DNA of 64,000 bases from an uncultured Desulfatiglans sp. (GTDB lineage Bacteria > Desulfobacterota > DSM-4660 > Desulfatiglandales > Desulfatiglandaceae). The stretch covers positions 1,991,325-2,055,324 of the forward strand of contig LR026961.1 of NCBI GenBank assembly GCA_900498135.1, read 5' to 3'. Shown here in pieces: positions 1 through 64,000 of this stretch. The notes below the pieces were generated by a model. The model saw nothing but the letters and a program-made list of their open reading frames with translations, was not told where the DNA came from and ran no database searches. A program made the translations under genes and the position numbers. Numbering within the stretch: the stretch's first letter is position 1; every line of letters starts with the position of its first letter.

Positions 1-542
1 CGATACAGGGCCCCAAGCAGTTCGTCGGCGCTCAAAGGCGCCTGGACCTTGCCCGGGTCGTAGTCCAGCATCAAGACGCCCTCGGCGGCCCGAAACCTGA
101 AATGGTCTCGGCTCCTCGAAACGAGGGGCGGACCCCCGTTCTTTTTCACTCGGGCCAGTTCGGCGGCCGTCAGGACGCGGGCTCTTTGGTGCTCGCAAAC
201 GCCATATACCAACGCTTGCGCCGGGTTCAGGCGGCCAAGCAACCCGGCCAGTTCCTCGACGTTCTGCAGTTTCAAGCGCTCTGCGGTTCCTTCAACCAGC
301 TGCCCGCCTGGTAGCTTCGTCAAGGTTCCGTCCACAAGCTCAAAGGCCTTAGATAAACGGGCAGGGCGGGTAGAGCTTACAAGCGTAAGCATCGCGGGTC
401 GAAGGACCGCGAGATTTTTTCCTTGACGCCCGATTGCGGGTGTTGCATCCTGAATATTAGGGAGTGAATAGTAGTTTGGGCCCCCGGGGATGGTGCCAGC
501 CACCTCGGGGTTGCCTTTTCTAGGTTCGTTCTGCACGTTCAT
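1..542 (-). CDS. Putative mobile-element replication protein (primase-like), N-terminal 180 residues, cut by window edge
   Basis: The reading frame is open from an ATG at 542 to the left edge, so the C-terminus is missing. The start is chosen because GGAGG lies 6 nt upstream. Near residues 156-162 the segment VLMLDYD fits the hhhDhD metal-binding motif of archaeo-eukaryotic-type primases, and the length before it suits the N-terminal part of element-encoded primase/helicase proteins. The gene overlaps the 3' end of the upstream small gene by 23 nt and is the last visible gene of a minus-strand operon with XRE and excisionase-like proteins. The replication role is inferred from one motif plus context; another phage or ICE protein family is possible. 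Confidence 0.55.
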   Translation of the reverse strand, partial: MNVQNEPRKGNPEVAGTIPGGPNYYSLPNIQDATPAIGRQGKNLAVLRPAMLTLVSSTRPARLSKAFELVDGTLTKLPGGQLVEGTAERLKLQNVEELAGLLGRLNPAQALVYGVCEHQRARVLTAAELARVKKNGGPPLVSRSRDHFRFRAAEGVLMLDYDPGKVQAPLSADELLGALY

Positions 543-720
543 CTTGATCCTCCGTCCCTGTCTTGGGCTGACTCAAGGTTGTCGATTTCATCGCGTCCCA
601 CGCCCGCCTGAGTTCCGGCGGTGGACGTCTTCGGACTCGCCGCCTTGGCCCGAGACCTTGTCGAGCCTCGGCCGCAGCGAGATCCATCGTTGCCTGATAT
701 TCAGAGCGTGTCAGTGTCAT
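520..720 (-). CDS. Small hypothetical protein of mobile element (66 aa)
   Basis: This is a 66-residue Arg-rich product with a polar N-terminus and a run of RRRVRRRPPP in the middle. Its ATG overlaps the stop of the upstream excisionase-like gene by 4 nt (ATGA), which points to translational coupling, and the following primase-like gene starts inside its 3' end. I do not recognise a family. The basic, proline-containing middle could bind nucleic acid, but that is a guess. Support for it being real is the tight operon packing. Confidence 0.5.
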   Translation of the reverse strand: MTLTRSEYQATMDLAAAEARQGLGPRRRVRRRPPPELRRAWDAMKSTTLSQPKTGTEDQDERAERT

Positions 721-938
721 AGCCCCTCCATCATCTTTCGTACGATTTGATCTGCTTCATCACTAGTGATGCTGAATTGCTCAAGGAACCCGTCGATCCA
801 CTCTTTTTTTACGAGAACCGTTCCTGAGGGCAAACGTGAGTGTTTGAGCCCGCGCTGCAACCATTTCCGTACTGTACGCGGTGATGCGTCGACGTATTCA
901 GCTACCGATCCAAGCTTCATCCATTCATGTTCACTCAT
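717..938 (-). CDS. Excisionase/MerR-like helix-turn-helix protein
   Basis: A 73-residue protein with the layout of HTH_17/excisionase domains: an aromatic-Leu start to the helix, then a turn and a recognition helix around ASPRTVRKWLQRGL, followed by a wing-like basic strand (LPSGTVLVKKEWID). Proteins of this type either act as recombination directionality factors or as small repressors in phages and ICEs. The ATG at 938 with an AGGGGG upstream is preferred; an in-frame TTG at 956 would add six residues. It lies between the XRE gene and a small coupled gene, so it probably takes part in control or excision of the element. Confidence 0.65.
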   Translation of the reverse strand: MSEHEWMKLGSVAEYVDASPRTVRKWLQRGLKHSRLPSGTVLVKKEWIDGFLEQFSITSDEADQIVRKMMEGL

Positions 939-946
939 GGTGCCCC

Positions 947-1156
947 CTATCCCCAAAGGTCTTCAACGGTCGTCCTTAGTTTCCGCGCCCAGTATGCTTT
1001 CTCCGCTGCATCCGGCACGCGGTGCCCGTTGAGCGTATCGGCGATTGTTGTGGTGCTGAGCCCAGTCTCACGCGAAAATTCCCTATAGGTTCCATAGTGA
1101 AGTTTGACTAATGATTTACGCTTCCGTATGAGTTCCTGCTGACGTGATGTCTGCAT
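947..1156 (-). CDS. XRE/Cro-type small DNA-binding protein
   Basis: A 69-residue protein whose middle (EFSRETGLSTTTIADTLNGHR) reads as a Cro/C1-type helix-turn-helix with a second helix typical of XRE repressors. AGGAGG 7 nt before the ATG is a strong ribosome site. It is first in the minus-strand operon 1156-1, just upstream of an excisionase-like gene. By analogy with temperate phages and ICEs it may be the regulator that sets transcription of the element. The specific operator is not identified. Confidence 0.65.
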   Translation of the reverse strand: MQTSRQQELIRKRKSLVKLHYGTYREFSRETGLSTTTIADTLNGHRVPDAAEKAYWARKLRTTVEDLWG

Positions 1157-1367
1157 GTGTTCCTCCTTGAGGGTTAATATTTGATAGATTTCACCAAAAT
1201 CTCACCAGTCCGCTCCCCCCTTTCTGCGGACATCCGTGCGGCTGTTGGAAATTCGTCGTTAGTGACCGCGAAAAAAAATGCTGTACGCCCGAAGACGTTG
1301 GCGGGTTGTGCGGCTTTGACACCTTAGTCGAGAGGTCGCCACCGTGCGGCCTCTTGCATTTGTTTGA

Positions 1368-1394
1368 ATTATACACCCTGAAAAAATAAACCAA
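1368..1394 (-). promoter_or_regulatory. Candidate promoter for the element operon
   Basis: On the minus strand a perfect TATAAT (1373-1368) follows TTGGTT (1394-1389) with a short 15-nt spacer. It lies about 210 nt upstream of the XRE start codon, leaving a long leader. The spacer is suboptimal, so this is tentative. The rest of the AT-rich gap 1157-1765 holds no convincing gene; reading frames in it look like noise. Confidence 0.3.
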
Positions 1395-1431
1395 GTAACG
1401 CCCTAATATTTGTAGTGCTTGTGCATCCCCA

Positions 1432-1464
1432 CAAAAAAAGCCCGTGCAATGTCTGCTCGGGCTT
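1432..1464 (-). terminator. Rho-independent terminator, minus strand
   Basis: The stem AAGCCCGAGCA / TGCACGGGCTT (1464-1438, minus reading) is followed by a run of seven Ts. It would stop minus-strand transcripts coming from the sigma-like gene before they reach the XRE operon. A second, smaller hairpin (CCCCTA / TAGGGG) followed by Ts lies at about 1506-1526 on the plus strand. Confidence 0.65.
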
Positions 1465-1765
1465 ATTGAATCTTCGTCGGTCTTACGGTGCAAAAAAAAA
1501 CTTCTCCCCTACCATTAGGGGTTTTTGCAACCAAAATATGCCCTTTGCTATACGATGTATTACGGCTTCCTGTAACGAAGACATTGTTATTATTGTGATT
1601 TCGTTTTGCGATATTTTTTGAAAAAAAATAAAATGGGGTTTGGCTTCTCAATGCTTATCAATTTTTCATACTATTATATAGTTAGTTTTGATCTTTATAG
1701 ATCGCACTCACTGATAACAGGCCGCGTCCCTTGGCTTCGACGGAAGCACGTCAGACCACGCAAAT

Positions 1766-1795
1766 AAAAAAGCTCCAGGCATTTCGTCTGAAGCT
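1766..1795 (-). terminator. Terminator of the sigma-like gene
   Basis: On the minus strand AGCTTCAG pairs with CTGGAGCT (one G-T pair) around a short loop and is followed by TTTTTT. It lies about 50 nt downstream of the stop codon of the sigma-like regulator at 1844, the expected place for its terminator. Confidence 0.6.
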
Positions 1796-1843
1796 CGGAA
1801 AGGATCTCGCATCGGGCGGGTCGAGACATTTTTCCCCTTCTAC

Positions 1844-2248
1844 CTATGTGGATTTTAGCAGTATTTTCCTGATCTTTTTCTTTGCACCATCGACTCTATA
1901 CGCAACAGCACGCTGAGTTATCGTAAGTATTTCAGCTATTTCCTCTTGTGACTTTTTTTCGTAATAGTACAAAAGCAAAACCTCGGTTTGCCGCTCCGTG
2001 AGATGATAGCGCTTGAGCAGTGTTTTCCATTGCCTGCGCTCCAGAGGGCTGTCAGCCATCTCTGCCATGGTGAGGGCGGCGTGTGAGGCGACGTAGTCCA
2101 GCCGGCGGGGATCGACAAAGGTGATGGTGCGCCCCCATTCAACACGATCCTGGTCGGCATACTGCTCGGCTCTATCGCACAGCTTCGAGCATGTTCCCTT
2201 ATGCGGGCATCTGGCGCACAGTCCCGCTTGCTTTTGAATGGTGGTCAA
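1844..2248 (-). CDS. Sigma-70 region 4-like regulator with an N-terminal cysteine cluster
   Basis: A 134-residue protein in two parts. Residues ~10-25 contain a compact CxxC-x5-C-x3-C cluster (CARC, TC, LC) that could bind zinc or an Fe-S centre. Residues ~85-134 read as a sigma region 4 / LuxR-like helix-turn-helix (LTERQTEVLLLYYYEKKSQEEIAEIL then TQRAVAYRV), as in ECF sigma factors and phage late-gene activators. There is no region 2, so it cannot be a complete sigma factor. The TTG start at 2248 is preferred since GAGGGGAG lies just upstream; another TTG seven codons earlier is possible. It stands alone on the element, between its own terminator and an upstream bidirectional terminator. 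Its target is unknown. Confidence 0.6.
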   Translation of the reverse strand: MTTIQKQAGLCARCPHKGTCSKLCDRAEQYADQDRVEWGRTITFVDPRRLDYVASHAALTMAEMADSPLERRQWKTLLKRYHLTERQTEVLLLYYYEKKSQEEIAEILTITQRAVAYRVDGAKKKIRKILLKST

Positions 2249-2393
2249 CTTATACTCCCCTCTTGGCAAGATCAGGCCGAGCCTTTACGAGACGGTCGCC
2301 TCTAGCCACAGCCCACAGGTTGACGTTCGCGGCGGCGGCTTTGGCTTGCTTCCCAGGTTCCTGCCTCGGCGGTATAGAAGGTGTAGGGATGAA

Positions 2394-2426
2394 AAAGCCC
2401 CTGATCTGATCCTACTCAGGGGCTTT
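2394..2426 (+). terminator. Bidirectional terminator hairpin
   Basis: AAAGCCCCTGA pairs with TCAGGGGCTTT across a 10-nt loop, with A and T runs on both sides, so it can work on either strand. It sits upstream of the sigma-like gene and close to the right end of the element. The segment 2249-2530 has no other recognisable feature. Confidence 0.6.
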
Positions 2427-2530
2427 GCAAAGCATGGAAATCGGTTGCGGATAGGTTGCAGAATGGGGAAATTTTCCATCAACTATGAAGAGACCAGATC
2501 GAGTTATTTCAATAGCTTATGTCATACTAG

Positions 2531-2552
2531 GGCAATCCCGCCTTCGGCACCA
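2531..2552 (+). other. tRNA 3'-end fragment: likely attachment site (attR) of the mobile element
   Basis: The sequence GCAATCCCGC followed by CTTCGGC, A and CCA is the end of a tRNA: T-loop remainder, T-stem strand, seven-base acceptor strand, discriminator and CCA. The acceptor strand would pair with GCCGAAG, the usual start of bacterial tRNA-Leu. There is no tRNA body upstream. This is the pattern left when an element integrates into the 3' end of a tRNA gene: the intact gene should be far left, beyond the window, in the same orientation. A terminator follows at once. Confidence 0.6.
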
Positions 2553-2566
2553 TAGCATTGAAATGA

Positions 2567-2595
2567 GGCGCAATCTCAATAGGTTGCGCCTTTTG
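2567..2595 (+). terminator. Terminator of the original tRNA transcription unit
   Basis: GGCGCAA and TTGCGCC pair around a 10-nt loop and are followed by TTTT. It begins 14 nt after the tRNA CCA end, so it is most simply read as the old terminator of the tRNA gene into which the element inserted. Confidence 0.7.
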
Positions 2596-2601
2596 CTTTT
2601 G

Positions 2602-2705
2602 GGCGCCTGGCAGGGCGCACTGACTTGGAGGTGAAAGTCCTCCGTGGTACGGAACCGTATCCCCGTAGGTGTGGGAGGACGGGGGGCAACCCCGCCTCCG
2701 ACCCG
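2602..2705 (+). other. Possible group II intron RNA relic
   Basis: The run TGGAGGTGAAAGTCCTCC, followed by a GGTACGG block and a GGGGGCAACCCCGCC hairpin, resembles the structured RNA of proteobacterial group II introns, where GGTGAAAGTCC is frequent. No reverse transcriptase gene and no complete domain V are visible. It lies right after the tRNA terminator. If the reading is correct, this is a decayed fragment; otherwise it is simply a GC-rich hairpin region. Confidence 0.3.
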
Positions 2706-2793
2706 GTTTGGGCGGTTGGGTGGGGGTTGCGTCCGGTCGCGTCTTGAACGGGTTGTCCGGCCGGTTCCCAGCTTTTCAAGGGTCCAACCTGCG

Positions 2794-3408
2794 TCACTGC
2801 TTCTTGATTTGGTTCAATCCATCTGCGAGTGCCCAGCCGATCATGGCAAGGCATTCCATGTCGAGATAGCTTTCGGCCCGCCTTTCGAAGAGGAGCGTGC
2901 ACTGAGCGGGGAAATCCTCGTCACGGTCGTTGAAAAGCATCAGGAGGGGGATCTTGGGGAGAGCGTCGAATCTCAGGGCGATATCGCTCGCTATCCCGAT
3001 GTCGACAGGGCGTCCGGTGAGACTTCCCGCTGCGCCTTCGAGTTCCGGGAGGCGGCCGGCGAACAGGGCGGCGATCGGGTTTTCGGCATTGGTCCTGAAA
3101 CCGCCTACAAACGGGGCGGCGTCCTTGAAATCCTTATAGGTGACCCATTCCGAGCCGATCGGTTCTTCCTGTGGGCAAAGCAGGAGATATTGGCAGAGGA
3201 TCACACTGACAAGGTGGCGTGGTCGATGACCGAAGGGGTCGGTGATGCCTTTGGACGAGACGCGGTAAACGCCTCCAAAAAAGGGAATGCGGATAACGCC
3301 TTCCGCAGCGTCAATGCCGAGCCTCTTTTTGGCCTTTTCGAGATCCATGGACGAGATGCCGGCCAGGTACGTGCGATAGATCTTGTCGAAAATATCGGAT
3401 TCTGCCAT
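2794..3408 (-). CDS. DUF3786 family protein
   Basis: A 204-residue soluble protein that I recognise as the DUF3786 type common in sulfate-reducing and related Desulfobacterota. Seen features are a conserved GGVYRVSS / HLVSVILCQYLL region at residues ~45-75, the WVTYKDFKDAAPFVGGF block at ~88-105 and the LLMLFNDRDEDFPAQCTLLFERRAESYLDMECLAMIG C-terminal region. The function of the family is not established. It is the first chromosomal gene next to the integrated element. The start is the ATG at 3408; no strong ribosome site was seen. Confidence 0.75.
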   Translation of the reverse strand: MAESDIFDKIYRTYLAGISSMDLEKAKKRLGIDAAEGVIRIPFFGGVYRVSSKGITDPFGHRPRHLVSVILCQYLLLCPQEEPIGSEWVTYKDFKDAAPFVGGFRTNAENPIAALFAGRLPELEGAAGSLTGRPVDIGIASDIALRFDALPKIPLLMLFNDRDEDFPAQCTLLFERRAESYLDMECLAMIGWALADGLNQIKKQ

Positions 3409-3455
3409 GAGTGCGTTTCTTCTCTAAATGGGGGAGTGAACTCCTGTGAACCTTG

Positions 3456-3623
3456 TCATCCGAATGTCTGCAATACCCAAGGCCGGAGTTGATTCCATCT
3501 GAACCTTATTAAGTGATCAATGTTCTTCGGAAGATGTCCAGCGTTGAGGATCTGCTTCGCGGGTTCGAATGTATCCCTGCTGTAAACGAGAACATGAGTG
3601 TCAACGAAGACCTTCTCGGTCAT
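3456..3623 (-). pseudogene. VapC-type PIN-domain toxin fragment
   Basis: Starting with ATG at 3623, the frame gives MTEKVFVDTHVLVYSRDT, matching the first strand of PIN toxins where the Asp of FVDT(N/H)VLVY is a catalytic metal ligand. Homology ends after about 30 residues; the remaining 25 do not look like a PIN domain and the frame stops at 3456, while full VapC is about 130-140 residues. The other catalytic acids are therefore lost and it should be inactive. It overlaps the antitoxin remnant at its 5' end as in intact vapBC pairs. Confidence 0.7.
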
Positions 3624-3708
3624 GAAGGGCCTCACGGTCGGAGTAGGCGAGGTAATTACGGGCCCAACGGGCGACCTCTTCATCAAGCCTGATCGTGACA
3701 TTTTTCAT
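3601..3708 (-). pseudogene. VapB/CopG-like antitoxin fragment
   Basis: A 35-codon frame beginning MKNVTIRLDEEVARWARN matches the N-terminal ribbon-helix-helix strand and helix of VapB/CopG antitoxins that pair with PIN toxins (usual length 70-85). After residue ~18 the sequence jumps to material that lies just before the toxin start, as expected from an internal deletion. It overlaps the VapC start out of frame, a normal arrangement for the intact operon. Confidence 0.65.
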
Positions 3709-3801
3709 GGTAAAATAATAGTGCAGCACGGAAATCGTGTCCATTGATATCATGGGCTGAACACTGTTTTCCTGCAAGTGAGTTCAGTGCGGAGGAATAG
3801 G

Positions 3802-4557
3802 GTGGTTGAAGATTTTGCTGAGACAGAGGTTGCCCGTTATGGGCGGCAGTTGATCATGCCGGAGATCGGCCGTAAAGGCCAGGAGCGTCTTTCGCGCAGC
3901 CGCGTTTTGATCGGCGGGGTCGGGGGGCTGGGTTCGATCCTCGCCTATCAGATGGCGGCCTGCGGGGTCGGTTCGCTGCGGATCGTGGATCGCGACTGCG
4001 TGGAAATGAGTAACCTGAACCGGCAGTTGATCCACACCACGGCTGACATAGGCAGGCCCAAGGTGCTCTCAGCTGAGGAGAAACTTCGGGCGCTCAACCC
4101 CCACTGCCGGATCGAAGCTGTCCAGGCAGAGATCCATGTCGAAAGCGCTGCCAGGCTTGCCGATGGCTGCGACATCCTTTTGGACGGCACGGACAACCTC
4201 GCGGCCCGCAAGGCGTTGAATCGGGCTGCCGTGCAGGCAGGGATTCCTTTCGTCTACGGCGGGGTGGAGGGCTTCGGCGGCATGCTCTCGAGTTTCATTC
4301 CAGGAGAGGGCCCCTGCCTCGAGTGCCTCTTTCCCAGGGAAGACCGCCCGAGCGGACGAACGATCGGGGTCCTGGGAGCGGTCCCCGGGGTGATCGGTTC
4401 GCTGCAGAGCATCGAGGCGGTCAAGATTCTGCTGGGGCTCGACGGGATTTTGCAGGAAAGGCTTTTGATCTTCGACGGCAGGAATCTCTCGTTCCGGGAG
4501 ATCGAAGTCAAGAGGAATCCGGCCTGCGCTGTGTGCGGAGGGTGTTCGGACCATTAG
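3802..4557 (+). CDS. ThiF/MoeB/HesA-family adenylyltransferase (E1-like)
   Basis: A 251-residue E1-like enzyme that would activate the C-terminal Gly-Gly of a ubiquitin-fold sulfur carrier (ThiS or MoaD) as an acyl-adenylate. Seen are the ATP-binding loop GGVGGLGS at residues ~40-47, the DRDCVEMSNLNRQLIH block typical of the family, DGTDNLAAR, and zinc cysteines as CLECLF and CAVCGGC near the end. The GTG at 3802 is preferred over an in-frame GTG at 3778, as GGAGG lies 6 nt upstream. A ThiS-like gene follows 435 bp downstream on the same strand and a MoaD-like gene lies beyond prfC, so these are candidate partners. Which pathway it serves (thiamine, molybdopterin or tungstopterin, other) cannot be read from here. 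Confidence 0.85.
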   Translation: MVEDFAETEVARYGRQLIMPEIGRKGQERLSRSRVLIGGVGGLGSILAYQMAACGVGSLRIVDRDCVEMSNLNRQLIHTTADIGRPKVLSAEEKLRALNPHCRIEAVQAEIHVESAARLADGCDILLDGTDNLAARKALNRAAVQAGIPFVYGGVEGFGGMLSSFIPGEGPCLECLFPREDRPSGRTIGVLGAVPGVIGSLQSIEAVKILLGLDGILQERLLIFDGRNLSFREIEVKRNPACAVCGGCSDH

Positions 4558-4670
4558 GAACAATCCGCTTCGAGACGTAGCCGGCTTTCGCGGCGTAGGA
4601 TCTGCCCCGTTCCGGCTCATAAATTCGGTGTTTTGACGCCAGGTTGTGGTTCCAAAACAAGCGGGAGGAT

Positions 4671-4699
4671 GCGGCGCAACCCTTCAAGGGTTGCGCCGC
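4671..4699 (+). terminator. Strong hairpin after the ThiF-like gene
   Basis: GCGGCGCAACCC and GGGTTGCGCCGC form a perfect 12-bp stem with a 5-nt loop, 114 nt after the ThiF-like stop. There is no proper T-run behind it, so it could be a terminator of reduced efficiency or an RNA-stabilising hairpin. Confidence 0.5.
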
Positions 4700-4771
4700 C
4701 TGCATTTCAGGTCGGGCCTCTAGATCTGCCTCTTTCGAAAAGATGGAACGGTTTTTGGATGATTTTCGGGT

Positions 4772-4799
4772 TTGAAAATACATATTGAAAGATTAGAAT
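4772..4799 (+). promoter_or_regulatory. Candidate promoter for the ThiS-like gene
   Basis: TTGAAA (4772-4777) and TAGAAT (4794-4799) are spaced by 16 nt in an AT-rich patch, about 195 nt upstream of the ThiS-like start. A second TATAAA lies just downstream at about 4808. The rest of the gap 4558-4992 contains the hairpin at 4671 and a repeat fragment at 4906. Confidence 0.4.
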
Positions 4800-4905
4800 A
4801 TAAGAATATAAAAGCACAGCGTATCGAAACATTCTTGGGCACGGGTCGTCGAAAAATGGGCGGATGCAAGGCTCACGAAATCGCGTGATGCGATGGCCTA
4901 TAAGT

Positions 4906-4929
4906 GCCAAAAGGAGCATTTCCGGATGG
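4906..4929. repeat. Fragment of the 220-bp inverted-end repeat
   Basis: GCCAAAAGGAGC followed by CATTTCCGGATGG matches the right end of the full copy at 21603-21822 including the complete 13-bp terminal repeat. Only this end is present. It lies in the leader of the ThiS-like gene. Confidence 0.55.
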
Positions 4930-4992
4930 AAGCTCAGTTATTGCGTCTGCGCTGTCCGAGCCGTCCGAATTTCGAAAGGAGAGGGTTCACGC

Positions 4993-5193
4993 ATGAAGAT
5001 CACCGTGAACGGGATGATGGAGCAGCTCCCGCAAGCGCTCGACATCCTTCAGCTGATTGAATACTTCAAGGAGGGGGACAAACACCTCATCGTGGAACAC
5101 AACGGCCGGTTCGTCTACCCGCAGGATTATGAGCATGTGCAGGTGGAGGACGGAGACCGGATCGAGTTCATCAACCCCAATTTCGGCGGCTGA
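4993..5193 (+). CDS. ThiS-like ubiquitin-fold sulfur carrier protein
   Basis: A 66-residue beta-grasp protein (MKITVNG start, VEDGDRIEFINPNFGG end). The C-terminal Gly-Gly is the group that ThiF-like enzymes adenylate and that is then converted to thiocarboxylate. Size and motif fit ThiS/MoaD carriers. AAGGAGAGG upstream selects the ATG at 4993. No thiazole synthase (thiG) or other thiamine gene is next to it, and the likely E1 partner lies 435 bp upstream, so its sulfur acceptor is open. It ends 14 nt from the convergent prfC. Confidence 0.8.
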   Translation: MKITVNGMMEQLPQALDILQLIEYFKEGDKHLIVEHNGRFVYPQDYEHVQVEDGDRIEFINPNFGG

Positions 5194-5207
5194 AAGAGGA
5201 CCGCGGA

Positions 5208-6827
5208 TCAGAGGTGCTCCCGGGTCTTCAGGAAGGTCACCTCCGGCCAGCGCTCGGCCACGAACTTGATTTCCCACTCGCCATCGGCCAGAAATGTCAG
5301 GTTGTCTCCCGTATCCCGTGCCAATTGCGCCCGGTTCGCCGTTTCGAAGGCCTTGAGCCGGACCTTGTCAGGGCAATCGATCCATCGGGCGGTGTTGTAA
5401 CCGATGGGCTCGTAGGCGGCGTCCACGCCGTACTCGGCCTTGAGGCGGGCGACCGTCACCTCGAACTGGAGCGCTCCGACCGCGCCGAGGATAAAATCGT
5501 TTGTGTCCAAGGGGCGGAACACCTGCACGGCGCCTTCTTCGGCCAGCTGGGTCAGCCCCTTTTGAAGTTGTTTGGCCTTGAGAGGGGACTTCAGGCGCAC
5601 CCGCCTGAAGTGCTCAGGCGCGAAATTGGGTATCCCCGTGTACTGAAGGGGTTCCTTTTCGGAGAAGGTGTCGCCGATCTTGATGGTGCCGTGATTGTGG
5701 ATGCCGATGATGTCCCCCGGCCATGCCTCCTCGACCAGGGCCCGGTCCTGAGCCATGAAGATGATCGGATTGGCGATCTGGATGTCCTTCCCGATCCGGT
5801 GATGGCGTGTGCGCATCCCGCGCTCGAAGCGGCCCGAGCAGACGCGCAGGAAGGCCAGGCGGTCCCGGTGGGCCGGGTCCATGTTCGCCTGGATCTTGAA
5901 GACGAATCCGGAGAACGCCTCTTCTTCGGGGTGGACGGTGCGGGTGGTTGTCGGGCGCGGCTGGGGTGCCGGGGCGATCTCAACGAAGGCGTCGAGCATC
6001 TCACGGACGCCGAAATTGTTGATGGCGCTGCCGAAAAAGACAGGTGTCTGGCTGCCCTTGAGGTATTCCTGCAGATCGAAGGGATCGGCCGCCCCCTCCA
6101 GAAGGGCTACGTCCTCACGGAGTTCTTCGGCCTGTGTACCAAGGACCTCATCGAGAAGCGGGTCGTTCAGATCGCGGATGGTGAGGATATCCTCAGAGAT
6201 CCTTTCCTCGCCAGGCTTGAAGAGGTTCAGTTCCTTGCGGTAAAGATTGTAGGTTCCTTTGAAACGCTTGCCCATGCCGATCGGCCATGAGAGCGGGGCG
6301 CACTCTATCTGCAGGTTTTCCTCGATGTCGGCCAGGATGTCGAGCGGCGCCATGCCCTGGCGGTCGAGCTTGTTGATGAAGGTGAGGATCGGGGTGTTGC
6401 GCATCCGGCAAACCTCCATCAGTTTACGCGTCTGCGTTTCGACTCCTTTGGCGCCGTCGATGACCATGACGGCGCTGTCCACCGCGGTGAGCACCCGGTA
6501 GGTGTCCTCTGAAAAGTCCTGGTGTCCGGGCGTATCGAGCAGATTGATCTCGTAATCGCGGTAATTGAATTTCATGACCGAAGTCGTCACCGAGATGCCG
6601 CGCTGCTGCTCGATGGCCATCCAGTCGCTGGTGGCGTGCCGGCTGGCTTTACGGGCCTTTACCGCCCCGGCCATGTTGATTGCGCCGCCAAAGAGCAGCA
6701 GTTTCTCGGTCAAGGTGGTCTTGCCGGCATCGGGGTGGCTGATGATGCCGAAGGTGCGCCTGCGTTGTATTTCCGTATGCAAAAGGGTGTTTTTCGACAC
6801 CCGGTAAGCGGCGTTGGCTGAATTCAT
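5208..6827 (-). CDS. prfC: Peptide chain release factor 3
   Basis: A 539-residue translational GTPase that recycles RF1/RF2 from the ribosome. The G1 loop SHPDAGKTT (residues ~30-38), switch [16 protein letters not shown] (~98-111) and NKLDR (~151-155) are intact. Signature stretches such as [26 protein letters not shown] and the C-terminal [22 protein letters not shown] are those of RF3 and not EF-G. Length matches the family (520-540). The ATG at 6827 is the natural start. The 270-bp gap upstream contains no gene but has an AT-rich end with TATAAT at 7055-7060, suitable for the divergent MoaD-like gene. Confidence 0.97.
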
Positions 6828-7097
6828 GGCACGGTCCCTTGATACGTCATGTTCGAATAGGTGGAGCAGGATTTTTTCGAGGCGGGAAGGCCCGCTCGAG
6901 CGGATCGTCGTCTTTTGGGAATCTTGGCGGACGGACGCCTTTGAAAAGAAATCAAGGCGGCGTCAATAAGGAGAGCAATCGCGCGAAACTCATGCAAGTT
7001 ATCCTGATCGTGGTAGGGTCGCAAAATTAAATAACTCTATATGATAATTCAAGTTATAATCACAGTCAAGCGTTAATCAATCTAAAAGGGGAACAAA

Positions 7098-7367
7098 ATG
7101 ATCAAGGTCAAAATCAAATCGTTTTATGCGGTCGGATCCACCGAAAAACTTCAGGCAGCCCTCGGTGGTGGCGACGAACTGGTTTTGGACGTGGCGCCCG
7201 GCAGCACCATAGCCGATCTGCTCCAATCAATTCCCGGCATCGGAGACCCTGAAGAATTCGAAGACATGATGCTCCATGTCTTTATCGATGGGCGGGTGCA
7301 CGGCTTCGATCATGTGATCCAGCCCGGGGAGGTGTTGGATATCCACATCCCGGTTTCGGGGGGATAG
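7098..7367 (+). CDS. MoaD/ThiS-family sulfur carrier protein
   Basis: An 89-residue beta-grasp protein ending in IPVSGG, so it has the Gly-Gly tail used for adenylation and thiocarboxylation. It begins MIKVKIKSFYAVGS as MoaD-like proteins do (strand, then turn), and TIADLLQSIPGI in the middle fits the MoaD helix. It is longer than the ThiS-like protein at 4993 and is not closely similar to it, so the window holds two distinct carriers for one visible E1-like enzyme. GGGGA precedes the ATG. Neighbouring genes (prfC, MscS) say nothing about its acceptor. Confidence 0.8.
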   Translation: MIKVKIKSFYAVGSTEKLQAALGGGDELVLDVAPGSTIADLLQSIPGIGDPEEFEDMMLHVFIDGRVHGFDHVIQPGEVLDIHIPVSGG

Positions 7368-7509
7368 AGCCAGGCCGGGATGGTCACGGATGCTTCAGGA
7401 GGCGGCTGAAAGGGGAAGAAGGTTGTCAGAGGCTGCTAAATCCGGTATGGTCGTCCCTGCCAAGACATTTGCACCGGATCACCATATCGATGCAGGGATC
7501 TAGACGCAT

Positions 7510-8823
7510 TTGGACAAATATCTCGAAATAGGCTACTGGTCATCGCTCGCATCGAACGGGTGGGCGTGGGTCGTGGACCATGTGTTTACCACGCAGACGC
7601 TGATGGAGGCGGCTGTGATCGCGGTCCTGATTCCGACAGCGTTCCTCCTTGTCAGGCCTGCCAAGAAGCGCCTCGAACTCCGGGCGGCTGTTCCGGAGGG
7701 ACAGGGGGGGGTCTTAGAGCGGTTTCTGTCGGCGTTTGCTCATGTCGCCCCTTTTCTCGCGGCCATCTTCATCCTTTACGCCGCGCGTGCGGTCTTTCTC
7801 GCCTACGACCTGACGGGATCCCTGTTGAGCCTTGTGGCTCGCCTCCTTACAGCCTGGGTCATGATCCGTTTCACCGCCTCCATTCTGGGAGGGGCGCGGT
7901 GGGGGCGTTTGATCGCCGCAGCCGCCTGGACGCTGGCGGCCCTGCATATCCTCAATCTGCTTGGACCGGCGATGGTTCTGCTCGACCGGATCGGCGTCGA
8001 TCTCGGCGGCATCCGCATCTCGGTCCTGCTCGTGATCAAGGGGATGGTCGTCCTCACGGTCCTGCTGCGATTGGCCCTTGGGGCTGCGGGGTTGTTCGAA
8101 AAGCGGATTCACACCCTTCAGGATCTGACGCCGTCGGTCCAGGTCCTGCTCAGCAAGGCGCTGAAGGTTACGTTGCTCGTGATCGCGGTGGCGGTTGCCT
8201 TCGGCAGTCTGGGTATCAATCTTTCGGCCTTCGCCTTCATCGGCGGGGCGGTGGGCGTCGGAATCGGGTTCGGTCTTCAGAAAGTGGTCAGCAACCTGAT
8301 CAGCGGGATCATCCTCTTGATGGACAAATCGATCAAACCGGGCGATGTCATCGAAGTGGGAAACAGCTACGGGCGCATCAAATCCCTCGGGGCGCGCTAT
8401 GTGTCGGTGCTTACCCGGGACGGCTTCGAATACCTGATACCCAATGAGGATCTCATCACCCACCAGGTCATCAACTGGTCCTTCTCGAACAACCTGGTCA
8501 GGCTGAAGATCGGCGTGGGCGTGGCCTATGACACGGATATCCATCGAGCCATGGATCTGATGGTGGAGGCCGCCAAAGGCATCCCGCGCGTCCTCGAGAA
8601 GCCCGCGCCTTCCTGCCGGCTCACCGGGTTCGGCGACAGTTCGGTGGATCTGGAACTCCGCGGCTGGATCAGCGATCCGGCCAATGGCGTGGCCAATGTC
8701 AGCAGCGACCTGCGCCTGGCGATCTGGGACACCTTCAAGGCGCACAACATCGAGATCCCCTTCCCTCAGCGCGATGTGCACATCAAGGACGCGCCGCTCC
8801 ATGCACACCTGCCCTCCGCATAA
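7510..8823 (+). CDS. MscS-family mechanosensitive ion channel
   Basis: A 437-residue inner-membrane protein with about five to six hydrophobic helices before residue ~260, then the MscS pore-lining TM3 (AFIGGAVGVGIGFGLQKVVSNLISG, Gly/Ala-rich) and the cytoplasmic beta domain (DKSIKPGDVIEVGNSYGRIKSLGARYVSVLTRDGFEYLIPNEDLI) and C-terminal domain. It would open under membrane tension to relieve hypo-osmotic stress. The extra N-terminal helices place it among the larger MscS paralogs (MscM/YbdG-type) and not E. coli MscS itself. The start used is a TTG at 7510; an ATG further in would shorten the first helix. It appears monocistronic. Confidence 0.92.
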   Translation: MDKYLEIGYWSSLASNGWAWVVDHVFTTQTLMEAAVIAVLIPTAFLLVRPAKKRLELRAAVPEGQGGVLERFLSAFAHVAPFLAAIFILYAARAVFLAYDLTGSLLSLVARLLTAWVMIRFTASILGGARWGRLIAAAAWTLAALHILNLLGPAMVLLDRIGVDLGGIRISVLLVIKGMVVLTVLLRLALGAAGLFEKRIHTLQDLTPSVQVLLSKALKVTLLVIAVAVAFGSLGINLSAFAFIGGAVGVGIGFGLQKVVSNLISGIILLMDKSIKPGDVIEVGNSYGRIKSLGARYVSVLTRDGFEYLIPNEDLITHQVINWSFSNNLVRLKIGVGVAYDTDIHRAMDLMVEAAKGIPRVLEKPAPSCRLTGFGDSSVDLELRGWISDPANGVANVSSDLRLAIWDTFKAHNIEIPFPQRDVHIKDAPLHAHLPSA

Positions 8824-8950
8824 GGCTTGACAGACCCGGGGCGTTGTCTATCGGGTTTGTCGGCGCCCTGCGCCGGAACCGTTCTGCGCCGCCCGGTGAT
8901 GCGGGCGGCTCTTCCCGCTCTGACGATCGTCGATGCGGCCGACCTCAGGT

Positions 8951-9223
8951 TCACTCCCCTGCGTCATGAGCGTGCTCATGCGGCTCTTTCAGATGGTTGG
9001 GATGATCGTGATCGTGGGGGCCATGATTGCCGGCATGCTCGTGATCGTGCCCGCGGCTGTCCTGCTCATGGTGGTGCGGATGAGCATGCTCATGCGTATG
9101 TTCGTGGCTATGGGCGTGTTCGTGCGGATGGGAGTGCGCCTTCCCGCCGTGTTCGTGGAGATGTTCGTGAACGTGGGTGTGTTCGTGTCCGTGCTCGTGC
9201 TGGTGCTTGTGATCGCCTTCCAT
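8951..9223 (-). CDS. Histidine-rich putative metal-binding protein
   Basis: A 90-residue protein with 35 histidines (39%), mainly as alternating His-Glu, His-Ala or His-Pro and a few HHH runs, and almost no hydrophobic core. The ATG at 9223 is chosen since AAAGGAG lies 9 nt upstream; upstream in-frame codons exist but have no ribosome site. Such sequences bind nickel, zinc, copper or cobalt, as in the His-rich tails of HypB or SlyD and in small Ni storage proteins. No metallochaperone or hydrogenase gene is adjacent. The low-complexity frame is matched by an equally open opposite strand, so coding on the minus strand rests on the ribosome site and the metal-binding pattern. Confidence 0.65.
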   Translation of the reverse strand: MEGDHKHQHEHGHEHTHVHEHLHEHGGKAHSHPHEHAHSHEHTHEHAHPHHHEQDSRGHDHEHAGNHGPHDHDHPNHLKEPHEHAHDAGE

Positions 9224-9363
9224 TTCCGGGGGCTCCTTTCTGTCGGGCTGATGAGGGGGATTCTTTCCTTTTTTGGCGCCTCGCCCCATCTGATTCTTAC
9301 GAGAGGTACGATGGGACAGACGTCTCTTCGGCCATTCATCCAATAAAAGACCCTTTACGCTTC

Positions 9364-9918
9364 CTACTTGGTTTCCAGGCCGAGGTCCCGGTGGATGCGG
9401 CTCATCCACTCGGGGACCTTGGGGTTTTTTGCTCCGTGGGAAGGTTCGACAAACGGTTTGATGTCGATGATCGGGCTGCCGTCGACGGCCTCCAGCCCTT
9501 TGACTCGCAGGATGTTGCCGTCCCGCTCGAGCAGCGGGACCACGGACACCAGAATCGGGTTCGGCCTTGCGGGGCTGCAGGTGGAAAAGATGCCCCTCAG
9601 GGGCAGGTCCTTGCGGCCCATGGGGTGGACTTTTCTGAGCTGCCGCTTCGACGGATCGATCAGGTGCGGCCAGTAAAGCACCATGACGTGCGAAAAATCC
9701 TCGACGCCTTCCAGCAGCTCGGCGAAGTCGCGAAAGATGACGAGTTCGCAGACGCCGCCTTCCACCTTCTCGTGGTGCTGGCGGATCGCTTCCTTTTTCT
9801 CCTGCAATTCGAGGTCCCCGTCGCCGGGTGCAAGCACAGGCGATTTGATGTCGCTTCGCACGAACCCGACGGGGTGGAGGTGCATATCCGGCCAGTGGGC
9901 ATCCGGTGTATGATTCAT
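9364..9918 (-). CDS. trmO: TrmO/TsaA-family tRNA t6A37 N6-methyltransferase
   Basis: A 184-residue beta-barrel protein of the TsaA/TrmO type, which methylates N6-threonylcarbamoyladenosine at position 37 of tRNA-Thr using SAM. Recognised stretches are HPVGFVRSDIKSP near the start, LVIFRDFAELLEGVEDFSHVMVLYWPHL, and RGIFSTCSPARPNPILVSVVPLLERDGNILRVKGLEAVDGSPIIDIKPF, the last containing the SAM-binding ARPNPI motif. Start at 9918 follows AAGGAG; an upstream in-frame extension lacks such a site. It lacks the C-terminal domain of E. coli TrmO, as do many short homologs, so substrate is inferred. Confidence 0.88.
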   Translation of the reverse strand: MNHTPDAHWPDMHLHPVGFVRSDIKSPVLAPGDGDLELQEKKEAIRQHHEKVEGGVCELVIFRDFAELLEGVEDFSHVMVLYWPHLIDPSKRQLRKVHPMGRKDLPLRGIFSTCSPARPNPILVSVVPLLERDGNILRVKGLEAVDGSPIIDIKPFVEPSHGAKNPKVPEWMSRIHRDLGLETK

Positions 9919-10192
9919 GGATCTTCTCCTTGCGGTTTTTTCAAAAAGTGCTGTAATAACAGAGTGGAAAAACAGCGATCGGCCTCGATCCAACAAGGGT
10001 ACGGCATGATTCGAGTGCCTTGTGTGTGTCCATTCTAGATCTTATGCCTAGATCCCTCAACCGTCTTCTTTCACAATAATTGGGTAAATGGCAACGGTTT
10101 AATGATCCCGCATAGGGACGTCAGGCCGCCGGTTTAAACAGGCCCGGCAGCATGCTGTAGGGTCGAGAACTGGAAGGAAGGAACCGCGACGG

Positions 10193-10621
10193 GTGAAAAC
10201 GATGGAAAATCATCAGATAATCGTAGCCGATCTCACGGTGCGTTTCCGGGACGTCGATGCTATGGGTCACGTGAACAATGCCGTTTTCTTGACCTATTTC
10301 GAGGAAGGGCGAAGCGCTTTCCTTGCCCGTGTGCTGGAGATCGTGGATCCATCCGAGTATCCCTTCATCCTGGCGCGCATCAGTTGCGACTATCTCAGGC
10401 CCTTGAAGCTGGGGGACCGGATCGCCATCCAGGTCTGGATCGGGCGGGTGGGGAAGAAGAGCTTCGTCTTCAAATACCGGATTGTGAACCGGGGTGACCC
10501 CGATGCGATCTACGCGGCGGGTGAATCAACCATGGTCCTTTTCGACTACAAGGAAAACAGGACGGTTCCCATCGGTCCAGCCTTTCTCGAAAGAGTGCAG
10601 GCATACTGCGAGGAGCTGTAA
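10193..10621 (+). CDS. 4-hydroxybenzoyl-CoA thioesterase-fold acyl-CoA thioesterase (YbgC-like)
   Basis: A 142-residue hotdog-fold protein. The segment VRFRDVDAMGHVNNAVFLTYFEEGR at residues ~16-40 carries the catalytic Asp (DxDxxGHVNN) of the 4HBT/YbgC thioesterase family, which hydrolyses short-chain or aromatic acyl-CoA. The rest (YLRPLKLGDRIAIQVWIGRVGKKSFVFKYRI) gives the long central helix and strands. The GTG at 10193 is used; an ATG three codons later is equally possible. It stands alone upstream of the convergent tRNA pair, so its acyl substrate is unknown. Confidence 0.88.
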   Translation: MKTMENHQIIVADLTVRFRDVDAMGHVNNAVFLTYFEEGRSAFLARVLEIVDPSEYPFILARISCDYLRPLKLGDRIAIQVWIGRVGKKSFVFKYRIVNRGDPDAIYAAGESTMVLFDYKENRTVPIGPAFLERVQAYCEEL

Positions 10622-10713
10622 ACGCGCGTCGAACGGTTTCGATATCTTCACTGAAACCGAAGGATTCTTGGAAAAGGCAGGGGAAGGCAGCGGAGGAAAA
10701 CCGCAGAGTGCAA

Positions 10714-10748
10714 GAAAAAGGGGCTGCGGTTCATCACCACAACCCCTT
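10714..10748 (-). terminator. Terminator of the tRNA-Arg/tRNA-Lys unit
   Basis: On the minus strand AAGGGG-TTG-TGGT pairs with ACC-GCA-GCCCCTT (one G-T pair) and is followed by TTTTTC, nine nucleotides after the CCA end of tRNA-Lys. Confidence 0.65.
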
Positions 10749-10756
10749 GTTTTTCC

Positions 10757-10832
<76 letters not shown>

Positions 10833-10847
10833 ATCGTGATAATACCC

Positions 10848-10924
<77 letters not shown>

Positions 10925-10938
10925 CCATGTGAGTGAAT

Positions 10939-10967
10939 TAGATACCAGCATCGATTTTGTTTGTCAA
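10939..10967 (-). promoter_or_regulatory. Promoter of the tRNA-Arg/tRNA-Lys unit
   Basis: A perfect -35 TTGACA (10967-10962, minus reading) and a -10 TATCTA (10944-10939) are separated by 17 nt, placing the start about 8 nt before the tRNA-Arg 5' end. It is back to back with the rplM promoter, whose -35 lies 22 bp away. Confidence 0.65.
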
Positions 10968-10989
10968 CCCTATTTTTCAAAGAAATGGC

Positions 10990-11018
10990 TTGACACCGGC
11001 GGGTTTTTCGTTTAAAAA
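10990..11018 (+). promoter_or_regulatory. Promoter of the rplM-rpsI operon
   Basis: A perfect -35 TTGACA (10990-10995) and TAAAAA (11013-11018) are spaced by 17 nt, about 30 nt before the rplM start codon. It is divergent from the tRNA promoter. Confidence 0.6.
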
Positions 11019-11049
11019 GCTCTTTTCAACTCTGAAGGATGGGAATGTC

Positions 11050-11481
11050 ATGATGAAGACGTTTGTCGCGAAGGAACACGAGGTCAATAAGAAGTGGGTC
11101 GTCGTGGACGCCGCCGATCATGTGCTGGGGCGGCTTGCGACCCAGATCGCCATGCGGCTCAGGGGCAAGGACAAGCCTATTTTCACCCCGCACGCGGACA
11201 CGGGCGATTTCGTGATTGTGGTCAACGCCGACAAGGTGCTGATGACCGGTCACAAGTGGGACCAAAAATTTTACTACCGTTACAGCGGATATATCGGCGG
11301 GCTGAAAGCCATTTCCGCCGGGAAACTCCGTGAAAAAAGACCGGAGGATCTCGTGCGTTTTGCGGTCAAAGGGATGCTTCCCAAGGGCCCCCTGGGGCGC
11401 CGTCAGCTCAAGAAGCTGAAGGTCTATGCCGGCCCGGAACACCCGCATCAGGCTCAACAACCCGAGCAGTGGGAGATCTAA
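11050..11481 (+). CDS. rplM: 50S ribosomal protein L13
   Basis: A 143-residue protein with the L13 signature: [50 protein letters not shown], then [12 protein letters not shown] and the [36 protein letters not shown]-terminal block. It is one of the first proteins to assemble on 23S rRNA. Two tandem ATGs occur at 11050 and 11053 after AAGGA; the first is used. It is followed directly by rpsI, the standard bacterial L13-S9 pair. Confidence 0.98.
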
Positions 11482-11874
11482 ATGGCAGAAGGAACATGGT
11501 ACGCCACAGGTAAACGGAAAACGGCCGTCGCGCGCGTGTTTATGCGCCCGGGAACCGGCCAGATCATCATCAACAAGAAGCCGGTGCAGGAATACTTGGT
11601 CCAGGAGTCCGACCGCAGCACGATCCTGGAGCCGCTGAAGGCCGCTGAGCTCATGGATCGCTTCGATCTGTATGTGAATGTGAGGGGCGGCGGCGTCGCC
11701 GGCCAGGCGGGTGCCATCCGGCACGGCATCAGCCGCGCCTTGGTTTCCGGTGATCCTGAGTTGAGGGAAGTCCTCAAGAAGCGGGGCTTCCTGACCCGTG
11801 ATTCGCGTATGAAAGAGCGGAAAAAATACGGTCAGCCAGGTGCGCGTGCCCGTTATCAGTATTCCAAGCGGTAA
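11482..11874 (+). CDS. rpsI: 30S ribosomal protein S9
   Basis: A 130-residue protein with the S9 start (YATGKRKTAVARVFMRPGTG), the VNVRGGGVAGQAGAIRHGISRAL core and the conserved RDSRMKERKKYGQPGARARYQYSKR tail, which reaches the ribosomal P site. Its ATG follows immediately after the rplM stop (TAAATG), so translation is likely coupled. A terminator lies downstream. Confidence 0.98.
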   Translation: MAEGTWYATGKRKTAVARVFMRPGTGQIIINKKPVQEYLVQESDRSTILEPLKAAELMDRFDLYVNVRGGGVAGQAGAIRHGISRALVSGDPELREVLKKRGFLTRDSRMKERKKYGQPGARARYQYSKR

Positions 11875-11954
11875 ACGGTTCATCGAGATGATCATTCATC
11901 CCCGCAGCCCCGCTGGAAACCGCAGCGGTTCGACGGGGAGAGATGCATTCGGAA

Positions 11955-11978
11955 GGGGAGCTTTTGGCTCCCCTTTTT
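11955..11978 (+). terminator. Terminator of the rplM-rpsI operon
   Basis: GGGGAGC and GCTCCCC form a 7-bp stem with a short TTTTG loop and are followed by TTTTT. The truA start codon lies only 7 nt after the T-run, so truA is translated from read-through or from a promoter overlapping this region. Confidence 0.8.
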
Positions 11979-11985
11979 GTTCAAG

Positions 11986-12729
11986 GTGCCCGAGCGAAAC
12001 ATCAAACTGATCCTGGCCTATGACGGCATGAACTACCACGGGTGGCAGCGTCAGAAAAACGGCGTGACCATCCAGGAGGTGGTGGAGGAAAAACTCGCCC
12101 GGATGCTGGGGGAACCCGTGGCCGTCATCGCCTCGGGGCGCACCGATGCCGGTGTCCACGCGATGAATCAGGTCTGCAATTTCAAGACCGGCACCAGCCT
12201 GGATGCCTGGATTGTCCGCAAGGGGCTGAACGCGCTCCTGCCAAAGGACATCCGCGTTCTGGGCGCCGAAGATGTGCCCTTGTCATTCAATGCGCGCTAC
12301 AGCGCCCGGAAGAAGCGGTATCGTTACTGCATCTTCAACGGCGAGGTGCACGATGTCTTCCTGCGGCGAACGGCCTGGCACATTCCGCAACCGCTCGACG
12401 CGGAAAGAATGAGGGGCTGTCTGGCCTCGATCGTGGGGACCCGCGACTTTTCATCCTTCCGAGCGGCCGGGAGTTCCAACCGCAACCCGGTGAGAACGAT
12501 CTTCGAGGCGGATCTGCTGATTGAGGCGAATCGGCTCTGGACGATCGAACTCGAGGCCGACGGATTTCTGCGCCACATGGTCCGCAACATCGTCGGCACC
12601 CTGGTGTCCGCCGGGAGGGGTAAATTGACGTCAGGGGAGTTCGAGGGCGTTCTGGAGGCCCGGGATCGGCGGGCGGCGGGGGCTACAGCGCCCGCCCATG
12701 GCCTTTTCCTGGTGGATGTGACTTATTGA
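11986..12729 (+). CDS. truA: tRNA pseudouridine38-40 synthase TruA
   Basis: A 247-residue pseudouridine synthase. The catalytic Asp lies in ASGRTDAGVHA (residues ~50-60), the family signature; NIKLILAYDGMNYHGWQRQ at the start and FLRHMVRNIVGTLVSAGRGK near the C-terminus are typical TruA. The start is uncertain: GTG at 11986 is used, while a TTG at 11977 lies in the T-run of the upstream terminator, and neither has a clear ribosome site. Its stop overlaps the 3' end of a convergent small gene by 7 nt. Confidence 0.95.
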   Translation: MPERNIKLILAYDGMNYHGWQRQKNGVTIQEVVEEKLARMLGEPVAVIASGRTDAGVHAMNQVCNFKTGTSLDAWIVRKGLNALLPKDIRVLGAEDVPLSFNARYSARKKRYRYCIFNGEVHDVFLRRTAWHIPQPLDAERMRGCLASIVGTRDFSSFRAAGSSNRNPVRTIFEADLLIEANRLWTIELEADGFLRHMVRNIVGTLVSAGRGKLTSGEFEGVLEARDRRAAGATAPAHGLFLVDVTY

Positions 12730-12884
12730 TTGGAAGGCGTGTTCTTCTCCACCGATTTACGCACGGTGTTGTAGACCTGATTCCAGACCATCTCGAAGGA
12801 ACTTACGGACAGGCGGCCTACCTCGATGAATTTGACGACGATCTCCTTGGTGATCTTGAGCGACAGCTCGTCTTTTGGCTGCAT
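12723..12884 (-). CDS. Small conserved-looking protein, 53 aa, unknown function
   Basis: A 53-residue product reading MQPKDELSLKITKEIVVKFI then EVGRLSVSSFEMVWNQVYNT. AAAGGAG precedes the ATG with good spacing. The amphipathic helical pattern and lack of low-complexity sequence argue for a real gene; I have an impression of similar small proteins in other Desulfobacterota but cannot name a family with certainty. It is convergent with truA and overlaps its stop, and it lies downstream of no other minus-strand gene in a tight operon. Confidence 0.6.
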   Translation of the reverse strand: MQPKDELSLKITKEIVVKFIEVGRLSVSSFEMVWNQVYNTVRKSVEKNTPSNQ

Positions 12885-12919
12885 GGACCGGACTCCTTTG
12901 GCGCCCTGATAAGGGGAAT

Positions 12920-12963
12920 CCCCCGCTGAATGGAAGAAGGCCGAAAAACGGATTCAGCGGGGG
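12920..12963. terminator. Long-stem hairpin downstream of amrS
   Basis: CCCCCGCTGA and TCAGCGGGGG form a perfect 10-bp stem around a 24-nt loop. It lies between the 3' end of the radical SAM gene and the small gene at 12884 on the minus strand. No T-run follows, so it may be a terminator using Rho or a stability element. Confidence 0.45.
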
Positions 12964-13030
12964 CGGTTTGAGAAGAACCCTTTGAGAGCCCTCCCCACAA
13001 CCGGAACGCTATCACAAAACCCTGCGAATA

Positions 13031-14044
13031 TCAATGCGTCCACACGCCGGCGAGCCTGCCGCCGCATTGGGCGCATTTCCCGTCTTTGATCCGCATGCCA
13101 CCGACCCGGAACCCAACGCGGTCGATCAGGAGTTCGCCGCAGTCGGGGCAGTAGGTTTTCTCCCCCATATCACCCGGCAGGTTGCCGGTGTAAACGTACT
13201 TCAGACCGGCTTCGTAGCCGATGTCACGGGCCCGCCGCACGGTTTCGGGCGGGGTCGGAGGGGCGTCCAGGAGTTTGTAGGTCGGGTAGAAGCGACTGAT
13301 GTGCCATGGGATGTAGGGATCGAGGTTTACGAGGAAATCGGCCAGCTCCCGTAGTTCGCCCGGATCGTCGTTGTGACCCGGGATCAGGAGGGTCGTCACC
13401 TCGAGCCAGACGTTCAAACGTTTCATGGTCTCGAGGGTTTTCAGGACCGGGGCGAGCTTGGCACCGCACTGCTCTTTGTAAAAACGGTCGGTGAAGGCCT
13501 TGAGGTCCACGTTTGCGGCGTGGAGATGCGGGTGGATGAATTCGAGGCATTCAGGGGTCATGTACCCGTTCGAGACGAAGACGTTCTTGAGGCCTTTGCT
13601 GTCCGCCAGCAGGGCGGTGTCGTGGGCCATTTCAAAGAAGATCGTCGGTTCGGTGTAGGTGTAGGCGATGGATTCGCAACCGCTTGCGAGCGCGGCCTCG
13701 ACGACGGCCTCCGGGGTGGTGTCCTTTCCCTCGATACGGCCGGTCTCGGCGGGCATCTGCGAGATATCGGCGTTCTGACAGAAACGGCATCTGAAATTGC
13801 AGCCGACCGTGGCGATCGAATAGGAAAGGCTCCCGGGAAGGAAATGAAAAAGGGGTTTTTTCTCGATGGGGTCCGTGTGCGCGGCGATGACCTTTCCGTA
13901 AACGAGGCTGTAGAGGGTCCCCCCTCGGTTTTCACGGACGCCGCAGATGCCGCGTTTTCCCGGTTTGATCACACAGCGGTGGTTGCAAAGGGCGCAACGG
14001 ACCCGCTCATCCTCCAGGCGGTTGTAAAGGTAGGCTTCTTTCAT
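13031..14044 (-). CDS. amrS: AmmeMemoRadiSam-system radical SAM enzyme (PflA-like)
   Basis: A 337-residue radical SAM protein. CNFRCRFC at residues ~81-88 is the CxxxCxxC 4Fe-4S site; an N-terminal CALCNHRC..GICGVREN motif and the PIEKKPLFHFLPGS stretch identify the AmrS group, which is related to pyruvate formate-lyase activating enzyme. The C-terminus ends in a zinc-ribbon-like CPDCGEL..CAQCGG. The usual partners (AmmeMemoRadiSam A and B proteins) are not in this window. AGGAGA before ATG 14044 sets the start, which lies 38 nt inside the preceding methyltransferase gene, so the two are cotranscribed. Substrate unknown. Confidence 0.85.
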   Translation of the reverse strand: MKEAYLYNRLEDERVRCALCNHRCVIKPGKRGICGVRENRGGTLYSLVYGKVIAAHTDPIEKKPLFHFLPGSLSYSIATVGCNFRCRFCQNADISQMPAETGRIEGKDTTPEAVVEAALASGCESIAYTYTEPTIFFEMAHDTALLADSKGLKNVFVSNGYMTPECLEFIHPHLHAANVDLKAFTDRFYKEQCGAKLAPVLKTLETMKRLNVWLEVTTLLIPGHNDDPGELRELADFLVNLDPYIPWHISRFYPTYKLLDAPPTPPETVRRARDIGYEAGLKYVYTGNLPGDMGEKTYCPDCGELLIDRVGFRVGGMRIKDGKCAQCGGRLAGVWTH

Positions 14045-14816
14045 CGACCCAGTCTCCTGTCTTGCGGTTGATTTCACCGGCAGTCCGGACAGAGACCAGA
14101 CTGCGCTGTCCGTTCTTGATCCGCACCGTGAGCGGGACGTTTTCGGTGCGCAAGCGATAGGTCATGGTGGCGCTGACTCCGAGGAATGAACCGAAAGGGC
14201 TCTGATCCCCCTGGGATTCACTGCGGCCGAAAAAGGCCGGCCCTATGTTGATGCAGCCCCACGAAATGGGGACGTCCCCGAAGGCCGCCTGCATCAGGGA
14301 CTTGATCTGCCAGAGGTGATAGAACTTTGCCCGGCGGAAAACCGGATCGCCCATGTACCCTTGGATCCGCTTGATGAGGCCCACCCAGGAAAGGCTGTTC
14401 AGGACGCCGACGAACACCCTGCGATGGGCGACCCGTCCTGCCTCGCGAAGCGCCGCCAAGGGGTTGTCCAGAAATTCCAAAGTGTTGATCAGCACAACGA
14501 CATCGAAGGCATTGTCATCGAAAGGGAGGTCTTCGGCGTAGCCCGTCAGGAGTTCAACGCCTGGGCCGAGCCTTTCACGTGCGCGCCGGATGACATAAGG
14601 GGAGGCATCCACACCGGAGGCATCGAGTCCCAGCCGCGCGAGGTTCAGGATATGATGCCCCGTCCCGCACCCGACGTCCAGGACCCGATCGCCTGATTTG
14701 GGGCGGATTTGAGAGCGGAGGAGGCGTTCGATGGATTGATCGACTGCACGCCCGTGAGGGGACTGGTACCAGGATTCGTAAAGTTCGGAGGTCTCTTGGC
14801 CGAAGATGAGTCCCAT
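14007..14816 (-). CDS. Class I SAM-dependent methyltransferase
   Basis: A 269-residue Methyltransf_11-type protein. Motif I VLDVGCGTGHH is at residues ~45-55, the acidic end of strand 2 at SGVDASPYVI, motif II region at YAEDLPFDDNAFDVVVLINTLEFL and a hydrophobic C-terminal half of uncertain role. The substrate is not evident. Its 3' end overlaps the amrS start by 38 nt, an overlap that suggests coupled expression and perhaps a shared pathway. The start is ATG 14816. Confidence 0.85.
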   Translation of the reverse strand: MGLIFGQETSELYESWYQSPHGRAVDQSIERLLRSQIRPKSGDRVLDVGCGTGHHILNLARLGLDASGVDASPYVIRRARERLGPGVELLTGYAEDLPFDDNAFDVVVLINTLEFLDNPLAALREAGRVAHRRVFVGVLNSLSWVGLIKRIQGYMGDPVFRRAKFYHLWQIKSLMQAAFGDVPISWGCINIGPAFFGRSESQGDQSPFGSFLGVSATMTYRLRTENVPLTVRIKNGQRSLVSVRTAGEINRKTGDWVDERSLPLQPPGG

Positions 14817-15061
14817 CTATCCAACCTTGCCGTTTGGCTCCGGGTCCGGGACTGTTGTGCAAGACCCGCACCGCTTTGAAGAATCGGGCTCTTGCGCTGG
14901 GGAATGCAGAGCGTTTCAGGACGTTCGCCCCGAACGTCCGATTGCCGCCCGACGCCCGTCCAAGCCTCATTTCGTTTGAAATGCCCGGGTCTTTTTGTTA
15001 AGAGTTTATTTCAGGTTAAGAAAATCCCCGCGATGATGCAAGATTAATATGGTGGGCTGGC

Positions 15062-15670
15062 ATGGAAAATCAACTCCGGGATGCTTCGGACAGCGATCTG
15101 GTCGGGCGGTTCAAAGAAGGGGCGCCGGAGGCCATGGACGAGATCGTCCGCCGCTATGGAGACCGTCTATTCAATTTTGGCCTGAAGATGTGCCGTCAGT
15201 CCGAGGATGCGGAGGATGTCACTCAGGAGACTTTTCTCAGTGCCTTCCGCTATCTGGACGGTTTTCGGGGGGAGACCAAACTCCGGAACTGGCTTTTCAA
15301 GATAGCCGCCAGGGCGTGTCTGAAGAAGCGGCGGAAAAAGAAATGCGAGCCCGACCGGGAGTTGTCGCTCGACGCCCTGATACCGGGTGAGGATGGTCCG
15401 GTTGCCTATGAGATCCCCGACTGGTCCGAAAATCCATCCGATCATCTGATCCGCGCCGAGTTGAAGGAACGGATCGAACAGGCCATCGCCGCGCTTCCGC
15501 CGAAATACCGGATGGTGTTCAATCTGCGTGATATCGAGGGGTTCAGTACGGAGGAAACGGCTGAAATCATGGGGATCTCGACGCAACTGGTCAAGACCCG
15601 GCTGCACCGCGCGCGGCTTTTCCTGCGCCAGGCCATAGCCGAGGACGGCTGGGAGGAGGGCGCCCGATGA
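15062..15670 (+). CDS. ECF-type RNA polymerase sigma factor
   Basis: A 202-residue extracytoplasmic-function sigma factor. Region 2 is at ~15-85 (EIVRRYGDRLFNFGLKMCRQSEDAEDVTQETFLSAFRYLDGFRGETKLRNWLFKIA), with the DVTQETF motif, and region 4 is at ~140-195 (LPPKYRMVFNLRDIEGFSTEETAEIMGISTQLVKTRLHRARLFLR). Regions 1.1 and 3 are absent. It overlaps the next gene, an anti-sigma factor, by 4 nt. The 245-bp gap upstream is AT-rich near 15000 and should contain the promoter, but I see no clear self-recognition site there. Confidence 0.92.
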   Translation: MENQLRDASDSDLVGRFKEGAPEAMDEIVRRYGDRLFNFGLKMCRQSEDAEDVTQETFLSAFRYLDGFRGETKLRNWLFKIAARACLKKRRKKKCEPDRELSLDALIPGEDGPVAYEIPDWSENPSDHLIRAELKERIEQAIAALPPKYRMVFNLRDIEGFSTEETAEIMGISTQLVKTRLHRARLFLRQAIAEDGWEEGAR

Positions 15671-15918
15671 GCGAAGAGTGCCGGAAATACTTCGAACGGG
15701 TCTCGGAATATCTGGACGGCGAGTTGACTGCGGAGACCTGCCTGGAGATCGAGGCCCATCTCGAAGAGTGCCCGCCCTGCAAGGCCTGCGTCGAGTCTCT
15801 GAAAAAGACCATCGCCCTCTGCCGCAGGGTCCCCTGCGAGTCCATGCCGGACGACGTCAGGGAGCGTCTCAGGAAGACCCTCCTGGACTGCATCGGGCGG
15901 AATGAGCCTGCCGGATGA
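15667..15918 (+). CDS. Anti-sigma factor with zinc-finger (zf-HC2) domain
   Basis: An 83-residue cytoplasmic protein. The HLEECPPCKAC segment at residues ~32-42 is the HxxxCxxC zinc-binding motif of ZAS/zf-HC2 anti-sigma factors, following YLDGELTAETCLEIEAH. It has no transmembrane helix, so it would be a soluble, possibly redox-sensing anti-sigma such as RsrA, and not a membrane-bound type; further Cys occur at CRRVPC and LLDC. It overlaps the sigma gene by ATGA. It ends 18 bp from the convergent der. Confidence 0.85.
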   Translation: MSEECRKYFERVSEYLDGELTAETCLEIEAHLEECPPCKACVESLKKTIALCRRVPCESMPDDVRERLRKTLLDCIGRNEPAG

Positions 15919-15936
15919 GCGCCGGATCGGCGGTCG

Positions 15937-17256
15937 TCACTTCCGCCTGAAAAAGAGACGGATGGGTGTCTTCTCCAGGCCGAGCCGTTCACGGATGCCA
16001 TTCAGGAGAAAGCGCTCATAGGCGGGGGTGATCTTGTCGGGGCGGTTTGCGAAGACCACAAAGGCCGGGGGGCGGCTTCCGACCTGCGTCGCGTAGAACA
16101 ACCGCACCCGCCCATGTCCGATGCGCGGCGGGGGATGCTGTCCGGCCACCTCCTGAAGGGCTGCGTTGACCACCCCGGTGGTGAAAGAACTCGCGAACTG
16201 GCTGTAGACGAGGTCGATTTCACGGAAGACCTTCATGACGCGCTCCCCGGTCAGGGCCGAGACATGGATCCGGGGCGCGAAAGAGACGAAGGACAGCTCG
16301 CGGTCCAGGGTCCGCTTCAGGTCCGCCTGTTTCGACCGGTCTCCTTTCACGAGGTCCCATTTGTTGATCACCAGAACGAGGCCCCTGCCCTTTTCGAGGG
16401 CGTACCCGCAGATCCGGGCGTCCTGCTCGGCGACCCCTTCGAAGGCATCCAGCATCAGCACCGCAATGTGGCATTGTTCGAGGCGCTTCAAGGCCTTGAT
16501 CACGGAAAATTTTTCGATCTTCTCCTTGACGCGGGCCTTCCTGCGGATGCCCGCCGTGTCGATCAGGACATAGTCCCGCCCTTTGAAGGAGAACGGGGTG
16601 TCGATCGCATCGCGGGTGGTGCCGGGAAGATCGCTGACCACCAGGCGCTCGGCGCCGAGGATGCGGTTGATGAAGGAGGATTTCCCGACGTTGGGTTTCC
16701 CCAGGACGGCCACGCGGATGGGGCCGCCTTCCTGCTGTTCCTGCGGGGGCGTCTCTTCGAAAGGCCAATCGGCCGTGACGGCCTCCATGAGCGCGCGCAC
16801 GCCATAGCCGTGCGCGGCCGAGACCGGGTGCACCTGCTCCACCCCGAGGCCGAAGAATTCGTTCGACAGATGCTCGTGCTCAGGGCCGTCGATCTTGTTG
16901 ACCGCGACGAAGAACGGTTTCCGGCTCCGGCGGAGCGTCTGGGCCATCTCGGCGTCGCCGGGAAGTACACCCTGGCGGCCGTCCACCACGAGGATGACGC
17001 GGTCGGCCTCCTGCATGGCCCGGTCCACCTGACGGCGGACTTGGCCGAGGAGGGGATCCTGGCCGAGATCGTCATACCCGCCGGTGTCGACCAGGGTGAA
17101 ACGCACCCCTTCGTACAGGACCGAGGCATGGATGCGGTCGCGGGTCACGCCCGGGCGGTTGTCGACCAGGGCGTCGCGCGAGCGCGAGATGCGGTTGAAG
17201 AGGGTGGACTTGCCGACATTCGGGCGGCCCACGATGGCGATGATCGGTTCGGGCAT
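15937..17256 (-). CDS. der: Ribosome-assembly GTPase Der (EngA)
   Basis: A 439-residue protein with two tandem GTPase domains and a C-terminal KH-like domain. Domain 1: GRPNVGKS (residues ~10-17), DTGG, NKID. Domain 2: GKPNVGKS (~183-190), DTAGIRRK, NKWD. It acts in 50S subunit biogenesis. ATG 17256 gives the usual length; upstream in-frame codons read as non-coding sequence. The acidic-poor QQEGGP linker between domains is short. The gene is convergent with the anti-sigma factor and divergent from pyrG. Confidence 0.96.
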   Translation of the reverse strand: MPEPIIAIVGRPNVGKSTLFNRISRSRDALVDNRPGVTRDRIHASVLYEGVRFTLVDTGGYDDLGQDPLLGQVRRQVDRAMQEADRVILVVDGRQGVLPGDAEMAQTLRRSRKPFFVAVNKIDGPEHEHLSNEFFGLGVEQVHPVSAAHGYGVRALMEAVTADWPFEETPPQEQQEGGPIRVAVLGKPNVGKSSFINRILGAERLVVSDLPGTTRDAIDTPFSFKGRDYVLIDTAGIRRKARVKEKIEKFSVIKALKRLEQCHIAVLMLDAFEGVAEQDARICGYALEKGRGLVLVINKWDLVKGDRSKQADLKRTLDRELSFVSFAPRIHVSALTGERVMKVFREIDLVYSQFASSFTTGVVNAALQEVAGQHPPPRIGHGRVRLFYATQVGSRPPAFVVFANRPDKITPAYERFLLNGIRERLGLEKTPIRLFFRRK

Positions 17257-17478
17257 GGATTGTTCCTGATTTCCCCGTAAAATAAAAAAGTTTTTCATTG
17301 TACCCCTTTTGTCGAGGCGGTCAAGGGCAATCCCTGCGGCCGGCTGTTTCGGGGGCCACGGCGGCACCAGGAATTGGGCTTGACTATTGGGTTGGGGGCG
17401 GTTAGTTTCCTCTCTGAGAAACCTACGAGGTTGACTGCGAACGGATCTGATCCGCACGTGCCGATGGGGTTGTTTTCC

Positions 17479-17557
17479 TGTTCGGAAAGGGCCTTTTTGG
17501 CAATCTCGGTGTCCATCTGTACGTTTGCTTGTGCGGCGGCCTGCAGGTCTCCTCCGT
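17479..17557. repeat. Left-half fragment of the 220-bp inverted-end repeat
   Basis: The stretch from TTCGGAAAGGGCC through GGCCTGCAGGTCTCCTCCG matches the left half of the copy at 60680 (and the reverse complement of the right half of 21603-21822); the other half is absent. It lies in the 562-bp gap between divergent der and pyrG (17257-17818). Downstream in that gap there is a small GCCGCC/GGCGGC hairpin at about 17714, otherwise nothing recognisable. Confidence 0.6.
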
Positions 17558-17818
17558 ACCCATGCTATGGGTAAGGGTTGTTTCGGCTTCGCGCTCTGCT
17601 GCGGGAGCGGCAGTCCAGGCACGTGCGTTTTACGCAGAGTGATGATTCCCGGCAAGGCGGTGATCGCCTGAATATGAGAGCCTCTAGGCGGTGGATTCCA
17701 GAAATGCAGGACACGCCGCCGAAAAAGGCGGCTCGATCCCGGGTCCCGAGGGGATGAGGCGGCAGGCCCTTCGGCGTCCTGCCGGGAGCACGGTTCCCCC
17801 GCCGATAAGGTTTTCTTC

Positions 17819-19414
17819 ATGATGCCCACGAAATACATCATCGTCACGGGCGGTGTCCTTTCCGGTCTGGGAAAAGGGATCGCCGCGGCCTCCATCGGCC
17901 ACCTCCTCTCTTCGAGGCTCAAGATCATCCCCATCAAGTGCGACGGGTACCTGAACGTGGATCCGGGCACCATGAACCCGTTCGAGCACGGCGAGGTCTT
18001 CGTGCTGGAGGACGGGGGCGAGGTGGACATGGATTTTGGGCACTATGAGCGGTTCCTGGGCGTCAACTGCAAGTCCAAGTGGAACCTCACCATGGGCAAG
18101 GTCTTCGACATGGTCCGCCAGAAGGAACGGCGCGGGGACTACCTCGGAAAGACCGTCCAGTACATCCCGCATGTGACCGACATCATCAAGCACCACATCT
18201 TCGAAATTTCCCAGGAAGAGCAGCCGGACCTCGTGATCGTCGAGATCGGGGGAACGGTCGGGGATATCGAAAACGAACTCTTCCTGGAAGCGATGCGGCA
18301 GATGAAAGAGGATGTGGGCCGCGAAAACATCCTGTACGTTCACCTGACCTACGTGCCCATCCCCTACGGGGTCAACGAGCAGAAATCCAAGCCGACGCAG
18401 CAGAGCGTGAACCTGCTGAAGCAGCGCGGCATCTTCCCGGATATCATCATCGGGCGCTGTTCGGAGTTCCTCACCCGGGAGATCAAGTCCAAGATCGCGA
18501 GCTTCTGCGATGTGCATCCCAATGCGGTGATCACCGGGCTCGACGTCGAAGACATCTATGAGATCCCCCTGATCTTCGAGCAGGAGGGTCTGCCGGAGAT
18601 CATCCACAAGAAGCTCCACATCTACAGCCCCCCGGACCTGCGCAAGTGGCGCCAGTATATCGAGAATATCCGCAACCCCGAATATGCCGTGACGGTCGCT
18701 ATGTGCGGCAAATACACGAAGCTCGAGGATTCCTACGCGTCGATCATCGAGGCCTTCAACCACTGTTCGGCCCATCTTCGGTGCAAGGTCAATCTGAAAT
18801 GGGTGGAGACGACCGGACTCGAGAACCTCGATGAATCGGATGTGCTGGAAGGAGTGGACGGCATTGTTGTGCCGGGCGGATTCGGGGTGAGGGGGACCGA
18901 AGGCAAGATCGAGATCATCCGCATGGCGCGGGAGCGGGATATCCCTTTTTTGGGGCTGTGCCTCGGCCTGCAGCTGGCCGTGATCGAGTTCGCCCGCCAT
19001 GTCTGCGGGCTCGAGGGCGCCAACTCGACCGAGATGGACCCCGACACCCCCCACCCGGTGATCGACATCCTGCCCGAGCAGCGCACGGTGAAGGACAAGG
19101 GGGGGACGATGCGGCTCGGCGCCTATCCGGCGGTTCTGAAGGAGGAGACCCTGGTGCGCGAACTCTACGGTGCCGCCGAGGTATCGGAGCGCCATCGCCA
19201 CCGCTACGAGGTCAACCCGGACTACCACCAGCGGATCGCCGACAACGGGATGACCTTTTCGGGCCTGTCGCGGGACGGGAGGCTGGTGGAATTCATCGAA
19301 CTCCCGCAGCTCCGGTTCTTTGCGGCGACCCAGGCGCATCCCGAGCTGACCTCCCGCATGGAGCGGCCGGCGCCCCTGTTCTACGGGTTTGTCAGGGCAT
19401 GTCTGAACCGGTAG
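17819..19414 (+). CDS. pyrG: CTP synthase
   Basis: A 531-residue enzyme converting UTP to CTP with glutamine as ammonia source. The N-terminal synthetase domain starts TKYIIVTGGVLSGLGKGIAAASIGHLL; the C-terminal class I glutamine amidotransferase domain contains the nucleophile in PFLGLCLGLQLAVIEFARHV and the catalytic His/Glu near HPEL. The pyrimidine partner pyrE lies two genes downstream. Tandem ATGs at 17819 and 17822 follow AAGG; the second may be the true start. Confidence 0.98.
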   Translation: MMPTKYIIVTGGVLSGLGKGIAAASIGHLLSSRLKIIPIKCDGYLNVDPGTMNPFEHGEVFVLEDGGEVDMDFGHYERFLGVNCKSKWNLTMGKVFDMVRQKERRGDYLGKTVQYIPHVTDIIKHHIFEISQEEQPDLVIVEIGGTVGDIENELFLEAMRQMKEDVGRENILYVHLTYVPIPYGVNEQKSKPTQQSVNLLKQRGIFPDIIIGRCSEFLTREIKSKIASFCDVHPNAVITGLDVEDIYEIPLIFEQEGLPEIIHKKLHIYSPPDLRKWRQYIENIRNPEYAVTVAMCGKYTKLEDSYASIIEAFNHCSAHLRCKVNLKWVETTGLENLDESDVLEGVDGIVVPGGFGVRGTEGKIEIIRMARERDIPFLGLCLGLQLAVIEFARHVCGLEGANSTEMDPDTPHPVIDILPEQRTVKDKGGTMRLGAYPAVLKEETLVRELYGAAEVSERHRHRYEVNPDYHQRIADNGMTFSGLSRDGRLVEFIELPQLRFFAATQAHPELTSRMERPAPLFYGFVRACLNR

Positions 19415-19544
19415 CACGGGCCCCGATTATGGCTTGGGGCGGGACGGACGAGGATGAGCCGGTCCTAAAGAGGACCGGCGGCCGCCGGGGGGGCGGCCTG
19501 GGATCGGAGGTTTCGGCGCGGCGTGGCGGAAGACGAAGAAGGCT

Positions 19545-20072
19545 ATGACGGTAGTTATCGATCTGTCTGCAAGGCGGCAGGATCTTCTCGTCAAGCGGGC
19601 CTACCGCAACTGGGGGGCCCGCTTCGGCGAGGATTTCGGTGCGGAGACGTGCCTGTCCGGCCTTTCCCTTCAGACCCTGACCTTCCTTGCCCAGGGGAGG
19701 GAAAAAGGGACCTTCTACATTTATGATCTGATCATGACCCTGCGGGAGATGGGGTCGGGTTTCGAGTTTGCCGACCTGTCGGCCAAGAACAAGATGGACG
19801 TCATCGACCAGTACCTCTTCATCCTCGATCGGATCCGGTTCGAGTGCATGAAGCGCCTGGGCTGGATCGAGTCCTACCCGGGAGAGGACTACGCGCTGGT
19901 CGAAATCGTCCTGCAGTTCGAGCAGGTGGCACCGGGTCTGCAGGCCGAGATCCCCCGCCTCAGCTCGGGACATCCCGGCTACGATGAGTACAGGCGGCTG
20001 AGCACCTTTGACCGCGAGGCCTTCGTCCGCAAGCTGATCCCTAAAGCCCTCAAAGCCATCCAGGACCTCTGA
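19545..20072 (+). CDS. Conserved-looking protein of unknown function between pyrG and pyrE
   Basis: A 175-residue, mainly helical soluble protein without recognised motif. It starts MTVVIDLSARRQDLLVKRAYRNWGARFGEDF, has a central stretch FADLSAKNKMDVIDQYLFILDRIRFECMKRLGW, and an acidic C-terminal third. Codon usage matches the neighbours and it lies in line with pyrG, pyrE and the NUDIX gene, which suggests one transcription unit. The nearby genes hint at a nucleotide-related or general housekeeping context, but no activity can be assigned. Confidence 0.65.
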   Translation: MTVVIDLSARRQDLLVKRAYRNWGARFGEDFGAETCLSGLSLQTLTFLAQGREKGTFYIYDLIMTLREMGSGFEFADLSAKNKMDVIDQYLFILDRIRFECMKRLGWIESYPGEDYALVEIVLQFEQVAPGLQAEIPRLSSGHPGYDEYRRLSTFDREAFVRKLIPKALKAIQDL

Positions 20073-20100
20073 TTCCCATCGATGCCGCTTCACGAGACGC

Positions 20101-20132
20101 GCCGATTGGCCAAAAAGACCATTTCCGGATGG
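20101..20132. repeat. Right-end fragment of the 220-bp repeat
   Basis: GCCGATTGGCCAAAAAGACC followed by ATTTCCGGATGG is nearly identical to the right end of the copy at 21603-21822, including the terminal repeat. It lies in the short gap before pyrE and gives that gene an apparent but unlikely N-terminal extension. Confidence 0.65.
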
Positions 20133-20174
20133 GAAACTGTTGAAGTAGGCGCGAAGATTGCTTATGATGTGCCA

Positions 20175-20942
20175 ATGGAAACCTACAAGGAAGAACTGGC
20201 CCGGTCCCTTGCGGAGACCGGGGCTATTTTTTTTGAGCAGGGCCTGGTTCTGAAGGATGGACGGCCGACGCCTTATTTCGTAAACATGGCACGCTTCAAC
20301 ACAGGCCGGCTGGTGCTCGGGATGGGCCGTTTTTTCGCGCAGATGATGACGGCGAAAGGGCTGAGCAGCCAGGTGGATGTCATCCTCGGACCGTCCTACA
20401 AAGGGAGCGCCATCGCATTGGCCACCAGCATCGCCCTCTGGGAGGAGTACGGGCGCGATCTGCCCTTCGAATACGACCGCAAGGAGGCCAAGACCCACGG
20501 GGAGGCCTCCAAGGTAAAGAGTCTTCTGGTCAACCAGACGCTTTTCGACGGGTGCCGCATCTTTGTCGTGGACGATGTTGCGACCTCCATGGGGACAAAG
20601 ATCGAACTGCTCGAGAAGATCGCCGACGAGGCCGGGGCGCGGGGCATCGCCTGCCAGGTGACCGGGGTGGGCATCGCGGTCGACCGCGAGCAGACGACGG
20701 CGGTTTACGATGCTGCGGGCCGGGTCGTCGAGGGGCGCCGGGGCGCTGACGCCATCGCCGAATTCGAAGCCCGGACCGGAGTGCCGGTTTATGCTGTCGC
20801 GGGGATTCGCGAGATCGTCGCCTATCTCCATGAAAAGAGGATCCCCTTGAGAATCAACGGAGAGAGCCGTCCGATGGACGCCGCCACGAAAGCGGAGTTC
20901 GACCGCTACGTGGCAATTTACGGGGTGACGCAGAGACCATGA
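20175..20942 (+). CDS. pyrE: Orotate phosphoribosyltransferase
   Basis: A 255-residue phosphoribosyltransferase of pyrimidine synthesis making OMP from orotate and PRPP. Seen: FFEQGLVLKDGRPTPYFVNMARFNTGRL at the start, ILGPSYKGSAIALATSIAL as the hood/PPi loop, the flexible-loop DRKEAKTHGEASKV, and the PRPP-binding loop IFVVDDVATSMGTK. ATG 20175 is used because the preceding in-frame codons belong to a repeat fragment. It overlaps the next gene by ATGA. With 255 residues it is longer than E. coli PyrE (213), the C-terminal 50 residues being extra. Confidence 0.93.
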   Translation: METYKEELARSLAETGAIFFEQGLVLKDGRPTPYFVNMARFNTGRLVLGMGRFFAQMMTAKGLSSQVDVILGPSYKGSAIALATSIALWEEYGRDLPFEYDRKEAKTHGEASKVKSLLVNQTLFDGCRIFVVDDVATSMGTKIELLEKIADEAGARGIACQVTGVGIAVDREQTTAVYDAAGRVVEGRRGADAIAEFEARTGVPVYAVAGIREIVAYLHEKRIPLRINGESRPMDAATKAEFDRYVAIYGVTQRP

Positions 20943-21616
20943 GCGAGCCGGGGGCCGCGGAAAAAATATGTAATCCGAGCGTCTCTCCCTCTTTGGAAGG
21001 GTTGGCGCCTGGTGAACTCCTGAGCGGGTTTTCGGAAACGATCCGGTCGCTTCTCAACGCGAGACAGCCCCTGCGGCTCCGCGATGCCCGCGAAACGCAC
21101 CGGAGGGCCGGGGTGCTGATTCCCCTTGTGGAGGAGCAGAGCGGCTTCGCGGTGATTTTGACCCGGAGGACGCATCTCGTGCCCCATCACAAAGGGCAGA
21201 TCTCGTTCCCCGGCGGGAAGTTCGAGGCCCGGGACGGAAATGCCTGGCGGACCGCCCTTCGCGAGGCGTACGAGGAGATCGGACTTTGCCCCGAGGACGT
21301 GGTGCCGCTTGGCCGGATGGACGACACCCTCACGCTGGTCTCCAGATTCGTGGTGCATCCGTTTGTCGGGCTGGTGCCTCCGTCCTATCCCTTCCGCCTG
21401 AACCCCCAGGAGGTGGCGGCCCTGGTCAAGGTGCCTCTCGAGATTTTTCATCCAGCCCAGACCGGCTACCGCTGCGATTCGGTCGAGTATGAGGGGGAAG
21501 TCTATCGCACACGGGCCTATACCTACGAGGGAGATGTCATCTGGGGGGCCACCGCCAGGATCATGGATAATTTCATGCGGATCGTCGCACGCAAATTAGA
21601 TCCCATCCGGAAATGA
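20939..21616 (+). CDS. NUDIX hydrolase, probable CoA pyrophosphatase, with a repeat-altered C-terminus
   Basis: A 225-residue NUDIX protein. The Nudix box reads GKFEARDGNAWRTALREAYEEIGL at residues ~94-117 (GX5EX7REUXEEXGU), preceded by HHKGQISFPGGK, a pattern seen in CoA and ADP-ribose pyrophosphatases (NudL type). It overlaps pyrE by four nucleotides. The last residues, PIRK and the TGA, are encoded by the end of the 220-bp repeat inserted here. Removing the element and one copy of its 9-bp flanking repeat would give a tail LDLPLENI before a TAG. Confidence 0.88.
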   Translation: MSEPGAAEKICNPSVSPSLEGLAPGELLSGFSETIRSLLNARQPLRLRDARETHRRAGVLIPLVEEQSGFAVILTRRTHLVPHHKGQISFPGGKFEARDGNAWRTALREAYEEIGLCPEDVVPLGRMDDTLTLVSRFVVHPFVGLVPPSYPFRLNPQEVAALVKVPLEIFHPAQTGYRCDSVEYEGEVYRTRAYTYEGDVIWGATARIMDNFMRIVARKLDPIRK

Positions 21617-21822
21617 TTTCGCGGTAGAACCCCGTTTCCAATCCGGAAATGAGGATTTTTCTTTACACGCTGCGCGTGCTCAGTCCCACCCCTGCGGGGC
21701 GGGTCCCGGTTTGGCCAATATCAAGGAAATCAAGCGCTTGCGCGGAGGCGACCTGCAGATCGCCGCACAAGCAAACGTGCAGATTGACGCCGAGATTGGC
21801 CAAAAAGACCATTTCCGGATGG
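21603..21822. mobile_element. 220-bp repeat with 13-bp inverted ends (full copy A), MITE-like
   Basis: The element begins CCATCCGGAAATG and ends CATTTCCGGATGG, a perfect 13-bp inverted repeat. CAAATTAGA occurs at 21592-21600 and again at 21826-21834, flanking it as a 9-bp direct repeat, the form of a target-site duplication. An inner copy of the end motif lies at 21640-21651. There is no transposase. Reading its minus strand, an open frame contains LGVNLHVCLCGDLQV and later RPAGVGLSTRSV. A second full copy lies at 60680. Confidence 0.75.
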
Positions 21823-21835
21823 AAACAAATTAGAC

Positions 21836-21864
21836 TTGCCTCTCGAAAACATATAGCGTATAAA
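21836..21864 (+). promoter_or_regulatory. Promoter of tRNA-Pro
   Basis: TTGCCT (21836-21841) and TATAAA (21859-21864) have a 17-nt spacer, which puts the transcription start about 6-7 nt before the tRNA. It lies just outside the right end of the inserted repeat. Confidence 0.6.
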
Positions 21865-21877
21865 TCATAGGATGTGT

Positions 21878-21954
21878 CGGGACGTGGCTCAGTCTGGTAG
21901 AGCACCGCGTTCGGGACGCGGGAGTCGCTGGTTCAAATCCAGTCGTCCCGACCA
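21878..21954 (+). tRNA. tRNA-Pro (anticodon CGG)
   Basis: A 77-nt cloverleaf: acceptor CGGGACG / CGTCCCG, D-arm GCTC..GAGC, anticodon stem CCGCG / CGCGG with loop TTCGGGA (anticodon CGG, reads CCG), T-arm CTGG-TTCAAAT-CCAG and encoded ACCA. Single tRNA unit with its own promoter and terminator. Confidence 0.96.
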
Positions 21955-21972
21955 GCCATCAAAATGCACGGA

Positions 21973-22002
21973 AGCCGTCTTCGAAAGGGGACGGCTTTTT
22001 TT
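21973..22002 (+). terminator. Terminator of tRNA-Pro
   Basis: AGCCGTC pairs with GACGGCT and is followed by TTTTTT, 19 nt after the tRNA CCA end. It abuts the stop codon of the convergent DUF6485 gene. Confidence 0.8.
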
Positions 22003-22205
22003 CAGATTGCGCCCTTCTGGACCAGACGCGCGAAGTGCTCGAACGAGCGGTCATACGTGGCCTCGGCGTCCTTCGGAAAGCAGCAGCCCGGAAGCTGCCG
22101 CATCTTGAGGTGGTAGGCGATGCACTGGCAGCAGATGCCTTTGCGTGAACAGGGATCGTAGGTGCAGTTGCAGCGTGCGAGGTTTTTTTCCTGTTGACAT
22201 TCCAT
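22002..22205 (-). CDS. Small cysteine-rich DUF6485-family protein
   Basis: A 67-residue protein with nine cysteines: MECQQ, CNC, PCSRKGICCQC, and GCCF. It ends in TYDRSFEHFARL. I recognise this as the DUF6485 pattern found in anaerobic Desulfobacterota and Clostridia. The clustered cysteines suggest a metal or Fe-S site; function is not known. AAGGAAACG precedes the ATG. The gene is convergent to tRNA-Pro and shares its terminator region. The 300-bp gap upstream (22206-22505) holds no other gene and should contain promoters for this gene and the divergent NusG-like gene. Confidence 0.8.
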   Translation of the reverse strand: MECQQEKNLARCNCTYDPCSRKGICCQCIAYHLKMRQLPGCCFPKDAEATYDRSFEHFARLVQKGAI

Positions 22206-22505
22206 CGTTTCCTTGTCTCCTTTTCCCTTTGATTTTTTTCGACTGGACCTCGATCGATGGGAAGGCCGGAGTCCTCGAAAAGCGGACAGCGATGCGTTTC
22301 AAACGATGATTTTTTGGAACATGAAGGCTTTCATGTTGATTTCTATTGTCTATTCTACAGACGAGACATTCTGTTCCTGTCCTTGAGATTTTTTTGCGGA
22401 TCGGTCCCCTGTAACTGATTCGCCGGAATCGGCGGATCAAAAAAACGACTTCATTTTAAACCCGAAATCTGAAACTTCAAGGGCTCGACCTCCAGGATCC
22501 GAGGA

Positions 22506-23033
22506 ATGGAAGAAGCCGAAAAACAATGGTACGCGCTGCACACCCGCAGCCGCTTCGAGAAGAAGGTCTTCGATGGTTTGACCGGAAAAGGGCACGAGGC
22601 GTTTCTTCCGCAGATACAGGTCATGAGCCGGCGCAGAGACCGGCGCAGGAAACTCCTGGTGCCGCTTCTCCCCGGCTATGTTTTTGTCCGGACCACCCTC
22701 GATCCGGAGGAGTATCATCATATTCTGAGAACCATCGGCGTGGTCCGTATGATCGGTTTCAAAGGCAAGGCGGTGCCTGCCAGGGAAGAGGAAATCGCCT
22801 CGCTGATGATCCTGGATGGAACCGACCGGACGGTGCAGAACCGGGCCTATATGCGCAAGGGCGACCGGGTGATGATCATGGAGGGTCCGTTCAAGGGGCT
22901 GGTGGGTTTCTACATCCGTCCGCGGGGCAAAGGCAAGGTGGTCATCTCGATCGAACTCCTGAGGAGGTCCCTTGTGATAGAGATCGATGACTGGGCGCTC
23001 GAAAAGGTTCCCGAGCATGGCTTGATCGGATAA
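22506..23033 (+). CDS. NusG-like transcription antiterminator (RfaH/UpxY/LoaP type)
   Basis: A 175-residue NusG paralog: the NGN domain is at ~7-105 (KQWYALHTRSRFEKKVFDGLTGKGHEAFLPQ, RRRKLLVPLLPGYVFVRT, VVRMIGF) and a KOW domain at ~118-165 (KGDRVMIMEGPFKGLVGFYIRPRGKGKVVISIELL). Specialised NusG proteins of this kind ride RNA polymerase through long polysaccharide operons. Here it is followed 22 bp downstream by a nucleotide-sugar epimerase, then by the secretion operon, while the main polysaccharide genes start 18 kb away. Which operon it serves is not shown. Confidence 0.85.
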   Translation: MEEAEKQWYALHTRSRFEKKVFDGLTGKGHEAFLPQIQVMSRRRDRRRKLLVPLLPGYVFVRTTLDPEEYHHILRTIGVVRMIGFKGKAVPAREEEIASLMILDGTDRTVQNRAYMRKGDRVMIMEGPFKGLVGFYIRPRGKGKVVISIELLRRSLVIEIDDWALEKVPEHGLIG

Positions 23034-23055
23034 CGAATGCACCAAGAAAGGGATT

Positions 23056-24021
23056 ATGGACATGAAAGTATTGATCACCGGCGGCGCCGGTTTCATCGGG
23101 TCACACCTGGCGGAACACCTGCTGGCCCAGGGGGATGAGGTTTTCGTCATCGACAACCTGTGGACCGGGCGTCTATCCAACCTGACGGCGGTTCAGGGGG
23201 ACAAGCGGTGCCACCTCGTGGTGGAGACCATCCTGAACGAGTCGGTCATGAACGAGCTGATCTTCAAGGTGGACCACATCTACCATCTGGCGGCGGCGGT
23301 GGGGGTCCGGAACATCATGGACCATCCGGTCGAAACCCTCGACACCAACGTCAAAGGGACCGAGGCGGTTCTGCGTCTGGCCAACCGCTTCAAGAAAAAG
23401 GTCTTCATCGCCTCGACCTCGGAGATCTACGGGAAGCATGTGGAGCACGATCTTTCCGAGGAAAACAACCGGGTGATGGGGTCCGTGAAAAAACGGCGGT
23501 GGGCCTATGCCTGCTCCAAGACCCTGGACGAGTTCCTGGCGCTCGCCTACTTCGATGAAAAGAAACTGCCGGTGGTTATCGGAAGGCTGTTCAACACCGT
23601 CGGCCCCCGGCAGACCGGACAGTACGGGATGGTGCTGCCGAATTTCGTGCAAAGCGCCCTCCTCGGCAAGCCGATCACCGTCTACGGCACCGGGGAGCAG
23701 ACCCGCAGCTTCACGGACGTGAAGGATGTGGTCCATGCGATCACGCGCCTCATGTCCGAGCCGCAGGCCGAGGGGGATGTCTTCAATGTGGGGAATGACC
23801 ACGAAGTCAGCATCAATGATCTCGCTGCACGGGTGAAGGAGATGACCGGCAGCCCCTCCGAGATCGAGCACATCTCCTATGAGAAGGCCTACGGCCCGGG
23901 GTTCGAGGACATGGAGAGGCGCTGTCCGAACATCAGCAAGATCCGCGACCTGATCGGCTTCGAGCCGGCCCGCGACCTGGATGCCATCATCCAGGGAGTG
24001 ATCGATTACTTCAAGGCCTGA
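23056..24021 (+). CDS. NAD-dependent nucleotide-sugar epimerase/dehydratase
   Basis: A 321-residue extended SDR enzyme. The NAD loop is GGAGFIGSHLAEHL near residues 9-22; the active site has STSEIYG and YACSK (Tyr-x3-Lys) at ~150-154. NTVGPRQTGQYGMVLPNFVQSAL and the DVKDVVHAI segment resemble UDP-glucuronate decarboxylase and UDP-glucose 4-epimerase relatives. Product sugar cannot be fixed from sequence. It follows the NusG-like gene by 22 bp and is likely cotranscribed; it would supply a modified sugar for surface polysaccharide. Confidence 0.85.
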   Translation: MDMKVLITGGAGFIGSHLAEHLLAQGDEVFVIDNLWTGRLSNLTAVQGDKRCHLVVETILNESVMNELIFKVDHIYHLAAAVGVRNIMDHPVETLDTNVKGTEAVLRLANRFKKKVFIASTSEIYGKHVEHDLSEENNRVMGSVKKRRWAYACSKTLDEFLALAYFDEKKLPVVIGRLFNTVGPRQTGQYGMVLPNFVQSALLGKPITVYGTGEQTRSFTDVKDVVHAITRLMSEPQAEGDVFNVGNDHEVSINDLAARVKEMTGSPSEIEHISYEKAYGPGFEDMERRCPNISKIRDLIGFEPARDLDAIIQGVIDYFKA

Positions 24022-24156
24022 GATCTGCCTGAAACCGGTTTCCCCGCGCCGAGCGAGTCCCCTCTTTTCCTGGTGGTCTGGCGGTCACGAAGCTTGGCGC
24101 ACCCTGAACCTACTTGTCCGGCAGCGCCGGGGCGCCTGGCCTCCAAATCGCGCTGC

Positions 24157-24267
24157 TTGGCATGATCACTGGTGATCTCGAAGAGGCAGCAAGGAGCGAG
24201 GAAAGAACGTATGAGAACTCAGGTGGAAGTTGGCATGATCGCTGGTGATCTCGAAGAGGCAGCAAGG
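24157..24267 (+). repeat. 38-bp tandem direct repeat upstream of the secretion operon
   Basis: A 38-bp unit beginning TTGGCATGATC and ending GAGGCAGCAAGG occurs at 24157-24194 and 24230-24267 with a single difference. The period is 73 bp. The 518-bp gap (24022-24539) between the epimerase and gspE has no gene besides this and a promoter candidate. Confidence 0.7.
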
Positions 24268-24398
24268 GCAGCGGGCAGGCTCCCGGCAGCGGGCGCCGGC
24301 TCGCTCGAGGGCCGTCATCGATCGCCGGGCAGCAGGCTCCTCCCGTTCATGCGCTGTAAACCTTTCAAAAAGGTAATGTTTTTTCTTCATGGTAAGGC

Positions 24399-24428
24399 TT
24401 GCATGTCCGAGAATCTTTCAAGTAGAAT
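24399..24428 (+). promoter_or_regulatory. Candidate promoter of the type II secretion operon
   Basis: TTGCAT (24399-24404) and TAGAAT (24423-24428) are separated by 18 nt, about 110 nt upstream of gspE, in a locally AT-rich patch. Not a strong consensus. Confidence 0.35.
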
Positions 24429-24539
24429 TGTTCGTCGAAGTTTGGGCACTGCACCGGTCTGGATCCGCCGGTCGGCGCAGGGCCGCCGATAAGAGCGCGG
24501 CTTTTGCGATGGAGGCCGCGATCCAGGGAAAGCGTTGAC

Positions 24540-26054
24540 ATGCTGATATCCTACCAGGACTATCCAAAAGAACCGATCGTTCTCGAAAACCTTTCCGTTA
24601 AATTCATGCGGCAAAGCCGATTCGTTCCTCTGTCCATAAACGACGGTACGCTCCATGTGGCCATGGCGGACCCGGATGACTTCTACACCGTCGATGCCCT
24701 GCGTCTGGCCTCCGGTCTGGAGGTCGAGGTGGTGCAGGGACGCGACGAGGATATCAACGATGTCATCGAACGTCTTTACGGGGCCGGAAGCCAGTCGATC
24801 GAGACGATTATCGAAGAGGCGGGCAAGGATATCTACGAGTTGTCGGTGGGTGCGGAAGAGGATGTGGACCACCTCCGCGACCTCGCCGCCGAGGCCCCGA
24901 TCATCCGCCTGGTCAACCGCCTCATCCTGAATGCCGTGGAGTTGAAGGCGAGCGATATCCACTTCGAGCCCTTCGAAAAGGAGTTCAAGGTAAGGTACCG
25001 GATCGACGGGGTGCTGCACGATGTGGAATCGCCTCCCCGCCGGCTCCAGGCCGCCGTCATATCGCGCGTCAAACTGATGGCGAAGCTCGACATCGCCGAG
25101 AGGCGCCTGCCTCAGGACGGCCGGATCAAGCTCAAGATCGGGGACAAGGAGATCGATTTCCGCGTCTCCACGATCCCGACCCTTTTCGGCGAGAGTCTCG
25201 TGATGCGGATCCTCGACCGGGACACCCTGATCCTGGATTTGCGGAAGATCGGCTTCCCGAACGATATCCTGGAGCAGTGGGAGGATCTCATCTCGCAGCC
25301 CTATGGCATGATCCTCGTAACCGGGCCGACCGGAAGCGGCAAGACATCCACCCTCTACACGACACTTGCCAAGATCAACTCTCCGGAAAACAAGATCATC
25401 ACGCTCGAGGAACCGGTCGAGTATCAGCTAGCGGGTGTGAACCAGATCCAGGTGAATTCCAAGATCGGGATGACGTTTGCGAGGGGCTTGCGCTCCATCG
25501 TGCGCCAGGACCCGGACATCATCCTCGTGGGCGAGATCCGGGACAAGGAGACGGCGGATATCGCCATCCAGTCGGCCCTGACAGGACACCTTCTGTTCAG
25601 CACCCTCCACACGAACGATGCCGCGGGGGCGGTCACCCGCCTCCTGGACATGGGGGTCGAGAGCTTTCTCCTGAGCTCCACGCTCCTCGGTGTCCTGGCC
25701 CAGCGGCTGGTCCGGATCATCTGTCCGGAGTGCAAGACGGAGGCCCAACCCGATGAAAAGCTTCTCCGCACGATGGGGGTTGGCCCGGAGGACATCGAAG
25801 GCATCACCTTCATGGCTGGAAAAGGATGCGAATACTGCCGCGGCACGGGCTTCAAGGGAAGGACCGCCATTTTCGAATACCTGCCCGTCAATGATGCCAT
25901 CCGGCGGGAGGTCAACGCCCATGCCAGCACGGAAAGGATCAAGGACGTCGCCATGGAGCGCGGGATGCGGACGCTGCGCCAGGACGGCTGGATGAAGGTG
26001 AAGGAGGGGCTTACGACCATCGCCGAGGTCTTGAGGGTGACACTGGAAAAATGA
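24540..26054 (+). CDS. gspE: Type II secretion ATPase GspE
   Basis: A 504-residue cytoplasmic ATPase that powers pseudopilus assembly. The N-terminal MshEN-like domain (~1-130) is followed by the ATPase domain with Walker A GPTGSGKTST (~263-272), Walker B region (DIILVGEIRD), the His box GHLLFSTLHTNDA and a tetracysteine zinc motif (CPEC near 400 and CEYC near 430). Start ATG 24540 is chosen after an upstream in-frame stretch of poor quality. First gene of the operon; the gspF start follows its stop by one nucleotide. Confidence 0.96.
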   Translation: MLISYQDYPKEPIVLENLSVKFMRQSRFVPLSINDGTLHVAMADPDDFYTVDALRLASGLEVEVVQGRDEDINDVIERLYGAGSQSIETIIEEAGKDIYELSVGAEEDVDHLRDLAAEAPIIRLVNRLILNAVELKASDIHFEPFEKEFKVRYRIDGVLHDVESPPRRLQAAVISRVKLMAKLDIAERRLPQDGRIKLKIGDKEIDFRVSTIPTLFGESLVMRILDRDTLILDLRKIGFPNDILEQWEDLISQPYGMILVTGPTGSGKTSTLYTTLAKINSPENKIITLEEPVEYQLAGVNQIQVNSKIGMTFARGLRSIVRQDPDIILVGEIRDKETADIAIQSALTGHLLFSTLHTNDAAGAVTRLLDMGVESFLLSSTLLGVLAQRLVRIICPECKTEAQPDEKLLRTMGVGPEDIEGITFMAGKGCEYCRGTGFKGRTAIFEYLPVNDAIRREVNAHASTERIKDVAMERGMRTLRQDGWMKVKEGLTTIAEVLRVTLEK

Positions 26055-26055
26055 T

Positions 26056-27285
26056 ATGACGGCCTTTTCCTACAGAGCCAGCGACCCGTCGGGCAAGATC
26101 GTACAGGGGAGCCTGGAGGCGGACGACCAGAAAGCGGCGGTGGGGCGGCTGCAGGAAATGGGGTACATCCCCATCCGGATCTCCCAGGCGGGGGGTAAGG
26201 GCCGGCGGTTTGGACTGGATCTGTCCGGCTCCGCGTCCGCTGTCTTCAAGCGCATCACCAACAAGGACGTCATGGTGTTCACGCAGGACCTGTCGGCGCT
26301 GCTCTCCGGCGGGCTGCCCGTGGACCGTGCCCTGTCCATCCTGATCGAGGCGGTCGAGAAAGACCGGTTCCGGGAAATTGTCACGGATATCCTCAAGACG
26401 GTTCAGGGTGGAAGCTATCTCTCGGATGCCCTTGCGAAGTATCCGCGGGTCTTTTCCAGGTTCTACATCAATATGGTGCGGGCGGGGGAGGCCGGCGGCG
26501 TTTTGGAGGCCGTGCTGGAGCGGTTGGCCATTTTCCTCGAAAGCTCCCAGGACCTGCGCGATTTCATCAAATCGGCCATGATCTACCCGATCTTCCTCAT
26601 CCTGGTCGGCGGGGCGTCGCTGATCATCCTGATGACCTACGTCATCCCGAAATTTTCCCTGATCTTCGCCGAAATGGGCGGTGCGATCCCTTGGCCGACC
26701 CAGATGCTGCTGGCCGTAAGTGAGGCGCTTCGGAGTTATTGGCCGATCCTGCTGGCCTTGCTCGCGGCGGCGGTCTTCGCTTCGAGGCGGGTGGCCCGCT
26801 CCCCGAAGGGCCGGCGCAGGCTGGACCGGCTCAAATTGACCCTTCCCTTCACAGGGGACCTGGTGAGCAAGGTCGAGGTGGCCCGTTTCACCCGCACGCT
26901 CGGGACGCTGACGCGGAGCGGGGTTCCGATCCTGCAGGCCCTGCAGCTGGCGACGGATATCATGGGGAATGTCATCGTCCGCGAGTCGCTCTCCGAGGTC
27001 TACGAGCGGGTCAAGGAGGGGGAGCGTTTGTCGAAGCCCCTCGGAGACATCGCAGTCTTTCCGCCTTTGGCGATCCAGATGATCATGGTCGGTGAGGAGA
27101 CCGGCCGGATGGACGACATGCTTCTACGGGTGGCGGAGAACTATGAGAAGGTGGTCAAGAACCTGATCAAGCGGCTGGTCAGCTTCCTCGAGCCGGCCAT
27201 GATCCTCTTGATGGGCGTCGTGGTGGGGTTCATCGTGATCTCGATGCTGATGGCCATCTTCAGCATGAACGATATGCCGTTTTAG
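26056..27285 (+). CDS. gspF: Type II secretion inner-membrane protein GspF
   Basis: A 409-residue polytopic protein with two T2SF domains, each ending in hydrophobic segments: helices near residues ~170-195 (AMIYPIFLILVGGASLIILMTYVI), ~220-240 and a final one at ~375-402. The motifs VFTQDLSALLSGGLPVDRALSIL and VARFTRTLGTLTRSGVPILQALQLATDIMGN are typical. It forms the platform on which GspE acts. The start overlaps the gspE stop region (TGATATG). Confidence 0.95.
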   Translation: MTAFSYRASDPSGKIVQGSLEADDQKAAVGRLQEMGYIPIRISQAGGKGRRFGLDLSGSASAVFKRITNKDVMVFTQDLSALLSGGLPVDRALSILIEAVEKDRFREIVTDILKTVQGGSYLSDALAKYPRVFSRFYINMVRAGEAGGVLEAVLERLAIFLESSQDLRDFIKSAMIYPIFLILVGGASLIILMTYVIPKFSLIFAEMGGAIPWPTQMLLAVSEALRSYWPILLALLAAAVFASRRVARSPKGRRRLDRLKLTLPFTGDLVSKVEVARFTRTLGTLTRSGVPILQALQLATDIMGNVIVRESLSEVYERVKEGERLSKPLGDIAVFPPLAIQMIMVGEETGRMDDMLLRVAENYEKVVKNLIKRLVSFLEPAMILLMGVVVGFIVISMLMAIFSMNDMPF

Positions 27286-27605
27286 GGGCGCCGGGCACCG
27301 GTCGGCTGGAGGGCGCCCCATGCCGGTTCCTGGAGGTTCGTAGGCCGCTTCGATCTGAAGGGGACCGGATGAGAACCTGCCGGAGGCACCCGGCCGCCAG
27401 CCCGTTTGTCGGCGGGGATGCCCCGGAAGTCCCGCAGGATCGCATCGCGAATGAGGAATTGTCTTCGAACAGGGGCTGGTTTCGATGAACTCGAAAGGAT
27501 AGAGGATCGCTGCGGGCGGGGTTATGCTCCATCACGGTGGATGAACTGTCATCGGATTACGGTGTGAGTCGTTGGAGAATACTGGGAAAGCGCGGAGGAA
27601 AAACA
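27286..27605 (+). other. Gap before gspG with a GC hairpin
   Basis: This 320-bp intergenic segment has no gene. A GGGGCGCC / GGCGCCCC hairpin lies at its left edge (27285-27320), right after gspF, which could reduce or terminate read-through, and a separate promoter for the highly needed major pseudopilin would fit the remaining space. I see no clear promoter consensus. Confidence 0.35.
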
Positions 27606-28037
27606 ATGAGAGATCGATGCAGACGGCAACAGGGTTTTACACTGATCGAACTTCTGATCGTCATGGTGATCATCGGCCTCCTGGCGGCCCTGGTGGGGCC
27701 GCGCATGTTCGGGAAGGTGGACGAGTCCAGGCAGCGGTCGGCCAAGGCGCAGATCTCGCTTTTCGAGACGGCCCTGGACACCTACCGCCTCGACACGGGA
27801 AAATACCCGACCACGGATGAAGGGCTCGAGGCCCTGCGGACAAAGCCGTCCGGGGTCGAGCGTTGGGATGGTCCGTATCTGAACAAAGAGGTCCCGAAAG
27901 ACCCCTGGGGGAACGAGTACGTTTATCAGTCGCCCGGCGAGCATGGCGATTACGACCTCAAGTCGTATGGGGCCGACGGCAGTCCGGGGGGTGAAGGTTC
28001 GGATATGGACATCGTGAACTGGAAGGACATCGGCTAG
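27606..28037 (+). CDS. gspG: Major pseudopilin GspG
   Basis: A 143-residue pseudopilin. The short basic leader MRDRCRRQQG precedes the prepilin peptidase site G^FTLIELLIVMVIIGLLAALVGPRMF, with Glu at +5. The C-terminal domain has the calcium-binding/glycine-rich pattern of GspG (DPWGNEYVYQSPGEHGDYDLKSYGADGSPGGEG). GGAGG 7 nt upstream sets the ATG at 27606. It polymerises into the pseudopilus that drives secretion. Confidence 0.97.
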   Translation: MRDRCRRQQGFTLIELLIVMVIIGLLAALVGPRMFGKVDESRQRSAKAQISLFETALDTYRLDTGKYPTTDEGLEALRTKPSGVERWDGPYLNKEVPKDPWGNEYVYQSPGEHGDYDLKSYGADGSPGGEGSDMDIVNWKDIG

Positions 28038-28233
28038 CGCCGGCGATGGCCTCTAAGAAGACCGGTCTTGCCGGCGGAGACCGGATGAATGCGGCCCCGT
28101 GGGTAAAGGGCCGCCCGGGGCCGTCGGCCCGATCGGCCCGCGGCGGCCGGGATGATCACAACAAGTGAAGCACGAGAGCCGTCATGCATGCTCCGGGGGG
28201 AAGCCATTGGAAGGGTTGAGGGGTGCGGGGCGA

Positions 28234-28773
28234 ATGCCTCGGAGGACAGGATGCCCCGGCTTCACGCTCATGGAATTGCTGGTGGTGCTCGTCTTGATAA
28301 GCCTTGTGGCGGTGGTTGTGGGGGTGCGGGCCGGCGGTGGATTGAGCGGGGCGGCGCTCCGGGACGCCGCCAAGAAGACGGCGGCCACGCTTCGCTATGC
28401 CCGCAGCCAGGCCAGTTGGGAGGGAGTCCCTTACGTGGTTCTGTTTTCGTTCGAAGACAATGCCCTGGCGCTTCTGGCCGTTCGCCCCGAAACGGAGGAC
28501 CAGGATGAGCCGGATCCGGACAGGAGCGAGGTCCGGCGCGACGAGCTTGGGCGTGTCATCCTGAAGACCTATACGCTGCCCGAAGGGGTGCGCCTCGAAA
28601 AGGCGGTTTGGGACGAAGACGAGAGGACGAGCGGGCTTTTCGAGATTGTATTTTCCCCCACCGGCGGCTGCACCGGCGGTGAGTTGGTTTTCGTCAACCA
28701 GCGCGAGGCGCGCTACCGCGTAGCCGTGGATTTTATCACCGGCGGTGTGCAGCTGACTCAGGTCGTGGATTGA
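28234..28773 (+). CDS. gspH: Minor pseudopilin GspH
   Basis: A 179-residue protein with leader MPRRTGCPG^FTLMELLVVLVLISLVAVVVGV, then a beta-rich C-terminal domain (LRDAAKKTAATLRYARSQASWEGVPYVVLFS), as in GspH/FimT proteins. The ATG at 28234 is preferred as it gives a normal short leader; a GTG at 28165 would add 23 residues. It lies in order between gspG and gspI. Confidence 0.85.
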   Translation: MPRRTGCPGFTLMELLVVLVLISLVAVVVGVRAGGGLSGAALRDAAKKTAATLRYARSQASWEGVPYVVLFSFEDNALALLAVRPETEDQDEPDPDRSEVRRDELGRVILKTYTLPEGVRLEKAVWDEDERTSGLFEIVFSPTGGCTGGELVFVNQREARYRVAVDFITGGVQLTQVVD

Positions 28774-28774
28774 A

Positions 28775-29350
28775 ATGGCTCCTCCTCGAACAAGACGCCT
28801 TCGACCGCATGGGTTCCGGGGTCATGTCCCGCGGGCGCTGCGGATTTTCGCGCGGCCGGAGAAAGGATGCCGGTCGGGGGAGGGCTGCGTCCGTTTTCTG
28901 CCGTCGCCGGGCCCGGACCGCTTGAGGGTGGAGGCGGGCTTCACACTCATGGAGATCCTGGTGGCGGTCGCTGTGCTGGCGATCTGCCTGGTGACGATCA
29001 TGCAGCTCTTTTCGGGAGGGCTCCGTTCGAGCAGGATCGCGGTGGATTACAACCGGGCGGTCTTTCACGCCCGCGAAAAGATGGAGCAGATCCTCGCCGT
29101 CGAGAACCTGGGGGAGGGCGTTGAGGAAGGGGATTTCGGCGACGGCTTCCGCTGGTGGGCCGAGACGGTGCTGGTGCTTCCGGAGGTGGAGGAGGCGGTC
29201 GCGGACGATAATATGCCTGTCATCGATCTGCCGTTCGATATCCTGTATGTCCGAGTCGTGGTTTTTTGGGGCGCGGGGGACAAGGAGAGGCAGTTCGAAC
29301 TCGAGACAGCCAAACCGATCGAGCCCGTTTTGTTGGCGGATGAGGGTTAG
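28775..29350 (+). CDS. gspI: Minor pseudopilin GspI
   Basis: The prepilin site is AGFTLMEILVAVAVLAICLVTIMQLFSGGLRSSR, followed by the short GspI-type C-terminal domain ending EPVLLADEG. As drawn from ATG 28775 the leader would be 55 residues, far too long and Arg/Pro-rich; the true start is probably internal, at the TTG near 28922 or the GTG near 28928, giving a leader of six to eight residues. The gene follows gspH by 1 nt and overlaps the gspJ upstream region. Confidence 0.8.
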   Translation: MAPPRTRRLRPHGFRGHVPRALRIFARPEKGCRSGEGCVRFLPSPGPDRLRVEAGFTLMEILVAVAVLAICLVTIMQLFSGGLRSSRIAVDYNRAVFHAREKMEQILAVENLGEGVEEGDFGDGFRWWAETVLVLPEVEEAVADDNMPVIDLPFDILYVRVVVFWGAGDKERQFELETAKPIEPVLLADEG

Positions 29351-29354
29351 CGGA

Positions 29355-30005
29355 ATGAGCCGGCCGGCTGCAGGGGGATTTACGCTCCTGGAACTGATGC
29401 TTTCGATGACTATCATGGCGGTGGTGATCGTGCTCGTCCTCGGGGCCTTTCAGTTGGGTGTCCGGGCCTGGGAAAAGGGCGAGAGGGATATCGGCTCCTC
29501 TGAGCGCCAGCGCGTCGTTTTGGATCTGATAAAGCGCCAGATCGCCTCGATGTGGGTCCGGGTGCCGCCTCCAAGCCTGAATGAAGATGAGCAGGTCCTG
29601 CTGTTTAAAGGGGATGAACGGTCGATGTCGTTCATCTCCCACAAGGCGCTGGCTCCAGGGCACAAGTTCGGGATGGTTTATGTCCGATACGATGTGCTGC
29701 GGGATGGGGAGGGCGGCACCGGCATCCGGCTTTTCGAGGAGAACACGGTCTTCATGGGGCCCTATGCCGACCTTGGCCGGATCAAGGACAAGGATACGGT
29801 CTGGCTCCTCGAGGGGGCGGAGGCGGTCCGATTTGCCTACCTCACGCCGGAAACCGACGGCTCGCCGGGCGAATGGGTCGATGCCTGGGACGCGCTGGAG
29901 TATCGAGGCTACCCGAAGGCGGTCGGCATTTCGTTTCAGGGGGCGGGGGACGAGGCCGTGATCGAGGTTGTCGCCCCCATCCTGCCGGAGGTCTTCTTTG
30001 ACTAG
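29355..30005 (+). CDS. gspJ: Minor pseudopilin GspJ
   Basis: A 216-residue pseudopilin with leader MSRPAAGG^FTLLELMLSMTIMAVVIVLVLGAFQLG and a larger periplasmic domain, ending VVAPILPEVFFD. The ATG at 29355 follows GAGGG at good spacing; another ATG at 29340 overlaps gspI. GspJ joins GspI and GspK in the tip complex of the pseudopilus. Its 3' end overlaps the gspK start. Confidence 0.88.
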   Translation: MSRPAAGGFTLLELMLSMTIMAVVIVLVLGAFQLGVRAWEKGERDIGSSERQRVVLDLIKRQIASMWVRVPPPSLNEDEQVLLFKGDERSMSFISHKALAPGHKFGMVYVRYDVLRDGEGGTGIRLFEENTVFMGPYADLGRIKDKDTVWLLEGAEAVRFAYLTPETDGSPGEWVDAWDALEYRGYPKAVGISFQGAGDEAVIEVVAPILPEVFFD

Positions 30006-31035
30006 GCGGCGCCGCGCTCAAATGCTTCAGGAGGAAGGGTTCGCCCTTTTCCTGGTGCTGTGGGTCCTCATGTTTCTTTCCGTGATCGTTGGGGAGTTCT
30101 GCTACGCCATGCGGACAGAACTCAACATCGCCCGGAATTTCAAGGAGGAGACGCAGGCCTACTATGCGGCGAGGGCGGGGCTGTGCCAGGGCCTGAAGAT
30201 GGTCATTGAAAACGAGCTGCGCCCGCAGGAGATCATGCGCATCGAAGAGGAGGTGCAGACCGGTGAAGAATGGGACGGCGAAGGGCGCGACCAGCTTCGG
30301 ATCAACGTCAAGCTGCCTCCGGCGCCGTTCGGGCGCGCCGGCTATGAGTTGATGATCGGCAACGAGAGCGGGAAGGTCAACCTGAATCAGGCCGGCCCGG
30401 AGCTTCTGATGATGATGCTGAACGGCTTCGAGTTGGAGGACGCCGACCGGGAGGTCATCGTGGACTCCATCCAGGATTGGCGGGATGAAGACGATTTGCA
30501 CCGGGTGAACGGGGCCGAGACGGACTATTACAAGGGCCTGCGCCCTCCCTACGAGGCGAAGAACGGGCCCTTCGATTCCGTCGAGGAGCTGCTCCTGGTA
30601 AAGGGCGTCACGCCCGAACTCTTCTACCACGGACTCAAGGATCTCGTCACGGTTTATCCGTCCCCGGATGCGCCGGGGTTCAGCATGCGCCGGAGGGGGG
30701 CGGGGGGGGACCCCCATCGGATCAATATCAACGCCGCCTCTCCGCAGATGCTGCTGGCCTTGCCGGGGATGACCGAAGATCTTGTACAGGCGCTTCTCGA
30801 ATACCGGGAATCGCAGGATTTTCTGGCCGAGAGCGACATCGTCGGTGTCGTCGGCCCGGACGTCTTTCGAATGATCCAGCCCTTCGTGACGTTGCGGCTG
30901 AATCCATACTACACGCTGACGGCGACGGGTCTGCTGCCCGATAGCCGCGTCAGGCAGACGGTGGAGATGCTCGTCGAGGTCGACAGCCGGTACCCCAAGC
31001 AGTACCGGGTTGTGCGGTGGATCGATGGGGTGTGA
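29998..31035 (+). CDS. gspK: Minor pseudopilin GspK
   Basis: A 345-residue protein with a basic leader (TRRRRAQMLQEEG) before the hydrophobic segment FALFLVLWVLMFLSVIVGEF. It lacks the usual +5 Glu, as is typical of GspK. The remainder has two SAM-like domains (SGKVNLNQAGPELLMMML, and RININAASPQMLLALPGM). The TTG at 29998 overlaps gspJ; an ATG at 30022 would shorten the leader. It caps the pseudopilus tip. Confidence 0.9.
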   Translation: MTRRRRAQMLQEEGFALFLVLWVLMFLSVIVGEFCYAMRTELNIARNFKEETQAYYAARAGLCQGLKMVIENELRPQEIMRIEEEVQTGEEWDGEGRDQLRINVKLPPAPFGRAGYELMIGNESGKVNLNQAGPELLMMMLNGFELEDADREVIVDSIQDWRDEDDLHRVNGAETDYYKGLRPPYEAKNGPFDSVEELLLVKGVTPELFYHGLKDLVTVYPSPDAPGFSMRRRGAGGDPHRININAASPQMLLALPGMTEDLVQALLEYRESQDFLAESDIVGVVGPDVFRMIQPFVTLRLNPYYTLTATGLLPDSRVRQTVEMLVEVDSRYPKQYRVVRWIDGV

Positions 31036-31050
31036 TGAAGGAGGTGGATC

Positions 31051-32424
31051 TTGGCATTGAGAACCTGCATCGGCGTCGATATCGGCCGTGAAAAGGTCAG
31101 GATGGTTTATCTGACCCAGAGCGGCAAGAAGGTGCAAGTCGCCGCCCATGCGGTCTATCCGATCGGGGAGGAAATAAAGCCGGGCGGTCTGCATGAACTG
31201 CTGCGCGAATTCATGCGGGAGAATCGGATCGCCGGCACCGACATCTACGCGGGCGTCGGCCGTGACCGGGCCTTTGTCCGGTTCATCGATCTGCCGCTCG
31301 CGGTCAAGGAGAACCTCCGGGAGACGATCGGTTACGAGATCGAAAAGTATATCCCCTTTCCCGCGGAGGAGGTTTGTTTCGATTTCGAAGTGGTGGCCGA
31401 GGACCGGGAAGCGGGGCAGATGAAGGTCCTGCTGGCGGTGGCGAGGCTTCGGAGCATCGAACCGCTTTTCGGGGACGGCGCATCCTCTTCCCTGCTGCTC
31501 TCCGGAATAGAGCCGAGCGCCTCCGCACTGGCCAATTTCTGCCTTTTGGGGGTCGGATCGGTGGGGCGTGGGTCTGCCGCTTTTCTCTTCTCCGGGGATG
31601 GCGACGCCGAGCTGAACCTGGTCGAAGGGCGAAGACTCATCTATTCTCGGGCGTTTCCAGCCGGAGCCGGCCGGGCGGGTCAGGTCCAGGCTTGGGTCGA
31701 AGGGCTCCGAAGGCTCAGGAAAGAGGTCGAGGGTCCGGATGGAGGGGGGCTCATCCCAGTCTATATCAGCGCGGAGGAGACCGCCTTTGCGGCCCTTTCG
31801 TCGGATGATGGTTTGAGCGGCTTCGAGCCGAGGCCGGTGGACCCGGATGGGCTCGGTTTGCCGTCGCGCCATTTTATCCCGGCCTATGGGCTGGCATTGC
31901 GAGGCCTTGGGGAGGGATTCGTCAAGCTCGATCTTCTGCCTCCCCGCTACCGCAAGAAGGCGAGCCGGACGGGTTTGTATGTGTTCTCGGTCCTGGCGGT
32001 GCTGGTTGTCGTTCTGGCCTTTGCGTGGGGAGCCGGATCGTATCACCAGGAAAAGGACTACCTCGCCCAGTTGGAAGAGGCGCAGACACAGCTCGAGGCC
32101 GACGTGAGCCGCATCCGGGAGATCACCGCCGAAAGCGAGGCGCTCGAGGCGCGGATCGGATACTTGAACAGCCTGGAGCAGGGAGACACGCAGGTCCTCG
32201 ACATCCTGAGGGAGCTGACGCGGCTCATCCCGGAAACGGCCTGGTTGAGGCGGTTCAGCTATTCGGAGAGGAGCGTCGAGATCGAAGGCTACGCGGACAC
32301 GGCCTCCGAGCTTATCACGCTCCTGGAGGACTCGCCGATATTTAAAGATGTGTCGTTTCTCTCGGGGATTACGAAGTCGCGTGAAGGAAAGGAAACGTTC
32401 CGGATCGGCTTGAAGATCGGGTAG
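31051..32424 (+). CDS. gspL: Type II secretion protein GspL (PilM/PilN-like)
   Basis: A 457-residue bitopic protein. The cytoplasmic part has the actin-like fold of GspL/PilM (CIGVDIGREKVRMVYLTQSGKK; GYEIEKYIPFPAEEVCFDFEVV), then a transmembrane helix near residues ~310-328 (GLYVFSVLAVLVVVLAFAWGAG), a coiled coil (YLAQLEEAQTQLEADVSRIREITAESEALEARIGYL) and a ferredoxin-like periplasmic end. AAGGAGG precedes the TTG start. It links GspE to the inner-membrane platform. The extra periplasmic PilN-like part makes it similar to PilM-PilN fusions. Confidence 0.88.
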   Translation: MALRTCIGVDIGREKVRMVYLTQSGKKVQVAAHAVYPIGEEIKPGGLHELLREFMRENRIAGTDIYAGVGRDRAFVRFIDLPLAVKENLRETIGYEIEKYIPFPAEEVCFDFEVVAEDREAGQMKVLLAVARLRSIEPLFGDGASSSLLLSGIEPSASALANFCLLGVGSVGRGSAAFLFSGDGDAELNLVEGRRLIYSRAFPAGAGRAGQVQAWVEGLRRLRKEVEGPDGGGLIPVYISAEETAFAALSSDDGLSGFEPRPVDPDGLGLPSRHFIPAYGLALRGLGEGFVKLDLLPPRYRKKASRTGLYVFSVLAVLVVVLAFAWGAGSYHQEKDYLAQLEEAQTQLEADVSRIREITAESEALEARIGYLNSLEQGDTQVLDILRELTRLIPETAWLRRFSYSERSVEIEGYADTASELITLLEDSPIFKDVSFLSGITKSREGKETFRIGLKIG

Positions 32425-32431
32425 GGCGGGC

Positions 32432-32989
32432 ATGCAGATCGAATGGAACAAGAGAACCCGGATCATCGTGTTATGCGGCCTTGTGGCGCTTCTTGGGGGG
32501 GTGCTTTTCCGCTTCTATCCCGCCCTGAGCGGCATGTTCGACCGGAGCGACGAGATCGCCTCACGGGAACTGACCTTGAGGAAGTACCGGAAGGTGGTGG
32601 AGTCCGGGGAGGACGTGAACGTCCGCATCGACAGCCTGCGAAAGATGCTCGGGCGGATGGAGGCGGGGCTTCTGAAGGGTACGACGCCCTCTCTTGCGGC
32701 CGCCGATATCCAGAGTATCCTGAACGGCATCGCTGACCGCAGCAAGGTGCAGACCAAGACGGTCCGGGTCCTCAAGGCTGAACCGGTCGAAGGCCTGCCC
32801 TACATGAGTGTTCCTGTCGAGTTCACGGTGAACTGCGGCATCCGGCAGTTGAAGGAGATCCTGTATCAAATTGAAAACTCTCCAAAATACTTGACAGTGC
32901 AAAAAGTGCGGATTAACGTGGTCCGGCGGGGTAGAGTCGATCAAATTCAGGGAGATGTGACCGTTGTCGGCCTGATGAGGAAAAGTTGA
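32432..32989 (+). CDS. gspM: Type II secretion protein GspM (PilO-like)
   Basis: A 185-residue inner-membrane protein with a single N-terminal TM helix (IIVLCGLVALLGGVLFRFYPAL), a short coiled region and a ferredoxin-like periplasmic domain (VPVEFTVNCGIRQLKEILYQIENSPKYLTVQKVRI). It partners GspL. Start ATG 32432, 7 nt after the gspL stop. A fragment of the 220-bp repeat lies just past its 3' end. Confidence 0.82.
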   Translation: MQIEWNKRTRIIVLCGLVALLGGVLFRFYPALSGMFDRSDEIASRELTLRKYRKVVESGEDVNVRIDSLRKMLGRMEAGLLKGTTPSLAAADIQSILNGIADRSKVQTKTVRVLKAEPVEGLPYMSVPVEFTVNCGIRQLKEILYQIENSPKYLTVQKVRINVVRRGRVDQIQGDVTVVGLMRKS

Positions 32990-32996
32990 TGAATTT

Positions 32997-33060
32997 CCAA
33001 TCCGGAAGGGGTGTTTTTTGCCAATCTGGGTGTCGATCTGCACGGTGAAGTTCCTTCCGG
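32997..33060. repeat. Shortened copy of the 220-bp repeat inside the secretion operon
   Basis: CCAATCCGGAAGGGG through GGGTGTCGATCTGCACGG follows the left half of the family, then goes straight to TTCCTTCCGG, as if the middle and most of the right half were deleted. It lies in the 221-bp gap between gspM and gspC. Confidence 0.5.
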
Positions 33061-33210
33061 GTGAGCACGGCCTTTCGGATAGGGGGAAGACCGTTGCACA
33101 AGTCGTAATCGCCGATTTCGGACCCTGTAGATTCAGCGCAGGTGTTCAAGTCGGCCTGCCGTTGCGGTTTTTGGGGTGAACTCTTTGGGACCCTCTGAGA
33201 GCGGCCTTGC

Positions 33211-34122
33211 ATGATGCTGAAAAGGATATGGATAGTCAATCTGTTCCTGATGCTCGCCTTGATCTTCCTGGGAATCAAGACGTATGCGGTTTGGGTGAAC
33301 GACCGCCAGGAGGTTGTCGAGGTCGGTGAAGGGGACGCTTCTTCCGGTCAACCGGCGCCCCCCCTGCCCAAGGCCTCTCAGAAAGAGGTTCCTTCCGAAG
33401 CGGACTATGAGCTTGTGGCCGTGAAGAACCTGTTTGCGGCCGATCGGGTCGAGCCGAAGGAAGAGGAGCCGGAGGAGACAAAGGAGCCCGAGGCGCGGGT
33501 TGACCCCCGCGCTCAGCGAAGTGCCGAGGACGTCTTGAAAGAGATCAGCCTTTACGGGGTGGTGATTGTGGACGACTACAGGGCCGCCCTGCTCCAGCAC
33601 CCCGCTGCGCTCGACGAGGCGGGCCTCGACCCGCGGCAGCTCCGGATGCTGCGCTACAAGAGGGCGCGGCGCGGGGCGCAGCAGTTGGAACGGAGCTGGG
33701 TGAAGGTCGGCGAGGGTGTCGACATGTTTACGCTCTCCGAGATCCTGGCGGATCGTGTCGTTTTGACCGATGCGTCGGAGGGTCGTTATGAGGTCTTTCT
33801 TTATGATACCGGAAACCCCAAAGAGCGCGAGGAAGTGAAGGAAAAGGAGAGCAAGCCGATCGTCGTCGAGGTGAAGCCCGACGAGCCGGCGCAGGTCGCT
33901 TCCCCACCGGCGCCGGCGGCCCCGCCCAGGCCCGGCCCGCGGACTTCGCCGGGGAGCGAGTCGGCCCCGGGAGCGGGAGAGGTACCAGCCCAGGGCGCGA
34001 GTCCCCCGCCTCCGAGCGCACCGGCGCCGGCGGCCTCGCCCGGGGCGGTTGAAAGCCCGCCGGACGCACCCGTGCGAAAACTTCCTGCCAACATAAGAGA
34101 GAAACTTCTGAGGGTTAATTGA
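33211..34122 (+). CDS. gspC: Type II secretion protein GspC
   Basis: A 303-residue bitopic protein: N-terminal TM helix (IVNLFLMLALIFLGIKTYAVWV), a linker, an HR-type periplasmic domain with YELVAVKNLFAADR and LKEISLYGVVIVDDYRAALLQ, and a long Pro/Ala-rich C-terminal tail of about 80 residues instead of a PDZ domain. GspC recruits the secretin; the missing PDZ is common in short GspC. Its stop overlaps the gspD start. Being next to gspD at the end of the operon, and not the start, is unusual. Confidence 0.85.
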   Translation: MMLKRIWIVNLFLMLALIFLGIKTYAVWVNDRQEVVEVGEGDASSGQPAPPLPKASQKEVPSEADYELVAVKNLFAADRVEPKEEEPEETKEPEARVDPRAQRSAEDVLKEISLYGVVIVDDYRAALLQHPAALDEAGLDPRQLRMLRYKRARRGAQQLERSWVKVGEGVDMFTLSEILADRVVLTDASEGRYEVFLYDTGNPKEREEVKEKESKPIVVEVKPDEPAQVASPPAPAAPPRPGPRTSPGSESAPGAGEVPAQGASPPPPSAPAPAASPGAVESPPDAPVRKLPANIREKLLRVN

Positions 34123-36392
34123 TGAAAAAAAGGCTGCTGTCTGCAACCACCATCGTTGCCTTGGCCCTGTCACTCCTTCTTTTTGCCGGGGGCTGTGCCA
34201 TTCCCCCGTTAGGGAAGGTTACGGAACGTGGCGGGGAGGAGGCCATGGCCGAAAAGACGCCTCCCGCCACCTCGCTTGAAGCGTCCGGCGCGGAAGCGAC
34301 CGAAGCGCGCTCCCGCAGGAGTTATTCTACATCCGTGGCGGAGATCGATGGGGCGGTGGAACCGGAAGGCCCCGACACCCTGTCCCGCACCGTCAGGGGA
34401 GGCGGCCCGTCTCCCGCCGCGAAGACGAGGCGGCTGGAGGAAGGGACCATCTTTGAGCCGGCTGCGCCTGTAAAGAAGGGCGACGGCAGCGAGGTGGTCT
34501 TCAATTTTGATGACGCCGACATCTATGAGGTCATCAAGACGGTCGGCGATCTTCTCGACATCAGCTACATCGTCGGGCCTGAGGTGCGCGGAAAGGTCAC
34601 CATCCATACGGCCAAAGGGCTCAGCAAGGCGGATCTGTTCCCCATTTTCAATCAGATCCTGGACATCAACGGCCTTGCGGCGGTGAAGGAAGGGGACTTT
34701 TACAAGATCATTCCATTGAAAGACGCCTCGCGCCTGCCGGTGGTATCCCGTTTCGGAAGGGAAGGGGAGATCGGGGCAGCTGGAGAGCGTATCATCATCC
34801 AGCTCATCCCGCTGCAGTTCATATCCCCGGACGAGATGACGAAGCTCTTGACGCCCTTCGTGTCGGCCAACGGGGTGATCCTGTCCCACCCCGGCAGCAA
34901 CACCCTCGTCGTGGTGGACAAGAGCCTCAACATCAACAAGATCCTCCGGCTGGTGGATGTCTTCGACATCAACATCTTCGACAATGTCCACTATCGCATC
35001 TACCCCCTGAAGCACATGGTGCCGGAGGACATGGGCGGCATCCTGGAGGATATCTTTACCGCCTACGGGGCGCGTGAAAATCTGCCGATGAAGTTCATCG
35101 CCCTCGCGAGCCTCAATCTCCTGATGGTCGTGAGCTCCACACCGGATGTCTTCCCTCGGATCGACAGCTTCATCGCGGAACTGGATGTCGCATCCGAGGA
35201 GGTCGTCCACAAGATCTATGTTTACTATGTAAAGAACGGCGAATCCTCCAACCTGGCGGAGATCCTGCAGAACGTCTTCAGCGGCGAGGGGGGGAGCGTC
35301 GGCGGCCAGTCAGCCGGGACGAGCAAGAAAACGACCGGCAGCTCCTACTCGCGGAACCCGTTCGGCGAGAGTTCCATGCGCGACCGGGACGAAGACGAGC
35401 GCACCAGTTCGTTCGGCAGCACGAGGGAGACCGGGACTTCGACCTCGACGACCCCCAAGGGAAGCACGAGCGCCACCTTGAGCAAGGGGGAGAAAACCAA
35501 CGGGGGGACCCTGAAGGACGATGTGACCATCACGGCCGACGAGATCCGGAACGCCTTGATCATCGACGCGGTGCCGTCGGACTATCGGGTCATTGCGGAG
35601 ATCCTGAAAAAACTCGATATCCTGCCCCGTCAGGTGCTGATCGAGGCGACGATCGCCGAGATCACCCTCGACAAGAGCGACCAGCTCGGGGTGGAGTGGT
35701 CGTTCGGGAGCGCGGTCATCGGCAAACCGACCTCGTTCGCCGCCACGCTGGGCGCTTCAGGCCTGAAATACTCCCTGGGAGTGACCGAGAAATGGTACGC
35801 GGAGTTGAACGCCCTGGCATCCAAAAACAAGGTCAACGTCCTTTCCAGCCCGCACGTGCTCGCCTCGGACAACAAGGAGGCGCGTATGGACGTCTCCCGT
35901 GAAATCCCGGTGGCGAGCGCCTCCTACCGCTACAGCTCCAGCACGGATCCCGTGACCGAGACGAGCATCCAGTACCGGGACACCGGTGTCATCCTGACCG
36001 TGACGCCGCACATCAACGAGCGGGGTCTGGTGACGATGGAGATCAGCCAGGAGGTGAGCGACCAGAGCGAGGACGTGCAGGTGGCCGGCCAGAAATATCC
36101 ATCCTTCTTCAAGCGGACGGTCAACACGACCCTGACGGTGAGGGACGGCCAAACCCTCGTTATAGGAGGGTTGATCAAGGACAAGGAGAGTTCATCCTTC
36201 GGAGGGGTGCCCTGCCTGATCAACGCGCCGGTGCTCCGCTACCTGACGGGGACGGGCTCGGAAAGCCTCGAGAAGACCGAACTCATCATCCTCATCACCC
36301 CCCGCGTCATCGTCAATGACGAAGATGTCGAGATCGTGACCACCGAGTTCAAGGACAAGGTCCGGCATGTGACCGAGCGCTTCCAGCATTAA
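34122..36392 (+). CDS. gspD: Type II secretion secretin GspD (lipoprotein)
   Basis: A 756-residue outer-membrane secretin. It has a lipoprotein signal (LALSLLLFAGGC) whose cysteine is near residue 26, a low-complexity linker to ~125, N0/N1-type domains (VVFNFDDADIYEVIKTVGDLLDISYIVGPEVRGKVTIHT), further N domains, a Ser/Thr/Gly-rich insertion at about 390-460, and the C-terminal secretin pore (VPCLINAPVLRYLTGTGSE, LIILITPRVIV). Start ATG 34122 overlaps the gspC stop by one nucleotide. As a lipoprotein it may not need a separate GspS pilotin, and none is seen. Confidence 0.95.
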   Translation: MKKRLLSATTIVALALSLLLFAGGCAIPPLGKVTERGGEEAMAEKTPPATSLEASGAEATEARSRRSYSTSVAEIDGAVEPEGPDTLSRTVRGGGPSPAAKTRRLEEGTIFEPAAPVKKGDGSEVVFNFDDADIYEVIKTVGDLLDISYIVGPEVRGKVTIHTAKGLSKADLFPIFNQILDINGLAAVKEGDFYKIIPLKDASRLPVVSRFGREGEIGAAGERIIIQLIPLQFISPDEMTKLLTPFVSANGVILSHPGSNTLVVVDKSLNINKILRLVDVFDINIFDNVHYRIYPLKHMVPEDMGGILEDIFTAYGARENLPMKFIALASLNLLMVVSSTPDVFPRIDSFIAELDVASEEVVHKIYVYYVKNGESSNLAEILQNVFSGEGGSVGGQSAGTSKKTTGSSYSRNPFGESSMRDRDEDERTSSFGSTRETGTSTSTTPKGSTSATLSKGEKTNGGTLKDDVTITADEIRNALIIDAVPSDYRVIAEILKKLDILPRQVLIEATIAEITLDKSDQLGVEWSFGSAVIGKPTSFAATLGASGLKYSLGVTEKWYAELNALASKNKVNVLSSPHVLASDNKEARMDVSREIPVASASYRYSSSTDPVTETSIQYRDTGVILTVTPHINERGLVTMEISQEVSDQSEDVQVAGQKYPSFFKRTVNTTLTVRDGQTLVIGGLIKDKESSSFGGVPCLINAPVLRYLTGTGSESLEKTELIILITPRVIVNDEDVEIVTTEFKDKVRHVTERFQH

Positions 36393-36411
36393 GCGCCGCG
36401 GCCCGCCGCGC

Positions 36412-37485
36412 TCAGCGGCGCACCAGCGAACAGCAGCCGAGGCAGCCGGGGAAGACGCCCCGGCTGCCCAAGGCCTTTCTGAAGGCCCTGGCGCTTTGGC
36501 TGTTGCGCGCCTCCTTCCAGTTGTCTTCCTGAATATTTCCCACCTTGAGATACGGGCAGATGTAGATGTCGCCGTGCGCCGTCAGGGTCATGCCATGCCA
36601 GGGGAAGGAACAGGTGTAATCCTGGAGGCGAAACGCGCCGTTGTAGTAATCGGCGAAGTCCTTCGGCCCGATCCCCTGAGGGGTGGTCCGGATCTGGATC
36701 GGCCCGGCCTGCCGAAAGATGGATTCGAGGGTGGTCTGCAGCTCCGCTCGCGGCAGAGGTTCGACCGGCGGGGGGGATTTCCACGGGGAGGGGCTGACCC
36801 CCTCGATGCGACCGAGGTGGGGCATCCTGTTCATGGCCATCGGGTTGAAGAGGTCCGCCCCGAGGTCCTTGGCGAGCCGAAACAGCTCCTCGATTTCACC
36901 AAGGTTTTCAGGGGTGAGCACGGCCTTGATCTCGACCAGGGGGAAGCGCTTCCCGCGCCGCCTCCGTTCCTCCAACAGGTTCTGAATCCCCGCAAGCGTC
37001 CGGTCGAAGGCCCAGGAACGATCAACCAAATGGTTGTGGGTGTCTTTCAGGCCTTCGAACGAGATGCCGACGAGGACCAGCCCGTTATGGAGGATGCTCG
37101 GAGCACCGAGATCGACGAGGTGTTTGACGGTCGGGCGATCGAGGCGGGTCCCGTTCGTGAAGATGTGGGTCCGGTGCCGCCGGGACGTTGCCCTCAGGAG
37201 GTCCAGAAAACCGGGCTTGAGCGTCGGCTCGCCCCCGGAAAAGGAGATGACGGCGCCGCGCGGCACCGCCTGGAGAGCTTCCTCGAACCGCTGAGAAGAC
37301 AGTTCAAGGCCGGCCGAACCCTCAGCGGGCGCCTCACGGAACTGGCAAAACAGGCAGGAAAGGTTGCAGCGATAGGTCAGCTCCACATAAGCCTGAAAAG
37401 GCGGCGGAGCAAAGCCATCAGGAAATTGCTGGCAAACCTTTCCGAAGAGCCTGGAAAGTCGCTGATAGAGGCCGGAGTAATCCAT
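36412..37485 (-). CDS. Radical SAM protein with SPASM-like C-terminus
   Basis: A 357-residue radical SAM enzyme. The Fe-S site CNLSCLFC is at residues ~39-46, SFSGGEPTLKPGF is motif 2, and a C-terminal cysteine set (CSFPW, CPYLKVGNI, CLGCC) resembles SPASM/twitch auxiliary clusters. Such enzymes modify peptides or act in cofactor and carbohydrate pathways. It is convergent with gspD (19 bp apart). A terminator lies between it and the lipoprotein gene upstream, so it has its own promoter. No peptide precursor gene is obvious nearby. Confidence 0.85.
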   Translation of the reverse strand: MDYSGLYQRLSRLFGKVCQQFPDGFAPPPFQAYVELTYRCNLSCLFCQFREAPAEGSAGLELSSQRFEEALQAVPRGAVISFSGGEPTLKPGFLDLLRATSRRHRTHIFTNGTRLDRPTVKHLVDLGAPSILHNGLVLVGISFEGLKDTHNHLVDRSWAFDRTLAGIQNLLEERRRRGKRFPLVEIKAVLTPENLGEIEELFRLAKDLGADLFNPMAMNRMPHLGRIEGVSPSPWKSPPPVEPLPRAELQTTLESIFRQAGPIQIRTTPQGIGPKDFADYYNGAFRLQDYTCSFPWHGMTLTAHGDIYICPYLKVGNIQEDNWKEARNSQSARAFRKALGSRGVFPGCLGCCSLVRR

Positions 37486-37534
37486 CGGTCACCGAAGGAA
37501 ACATCGATCACACCAAAAACTGCAAGGCTGATTT

Positions 37535-37567
37535 GAAAAAAAACTAAGCGGCACCACGAGGGCCGCT
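37535..37567 (-). terminator. Terminator of the lipoprotein gene
   Basis: On the minus strand AGCGGC pairs with GCCGCT and is followed, after TAG, by a run of eight Ts. It lies about 95 nt downstream of the lipoprotein stop codon. Confidence 0.65.
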
Positions 37568-37660
37568 GGAAGTACGAAAGGGCCTAGGCACAAAGGGCCT
37601 TCGCAGGGTTTATGAAAAAAGGTAGGCCTCATGATCGGAAACAGCAGGAAGACAACATCA

Positions 37661-38200
37661 TCATTTGTCTCCGTCACCTTCAGGAGCCGGCTCCCCGGGA
37701 GCAATAGGATTGGAAGGCTTGTCATTTGATTTGTCTGAGCCTTTGCTGGAAGGGTCCTGGGCTTCAGGGATATTTCCGAAGGGCCATTTGAAGACATGAT
37801 ACCAGAGGTTGTCGCGCAGGATCCAATTATCGACCAACTGACTCTCGATCGTCGGAGGGTCCGCCTCACGCGCATTGGGAAACACCCATGAATAGCGGAT
37901 TTTCATAGTCACGTAGGCTGTGGATGGGTCCTCTTTAAGTTTAAGAGAGTGGACCGATGCCTCCTTCCACTTCGCGCCACTCCCGAAGGATCGCATATAT
38001 TGGGAAAGAGATGCCCCTCTAAGAGATTCAGGCTCTTCCATGGCATAGGTCTTTTCAAAGTCAAGGCTGATGCGATGCTGCCAGTACTCTGCTGCACGGG
38101 CTGAAAGGGCCTCGGGGCTGGAGGTGTCAAGACGGGGTTCTTTCGAGCATGCGAATAAGAGAAAAATCGATAAAAGAGCTGAAAAGAGCAGGCCCCCCAT
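37661..38200 (-). CDS. Putative lipoprotein of unknown function
   Basis: A 179-residue product with a lipobox-like leader (GGLLFSALLSIFLLFACSKEP; Cys at ~19). The mature part has SARAAEYWQHRISLDFEKTYAMEEPESLRGASL and VTMKIRYSWVFPN, an alpha+beta pattern seen in NTF2-like or DUF-type periplasmic domains, then an acidic/Ser-Pro tail. An upstream in-frame extension exists but would hide the signal. It lies between the terminators at 37535 and 38307, so it is a single-gene unit next to the secreted-protein gene. A link to secretion is only positional. Confidence 0.7.
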   Translation of the reverse strand: MGGLLFSALLSIFLLFACSKEPRLDTSSPEALSARAAEYWQHRISLDFEKTYAMEEPESLRGASLSQYMRSFGSGAKWKEASVHSLKLKEDPSTAYVTMKIRYSWVFPNAREADPPTIESQLVDNWILRDNLWYHVFKWPFGNIPEAQDPSSKGSDKSNDKPSNPIAPGEPAPEGDGDK

Positions 38201-38306
38201 GACGAAATTTCGAGGTGGAAAAAAGGACAGCCGCGGGCCTTTAAAAACGGGGAGAGAGAAACCATTAACCACAGTAACCTCCATAACCATGCGGATGGGT
38301 GATAAA

Positions 38307-38350
38307 AGAAACGAGCCCTCGCTTTTTAGAACGAAGAGGCTCGTTTCTTT
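38307..38350 (-). terminator. Terminator downstream of the secreted-protein gene
   Basis: AAACGAGCC and GGCTCGTTT form a 9-bp stem; on the minus strand it is followed by TCTTTT. It separates the 618-residue secreted protein (stop at 38463) from the lipoprotein gene. Confidence 0.65.
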
Positions 38351-38385
38351 GTCTACAGCAGAATAATTTAACCAGTAATCTTAAT

Positions 38386-38427
38386 GCATGTGCCCTGTTA
38401 GAGAACAACCATCATCAGGGCACATGC
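38386..38427. other. 12-bp perfect hairpin after the secreted-protein gene
   Basis: GCATGTGCCCTG (38386-38397) pairs perfectly with CAGGGCACATGC (38416-38427) around an 18-nt loop. There is no T-run. It lies between the stop of the secreted-protein gene and its terminator and could stabilise the 3' end of that mRNA. Confidence 0.5.
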
Positions 38428-38462
38428 GTGGGTTGAAGCAAAATACTGCTAACTAGGCGAGC

Positions 38463-40319
38463 CTAGTTACCTGCAGTAGCATTCGAATATCCCGGGTTGT
38501 CCCAGGAAGGATCCAAGGCCCTGGAGTGATCATAGTTTTCAAAGTTGAAATCCATGAGCAGAACCGAGGCTGGGATGGCTTGAAATTCGTTCAAGAAAAG
38601 CATGGTTGGCTGATAGTTAGGTGTTATGGCATTTCTCATCTGGAGGTAATCCTCGGAGTAGCCACCACCGTAATCGTAATTACGCGGATCAGCGCCGGCG
38701 GCCACGATGTTGAACATGTGGAAAAGGCCGCCGGGGAAGATATTGGCAGGTGCATCGATGCAATCGTCGGTTGTGTTCAAGGTCAGGAAGCAGAACTTCT
38801 CAAGCGCATCCTGCGACGCCGCACCAATGGGAACCAGGGTCACTTCCCACGGGAAGCGGATATTCGGGAAAGGCGACCCCTCGGGCCTGCAGGGCCTTTC
38901 ATTCCAGTCCCAGAGACCGAAGCGGACGTACATTTCCAGCGCGTATTCTACGACGTCGAGGCGCTGACGCACGTTCTGGGCATCTGCGGGAAATCCGACA
39001 GGCCAAGCACCAACGGAGCCCTTAAGGTAGCTATAAATGGCAGACTGACCAACGCCACCCTGCAAACCGCTCAGGATGTCGTAGAACTGGTGCAGGTACT
39101 TGGTGGGGAAGGTCACAGCCGCCATGGTGTAGGTATCGTTGTTCGTGTTATTGAAGTAAGTGCCCCAGATGTCGCTCTTGATGATCGCATCGTCGACTTC
39201 GTCGAGGCTGTAAGACTGAACGTAAAGGTCCGCAAGCTCGTGAGACCTATGGCCGTCATGGATCCAGTCGTCGCCGTCATTCCAAGTCGGACCGAAGCTT
39301 GTCGCCCAGTCGGGGTCGGTGTAGGCAGGATCATCCTCATAGGCGCCGTAAACGATGATTCCACGAGGCGAGAACCAGCCGCGGATGATGTCGTCGCGAT
39401 GGACAGGACCTTCATTGTCTGCCAGGACCGGGAAGCCTTGATCGAAAACGAAGTCTGTGCACTGGGCGCGGAAGTTCTGAATGGCGCGCATGGGGTAGCC
39501 CATGTAAACGCCGTTCGAGAAATCGCCGAGATAGACCTGGCCCATGAGGTAGTTCTGCACGTCGGAGAAAAAGATGTCGGTGTAACCGTTGTAATCAACG
39601 GTGACATAAGCGTTCGCGTCGGCCTCGGTGCAGTTCGCTGAACCTGCCACGTTGGCATAGAGTTTGCCCATCAGTCCCTGAACGGTATTTCCCTCGACAG
39701 CGGCCGGGGAAGCGCGGAAAGCGAAGAGGCCGAAGACCTCGACGTGACCCTGGGTGGTCTCGAGCCAAAGATCGGATTGTTCGGTCCAACCATAGCTTGC
39801 ACGCATCTTGGAGAACTGCTCCAGAAGTCCGGTATCGAGGGACTTGGTCCAGGTGGTGCCATCCGGTGCAGCCCAAGGAACCAGACCGCTGTACTTGAGG
39901 GTTTTGGTGTCCGCGCTCCAGAGAACGATGTCAACCAGTTCTCCGTTTTCGAACACGGGCTGATACTGCATCCAGAAGACATCCCTGGGGCTCAACAGGA
40001 TCGGGAAGTCCTTGACTTCGATGCTGTACCGTCCTGCGCGCAGCCGCACGTGGGCGGCGACCCAGTAATTGGACGTATTCTCAATGGTGAAGAAGGTGAC
40101 GAAATTGAGATCGCCGACCTCATCGAGGCTGACGCCGCGATAGAGTTCGCCGAAGAGGGCGTCACCCATATTGCCATGGTTCCACAGCATCGGGGTGGGA
40201 GGCGCGGTCATGGGAATACCGGCCTTGCCGATTGGATCGTACGAGGTCGCCATGGCGTTCCCCGCTGCGAAACCGACGGCCAGCAGCAAAACGAGGAAAC
40301 AATAGAAAATCTTTTTCAT
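38463..40319 (-). CDS. Large secreted protein of unknown function
   Basis: A 618-residue protein with a clear signal peptide (MKKIFYCFLVLLLAVGFAAG..NAMA before TSYDPIGKAG). The mature part is rich in Tyr, Trp, Asp and Asn, has only a few cysteines (NCTEAD, QCTDF, PCRPE, CFLT, DCIDA) and no repeats or transmembrane region; I recognise no domain. AAGGAGGTAAAGAG precedes the ATG and a strong promoter lies 140 nt upstream, both pointing to high expression. Lower GC than neighbours is apparent. Closeness to the type II secretion operon makes it a candidate secreted client or envelope protein, but enzymatic motifs are not visible. Confidence 0.8.
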   Translation of the reverse strand: MKKIFYCFLVLLLAVGFAAGNAMATSYDPIGKAGIPMTAPPTPMLWNHGNMGDALFGELYRGVSLDEVGDLNFVTFFTIENTSNYWVAAHVRLRAGRYSIEVKDFPILLSPRDVFWMQYQPVFENGELVDIVLWSADTKTLKYSGLVPWAAPDGTTWTKSLDTGLLEQFSKMRASYGWTEQSDLWLETTQGHVEVFGLFAFRASPAAVEGNTVQGLMGKLYANVAGSANCTEADANAYVTVDYNGYTDIFFSDVQNYLMGQVYLGDFSNGVYMGYPMRAIQNFRAQCTDFVFDQGFPVLADNEGPVHRDDIIRGWFSPRGIIVYGAYEDDPAYTDPDWATSFGPTWNDGDDWIHDGHRSHELADLYVQSYSLDEVDDAIIKSDIWGTYFNNTNNDTYTMAAVTFPTKYLHQFYDILSGLQGGVGQSAIYSYLKGSVGAWPVGFPADAQNVRQRLDVVEYALEMYVRFGLWDWNERPCRPEGSPFPNIRFPWEVTLVPIGAASQDALEKFCFLTLNTTDDCIDAPANIFPGGLFHMFNIVAAGADPRNYDYGGGYSEDYLQMRNAITPNYQPTMLFLNEFQAIPASVLLMDFNFENYDHSRALDPSWDNPGYSNATAGN

Positions 40320-40458
40320 CTCTTTACCTCCTTAAAAGATTTCAAACGAACAGAAACAACAAGCACACAAGCGGGTCTTCCTTCCAGAACCGTTGACTTC
40401 ATCACCTCCCTTCTGCGTCTAGGTTTGAAATGACTACAGCTGATGGGCATTTTGGGGA

Positions 40459-40486
40459 ATTATCGCACGGAGCGCACAGATGTCAA
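40459..40486 (-). promoter_or_regulatory. Strong promoter of the secreted-protein gene
   Basis: On the minus strand a perfect TTGACA (40486-40481) is followed by 16 nt and GATAAT (40464-40459). Transcription would start near 40452, leaving a 130-nt 5' leader before the AAGGAGG site. The remaining gap 40487-40676 has no other feature. Confidence 0.7.
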
Positions 40487-40676
40487 GCATTTTTGCGCGC
40501 GGCGCGCCAAAAACCATGATCTAGAAGACCTAAAAAGACTCATGGCAGCATAATTCAGGAAAGGATTCTTTGTCAAGAGGTTTTTCTGCGGTTTTAGACG
40601 GGATCGGGCGTGGGGATATAGAGTTTCAGAGCGATGTGGCCAGGAGGGCAATGTGAGCAATGAAAGGCCCATTTGA

Positions 40677-41399
40677 TCAGGAAGGGTGGGTGACCACAGA
40701 TGATCGGGCGGCAGCGGAGGGGAGATAGGAGGCGCTCGCCGGACCGCAGTTGAAGAGAAGATCGATCAGGGAGAGGTGGGAGATGAAGGGGCCATGGAGT
40801 TGAGGGTAGACGGGGTGGGTCATGTCGTGGAATTGCAGGACGATTTCGTGGGGGGTGAAAAAGGATTCGTCGAGATAAGTCCTGGCCGCGTCTCCCGAGA
40901 GGTATAGGGTCGCCTGAAGACGGAGGCATGTTTGGATGATGCGCTGGACGCGGTCGAGTGGTTGAGGGAGCTGCAGGTCGCGGATGTCGATGCAGCGCGT
41001 TGGAATGTGGAGAAGATCCTTGAAAAGATCGATAAAATAAAGGTCGAGGTCCAGCAGATATTCCCATTTGCGGGGGAGCGCTTCCTCGAAGACGGGAAAA
41101 TACCGGTCGAAAAAGGGAGCGGTCCGGTAATGTTCACGGATGAGGTTCAAGTGCTTGCGGGCCCAGGGGGTGGAGTTGTTGACTCGGATGGTGTGGATGG
41201 GGGCGAAGAAATTCCCTTTGGAGTGCACGGGGACGGTGAGCCACTGCCAGCCGGTGCGGGTCTTGATGCGGTTCCGGCTGCGCCAGTCCTGGCGGGTGTA
41301 CTGCAGATCCGTGGCGTGCACGAAGACATCGACCTGGTTCATCTGGTCGAAGTAGCCCATCCACGGCAGATACCCGGGTTGGAGGATGGCTACGCGCAC
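40677..41399 (-). CDS. WbqC-family protein
   Basis: A 240-residue protein starting MRVAILQPGYLPWMGYFDQMNQVDVFVHATDLQYTRQDWRSRNRIKT, the family signature of WbqC. These proteins occur in O-antigen clusters; some are thought to act as glycine or aminoacyl transfer-type ligases, but the reaction is not settled. The GTG at 41399 overlaps the upstream asparagine-synthase-like gene by 10 nt, so the two are coupled and may act on the same sugar. An upstream in-frame extension is rejected because it runs antisense-like through that gene. Confidence 0.82.
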   Translation of the reverse strand: MRVAILQPGYLPWMGYFDQMNQVDVFVHATDLQYTRQDWRSRNRIKTRTGWQWLTVPVHSKGNFFAPIHTIRVNNSTPWARKHLNLIREHYRTAPFFDRYFPVFEEALPRKWEYLLDLDLYFIDLFKDLLHIPTRCIDIRDLQLPQPLDRVQRIIQTCLRLQATLYLSGDAARTYLDESFFTPHEIVLQFHDMTHPVYPQLHGPFISHLSLIDLLFNCGPASASYLPSAAARSSVVTHPS

Positions 41400-43159
41400 G
41401 GTTCGCCCCCGAAATACCGGTCCAGCCAGAGTGTGAAGAGAAGCATGGTCCAGATTTGCCAGCCGAGGTTTGCCCGCCCCTGGCGGTTGGTCTCCAGCAT
41501 GTCCTTGACGGCACCGGGCTCGAAGAGGGCGGAGGCGGAGGAATGCCCCGGGTTCGCCGATAAAAGGGCTTCGGAGGCGAAGTCGAAGAGCGCGTCTTTG
41601 AACCAGATCCCCGAAGGGGTTCGAAAACCGATCTTGACGTGGTCCAGGACGTCCCTCGGGAGGTCTTCGCGGAAGGCCTGCCGAAGGATCCATTTGCCGG
41701 CGCCGTCGTGGATCTTCAGGTCGGGGGGGATGTGCGCCGCGAGGTCCCGCACGTCATGATGCAGGAAGGGGAAGCGCGGCTGAAGATCGACGGCGGCGTC
41801 GATCCGGCTCTCGATCTGGAGCCAGTAGGGGAGGAAGCCCCTGATGTCGGCCATGGCGGCTCGGTCGAGGATCGGTCCGGTGTCGCTGAAGGTCAGCCGG
41901 TAGACGGCCAAAGGGTCATAGGCTCCGAAAAGCCTTCCGTGGGCTTCCGGTTGCAGGATGCCGCGGATCTGCTCGGGGGAGAAGAGGCGCCGCCGCTGGT
42001 AGGCTTGCTCCGGAAGGCCGCCCGGGAAGCGCTGATCCATGAAGTCCTGATAGAAGGCGTAGCCGCCGAACAGTTCATCGGCGCCCTGGCCGCAGAAGGC
42101 GGTGCAGGCCTCCGGTGCATGGCCCCGGATGGCCTTTGCGACGGCGTAGCGGGAAAAAGCGACGTCGCTCACCGGTTCGTGGAGGCGTGCGACCATCTCC
42201 GGCAGGAGCCGGACGACGTCCTCAGGGCCGGGGTGCACCTCCGTGTGCCGGAGGCTGCAATGTTCGGCGACCTTGGAGGCGAAGGGGCTTTCGTCGTAGG
42301 CCGGACCGTACGGGTAGACGCCTGAAAAGGTCTCGAGCGCGGGGTGGCGCTTCGAGAGAAGAAGGGCGAGGAGGCTGCTGTCGAGTCCGCCGCTCAGGTG
42401 GGCGACCGGATGCGGCAGGGTGTCGGCGGCCGTCACCGCGCCTTGGAGGGCCTGGCGCAGGCAGTCTTGGTACCGCTCGGCGGGCTCGTCCAAGGGCTGC
42501 CATTCGAAGCTCCAGGCCTCCTCGAGGCGTAGCCCGCAGTCTTCGACCATGCAGAGGCTTCCGGGGGGCAAGACCCGTATCCCGGAGAAGAAGGTCCGGT
42601 GCTCCAGCGGGAACTGGAAGATGAGGTAGTCGGCCAGGGACCGGGTGTCAGGCGCTAACTCGATGAGGCCTGAGTCGACCAGCGGTCCGAGGCCGGAAGC
42701 AAACAGGAGCCGGTCGTCGGAGGAATGGACGTAGAGCGGGAAGACCCCCAGTTTGTCGCGCGCCAGGATGCAAAGGCCCCGGGTGCGGTCTTCGAGCAGC
42801 AGGACAAAGGCCCCTTCCAAGAGCGAGCAGGCGCTCGGGCCGAATCGGCGATAGGCCTCCAGGACCGCCTGGGCCGGGGAAGGGGTCGTATGTGCAGCGC
42901 CCACGGCATTGCAGAGATTCCGGGAATTGTGGAGGTCGCCGAAAAAAACACAGGCGAGAAGGCCCTGCTTCGAAAAGCATTCCTGCAGATCAAGCGGCTG
43001 TGCGCGGTTGGGCCGACGTTCGACAAGGGATATCCCCCAGCGGCCGCCAAAAAAATCCTGCGAGGGGCGGTTCTCCGCGATGGGGCGTTTCAGCGCCTCG
43101 AGGACCCGGTTGTCCGGTCCCCGGCCGGTTCGATCGATCAGACCGCAGATTTGATCCAC
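41390..43159 (-). CDS. Asparagine synthase-like amidotransferase with displaced N-terminal cysteine
   Basis: A 589-residue protein with the asparagine synthetase B layout: a class II glutaminase domain (~1-210) and an ATP-pyrophosphatase domain (HLSGGLDSSLLALLLSK near 260, GQGADELFGGY, and FPFLHHDVRDLA). It would transfer amide nitrogen, possibly to a uronic acid in polysaccharide (WbpS-type). The nucleophile should be Cys2 of MCGI. Here the sequence reads VDQICGLIDRTG, so with the GTG start at 43159 the Cys is residue 5. An AUC codon occupies the place of the usual Met. GGGAGG lies 13 nt upstream of the GTG. Confidence 0.85.
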   Translation of the reverse strand: MDQICGLIDRTGRGPDNRVLEALKRPIAENRPSQDFFGGRWGISLVERRPNRAQPLDLQECFSKQGLLACVFFGDLHNSRNLCNAVGAAHTTPSPAQAVLEAYRRFGPSACSLLEGAFVLLLEDRTRGLCILARDKLGVFPLYVHSSDDRLLFASGLGPLVDSGLIELAPDTRSLADYLIFQFPLEHRTFFSGIRVLPPGSLCMVEDCGLRLEEAWSFEWQPLDEPAERYQDCLRQALQGAVTAADTLPHPVAHLSGGLDSSLLALLLSKRHPALETFSGVYPYGPAYDESPFASKVAEHCSLRHTEVHPGPEDVVRLLPEMVARLHEPVSDVAFSRYAVAKAIRGHAPEACTAFCGQGADELFGGYAFYQDFMDQRFPGGLPEQAYQRRRLFSPEQIRGILQPEAHGRLFGAYDPLAVYRLTFSDTGPILDRAAMADIRGFLPYWLQIESRIDAAVDLQPRFPFLHHDVRDLAAHIPPDLKIHDGAGKWILRQAFREDLPRDVLDHVKIGFRTPSGIWFKDALFDFASEALLSANPGHSSASALFEPGAVKDMLETNRQGRANLGWQIWTMLLFTLWLDRYFGGEPCA

Positions 43160-43307
43160 AGATGCTGTTTTTCCTCCCGTTCGTCGCTGATCCAAAAAGT
43201 CTAATGTCCGGAGTCGAAAACCGCAAGCGGTTTCCTGCGCTGAAAGGTCGGTTGAACGACAGGGGACCTCGGGGCTTCTATCCACGATGCGGAAGATCGT
43301 CAGGCGC

Positions 43308-44168
43308 TCAGGGTTTCCGGGATTTGATCAGGTATTTGAAGCAGACGTGTTTGAAAGGGGCCGACCGTTCGAGCGTCTGGTTCAGGCGGTAGAAAAGGCG
43401 CTCCAGGCGTTGTCCTGCGGCGGGCGGCAGGAGCGGCCTCGAGCGGAAACCGATCGAGGTGAAGCGCGGCGGGGGGATCAGGTGCAGGCCGCGGGTCTCT
43501 TGGATCCTGAAGCCGGCGTCCTCGACCAGCCGCTCGGTGCGGCGCGGGGTCAACCAATGGATGCGGCCTTCGGGGTAGCTGCCCGTCCACTGCGCGAGCC
43601 GGATGGCCGTGCGCCAGGGAAGGCCCCAGGCGTTGGAGACGTCCAGCACGAACGTGCCGCCCTTTTTCAAGACGCGGAAGGTCTCTTGGAGCACGGCCGC
43701 CGGGCGCCTGATGTGGTTCAGTACCGACTCGCAGACCGCCAGGTCGAATGTCGCTTCCTGGAAAGGGAGTCCCGTATCGAGATCCGTCTGAAGCAGGAGC
43801 CCGTCGAAACCGGCTGACTCGAGGCGCTGACGGGTGAGCCGGAGCATGCCGGCCGAGGCGTCCAGGCCCGTCACCTTGGCTCCGTTCCGGGCGGCGAAGA
43901 GCATGAAGTGCCCGGGGCCGCACCCTACGTCGAGGACCATGGAGGCAGGGGCCTCATCGGCGAAATAGAAGGTTTCGTAGCAATCGAGCTTGTCGTTCCG
44001 GAAATAATCGAAATCGGGTTTACCGAGGCTCTCGCCGATCGAGGCGGCCACGCGGTCCCAATCCGGCAGGGAGAGGAAGGAAGATCCTTTGTCCCGCTCG
44101 GAGGCTTCGCGTGCCTTCCGGTGGAGAAACGGCTTGTTCGGTTGAGCGGGGCGGCGGGTCTCTTCCAT
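43308..44168 (-). CDS. Class I SAM-dependent methyltransferase
   Basis: A 286-residue Methyltransf_11-type protein. Motif I VLDVGCGPGHFM is at residues ~77-88, GLDASAGMLRLTR follows, FDLAVCESVLNHIRRP is the post-II region and a C-terminal half of about 120 residues adds a domain. ATG 44168 is preferred as GAGG is close upstream; a longer in-frame frame exists. It precedes the amidotransferase by 148 bp in the same direction and is likely to methylate a sugar or lipid intermediate. The substrate is unknown. Confidence 0.82.
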   Translation of the reverse strand: MEETRRPAQPNKPFLHRKAREASERDKGSSFLSLPDWDRVAASIGESLGKPDFDYFRNDKLDCYETFYFADEAPASMVLDVGCGPGHFMLFAARNGAKVTGLDASAGMLRLTRQRLESAGFDGLLLQTDLDTGLPFQEATFDLAVCESVLNHIRRPAAVLQETFRVLKKGGTFVLDVSNAWGLPWRTAIRLAQWTGSYPEGRIHWLTPRRTERLVEDAGFRIQETRGLHLIPPPRFTSIGFRSRPLLPPAAGQRLERLFYRLNQTLERSAPFKHVCFKYLIKSRKP

Positions 44169-44490
44169 GATCCTCGATGGTGATCCGGGATTCTTTCGAT
44201 TCTTGCGATCCTTGCCGGCAACCGGCGTCGAACCGGACGTCTGCAAGAGGGTCGTTCCTCTTTTCCGGACAGGCCTGCGGCGCACAGGGAGCCTTTCGCT
44301 CAGAGGCCGCGCCGAACCGGAAAGGATCGATTCGGCTGAACCATAACATTGAAGATCCACGAATACAAATGGTATTGGGTGGGGATCCTGTCAGCGGAGA
44401 TAAGCGAAAAGAAGATGGTGCCCGGCACGGCAGGTTCAACGCCCCCGTCTTGCTTAGGCGCTGTTGCGCCCGGTTTGCTGTCCGTCGGTC

Positions 44491-44579
44491 ATTTTTCCCT
44501 GCCGGGTGGAGGTTCATTGGCGGAGCAGGTCGACTGCATCGGCCTACCCGAATTTTTCCCTGGCGGGTGGAGGGGCATT
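44491..44579 (+). repeat. 28-bp direct repeat in a 609-bp intergenic gap
   Basis: ATTTTTCCCTGCCGGGTGGA at 44491-44510 (extended to GGTTCATT) and a near copy at 44552-44579 differ by only three bases and lie 61 bp apart. They occupy the gap 44169-44777 between the divergent methyltransferase and GT2 genes. Otherwise the gap contains no gene that I can support; reading frames across it appear unlike proteins. Confidence 0.55.
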
Positions 44580-44777
44580 TTGCTACAAGCAGGCGTAGCG
44601 GCGTGTCTGGAACGATCGAGGACGGTTCGGCGGTCCTGGTCCCGGGGCTTCAGGCCGTGAGGGCGCATGAGCCGAAAGACCCCGGCGATCAAGCGGCCAG
44701 GCAGACCGCCCGGGTGGGGTGACAGAGGGCATGCCCGCGACGGCCGCCCAGGCTCGATGACAACGGAGAACAGCCTT

Positions 44778-45713
44778 ATGGACATTTCGGTGGTGATCCC
44801 CGTGTTGAATGAAGAGGAAAGCCTTCCGCTTCTTCTGGACCGGATGACGGCCGTCCTCGGCGGGGCGCGGTACCAGTGCGAGATGGTGTTTGTGGATGAC
44901 GGGAGCCGGGACCGGAGCCTGGAGATCCTGAGGGCCTTCAAGGCGTCGTCCACCGGCGGCATACCCATCAAGATCGTCAAGCTCGCCCGCAATTTCGGCC
45001 AGCACCCGGCGACGATCGCCGGATTCGCGGCCGCGTCCGGACGGATTCTGGTGACCTTCGACGCGGACCTGCAGAACGAGCCGGCGGACATCCTCAAACT
45101 CGTCGAGAAGATCGAAGAAGGATATGACTTCGTGAGCGGCATCCGGGGCTTCAGAACGGATTCCGTCTGGCTCCGTCAACTGCCCTCCTATCTGTTTACC
45201 CGCCTGCTCAATATCGTCACCAAGAAGAAGCTGAAGGACTACGGCTGTCCGCTGAATGCCCTGCGGTCGGAAATCGCTGTTCAAATGCGCGAATACGGCG
45301 ACATGCAACGCTACCTGAAGCCGCTGGCCACCCGTCTGGCTCCGAGGATCGCCGAGATGCCAGTCGCCCATTATCCCCGCGTGAGGGGAGCCTCGCGCTA
45401 CACGATGCTGGACCTGATCGATCTCTTCTTCGATTTTCTGACCAATTTCTCGAGGCGTGTCTTCCAGCGGGTGGCGATCGCCGGCTGCCTCCTGACCTTC
45501 GTGAGCCTGCTTTTGGGATTTGTCTGCCTGGTGGCCTCTCTGGCCTTCGGGTCTGAAAGGGTCGGCCTCCTCGGTGCCGGACTCGTCGTACTCCTGCTTC
45601 TGATTGCCGGCATCGAATTTCTGGTGCTGGGTGTGCTCGGAGACTTCGTCGTACGCGTTTACCAGAAGGTCGAATCGAAGCCGATTTACCGGGTGGATCG
45701 CATCTTCGATTGA
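44778..45713 (+). CDS. GT2 glycosyltransferase with C-terminal membrane anchor (DPM/ArnC-like)
   Basis: A 311-residue protein. The GT-A nucleotide-binding part is at 1-220: ISVVIPVLNEEESLPLLLDRM, FVDDGSRD, VTFDADLQNEPADI (DxD-type) and the C-terminal QMREYGD region. Two hydrophobic helices follow (VAIAGCLLTFVSLLLGFVCLVASLAF and VVLLLLIAGIEFLVLGVLG). This is the layout of polyprenyl-phosphate glycosyltransferases (ArnC, GtrB), which load sugar onto undecaprenyl phosphate. ATG 44778 follows GGAG; it is the only plus-strand gene in this part of the cluster. Confidence 0.88.
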   Translation: MDISVVIPVLNEEESLPLLLDRMTAVLGGARYQCEMVFVDDGSRDRSLEILRAFKASSTGGIPIKIVKLARNFGQHPATIAGFAAASGRILVTFDADLQNEPADILKLVEKIEEGYDFVSGIRGFRTDSVWLRQLPSYLFTRLLNIVTKKKLKDYGCPLNALRSEIAVQMREYGDMQRYLKPLATRLAPRIAEMPVAHYPRVRGASRYTMLDLIDLFFDFLTNFSRRVFQRVAIAGCLLTFVSLLLGFVCLVASLAFGSERVGLLGAGLVVLLLLIAGIEFLVLGVLGDFVVRVYQKVESKPIYRVDRIFD

Positions 45714-45925
45714 TACGAGGGGAGCGGTCAGGCGGCTGTCCCGGGCGGCAGCCGCGGTGGACGTGAAGGCGCCGCGGGTGCGGAGGATCGAAGACACTTC
45801 CGGGCTGCCGCTGGATCCGTCGCGGCAGCCTTCGCGGGCTGCAGGAGGGGGCCTCTCCCGTACAAGTCCCGGCACAGGATCGAGACCATTTCGTTGCGCG
45901 GATGGCCGAGGAGGCATGGGCGGCG

Positions 45926-47056
45926 TCAAAGGGCCGATAGTGTCTTTTTGACCGCTGCGATCACCGCTTCGACCTCTTCGTCCTTCAAGCCGGGATAGAA
46001 CGGCAGAGAGACCGTGCGCTCCCCGATTTCCTCTGCGACCGGGTACATGCCGGGCCTGAAGCCGAAATGCCTGCGGTAGTATTGCATCAGATGGACGGGA
46101 CGGTAGTTCACCGCCACGCCGATGCCTTCCCGGTTGAGCCCTGCCAGGAAGGCGTCCCTTTTTCCGGCCGGCGCCCAAACCGTGTACAGGTGCCGCGCGT
46201 GGGTCGTGCCCTCGAGGGTTTGCGGCAGGCCGAGCAGAGGGTGGTGCGAAAAGGCCTCGTCGTAGCGCCGCCGGATGCGGTCCCTTTCCTGCAGCTTCTG
46301 CGCGAGTTTGCCGATCTGCGGCAGGAGCAACGCCGCCTGGAGGTCGAACATGTTGCCTTTGTATCCCAGAAGGGGCATGTCCCAGTGCCGGTAGGCGCCT
46401 GAGTACCGATCGGCCGCAGCCTTGTCCATGCCGTGGGACCGCAGGATGAAAAGTCTTTCGGCCAGCTCGGGCTGGTTGGTTGCGATCGCCCCTCCCTCCC
46501 CCGCGGTCATGTTCTTGGTCGCATAGAAGCTGAAGCAGGCCGCGTCGCTCAACTGCCCGGGACGGATGCCGTCCCGCGAACCTTCGAGACAGTGGGCCGC
46601 ATCTTCGATGAGATGAAGACCCCGGGCGCGCGCCGCCTCCGAAAGCCGGCGCATGTCGCACATGTGCCCATAGAGATGCACGGGCATGACGGCCTTCGTC
46701 CGCCCGGTGACGGCCCCGGAGAGCTGCTGAAGGTCCAGGTTGCCGGTCGAGCGCTCGACGTCGACGAAAACCGGGTGTGCACCGGCCTCCAGGATGGCGT
46801 TGGCCGTCGCGATGAAGGTCATGGGCGTCGTGACGACCTCGTCCCCCGGGCCGATGCCGAGCGCCTTCAGGCACAGGAACAGCGCGGTTGTGCAGCTGTA
46901 GGTGCCGACGACGTGCCGGCAATCGAGGTATTCCCCGAATGCCTTTTCGAAGTCGCGGGTGACGGGCCCCGAGGTGAGAAAAACGCCCCGCAGAGTGTCG
47001 ATCAGGGATCGTTCTTCCTCTTCCCCGAGGGAGTGCCTGTAGAATTCCACCTTCAT
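45926..47056 (-). CDS. DegT/DnrJ/EryC1-family sugar aminotransferase
   Basis: A 376-residue PLP enzyme adding an amino group to a keto-sugar. The PLP lysine is in SFYATKNMTAGEGG (~residue 190) and the family stretch HLYGHMCDMRRLSEAARARGLHLIEDAAHCLEG is intact. VTTPMTFIATANAILEAGAHPVFVDV is typical for the N-terminal half. The start ATG overlaps the stop of the upstream membrane-protein gene by 4 nt, so they are in one operon with the radical SAM and dehydratase genes. Its substrate is probably a dTDP- or UDP-4-keto sugar made by the dehydratase at 50235. Confidence 0.93.
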   Translation of the reverse strand: MKVEFYRHSLGEEEERSLIDTLRGVFLTSGPVTRDFEKAFGEYLDCRHVVGTYSCTTALFLCLKALGIGPGDEVVTTPMTFIATANAILEAGAHPVFVDVERSTGNLDLQQLSGAVTGRTKAVMPVHLYGHMCDMRRLSEAARARGLHLIEDAAHCLEGSRDGIRPGQLSDAACFSFYATKNMTAGEGGAIATNQPELAERLFILRSHGMDKAAADRYSGAYRHWDMPLLGYKGNMFDLQAALLLPQIGKLAQKLQERDRIRRRYDEAFSHHPLLGLPQTLEGTTHARHLYTVWAPAGKRDAFLAGLNREGIGVAVNYRPVHLMQYYRRHFGFRPGMYPVAEEIGERTVSLPFYPGLKDEEVEAVIAAVKKTLSAL

Positions 47057-48804
47057 GAACGGTCCTCCTGGGAGCGGCTCCCGGACTGCGCGCCCGGTTC
47101 ATCGCCCCGAACGCGGATGTCTTCGGAGACTTCGTACAGGGTGAGCTGCTCGTTGCGGTAAACGGCCTGAAGATAATCGGCCCCGCCCGGGTCGAAACGG
47201 CCCAGGTGTTTTTCCGTGTCGCTGTAGAGTACATAACGGACGGCGTAGCGTTCAAGGAGATCCCGGCGGAATTCATCTTCCTCGCACTCATCGAAGAACC
47301 GTTTGACGAGGGCGTTTTTTCCGGAAAAATCGATCGTGAAGTGGTAGTGGCCGGTGAATGCCTTGACCCCTCCGTAAACCGGCAGGCAGCAGCCGTTTTC
47401 TGCCGCCGCCAGGACGATGTCCGACGGTTGGGAATGACGGTCGAGCCAATCGAAGCCGTCCATCAGCGCGCGCGGCAGGTAATAGGGCCGCGCGTGGCGC
47501 GACAGGTCTTCGAAGAGATTGGCATACAGAATGATATTGCTGGGCAGGGACAGGAGCAGGATCCCGATCATGACCCCGTGCGCAGTGAACCTGCCTTTGC
47601 TCGAACGGGCCAAACGCGCCTGCAGCGCCGGCGCTGCGTGTCGAAACACGCAGACGCAGCAGGCGAGGGCGGAGAGGACATAGAAGGTCCCCGCGCTTTC
47701 CATCCCCCAGGGGACGAGAGGGTAGGCGTAGATCAGGACGAGCAGGGCGGCCGCCCAGAGGGAGAGGAGGATCCCCTCCCGCGTGTTCCGGTGCAGATGC
47801 CTGAACCCTCCGAAGCAGAAACCTCCTGTCAGAAAGGGGATCCCCAGCCAGAGGAGCAGTTCGAGCGGCGACAGCGGTTCGAGTTCGACCCCTTTCCAGA
47901 CCCGGTCCATGATCGTTCCGTATCGGAGATAGAGATAGTAGGCGACGGCCGGAAGGGTTCCGGCCAGGGCGGTCAGATAATGCCCCGTCCGGCGCGGGGA
48001 AACCGTTCTTTCCTGAAGGGAGAGAAGGGCGGGAACGAGGGCGTAGACCATCAGGAGCAGCGGGAGGTCGTAGGGTCGGACGGCTGCGGTGAGCGAGGCC
48101 GTGAGGCCTGAGAACAGAAAAAAGCGGCGCCGCCCGGTTTCTTCCCCCCGGAGAAGGAAGGCCATGGCGATGCAGGTCCCCAGGATCGCGCGCACGAAAT
48201 GGGGCTTGTTGATCAGGTATCCGAAAAGGTTGATCCCCTGTATGTCCCAGAGCCTCAAGTCCGGGACGGAAAGGCCCGAGTGTTCGAGTGCATAGGGGAC
48301 CCAGCCGAGCCCGGTCGCGAAAAGCATGAGGATGAGCGCCCAGCGGCGCTCCCGGGGGTCTGTGAAAAAGCGCGCGGCGAGATAGTACAGGCCGAAAACG
48401 AGGAGGATGACCGTCACGGTCCTTTCCACGTGAAAGCCGGCGGTCAGGGGGAGCGACGACAGCCGGAGCGCCTTGCCGAGCAGCCACCACTCGGGATTGA
48501 AGTAAAAAGGCTCGTGCCGCTCGGGCGTGAGACGGTTTTCGAAGAGGTGCGCCCCGTCCAGGGCCTGCCGTTCCCACATGAGATACATGTAGGCGCCCGG
48601 AACGTCCCTGCCGACAAGCCCCGTGAAGCAGGCATCGCGCGGGGCCGCCGCATACCCGTAAAGGTAGGGCGCCCAACTGAGGGCAAGGCAGAGGAGGGCA
48701 AGGAGGGCGAGAAATCCGAGATCGTTTGCCCGGGGATTTCTCCGCCTTTCGGCAGGAGCGTCCTCCCGTCGGCCAATGGTTTCCGATGTTTCGGAGGTCA
48801 TCAT
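47053..48804 (-). CDS. Multi-pass membrane protein of the polysaccharide operon
   Basis: A 583-residue protein with ten or more hydrophobic helices from residue ~25 (LGFLALLALLCLALSWAPYLYGY) to ~450 and a soluble C-terminal part (~470-570). It starts with a large periplasmic-type loop after TM1 with aspartates (PRDACFTGLVGRDVPGAYMYLMWERQALDG), a pattern of C-type membrane glycosyltransferases acting on polyprenyl-linked sugars, though no signature was seen to fix the family. The ATG overlaps the upstream stop (ATGA) and its own stop overlaps the aminotransferase start. Confidence 0.75.
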   Translation of the reverse strand: MMTSETSETIGRREDAPAERRRNPRANDLGFLALLALLCLALSWAPYLYGYAAAPRDACFTGLVGRDVPGAYMYLMWERQALDGAHLFENRLTPERHEPFYFNPEWWLLGKALRLSSLPLTAGFHVERTVTVILLVFGLYYLAARFFTDPRERRWALILMLFATGLGWVPYALEHSGLSVPDLRLWDIQGINLFGYLINKPHFVRAILGTCIAMAFLLRGEETGRRRFFLFSGLTASLTAAVRPYDLPLLLMVYALVPALLSLQERTVSPRRTGHYLTALAGTLPAVAYYLYLRYGTIMDRVWKGVELEPLSPLELLLWLGIPFLTGGFCFGGFRHLHRNTREGILLSLWAAALLVLIYAYPLVPWGMESAGTFYVLSALACCVCVFRHAAPALQARLARSSKGRFTAHGVMIGILLLSLPSNIILYANLFEDLSRHARPYYLPRALMDGFDWLDRHSQPSDIVLAAAENGCCLPVYGGVKAFTGHYHFTIDFSGKNALVKRFFDECEEDEFRRDLLERYAVRYVLYSDTEKHLGRFDPGGADYLQAVYRNEQLTLYEVSEDIRVRGDEPGAQSGSRSQEDRS

Positions 48805-50198
48805 CGCTTCACGGCGATGGATCGCAGGATCCCGTTGAAGATCGTCTTCAGCTGGGCCGGCGTTCTGACGCGTCTCAGAACGTTCAGGGCGACGCGCGGC
48901 CGGCCGTAAAACCTCAGATAGGCCTTTCGATAAAGGCCGGCCATCTCCCTTTCGGACGGGTCGGCGTAGCCTTTCAGGCAATGACGGCGCCCGAATCCCT
49001 GGTAGAAGAGATCCGGCGGCGCCTTGAATCGTTCCGTGATCTCCTGGTAGATCTCCGTCCCTTCGGTCACCCGCAGAGGCGAGAAGACGACGAAATCGAG
49101 CGGAAGGCTGCAGGCCAGGCGGATGGTCGCCTCGATGTCGGCCCGGGTCTCGCTGGGAAAGCCCAGCATGAAATAGCCCTGCAGCGTGATGTCGCTCACC
49201 GCTTTGATCATGTGGACCTTTTCACGAACCGTTTCGAGGCTCAGCTGTTTTTTGACGGAGTCCAGGATCCGCTGGGAGCCGCTTTCGATGCCGATGGAAA
49301 AGCCGAAGCAGCCGGAACGCTCCATGAGGCGGACGAGATCCGGGCTGAGCCTTTCTATGCGGATGCCGTATGGGCAGTCCCAGTCGATCCGGATGCCGTT
49401 GCTGAGCAAGGATTCGCAGAACCGGCCGACGAAAGTGGCATCGAGGGCGAAATTCTCGTCGACGATGTCGATGGTGCGGACATGGAAGCGCTTCTGAAGA
49501 TAGCGGATTTCATCGATGACGTGCTCGACGCTCCTTCGGCGCACGCGCCGCCCGGTGATGAGGTGGGAGCCGCAGAAGGTGCACTGAAAAGGGCATCCGC
49601 GCGTGACGGCCATGGGGGCCGCCGGGAGCTTCGTGGTCATGAAGGAGTAGCCGCACCGGTAACGGTCAGGCCTCAGGATCTCCCAGGCGGGCATGGGCAG
49701 CGCATCGAGATCGTCCGCGAAGGCCCTGTCATTGGCCATGATCCGGCCGTCTGAACGATAGAGGAGCCCCGGGATGCCGGGTCCGGCCCGGCCCGTTTCC
49801 TTCAACCGGCTCAGAAAGGCCTGGAACCCCGGCTCCGCCTCGCCGGCGAAGGCATAATCGAGGCCGGGGAACTGCTCGAAAAGTCTTCCCGGGGACTCGC
49901 AGGAGGGGTGTGGACCGCCGATCACGGTCACCGCCCGGGGCAGGGTCTCCCGGACGATGCGCAGCATCTCTGCGGCACTCGGGACATCACAACTGAAAAC
50001 CTTGATGCCGACGATGTCGGGGCGGAATGCCTCGAGGCGGCGCCTGAAATCCAGATAGGAGCATGGCTCCGCCAGACAATCCAGATAGGCGACGCTGTGC
50101 CCCGATTGTCGGGCCAGGGCGGCGAGGTACCCCTGGCCGATGTCGGGCGTGCTGTTGAAACGCTCATCTGAAATGGGTATGACAAAAAGGATCTTCAT
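48801..50198 (-). CDS. B12-binding-domain radical SAM protein
   Basis: A 465-residue protein. The N-terminal ~130 residues form a B12-binding-like Rossmann fold (VIPISDERFNSTPDIGQGYLAALARQSGHSVAYLDC; IVGIKVFS; VIGGPHPSC), then the radical SAM core with CPFQCTFC at ~205-212, and the GFPSETRADIE segment. Such proteins carry out methylation or rearrangement of unactivated carbon. The DxHxxG motif for base-off cobalamin is not clear, so cobalamin use is an inference. It overlaps the downstream membrane-protein gene and follows the dehydratase by 36 bp. Confidence 0.87.
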   Translation of the reverse strand: MKILFVIPISDERFNSTPDIGQGYLAALARQSGHSVAYLDCLAEPCSYLDFRRRLEAFRPDIVGIKVFSCDVPSAAEMLRIVRETLPRAVTVIGGPHPSCESPGRLFEQFPGLDYAFAGEAEPGFQAFLSRLKETGRAGPGIPGLLYRSDGRIMANDRAFADDLDALPMPAWEILRPDRYRCGYSFMTTKLPAAPMAVTRGCPFQCTFCGSHLITGRRVRRRSVEHVIDEIRYLQKRFHVRTIDIVDENFALDATFVGRFCESLLSNGIRIDWDCPYGIRIERLSPDLVRLMERSGCFGFSIGIESGSQRILDSVKKQLSLETVREKVHMIKAVSDITLQGYFMLGFPSETRADIEATIRLACSLPLDFVVFSPLRVTEGTEIYQEITERFKAPPDLFYQGFGRRHCLKGYADPSEREMAGLYRKAYLRFYGRPRVALNVLRRVRTPAQLKTIFNGILRSIAVKR

Positions 50199-50234
50199 AA
50201 CGGAGGGACATTCATCACGGAAGGATGCCTCGTG

Positions 50235-51266
50235 TCAATAAAATTGAACGGTCCCGTCCTTGTCGACGATTTCGACGCGCCGCATGCTCAGCATTCTTTC
50301 CCACCACCTGCGGTTGGCGGCGTACCACTCGATGGTCTTCTCGAGTCCCTCCTGGAAACGGGCGCAGGGGCGAACCTTCAAGACGGCTTCGGCCTTGGCG
50401 GTGCTGGAGATGTGGTGCTGGACCTGCCCGGGTCGGTCGGGCGTGAAGGTGATCAGGTTTTCCGAAAGCCCGAGGAGTTTCAGGATCATCCGGGCGATGC
50501 CCAGGATGTCCAGGTCGAACCCGGAACCGAGGTTGAAGACCTCCCCTATGACATCCGCGTCATCGGCATGGAGCACGAGATCCAGCCGTTCGCAGGTCTC
50601 TTGGACAAACAGCCAGTCCCTCTTGGCCGTCCCGTCTCCGTGGATGGTGAGGGGTTCGCCCAGCAGCGCGCTGCTGATGAACCGGGGAATGACCTTTTCG
50701 AGATGCTGATAGGGGCCGTACTGATTGAAAGGCCTGACGATCACGATCGGAAGGCCGTAGGTCCGCCAGTAACTGTACACCAGCCGGTCTGCACCGGCCT
50801 TGGCGGCGGCGTAGGGCGTCATCGGGTTCAGGGGATGGTCTTCATCCATGGGCTGATACAGGGCGGTGCCGTAAACCTCCGATGTGGACACATGGATGAA
50901 GCGCCGGATATGATCCTTGTTGCGCAGGACCGCGTTGGCGACGGACTGGGTGCCCAGGACGTCGGTCTTGAAGAACTTTCGGTCGTCGAAGATGGATCGT
51001 GCGACGTGCGTTTCAGCCGCGAAATGCACGACGCAGTCGACCTCCCTGACCAGATCGAGGACGAGCGCCGCGTCGCAGACATCGCCCCGGATGAATCTGA
51101 ATTTCGGATTTTCCTTGATTTCGCTCGAGAAATTCTCCAGGTTGCCAGCGTAGGTCAGGGCGTCGAGGACAAGAATGCGATATTGGGGGTACCGTTTCAT
51201 CAGGTGGTAGACGAAATTGGTGCCGATGAAACCGGCGCCTCCGGTCACGAGTATCCTGAGTTTCAA
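50235..51266 (-). CDS. dTDP-glucose 4,6-dehydratase-like SDR enzyme
   Basis: A 343-residue extended SDR. NAD loop GGAGFIGTNFVYHL at residues ~9-22, VLDALTYAGNLENF (NDP-sugar binding, shared with RmlB), HFAAETHVARSI, STSEVYG and YAAAKAGADRLV (catalytic Tyr/Lys) are present. RmlB usually has DE at the catalytic pair after ST; here the segment runs HVSTSEVYGTALYQPMDED. It starts the minus-strand sugar operon and would make the 4-keto sugar used by the aminotransferase. The start is a TTG at 51266. Confidence 0.87.
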   Translation of the reverse strand: MKLRILVTGGAGFIGTNFVYHLMKRYPQYRILVLDALTYAGNLENFSSEIKENPKFRFIRGDVCDAALVLDLVREVDCVVHFAAETHVARSIFDDRKFFKTDVLGTQSVANAVLRNKDHIRRFIHVSTSEVYGTALYQPMDEDHPLNPMTPYAAAKAGADRLVYSYWRTYGLPIVIVRPFNQYGPYQHLEKVIPRFISSALLGEPLTIHGDGTAKRDWLFVQETCERLDLVLHADDADVIGEVFNLGSGFDLDILGIARMILKLLGLSENLITFTPDRPGQVQHHISSTAKAEAVLKVRPCARFQEGLEKTIEWYAANRRWWERMLSMRRVEIVDKDGTVQFY

Positions 51267-51598
51267 TGTTCGTTCCAGTAACGGCCGGGATGGCGTTCCC
51301 GTCCGGAAAGGGTTTGTAAGGGCAGGGATAGGCCTCGCTTTGTCCCTGGTTCGTGCGGCGTCGAGAAAATCGTTTCAGGCCTGCGGGTGCCCGATAAGGA
51401 TCCCCGGTTGAGCATGGGCAGGCGATTGTTCGAACATGCCAAAAACTATAACAACTCCGGAGACTGCGGGGCAAGGTTTAAAAATGGTTGCTGGATTGGG
51501 GGATTTGAGAGGTTCGATACGCCAAGGGAGGGGAGCGGACTGGGTGGCATGGATCGATCCCTTCGCCTGGGGATCGGGCAGGAGGCCGTGTGCAGCCG
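51267..51598. other. Divergent intergenic region of the sugar cluster
   Basis: This 332-bp gap separates the minus-strand dehydratase operon from the plus-strand membrane-protein gene. A weak match to the left end of the 220-bp repeat (CCCGTCCGGAAAGGGTTTG) is at about 51296. An AT-rich patch near 51435-51460 (with TATAAC) is the best place for promoters. No gene is visible. Confidence 0.35.
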
Positions 51599-53215
51599 AT
51601 GGGGTTTGATTTGGGGCGTTTCCCTGTAACGGATGCCAAGCGGACGGTCCGGGACGGCCTGATCTTGTGCGGAATGTCTGCGGTCATCGTGGCGTGTTTC
51701 GTGTGGGCGCAGCAGGATCTGTTTTTCAACCTGCTCGACGAGGGTTCTTTATGGTACGGGGTTTGGCGGACAGCGGCGGGGGAGGTCCCCATAAAGGATT
51801 TTCTCTCCTACGATCCAGGCCGGTACTATTTCTGCGCCGCACTCACCCGCCTTTTCGGCGACGGCCCGATAGGGCTACGCTGGGCCGCAGGCGTTTTTCA
51901 GTGGCTGGGCCTGTCGTGCGGGATGCTGGTCTTGAAGCGGATGCTTTCGAGCCGTCTGGCCCAGGCGGGCGCCGCCTGCCTGATCATGATCTGGATGATC
52001 CCCTGGTACAAGACCTTTGAACAAAGCATCGCGCTCATGGCCGTTTACGGTGCATGCCTGCTGCTGGAGCGGCCCTCCGGTGCCCGCTTCTTCTGGGGCG
52101 GGTGCTTCGTCGGCCTGGCGGCCTTTCTTGGTCAGAACCACGGCGCCTACATTGGGCTGAGCTACCTGGTGGTGATGCTTCTGGCAGGGATCGGGGCTGA
52201 ATTCCGGGTGGTGCTTCGCCGGTTCGGCGCCTTCACGGCGGGGGTCCTGATGGGTTTGCTGCCCCTTGTCGGCATGATCGTCGGCGTGGACGGGTTTCTG
52301 GAGGGCTGCCTGAGGCGCTTCGAGTTCATTGCCTCGGGCGTAGCCAATCTGTCTCTGGAGGTGCCCTGGCCGTGGAGGGCCGGCGGCCCGGGAAGGGACG
52401 GAATCCTGTTCTTGCATGAGCTTTGCACGGGCCTTTTCTTCGTGCTGCTGCCTCTTTCCTATGCAGCGGTCCTGATCTGCGCCGCGTTCGGCGCGATCAG
52501 GAAGCGCCCGCGGACGCTCCCTGATTTACCGGTTGCCTGTGCCGTGGTGGGTCTGCCCTATCTGCACCATGTCTTCGGGCGCGCGGATCTTCCCCATCTG
52601 GCGCAGGGAATCCCGGCATTCTTGCTGCTGGCGGTGTTTTTCATCAGGTGGCTGGCTCGAAGAGCGAGGGCCTGGCATGGGGCCGTGGCCTTCGCGGCCG
52701 GACTCGGCTTGGTCTGTGCCTCCTGCTTTTCCGCCGGCCTTGCCAACCCCGTTTACAGGAGGGCCTCGGCTCCGCCCGGAGCGCTGGCGAAAACGGAGAT
52801 CGGGGGGGATGCACTGGTGATGTACAGCACGGAGGCGGCCACGATCGACGGGGTCAGGGAAGCGGTTGCCCGTCATCTCCGTCGCGAGGATCGGATCCTT
52901 GTGGCGCCGCACTGGCCGGGATTCTACCCGATTCTTGAAAAGACGTCCCCGCTCTGGGAGCTCTACTTTCTCTTTCCTGATTCGAAAGAAAGGCAGCTGG
53001 AAAAGATCGCTGCGCTCGAGGAGAAGAAGGTTGGATGGGTGTTCATGGGGGATGACGCGGTTATGCGCGCCGACGGGCTCTCCTTCAGGGATACCCACCC
53101 CTTGTTATGGGAATATATCGAAAACCATTTTACCACGGTGAGTCGGGGAAAAGGGGGGGCCTTCGGCTGGATGCTCATGAAAAGGGTCCCATTGCCTTTG
53201 GCCGGGGGGCTATAG
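51599..53215 (+). CDS. Multi-pass membrane protein, possible membrane glycosyltransferase
   Basis: A 538-residue protein with about ten hydrophobic helices between residues ~20 and ~410 and a periplasmic-type soluble end. The first loop (DLFFNLLDEGSLWYGVWRTAAGEVPIKDFLSYDPGRYYFCAAL) carries Asp/Glu and YDPG like the GT-C fold of PMT/ArnT-type enzymes, suggesting transfer from a lipid-linked sugar. The ATG at 51599 (AGGAGG 11 nt upstream) is preferred to a GTG nine bases earlier that is too close to that site. It leads into the ABC exporter after an AT-rich gap. Confidence 0.7.
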   Translation: MGFDLGRFPVTDAKRTVRDGLILCGMSAVIVACFVWAQQDLFFNLLDEGSLWYGVWRTAAGEVPIKDFLSYDPGRYYFCAALTRLFGDGPIGLRWAAGVFQWLGLSCGMLVLKRMLSSRLAQAGAACLIMIWMIPWYKTFEQSIALMAVYGACLLLERPSGARFFWGGCFVGLAAFLGQNHGAYIGLSYLVVMLLAGIGAEFRVVLRRFGAFTAGVLMGLLPLVGMIVGVDGFLEGCLRRFEFIASGVANLSLEVPWPWRAGGPGRDGILFLHELCTGLFFVLLPLSYAAVLICAAFGAIRKRPRTLPDLPVACAVVGLPYLHHVFGRADLPHLAQGIPAFLLLAVFFIRWLARRARAWHGAVAFAAGLGLVCASCFSAGLANPVYRRASAPPGALAKTEIGGDALVMYSTEAATIDGVREAVARHLRREDRILVAPHWPGFYPILEKTSPLWELYFLFPDSKERQLEKIAALEEKKVGWVFMGDDAVMRADGLSFRDTHPLLWEYIENHFTTVSRGKGGAFGWMLMKRVPLPLAGGL

Positions 53216-53551
53216 TAATGTGAAACCATCGACGTGTTTTAGGCGATAGTAGAGTGAGCGACTATCTGGGATGTAAATATTCATCTAGTCGTTTCGTGAA
53301 ATATTTTCATACATTTATCTCAGAAAGGCACTGGCAAATAAGCCCTATTTGGTATCTTACCTTATCTGTTCAATCTAAAGCTGTTTTCACTAAGGTATCC
53401 ATATTTTCCTTGAAAATTGGAGAACATTGCAGATTTTGGTGTTTTCACGAGATATCCGATCCTGCCGACGGAGATCATTTAGAGGAAAGCACCAATCCGG
53501 TGTCCGGTGATAAAAAGGCCTTTTGTCGATAATCTCTGGTCATAGGGATAC
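53216..53551 (+). promoter_or_regulatory. AT-rich leader with an ops-like element ahead of the ABC exporter
   Basis: This 336-bp gap is much more AT-rich than its surroundings. GGCGATAG at 53242-53249 resembles the ops sequence GGCGGTAG recognised by RfaH-type NusG proteins, and GATAGT at 53245-53250 pairs with ACTATC ten bases further on, so it can form a small hairpin. A 92-codon frame begins inside but has no ribosome site and reads unlike a protein. Function as a pause/loading site for the NusG-like protein at 22506 is inferred. Confidence 0.35.
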
Positions 53552-54355
53552 ATGTTTAAGAGTTTTTACTATTTCATCCGGCTGTTAGTCCTTCAGCGGA
53601 ACATGATCTGGTCGATGGCGAAGCGTGAGATCGCGCGGCAGTATATGGGATCCTTGCTGGGCTTTATCTGGACCTTCGTCAATCCTGTGATCCTCGTCGT
53701 GGTTTTCTGGGTGATTTTCAGTTTGGGTTTCAGGGTCCAGCCGGCTGAAAATGTCCCGTTCGTCGTATGGCTGACATGCGGCATGGCCGCGTGGTTCGTG
53801 TTTGCCGACATGGTGAACGGCTCGGTCGGGGTCGTTGTATCCAATGCCAACCTAATCAAGAAGACCCTCCTGCACTCGCAGATCCTCCCCATCGTCAAGG
53901 TGGTGGCATCCCTGATTACCCATTCCATTTTCCTCAGTGTGCTGATTCTCCTGATTCTGTTTCATCGGATGCCTGTCAATCTTTATTACCTGCAATTTCT
54001 GTACTACCTTTTCGCCATGACGACGCTGGCGCTCGGCATCGGGTGGATCGGCGCCTCTCTGAATGTCTTTATCCGAGACATATCCCATGTGGTCAATGTT
54101 TTCATCCAGGTGGGTTTCTGGGCGACACCGATCTTCTGGAATTTGGAAATGATGCCCCCTGAAATCCATGGATATCTTGAACTGAATCCGATGTTCTACA
54201 TCGTTCAGGGCTATCGCGATTCATTTCTCTATTTCGTCCCTTTTTGGGAGCGGCCTTATGAAACGCTTTATTTTTGGGCTGTCGCCGGATCGCTCTTCGT
54301 CTTCGGAGCGTTGGTGTTCAAACGGCTGAAACCCCATTTTGCCGATGTCCTTTAG
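53552..54355 (+). CDS. wzm: ABC polysaccharide exporter permease (Wzm)
   Basis: A 267-residue ABC-2 permease with an N-terminal amphipathic segment (RNMIWSMAKREIARQYMGSLLGFIW), then six hydrophobic helices, ending KRLKPHFADVL. KREIARQYMGSLLGFIWTFVNP is the typical start of the O-antigen/teichoic acid exporter permeases. It exports a lipid-linked polysaccharide across the inner membrane with the Wzt that follows. Start ATG 53552; the ribosome site is weak. Confidence 0.92.
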   Translation: MFKSFYYFIRLLVLQRNMIWSMAKREIARQYMGSLLGFIWTFVNPVILVVVFWVIFSLGFRVQPAENVPFVVWLTCGMAAWFVFADMVNGSVGVVVSNANLIKKTLLHSQILPIVKVVASLITHSIFLSVLILLILFHRMPVNLYYLQFLYYLFAMTTLALGIGWIGASLNVFIRDISHVVNVFIQVGFWATPIFWNLEMMPPEIHGYLELNPMFYIVQGYRDSFLYFVPFWERPYETLYFWAVAGSLFVFGALVFKRLKPHFADVL

Positions 54356-54377
54356 GAGCGATGCGGGGCTGCGACCG

Positions 54378-55736
54378 ATGAACATGGATAAGCAACCGGT
54401 GATCGATGTCAGGGGGTTGACCAAGACCTACAGGCTTTACAACAGCCCCCTCGACCGTGTAAAGGAGGTCTTTCACCCTCGGCGCAAACGGTATCATCGA
54501 CCGTTCGACGCCCTGCGCGATGTCTCTTTCACCGTCTACGCCGGTGAAACCGTCGGGATCGTCGGCCGCAACGGCAGCGGCAAATCGACGCTGCTTCAGC
54601 TCATCTGCGGGATCCTCGAGCCGTCGAGCGGGGCCGTGTCCGTATCGGGGCGGGTGTCGGCGCTGCTCGAGCTCGGTGCCGGCTTCAATCCGGATTTTAC
54701 AGGCCGGCAGAACGTCTATCTGAACGGCGCCATCCTGGGGCTGAGCAGTGACGAGATGACACGGCGATTGGATGACATCGCCGCGTTCGCCGATATCGGT
54801 GACTTCCTCGACCAGCCTGTGCGAACCTATTCGAGCGGTATGTTCATCCGCCTGGCCTTCTCCGTCGCGATCAACGTGGACCCTCAGATCTTGATCGTCG
54901 ACGAAGCCCTGTCGGTTGGGGACGAGATCTTTCAGAGGAAGTGCCACGCGCGCTTGCAGGAGTTCAGGAAGGCCGGGAAGACGATTGTTTTCGTGTCCCA
55001 CTCGGCCCAGACCGTGGTGGAAATATGCAACCGGGCGCTTTTGCTCGATCAGGGGGAGCTCATTCTCGAGGGGACGCCCAAGCATGTGGTTTCGAAGTAT
55101 CACAAACTCATCTTTGCGCCGCCCGACAGGGTGGAAGCGGTGAGAGCCGAAATCAGGACCGGAGCCGGAGGCGCCTTTTCGAGGGCCGTTCCTCCGGAGT
55201 GGACCGGCGGAGCAGCGGCGGGCGATTCGGAGGCGGCGAAGGCCTTTTACGACCCGAATCTGATTCCGAGAAGCACCCTCTACTATGAATCCAGGGGTGC
55301 GGAGATCGCCGATGTGCATGTCACCACCCTGGACGGCGAACGCGTCAATGTCCTGGTGCCCAGGCAGGACTATGTCTATACCTACCGGGTGACCTTTCAT
55401 AGGGATACGTTCAATGTGCGGTTCGGTTCGATGATCAAGACCGTGAGCGGCCTCGAACTGGGGGGTGCCGCTTCTTCGACGCTCTTCGACGCCTGCCCCT
55501 GTGTGGAGGCCGGCACGGTGGTGCTTGTGAAGATGCGGTTCCGGTGTCTTCTTCACCCGGGCGTCTATTTCATGAACGCCGGCGTCACGGCCGTGTTGGG
55601 AGGAGACGAGGTCTTTCTGCATCGGATAGTCGACGTGGAGATGATCAGGGTGCAGCAGGAGGAGGGGATGTTGACCACGGGGATCGTTGACTTCTGCATC
55701 GAGCCGGATCTGTGTTTCGAGGCGGCAGGGGGATGA
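54378..55736 (+). CDS. wzt: ABC polysaccharide exporter ATPase (Wzt) with C-terminal carbohydrate-binding domain
   Basis: A 452-residue protein. Residues 1-250 form the ATPase: Walker A GRNGSGKST, signature YSSGMFIRLAF, Walker B ILIVDEALSVGDE, and the SHSAQTV His. Residues ~300-445 form a beta-sandwich of the Wzt-C type (FYDPNLIPRSTLYYESRGAEIADVHV, PGVYFMNAGVTAV), which binds the capped end of its own polysaccharide before export. This implies that chain ends are modified, perhaps by the methyl- or sulfotransferase nearby. ATG 54378 is used; earlier in-frame starts overlap wzm. Confidence 0.92.
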   Translation: MNMDKQPVIDVRGLTKTYRLYNSPLDRVKEVFHPRRKRYHRPFDALRDVSFTVYAGETVGIVGRNGSGKSTLLQLICGILEPSSGAVSVSGRVSALLELGAGFNPDFTGRQNVYLNGAILGLSSDEMTRRLDDIAAFADIGDFLDQPVRTYSSGMFIRLAFSVAINVDPQILIVDEALSVGDEIFQRKCHARLQEFRKAGKTIVFVSHSAQTVVEICNRALLLDQGELILEGTPKHVVSKYHKLIFAPPDRVEAVRAEIRTGAGGAFSRAVPPEWTGGAAAGDSEAAKAFYDPNLIPRSTLYYESRGAEIADVHVTTLDGERVNVLVPRQDYVYTYRVTFHRDTFNVRFGSMIKTVSGLELGGAASSTLFDACPCVEAGTVVLVKMRFRCLLHPGVYFMNAGVTAVLGGDEVFLHRIVDVEMIRVQQEEGMLTTGIVDFCIEPDLCFEAAGG

Positions 55737-55791
55737 CCGGCCGGAGCCGCTTGCATCTGGATCGGCCGTATCGGGAAAGGAAACGGAGCAC

Positions 55792-56727
55792 ATGGCTGGA
55801 GCGTGCATTGTGGTGCTGGGTATGCATCGGAGCGGGACATCGGCGCTGATGGGCATCCTTCACCATCTCGGCCTTGAACTGGGGAAGATCATGATGGCCC
55901 CGACAGAGGGCAATCCCAAAGGCTATTTCGAGAACTACCGCATCTATGCCCTGAACGAAAAAATCTTCCATGCCTTCGGTGCCACCTGGGCCGACGCCTT
56001 TCTGCTGCAGGACGGATGGTGGGAGGACGCCGCGTTGAACGGGATCAGGAGGGAGGCGGAGTGTATTCTCGATGAGGAGTTCACCGGGGAGGGCGTCTTT
56101 GGCATCAAGGATCCACGGATGTGCGTCCTTTACCCATTCTGGCGCAGGCCCCTCGAAGAGAGGGCGGATCGGCTGGTGTTCGTCCTCCCTTTGAGGAACC
56201 CGTTCGAAGCGGCGCGATCCTTGTGCAGGCGGGAGGGCGTCGGAGAGCGGCAGGCGCAGCTGCTTTGCCTGCAGCATATGCTGTACGCCGAGTTTTACAG
56301 CCGGCACGTCCAAAGGCACTTTATGCTCTTCGACAGCCTGCTCAGGGATACGCCCTCAGCCATCGAAGATCTCACGAGCGCCCTGCGGATCGACTGGCCT
56401 TGCTCTTACGAGGAGGTGAGAGAGCGGATCGAGGCGTTCATCGATCCCGGCATGAGACACCACAGCGTGGACGAGGGCGATGCCGGGCGGGAGTATCCCG
56501 GGAGCCGGCTGGTCGAGTGCTACCGCTTGCTGCAGAAGGCGGCCGGGGAGGGAGGGTTGACGGATTCAGACCTGGATCGGCTCGACGAACTGCGGACGGA
56601 TTTCACCGCCGTGAGGGATGCGTTTATTACCCCCGGGATCCGGGTGCATCTCCGGCGCGGGGTCGAGCGGGCGTTCCGTGAGGATGGAGAGCAGGCGGAT
56701 CCGGTCCGCTTCCGGGAAGAGACTTGA
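55792..56727 (+). CDS. Sulfotransferase-family protein
   Basis: A 311-residue protein with the PAPS-binding loop VVLGMHRSGTSALMGILHHLG near residues 6-26, then GVFGIKDPRMCVLYPFW and VFVLPLRNPFEAARSL, the 3'-phosphosulfate-binding region of sulfotransferases. CGGAGCAC before the ATG at 55792 supports the start. It lies between wzt and a GT2 gene and would sulfate the exported glycan. The C-terminal 60 residues, rich in Asp and Arg, are not recognised. Confidence 0.82.
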   Translation: MAGACIVVLGMHRSGTSALMGILHHLGLELGKIMMAPTEGNPKGYFENYRIYALNEKIFHAFGATWADAFLLQDGWWEDAALNGIRREAECILDEEFTGEGVFGIKDPRMCVLYPFWRRPLEERADRLVFVLPLRNPFEAARSLCRREGVGERQAQLLCLQHMLYAEFYSRHVQRHFMLFDSLLRDTPSAIEDLTSALRIDWPCSYEEVRERIEAFIDPGMRHHSVDEGDAGREYPGSRLVECYRLLQKAAGEGGLTDSDLDRLDELRTDFTAVRDAFITPGIRVHLRRGVERAFREDGEQADPVRFREET

Positions 56728-56743
56728 TCCAGGGCCATAGGAC

Positions 56744-57925
56744 ATGCAGGGCATCAGCATCGTGATACCCACCCTGAACGGGGGGCGGATCTTCGAGGAA
56801 AGCCTGCTGGGAATCCGGGCTCAGGACTTCGAGGGGCCTGTAGATCTCCTGGTGGTCGACTCGGGCTCGACGGATGGAACGCCGGCAGCTGCGGAGCGGG
56901 CTGGGGCGCGGGTCATCCGCATACCGAACCGGTCCTTTCACCATGCGGGGACGCGCAACCTGGCCCTGAAGCACACGAGCTATGAAGACGTTGTCTTTAT
57001 GGTCCAGGATGCCATCCCGGTGGGGAACCTGTGGCTCAGTCATCTGCGCAGCGTCTTGCGGGAAACAGGGGCTGCGGCAGCGTATGGGCGGCAGGTCGCC
57101 CACGCCTCGGCGGGGCCCTATGCCCGCTGGACCACGGAGGGATTGAACCGCTTTCTCGGGCCGGATCGGCGGATTCAGACCCTCGCCTCTCCCGACGCCT
57201 ACGCGGAGATGACCTTCGACGAGGCCTACCGGGTGACCAGGCTTGACAATGTCTGCGCGCTCTACCGGAAAGAACTCCTTCTGCTCCACCCGTTCCCGGA
57301 GGTTCCCTATGCCGAGGATATGGCCTGGGCGAAGGAAATCCTCTTTTCCGGCGAGCGGATCTGTTATGACCCCGATGTCGTGGTGAGGCATTCGCACGAC
57401 CGGCCGGCGGACTACGTCTTCAGACGGCATGTGGTGGATAGCGTGTTCTGCGGGAGGATTCTTGGGAAGTTGCGCAACGATTTTTCGGGGTTGTCGGTGA
57501 GCGATTTGATCGATGTGTCCCATGCCGTCGAATCCCGGGTGAAGGACTTGACGGGCGGGGATTCCGGGTCGCAGGGGAAACACCTCTCAACCGGCGGCCT
57601 GTTCCCCTACCTCTATGCCCGGTTTTCCTTTCGGAACACCTGCCGAAGGTTTCTGCTCCGGGGGTTGCGGAGGCTGAGGGGCGGGGCCGGTTTTTCGAGA
57701 GGGGAGGTTTCGGGTCAAGCGTTGGCTGAGCTGGACTATCACTGGCGATCCATGCAGGAATCGCTGCCGCCGCTGAGGGAAGCGGAGGCTCGGGATGCCC
57801 TGCAAAAGCTGGCGGCCGGCGTTCTTGGAAAATGGTATGGGGACACGTATGCGGCCCAGGCGGCACGAGGGGTGTTGAAAACGGATCTGCAGCGGTTTAT
57901 CAGGCCTTATCTTTCAGGGATATGA
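56744..57925 (+). CDS. GT2-family glycosyltransferase
   Basis: A 393-residue protein with the GT-A start ISIVIPTLNGGRIFEESLLGI and DLLVVDSGSTDGT at residues ~35-47, VFMVQDAIPVG in the DxD position and an acidic EDMAWAKEILFSG block, resembling rhamnosyltransferases. The C-terminal 150 residues have a long basic helix. It follows the sulfotransferase by 16 bp. The donor sugar is not assignable. Confidence 0.88.
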   Translation: MQGISIVIPTLNGGRIFEESLLGIRAQDFEGPVDLLVVDSGSTDGTPAAAERAGARVIRIPNRSFHHAGTRNLALKHTSYEDVVFMVQDAIPVGNLWLSHLRSVLRETGAAAAYGRQVAHASAGPYARWTTEGLNRFLGPDRRIQTLASPDAYAEMTFDEAYRVTRLDNVCALYRKELLLLHPFPEVPYAEDMAWAKEILFSGERICYDPDVVVRHSHDRPADYVFRRHVVDSVFCGRILGKLRNDFSGLSVSDLIDVSHAVESRVKDLTGGDSGSQGKHLSTGGLFPYLYARFSFRNTCRRFLLRGLRRLRGGAGFSRGEVSGQALAELDYHWRSMQESLPPLREAEARDALQKLAAGVLGKWYGDTYAAQAARGVLKTDLQRFIRPYLSGI

Positions 57926-58123
57926 GGCCGCCTGCGGATGCCGGAAGGGCGCTTTGCTTCGAGGCATTCTTTCTGCGGACGTGCGTAGAAGGTTTGTTCC
58001 TTCCGAAAGATGTGTCGCATATCGAGAGACAGGGAGCGCATCGCATTGATGCCAGCAGGGCGAGCGATTGACGGCGCGGAGCGTTCTTGCAGGCGGAGAT
58101 TCAGACAGAGGCGTAGGAATCCG

Positions 58124-60667
58124 GTGAAGGTATCCCACATCAATACATACGATCAAACGGGGGGGGCGGCGAGAGCGGCCTATCGGCTGCATCTGGGGTT
58201 GCTGGGGATGCGTGTGGAAAGCCGAATGCTGGTCCGCTGGAAACATTCCCGGGAAGAGACTATCCATTGCGCCGACCCCGGAGAAAGACCCCCGCGCCTT
58301 GAAAAGGATTTCCGGCTGATCGAGGCCGTGCAGGAGCACTATATCCGAAGATATAGAACGCCCGTCAGCAATACGCTCTTTTCGTTCCCCTATCCGGGTG
58401 TCGATATCGGCGCGCGCCCGGAGATCCAGGGGGCGGATATCGTGAATCTGCACTGGGTCACCGATTTTCTGTCGCCTGTCACCTTGGGCCGGCTTTTCCG
58501 CTCCGGGAAGCCTGTCGTGTGGACCCTTCACGATCAGGAGGCCTTCACCGGCGGCTGCCACTACAGCGCCGGCTGCAGGGGTTACGAAGAGGGTTGCCGA
58601 GACTGCCCCCAACTGCAGGATGATCCCCTGGGATTGCCCGCAGCCGTGCTGAAGGACAAGCAGGGATTGTTCGAGGGGGCCGATCTGACGATTGCGACCC
58701 CCAGCCGCTGGATGGCCGAGTGCGCGCGGCGGAGCCTTTTGTTTAGAGGGCGCCGGATCGAGGTCATCCCTAACGGCCTCGAAACGAACGTTTTCAAGCC
58801 TTCCTACCGGCCGAAGGCCAAGGAGCGGCTCGGGTTGGACCCCGATACCCGCACGATCCTTTTCGGCGCCGAATACGGCACCGAAAAGCGGAAGGGGTTT
58901 GCCGAACTGGTGCGCGTGCTGTCGAATTGCCGCAGGGATCCGTCTTTCGAGGCGTGGATCGAGGAGGACCGTATCTGCCTTCTGTGCTTCGGATATCCCC
59001 CCGCCGAGTGGGAACAGGCCGGTTTGAGAGTGATGTCGCTCGGGTATTTGTCTTCTCAGGAGGCGGTCCGCAACGCTTATGTGGCCGCGGATGTCTTTGT
59101 GCAGTCCTCCCTCGAAGACAATCTGCCGAACACGATGCTCGAGGCCATGAGCTGCGGCACACCGGTGGTCGCGTTTGTCGTCGGCGGCATGCCGGATGTC
59201 ATTCGGAGCGGGGAAAACGGCTTCCTGGTCGCCCCGGGCGATATCAACGGGATGGCGATCGCCGTGATCGAGACGCTGGCGGACGAGGAGAAGAGGGCCT
59301 GCCTGGGCCGAAATGCCAGACGCTGTATCGTTGACCGTTTTTCCCTGCATCACCAGGCAGGAAGATACCTGAAGCTCTACGAGTCTGTTCTGAGAGGTCG
59401 CACCAGGCTGAAGCGCAATAAAAACGGCGCCCCGGCGGCGCCTGATGCAACCGGGGTCGGTCGGCTGCAGGGGGATGCGGTGTGGAACGTGGACTTCGGC
59501 GGCGAGGTCGAGAGTCTGCGCGTCCCCTTGAGACTGGAAAGCTTCGAGCGTATGACGCGATTTCTCGAGGAGGAGAACGACGCTCTGAAGGCCGAATCCG
59601 AAGCGCGGTTGCAGCAGGTCTTTTCACTGACCGAAGGCTTGGCCCGGAAGCAGACGGAGATGAATGATCTGTTCTCCGAGATGGATCGCCTCGAAAAGGA
59701 TCGGATAGCTCGGGGCGGACAGATCGAGAGCCTGCGGCAAAAGCTTGCCGAGGTCGAAAAGGAGAGCGGGGAGCGCCTTCAGCAGATCCGCCGTCTGGAC
59801 GAACAGGCGGTCCATTTGAATCAGGCCCTGAAGGATAAAAACGAGACGGAAGGGCGGCTCGTGGCCGAGGTGAGGCGGCTCGATGCGGATCGGCTCGAAC
59901 GGGGTGGACAGATTGAAAGGTTGCTGGAGAAACTGGCGGGTGTCGAGGAAGATAACGCGAAGCGGCTCGAACAGATCCACCGCCTGGACGGGTACACGGT
60001 CCAGCTGAATCAGGCGCTGAGGGAGAAGAATGAAACGGAAGAGCAGCTTCTCGCCGAGGTGAGACGGCTGGAGGCGGATCGAATCGAACGCGGGAGACAG
60101 CTTACCCTGACAGGGAAAAGGGTGAAGGATCTGGAGGAGAAGTGCGCCGCTCAACTGCGGCAGATCGGTGCGCTCTACGATAGGCTGGAGAAAGCGGAGG
60201 CCGCGCTCGAGGAAAAGACGAAGGCGGAAGAGGTTTTCCGGGCTGAGATGGCGCATCTGGAGAATGACCGGAGAAGGGGCATCGAGCAAATCGAGGGTTT
60301 GAGGAAAGAGCTGGAGAGGAAGGATGCCGAAGGTGCTGCGCGGATCACAGCCAAGGACCGGCTGATCGCCTCTCTCGGTAAGAAGTTGAAAGTATTGGAG
60401 AAGGATTTGCAGCAGTGCCGGGAATCGCTGAGCCGGGAAGAGGAAAGGAACACCCTGAGCGAAAAATCGTCATTGCTGGAAGAGACTGACAAGCAGAGGT
60501 TGCAGGAAGATCTCGAGAAGTGCGAAAACCGCGTCGTTGAAATGGAGGCCAGGATTCGACTGGCCGAACGGGAACGGGAGCTGATGAGTGCGAAGCTGGA
60601 GGCGCAGAAGAAGGTGTTGGGCCGCCGCCTTGTCAGGATTCTGCGCGCACTCGGGTTATTGCCGTGA
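58124..60667 (+). CDS. GT4-family glycosyltransferase fused to a repeated coiled coil
   Basis: An 847-residue protein. Residues ~1-425 are a GT-B enzyme of family GT4: HINTYDQTGGAARAAYRLHLGLLGM, WTLHDQEAFTGGCHY, VIPNGLETNVF, and the nucleotide-binding EAMSCGTPVVAFVVGGMPDVI. Residues ~460-830 are a charged coiled coil with a 63-residue unit (DRxxRGGQIExLxxKLAxVE..RLxQIxRLD..LNQALxxKNETExxLxAEVRRLxA) present twice almost exactly and a third time diverged. 63 residues equal nine heptads. The GTG at 58124 has AGGA close upstream. The coil may give oligomerisation, length control or scaffolding for the neighbouring transferases. Confidence 0.87.
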   Translation: MKVSHINTYDQTGGAARAAYRLHLGLLGMRVESRMLVRWKHSREETIHCADPGERPPRLEKDFRLIEAVQEHYIRRYRTPVSNTLFSFPYPGVDIGARPEIQGADIVNLHWVTDFLSPVTLGRLFRSGKPVVWTLHDQEAFTGGCHYSAGCRGYEEGCRDCPQLQDDPLGLPAAVLKDKQGLFEGADLTIATPSRWMAECARRSLLFRGRRIEVIPNGLETNVFKPSYRPKAKERLGLDPDTRTILFGAEYGTEKRKGFAELVRVLSNCRRDPSFEAWIEEDRICLLCFGYPPAEWEQAGLRVMSLGYLSSQEAVRNAYVAADVFVQSSLEDNLPNTMLEAMSCGTPVVAFVVGGMPDVIRSGENGFLVAPGDINGMAIAVIETLADEEKRACLGRNARRCIVDRFSLHHQAGRYLKLYESVLRGRTRLKRNKNGAPAAPDATGVGRLQGDAVWNVDFGGEVESLRVPLRLESFERMTRFLEEENDALKAESEARLQQVFSLTEGLARKQTEMNDLFSEMDRLEKDRIARGGQIESLRQKLAEVEKESGERLQQIRRLDEQAVHLNQALKDKNETEGRLVAEVRRLDADRLERGGQIERLLEKLAGVEEDNAKRLEQIHRLDGYTVQLNQALREKNETEEQLLAEVRRLEADRIERGRQLTLTGKRVKDLEEKCAAQLRQIGALYDRLEKAEAALEEKTKAEEVFRAEMAHLENDRRRGIEQIEGLRKELERKDAEGAARITAKDRLIASLGKKLKVLEKDLQQCRESLSREEERNTLSEKSSLLEETDKQRLQEDLEKCENRVVEMEARIRLAERERELMSAKLEAQKKVLGRRLVRILRALGLLP

Positions 60668-60679
60668 CCGCGTTGATTT

Positions 60680-60897
60680 CCATCCGGAAAGGGCCATTGC
60701 TGCCGGTCTCGGCGTCCATTTGCCCGTTTGCGTGCGCGGCGACTTACACGGTCGCCTTGGCGCAAACGCTTGATCGCCTTGATACTGGAAAAACCGGGGC
60801 CCGTCCCGCATGGATGGGATTGAGCACCCGAAGGGTATGAACAAATCCTCATTTCCGGATGGGAAACGGGGTTGTGCCGGAAAATCGTTTCCGGATG
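60680..60897. mobile_element. 220-bp repeat with inverted ends (full copy B)
   Basis: It starts CCATCCGGAAAGGGCC and ends TTTCCGGATGG, so both terminal motifs are present, inverted relative to copy A at 21603. The inner end motif (CATTTCCGGATGG at 60850-60862) is also kept. Identity to copy A is roughly three in four by eye. It fills most of the gap 60668-60975 and follows the GT4 stop by 12 nt. No flanking target duplication was found. Confidence 0.7.
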
Positions 60898-60975
60898 GGC
60901 ACGAGTCGAGCCGGGGCTCATGGTCGAACCTGGTTGGGCTCGTGGAGAAAATTGTGCCGACGGTTAAGGACGAAA

Positions 60976-63900
60976 ATGTTCAACCTGCCTAAAATCAGCA
61001 TCGTGGTCCCCTCGTTCAATCAAGGGCGGTTTCTCGGGCAAACTCTGGAAAGCATTTTCAGCCAGGGCTATCCCGCATTGGAGGTCGTGGTCATGGATGG
61101 GGGGTCTTCCGACGACAGCGTGGAAATCATTCAGCGCTTCGCGCCCCGTTTGACCTTCTGGCGAAGCGAACCGGATAACGGCCAAACAGAGGCGATAAAC
61201 ATCGGTGCCCGATACTGCAGCGGGGAGCTGATCGCCTGGTTGAATTCGGATGACCGCTACTGGATGGATGCGTTATGGACAGTAGCGCGCGCATACCTGA
61301 AACATCCGGGCTACGGTCTGTATATCGGGAACGGCTTGCGCTACAGCCAGAGCGAAGACCGTTACACCCCTTTCTGTCCCCGCCACGTGGCCCTGAATCG
61401 GCAGGCGCTCATCGAGGGCCTCGATTACATCCTGCAACCGTCCACCTTCTTCCTGCGCACGGCCTGGGAGGAGGCCGGGGGGCTCGACGAGAGCCTCCAG
61501 TATTGTATGGATTGGGATATCATCGTCAGGATCGCCCGCGATCACCCGGCTGTTGCGATCAACGAATTCCTCTCTGTCAGCCGGGAATACGGCGAGACCA
61601 AGACGGCTAGCGGAAAGATGCGGCGTGCGATCGAGATCCTCGATCTGGCCCGGGTGCACAGCCGGAAGGACGTGACGGCGGGCGCCCTGTTCTATTTCCT
61701 CGAGACCCTGCTCGATGCAGGGAACGATGCCTGCATTGAAGGTCTTCGCCCCCGATGCTTCGAGATGATGGGGGCCATCGGCGATCATTTTGCAGCCTGT
61801 TACGGCAACCGGGACGGCTTCCCTGAAAAGGGAGACCCGGGGGACATCTGCCATCTTCCTTTCCCAGGGGCCGGCGTCCCATCTTCTCCTGTCGGATTGT
61901 CCGAAGACCGTCTGCCTGCCATCAGCGTCGTCACTCCTTCCTACAATCAGGCGGAATTCCTGGGTCGTACACTCGACAGCCTCTGCGGGCAAGGGTATCC
62001 GCAGCTGGAAATGATCGTTATCGACGGCGATTCATCCGATGGGAGCCAGGAGATCATCCGGTCCTATGAAGACCGTCTCTCCTACTGGGTGTCCGAGCCG
62101 GACGCCGGGCCTGCGCAGGCCATCAACAAAGGGTTCACCCAGGTCACCGGAGAGATTGTCGGCTGGCTGAATTCAGACGATTGCCTGGCTGCCGGTGCCT
62201 TGTGGGAGGTTGGAAAGGCCTTCGCGGAGGACCCGGAACTAGACATGATCTACGCGAATGCGCTCTATATCGATGAACAGGATCAGATCTTTCTTGCCGA
62301 TCACGGGCACCAGAAGACGGGGGTGTACTACGGCCGGATGCAGCCGCGTGAACTGGTCCCCGCCTACTGGAAGTATGTTCACGCGGTCCCTCAGCCGACG
62401 GTCTTTTTCCGGCGGCATCTGTTGGAGCGCTGCGGAGCGCTGGACGAGAGCTACCATTTCATTTTCGACTTCGAGCTTTTCTGGCGTTTTATGCAGGTTG
62501 CGAAGATCCGAAAGATCGAAAAGTTCCTGGCCTTCTATCGCATCCATTCGAAGGCGAAGACCAGTGACTGGGGGAATTTCGAGACCGAGCTGTACCGGTT
62601 CAGCCGTCCATGGTGGCCGTCCATCGGAACGCCAGAGTACCGTGCCACCCTTCAGGACTTCCTCTCTCATTTCATGCTGCGGAAGTATGCTGGATTGCCC
62701 CAGGGCTTCAGATATTCATGGGTGAAGTTTTGGGCGGGGCTCTCGATCAGTATGCACATCGGGAATCCTGAGAAATGGCGTTTTCTGAGGCCGAAGCCGC
62801 AGGTGCTGAACGGATTGGGCGCAACAGACGCTGGCAGCACCGCAGGTTCGGGGTGTAGTGTCGCCCCGCCCTGCCCCGGCGAAATGGAGCTTTCGCTGCC
62901 CGGGCGCAGCGACGACGCCCGGCCCATGCCTGAACGGGGCGCCATCCGATACCGATCCTTTTTCTGCTCCTTCCAGTTTCCGCGCTACCCGGGTTACTCC
63001 GGCGGTGAAATCAGGGACTTCCATATTCTGAGGCACCTGTTGAGCTTCAGCACGGTCGCGTTTTTTGCTCTCTACGAAGGAGGCGATGACGGGCGTACGC
63101 CTGCTTTGGAGCCTTTTGTGGAGCGGTTGTTCGTCGGGAGTCATGCGGTTGAAGATCAGCGCACGCTTTGGGGCTCCACAGCCAGCTTTCTCCGGGGCAG
63201 GCAGATTCCCGTCTGTGCTATGCGCTACCACTACGATGTCCATGAGCGCTTCCCGCGGGTCCATACGCAGATCGCCCCTGTGCTGCAGGCCGCCCTCGCC
63301 GAAAACCAGCCTGATTTCCTTTTCGTGAGCCCTCAGAGCAACCCTGTGGCGATGGCCTTGGATGCGAGGCCGTTGAGGACCCGGTTGATTATGGCTTCCT
63401 ATGACGTAGAGGCCGTTCGAATGCGCCGGCTGGCAGAATCCCAACGAGGGACCCGGCGTTTGGCCGCCGCCTGGGAGGCGCAGCGCGCGAAGCGCTTCGA
63501 GCAGGAGAACCTGGCCCTGTATGACGGCATCATCGCGGTGAGCGACCTTGACAAAAAGATCTTCATCGAAGAGTATGGGTTCCCCGAAGAGCGCGTCCTT
63601 GTAGTAGACAATGGGGTGGACCCTTCCTATTTCCGGTATCATGAACGAAAGGCTTTGCCGGAACACCCCGAGATCGTCTACACCGGCAGTTTCACCTATC
63701 CACCCAATCGAGAGGCCGCCTGGCGGTTGATCAGGCGGATCATGCCGCTTGTCTGGCAAGAGATTCCAGATGCCCGCCTCTGGGTCGTAGGGCAGTCACC
63801 CGGCCCGGATCTGATGGAAGCCGCCGACGAAAGGCGGGTTCTGGTCACGGGCAGGGTGGAGGATGTACGCCCTTATTTGACGGCTGCGGCGGTCGGATGC

Positions 63901-64000
63901 GTTCCTCTTCTTTCAGGGTCCGGCACGAAGTATAAGGTGCTCGAGGCTATGAGCGCGGGGATGCCCCTCGTCTGCTCCCCCATCGCCGCCGAGGCCTTGG
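60976..64000 (+). CDS. Multidomain glycosyltransferase (GT2-GT2-GT4), cut by window edge
   Basis: The frame is open from ATG 60976 (AAGGA 5 nt upstream) to the right edge, at least 1008 residues. Domain 1 (~1-260) is GT2: KISIVVPSFNQGRFLGQTLESIF, VVMDGGSSDDSVEI, IAWLNSDDRYW. Domain 2 (~313-570) is a second GT2 of the same type (ISVVTPSYNQAEFLGRTLDSLC, VIDGDSSDGSQEI, VGWLNSDDCL). After a Gly/Ser/Pro-rich linker (~595-650) a GT-B domain of GT4 type follows (VDNGVDPSYF, EIVYTGSFTYPPNREAAWRL, VGCVPLLSGSGTKYKVLEAMSAGMPLVC). It could add several sugars in turn. The C-terminus is missing. Confidence 0.9.
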   Translation, partial: MFNLPKISIVVPSFNQGRFLGQTLESIFSQGYPALEVVVMDGGSSDDSVEIIQRFAPRLTFWRSEPDNGQTEAINIGARYCSGELIAWLNSDDRYWMDALWTVARAYLKHPGYGLYIGNGLRYSQSEDRYTPFCPRHVALNRQALIEGLDYILQPSTFFLRTAWEEAGGLDESLQYCMDWDIIVRIARDHPAVAINEFLSVSREYGETKTASGKMRRAIEILDLARVHSRKDVTAGALFYFLETLLDAGNDACIEGLRPRCFEMMGAIGDHFAACYGNRDGFPEKGDPGDICHLPFPGAGVPSSPVGLSEDRLPAISVVTPSYNQAEFLGRTLDSLCGQGYPQLEMIVIDGDSSDGSQEIIRSYEDRLSYWVSEPDAGPAQAINKGFTQVTGEIVGWLNSDDCLAAGALWEVGKAFAEDPELDMIYANALYIDEQDQIFLADHGHQKTGVYYGRMQPRELVPAYWKYVHAVPQPTVFFRRHLLERCGALDESYHFIFDFELFWRFMQVAKIRKIEKFLAFYRIHSKAKTSDWGNFETELYRFSRPWWPSIGTPEYRATLQDFLSHFMLRKYAGLPQGFRYSWVKFWAGLSISMHIGNPEKWRFLRPKPQVLNGLGATDAGSTAGSGCSVAPPCPGEMELSLPGRSDDARPMPERGAIRYRSFFCSFQFPRYPGYSGGEIRDFHILRHLLSFSTVAFFALYEGGDDGRTPALEPFVERLFVGSHAVEDQRTLWGSTASFLRGRQIPVCAMRYHYDVHERFPRVHTQIAPVLQAALAENQPDFLFVSPQSNPVAMALDARPLRTRLIMASYDVEAVRMRRLAESQRGTRRLAAAWEAQRAKRFEQENLALYDGIIAVSDLDKKIFIEEYGFPEERVLVVDNGVDPSYFRYHERKALPEHPEIVYTGSFTYPPNREAAWRLIRRIMPLVWQEIPDARLWVVGQSPGPDLMEAADERRVLVTGRVEDVRPYLTAAAVGCVPLLSGSGTKYKVLEAMSAGMPLVCSPIAAEAL

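Follow-up and report, generated by a model that had tools for sequence, protein, structure and literature searches.

Surface layers bound to lipopolysaccharide or O antigen, such as those of Campylobacter fetus (SapA) and Caulobacter (RsaA), tie a surface protein to a type of polysaccharide. In C. fetus a conserved promoter is combined with swapped coding parts, as we propose for the 618-residue protein gene described here. SapA and RsaA have no Sec signal peptide and use type I export, whereas the 618-residue protein has a Sec-type N-terminus, and the family libraries gave no match between it and S-layer proteins of the SapA/RsaA type. The SlpA S-layer cassettes of Clostridioides difficile occur as many allele types, and the type decides phage susceptibility (PMC10100898). 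By analogy, SlpA is the closest functional parallel to our locus, where strongly diverged alleles of one putative surface protein also occur among close relatives. SlpA differs in belonging to a Gram-positive organism, in its cell-wall-binding motifs and in being a two-chain processed protein, and no sequence relation between SlpA and the 618-residue protein was found. A further comparison is offered by the ASRAH domains (ASRT, TM1070 and actinobacterial lipoproteins; PF07100), which are predicted sugar binders; in secreted actinobacterial proteins they form dyads, with a glycosyltransferase adjacent (PMC2739507).

The window (the whole 64,000-nucleotide stretch of DNA that was analysed, from an uncultured Desulfatiglans sp.) contains the gene together with the following signals.

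40486..40459, minus strand: sigma-70-like promoter, TTGACA-16-GATAAT, 11/12 consensus positions, with TG before the −10 element
40320..40452, minus strand: untranslated leader of ~132 nt, its start placed from the −10 element, ending in AAGGAGG-N7-ATG
38463..40319, minus strand: open reading frame of the putatively exported 618-residue protein, from the reading frame and family alignments
40248..40319, minus strand: predicted Sec signal peptide, residues 1-24, with the cleavage site placed by eye and A24 conserved in family alignments
38450-38469, minus strand: 3' hairpin 1, overlapping the stop codon of the reading frame
38386-38427, minus strand: 3' hairpin 2
~38305-38350, minus strand: terminator-like hairpin with a T-run, between the 618-residue protein gene and a lipoprotein gene

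The preliminary description of this DNA had reported an unrecognised secreted protein of 618 residues, rich in aromatic residues and Asp/Asn and without a known domain, and this description holds. The reading frame is real, the N-terminus (MKKIFYCFLVLLLAVGFAAGNAMA) looks by eye like a typical Sec signal, and the mature part contains 15% aromatic residues and 14% D+N, with a pI of 4.3 and only 1.9% Lys. Searches of Pfam, NCBIfam and PDB sequences returned zero matches, and a known enzyme or PDB relative was thus rejected. We also rejected a cytochrome nanowire subunit, since the sequence has no CxxCH motif, and a phage or plasmid origin, since no relatives were found among viral contigs or plasmids. 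The gene is single-copy in its own 4.80-Mb one-contig genome.

The consensus promoter, the AAGGAGG site with a 130-nt leader, and the terminator and end hairpin of the same description were all recovered; the strong expression read from them there is a prediction. Shuffled sequence yields about as many promoter-like sites as the region itself (1.5 against 2), which makes the consensus on its own weak proof; the call is supported by the −35 and −10 elements and the early leader, which are 95-97% identical in the sister species G001. The Shine-Dalgarno sequence AAGGAGG lies at 40327-40333, 7 nt from the ATG. Of the three 3' hairpins one is T-tailed, and hairpins 1 and 2, taken together, are much more stable than shuffled sequence (z −3.7). 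The leader RNA itself is unstructured, folding worse than shuffles (z +1.7), and has no Rfam match, on which grounds a riboswitch or other structured leader was rejected. A small upstream frame within the leader (ATG at ~40400, 28 codons, overlapping the start of the gene) was discarded because the sister species has non-synonymous changes in its codons, and by eye its Shine-Dalgarno spacing is poor too. The leader is single-copy, with no repeat elsewhere in its own genome, and among the 46 genomes of the taxonomic family the sister species is the only other one with the complete leader.

A homology search, one of the checks proposed in the preliminary description, identified a new protein family with members in 12/395 sampled genomes of the phylum, a sporadic distribution. 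The sister-species homologue is about 52-53% identical in protein sequence, two genomes of another class (G369 and G480) encode proteins ~41-42% identical, and relatives at 25-29% identity occur in the window's own family and order, in Desulfonema magnum and in MAGs; no paper on the D. magnum member was found in the literature. Several further families of the phylum have shorter members of ~450 residues. The members are collinear over their full length save for that of G089, one of the 12, whose match is weak and N-terminal only. Conserved stretches are GD...Y...NTS...S.EV.DF..LSP.DV, GYVEVIG, N.LTG, FPTK, W/YD.EE, EVN and GW. A 3.5-kb contig labelled Cloacimonadota (L020) carries a close relative of the D. 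magnum locus and is probably misbinned or recently transferred. A second family member in G372 (L070 616-3480) is extended by PKD-like repeats and adjoins a PPIase and Wzm/Wzt genes.

The protein tree conflicts with taxonomy. The proteins of the window's genome (G000) and of G001 join those of G369 and G480 from another class, apart from the own-family members G003, G011 and G028, and monophyly of the taxonomic family is rejected (log-likelihood 281 worse, p-AU 2e-10). The proteins of G003 and G028, from two genera of one taxonomic family, are 61% identical, more than those of the congeners G000 and G001. The sequence tree thus indicates that the gene has also moved horizontally on a longer time scale.

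The window and the sister genome were compared by BLAST of their DNA, and show ~95% mean identity over 48.7 kb aligned of a 51.7-kb stretch. A single divergent island interrupts this similarity.

37023..40246, no strand: divergent island covering the 5' half of the radical-SAM gene, the lipoprotein gene and most of the 618-residue protein gene
36412..37485, minus strand: radical SAM/SPASM protein gene, its 5' half in the island and its 3' half in conserved DNA

The core of the island (37023-39964, 2.94 kb) is ~69% identical or unaligned, with a second dip to 77% at 40053-40246. Nowhere else in the 51.7 kb does a stretch longer than 250 nt fall below 80% identity or fail to align; other low stretches span at most 241 nt. 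Synonymous divergence (dS) of the 618-residue protein gene is ~1.25, as compared to 0.04-0.26 in reliably compared flanking genes (the AsnB row of the divergence table rests on 14 codons and was ignored), and that of the lipoprotein gene is saturated. Within the radical-SAM gene, the 5' part has a pS of 0.64-0.74 and the 3' part one of 0.17-0.21, placing a breakpoint inside this gene near 37,020. Since dS is raised together with dN and dN/dS is 0.36, replacement by a long-separated allele is favoured over fast selection on the resident one. The gene therefore looks like an exchanged allele cassette, very diverged within near-identical DNA, where the recent exchange is read from one species pair (two genomes of the genus) and the tree.

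Fast evolution in place, or relaxed constraint, could produce such an island without any allele replacement. Identity declines gradually from the leader into the gene (97, 82, 82, 72-82, then <60%), and the window and sister alleles are still mutually nearest among those sampled, as expected under evolution in place. We nevertheless consider it very improbable, given a dS raised about five-fold or more, the sharp drop within the radical-SAM gene and a lipoprotein gene that is equally affected. Since the divergence also takes in half of an enzyme gene, any selection may have acted on another part of the island.

The gene neighbourhood is marked by a lipoprotein and by polysaccharide export, in addition to the secretion operon beside which the preliminary description had correctly placed the gene.

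24504..36392, plus strand: type II secretion (gsp) genes, GspE to GspD, from homology and gene order
37661..38200, minus strand: small lipoprotein gene, lipobox-like LLFAC, ~179 residues from an inner ATG
51590..60667, plus strand: surface-polysaccharide export cluster, made up of the next five lines
51590-53215, plus strand: 541-residue membrane protein, no Pfam match
53552-54355, plus strand: Wzm-like ABC2 permease
54399-55706, plus strand: Wzt-like ATPase
55786-56727, plus strand: sulfotransferase-like protein
56744-57925 and 58118-60667, plus strand: glycosyltransferases

The lipoprotein matches no Pfam family, and its own family adjoins a homologue of the 618-residue protein gene in 16/19 loci with any context, several of them short contigs: the window, G001, G003, G028, G369, G372, G480, D. 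magnum, two other MAG contigs, G453, G325, G400, G288, G354 and G368. In the other three the contig ends (G011), the lipoprotein lies 3.6 kb away at a contig edge (G046) or it was not found (G089). A Wzm-like ABC-2 permease is present in the fetched stretch of 9 loci, usually with a Wzt-like ATPase. G003, G028 and D. magnum share the window's arrangement of Wzm with the 541-residue membrane protein. In other lineages, family members repeatedly have CAP-domain secreted proteins and PpiC/SurA-like isomerases as neighbours; both are absent from the window.

Several further observations concern these neighbours. The 541-residue membrane protein, likely of glycosyltransferase type, is conserved near Wzm/Wzt or the 618-residue family in G001, G003, G028, D. 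magnum, L020 and L022. Beside its gene (window 53218-53458) the gene order ceases to be collinear with that of the sister genome, which is rearranged there, with Wzm/Wzt on the same contig at a distance of ~9 kb. A PPPGSPW(H/R)P peptide is shared between family proteins and adjacent, unrelated CAP-domain proteins in the G046 and G011 pairs (L060 7070-8584, L062 2624-4045). In G293, the same lipoprotein family occurs downstream of a different secreted protein (L074 668-1120 and 1366-2661), the C-terminal part of which weakly matches PF07100 (ASRT). This secreted protein was rejected as a family member for want of a sequence link, and the locus is an independent hint tying the lipoprotein to secreted proteins of ASRAH type.

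The proximity of the gsp operon, 2-14 kb from the gene, raises the possibility that the 618-residue protein is a type II secretion substrate released to the medium beside its own machine, for example a protein that binds or degrades polysaccharide or nutrients. Its export-type N-terminus, as judged by eye, would suit such a substrate, and in G368 and G089, too, a family member has GspD-like genes nearby. The G089 homologue, however, is weak and N-terminal only, the flanks fetched for most relatives contain no gsp gene, and the link is much less consistent than those to the lipoprotein and to polysaccharide export; no enzyme family was recognised, and the conserved residues do not appear to form an obvious catalytic set. 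We therefore regard a released substrate as unlikely, while noting that a type II substrate and a surface protein are compatible with each other. The linkage to Wzm/Wzt, glycosyltransferases, PPIase and lipoprotein would also suit a protein that assists the export or assembly of polysaccharide and acts, with the lipoprotein and PPIase, in the periplasm or outer membrane and is not displayed. This we judge distinctly unlikely, as the family is sporadic while the exporters are probably common, and as assembly factors do not usually differ so extremely between genomes that are nearly identical.

Structure prediction, likewise proposed in the preliminary description, yielded models of moderate confidence with two beta-sandwiches resembling TM1070/ASRT (window protein, with a beta-sandwich at residues 45-283, pLDDT 63 and pTM 0.74; a shorter member from G288, with two beta-sandwiches, pLDDT 70.5 and pTM 0.79).

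39471..40187, minus strand: domain 1, residues ~45-283, predicted beta-sandwich with large inserts, from model and alignment
38481..39212, minus strand: domain 2, residues ~370-613, second predicted beta-sandwich, the structural match having been made on the G288 member

Invariant positions in domain 1 are GD...Y...NT...D...S..D and GY/HVEV, and domain 2 has the conserved motifs FPTK, WD.EE and EVN. The best PDB match of domain 1 of the window protein is TM1070 (Z 8.5). In the G288 member both halves match ASRAH structures best in the PDB, domain 2 matching TM1070 (Z 9.2, 2.6 A, 106 of 116 residues) and domain 1 orthologous ASRT (Z 5.6-5.8). Since the typical best Z of the structure-search tool for models with no clear match is already 7-8, the likeness to TM1070 is a good lead and not proof; Foldseek, run with these moderate-confidence models, gave a probability of 0.97 against 1nc7, yet an E of 0.07. 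Residue N81, the last of strand 74-81 and invariant in 16/16 aligned sequences, corresponds to the conserved Asn that closes strand 2 of ASRAH domains. The family differs from ASRAH in its large inserts and in the absence from its alignment of the Trp that begins strand 1 and of the SHExxCxxN signature, the latter being required only of the ASRT-like subfamily. Profile comparison revealed no similarity to ASRT (hhalign probability <1%, no Pfam hit), and sequence homology to ASRT, as well as between domains 1 and 2, is not supported. On the predicted fold, the 618-residue protein may work like an ASRAH dyad, although we do not claim that it is one.

The two sandwiches, the lipoprotein, the export clusters and a cassette behind a constant promoter together suggest a variable surface protein associated with exported polysaccharide, like the swappable S-layer cassettes, a reading to which we give an even chance. 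The preliminary description had proposed a major exported or surface protein of a new family. The new family stands, and an exported or surface protein fits the secretion-type N-terminus, the lipoprotein and the polysaccharide context. In the proposed mechanism, the exported, acidic protein with its two beta-sandwich domains would be placed at the cell surface, where it would associate with the polysaccharide that the linked Wzm/Wzt-type clusters synthesise and export, and the partner lipoprotein would handle or anchor it. The fixed promoter and leader would drive whichever allele is present. Recombination would exchange the coding cassette (the 618-residue protein gene, the lipoprotein gene and the start of the radical-SAM gene) between lineages, such that closely related lineages would carry highly dissimilar proteins on their surfaces, perhaps under selection by phages or other surface-recognising agents. 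Pfam and NCBIfam revealed neither an SLH or other S-layer domain nor a known polysaccharide anchor in the protein, which is compatible with an S-layer function because S-layer families are diverse.

A more specific and tentative possibility, to which we give less weight, is an undescribed surface coat of the phylum, in which a tandem ASRAH-like lectin and its lipoprotein would sit on ABC-exported polysaccharide, joined in many lineages by the PPIase and CAP protein. Swappable alleles behind a fixed expression site would then change surface identity, for example against phages.

If the variable surface protein reading is correct, the little-known surfaces of a large group of environmental anaerobes would carry a surface-protein system with its own lipoprotein, and cassette-type exchange of surface proteins would occur outside pathogens. 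The locus would also provide a handle on phage-receptor variation and a possible protein partner of ABC-exported polysaccharides.
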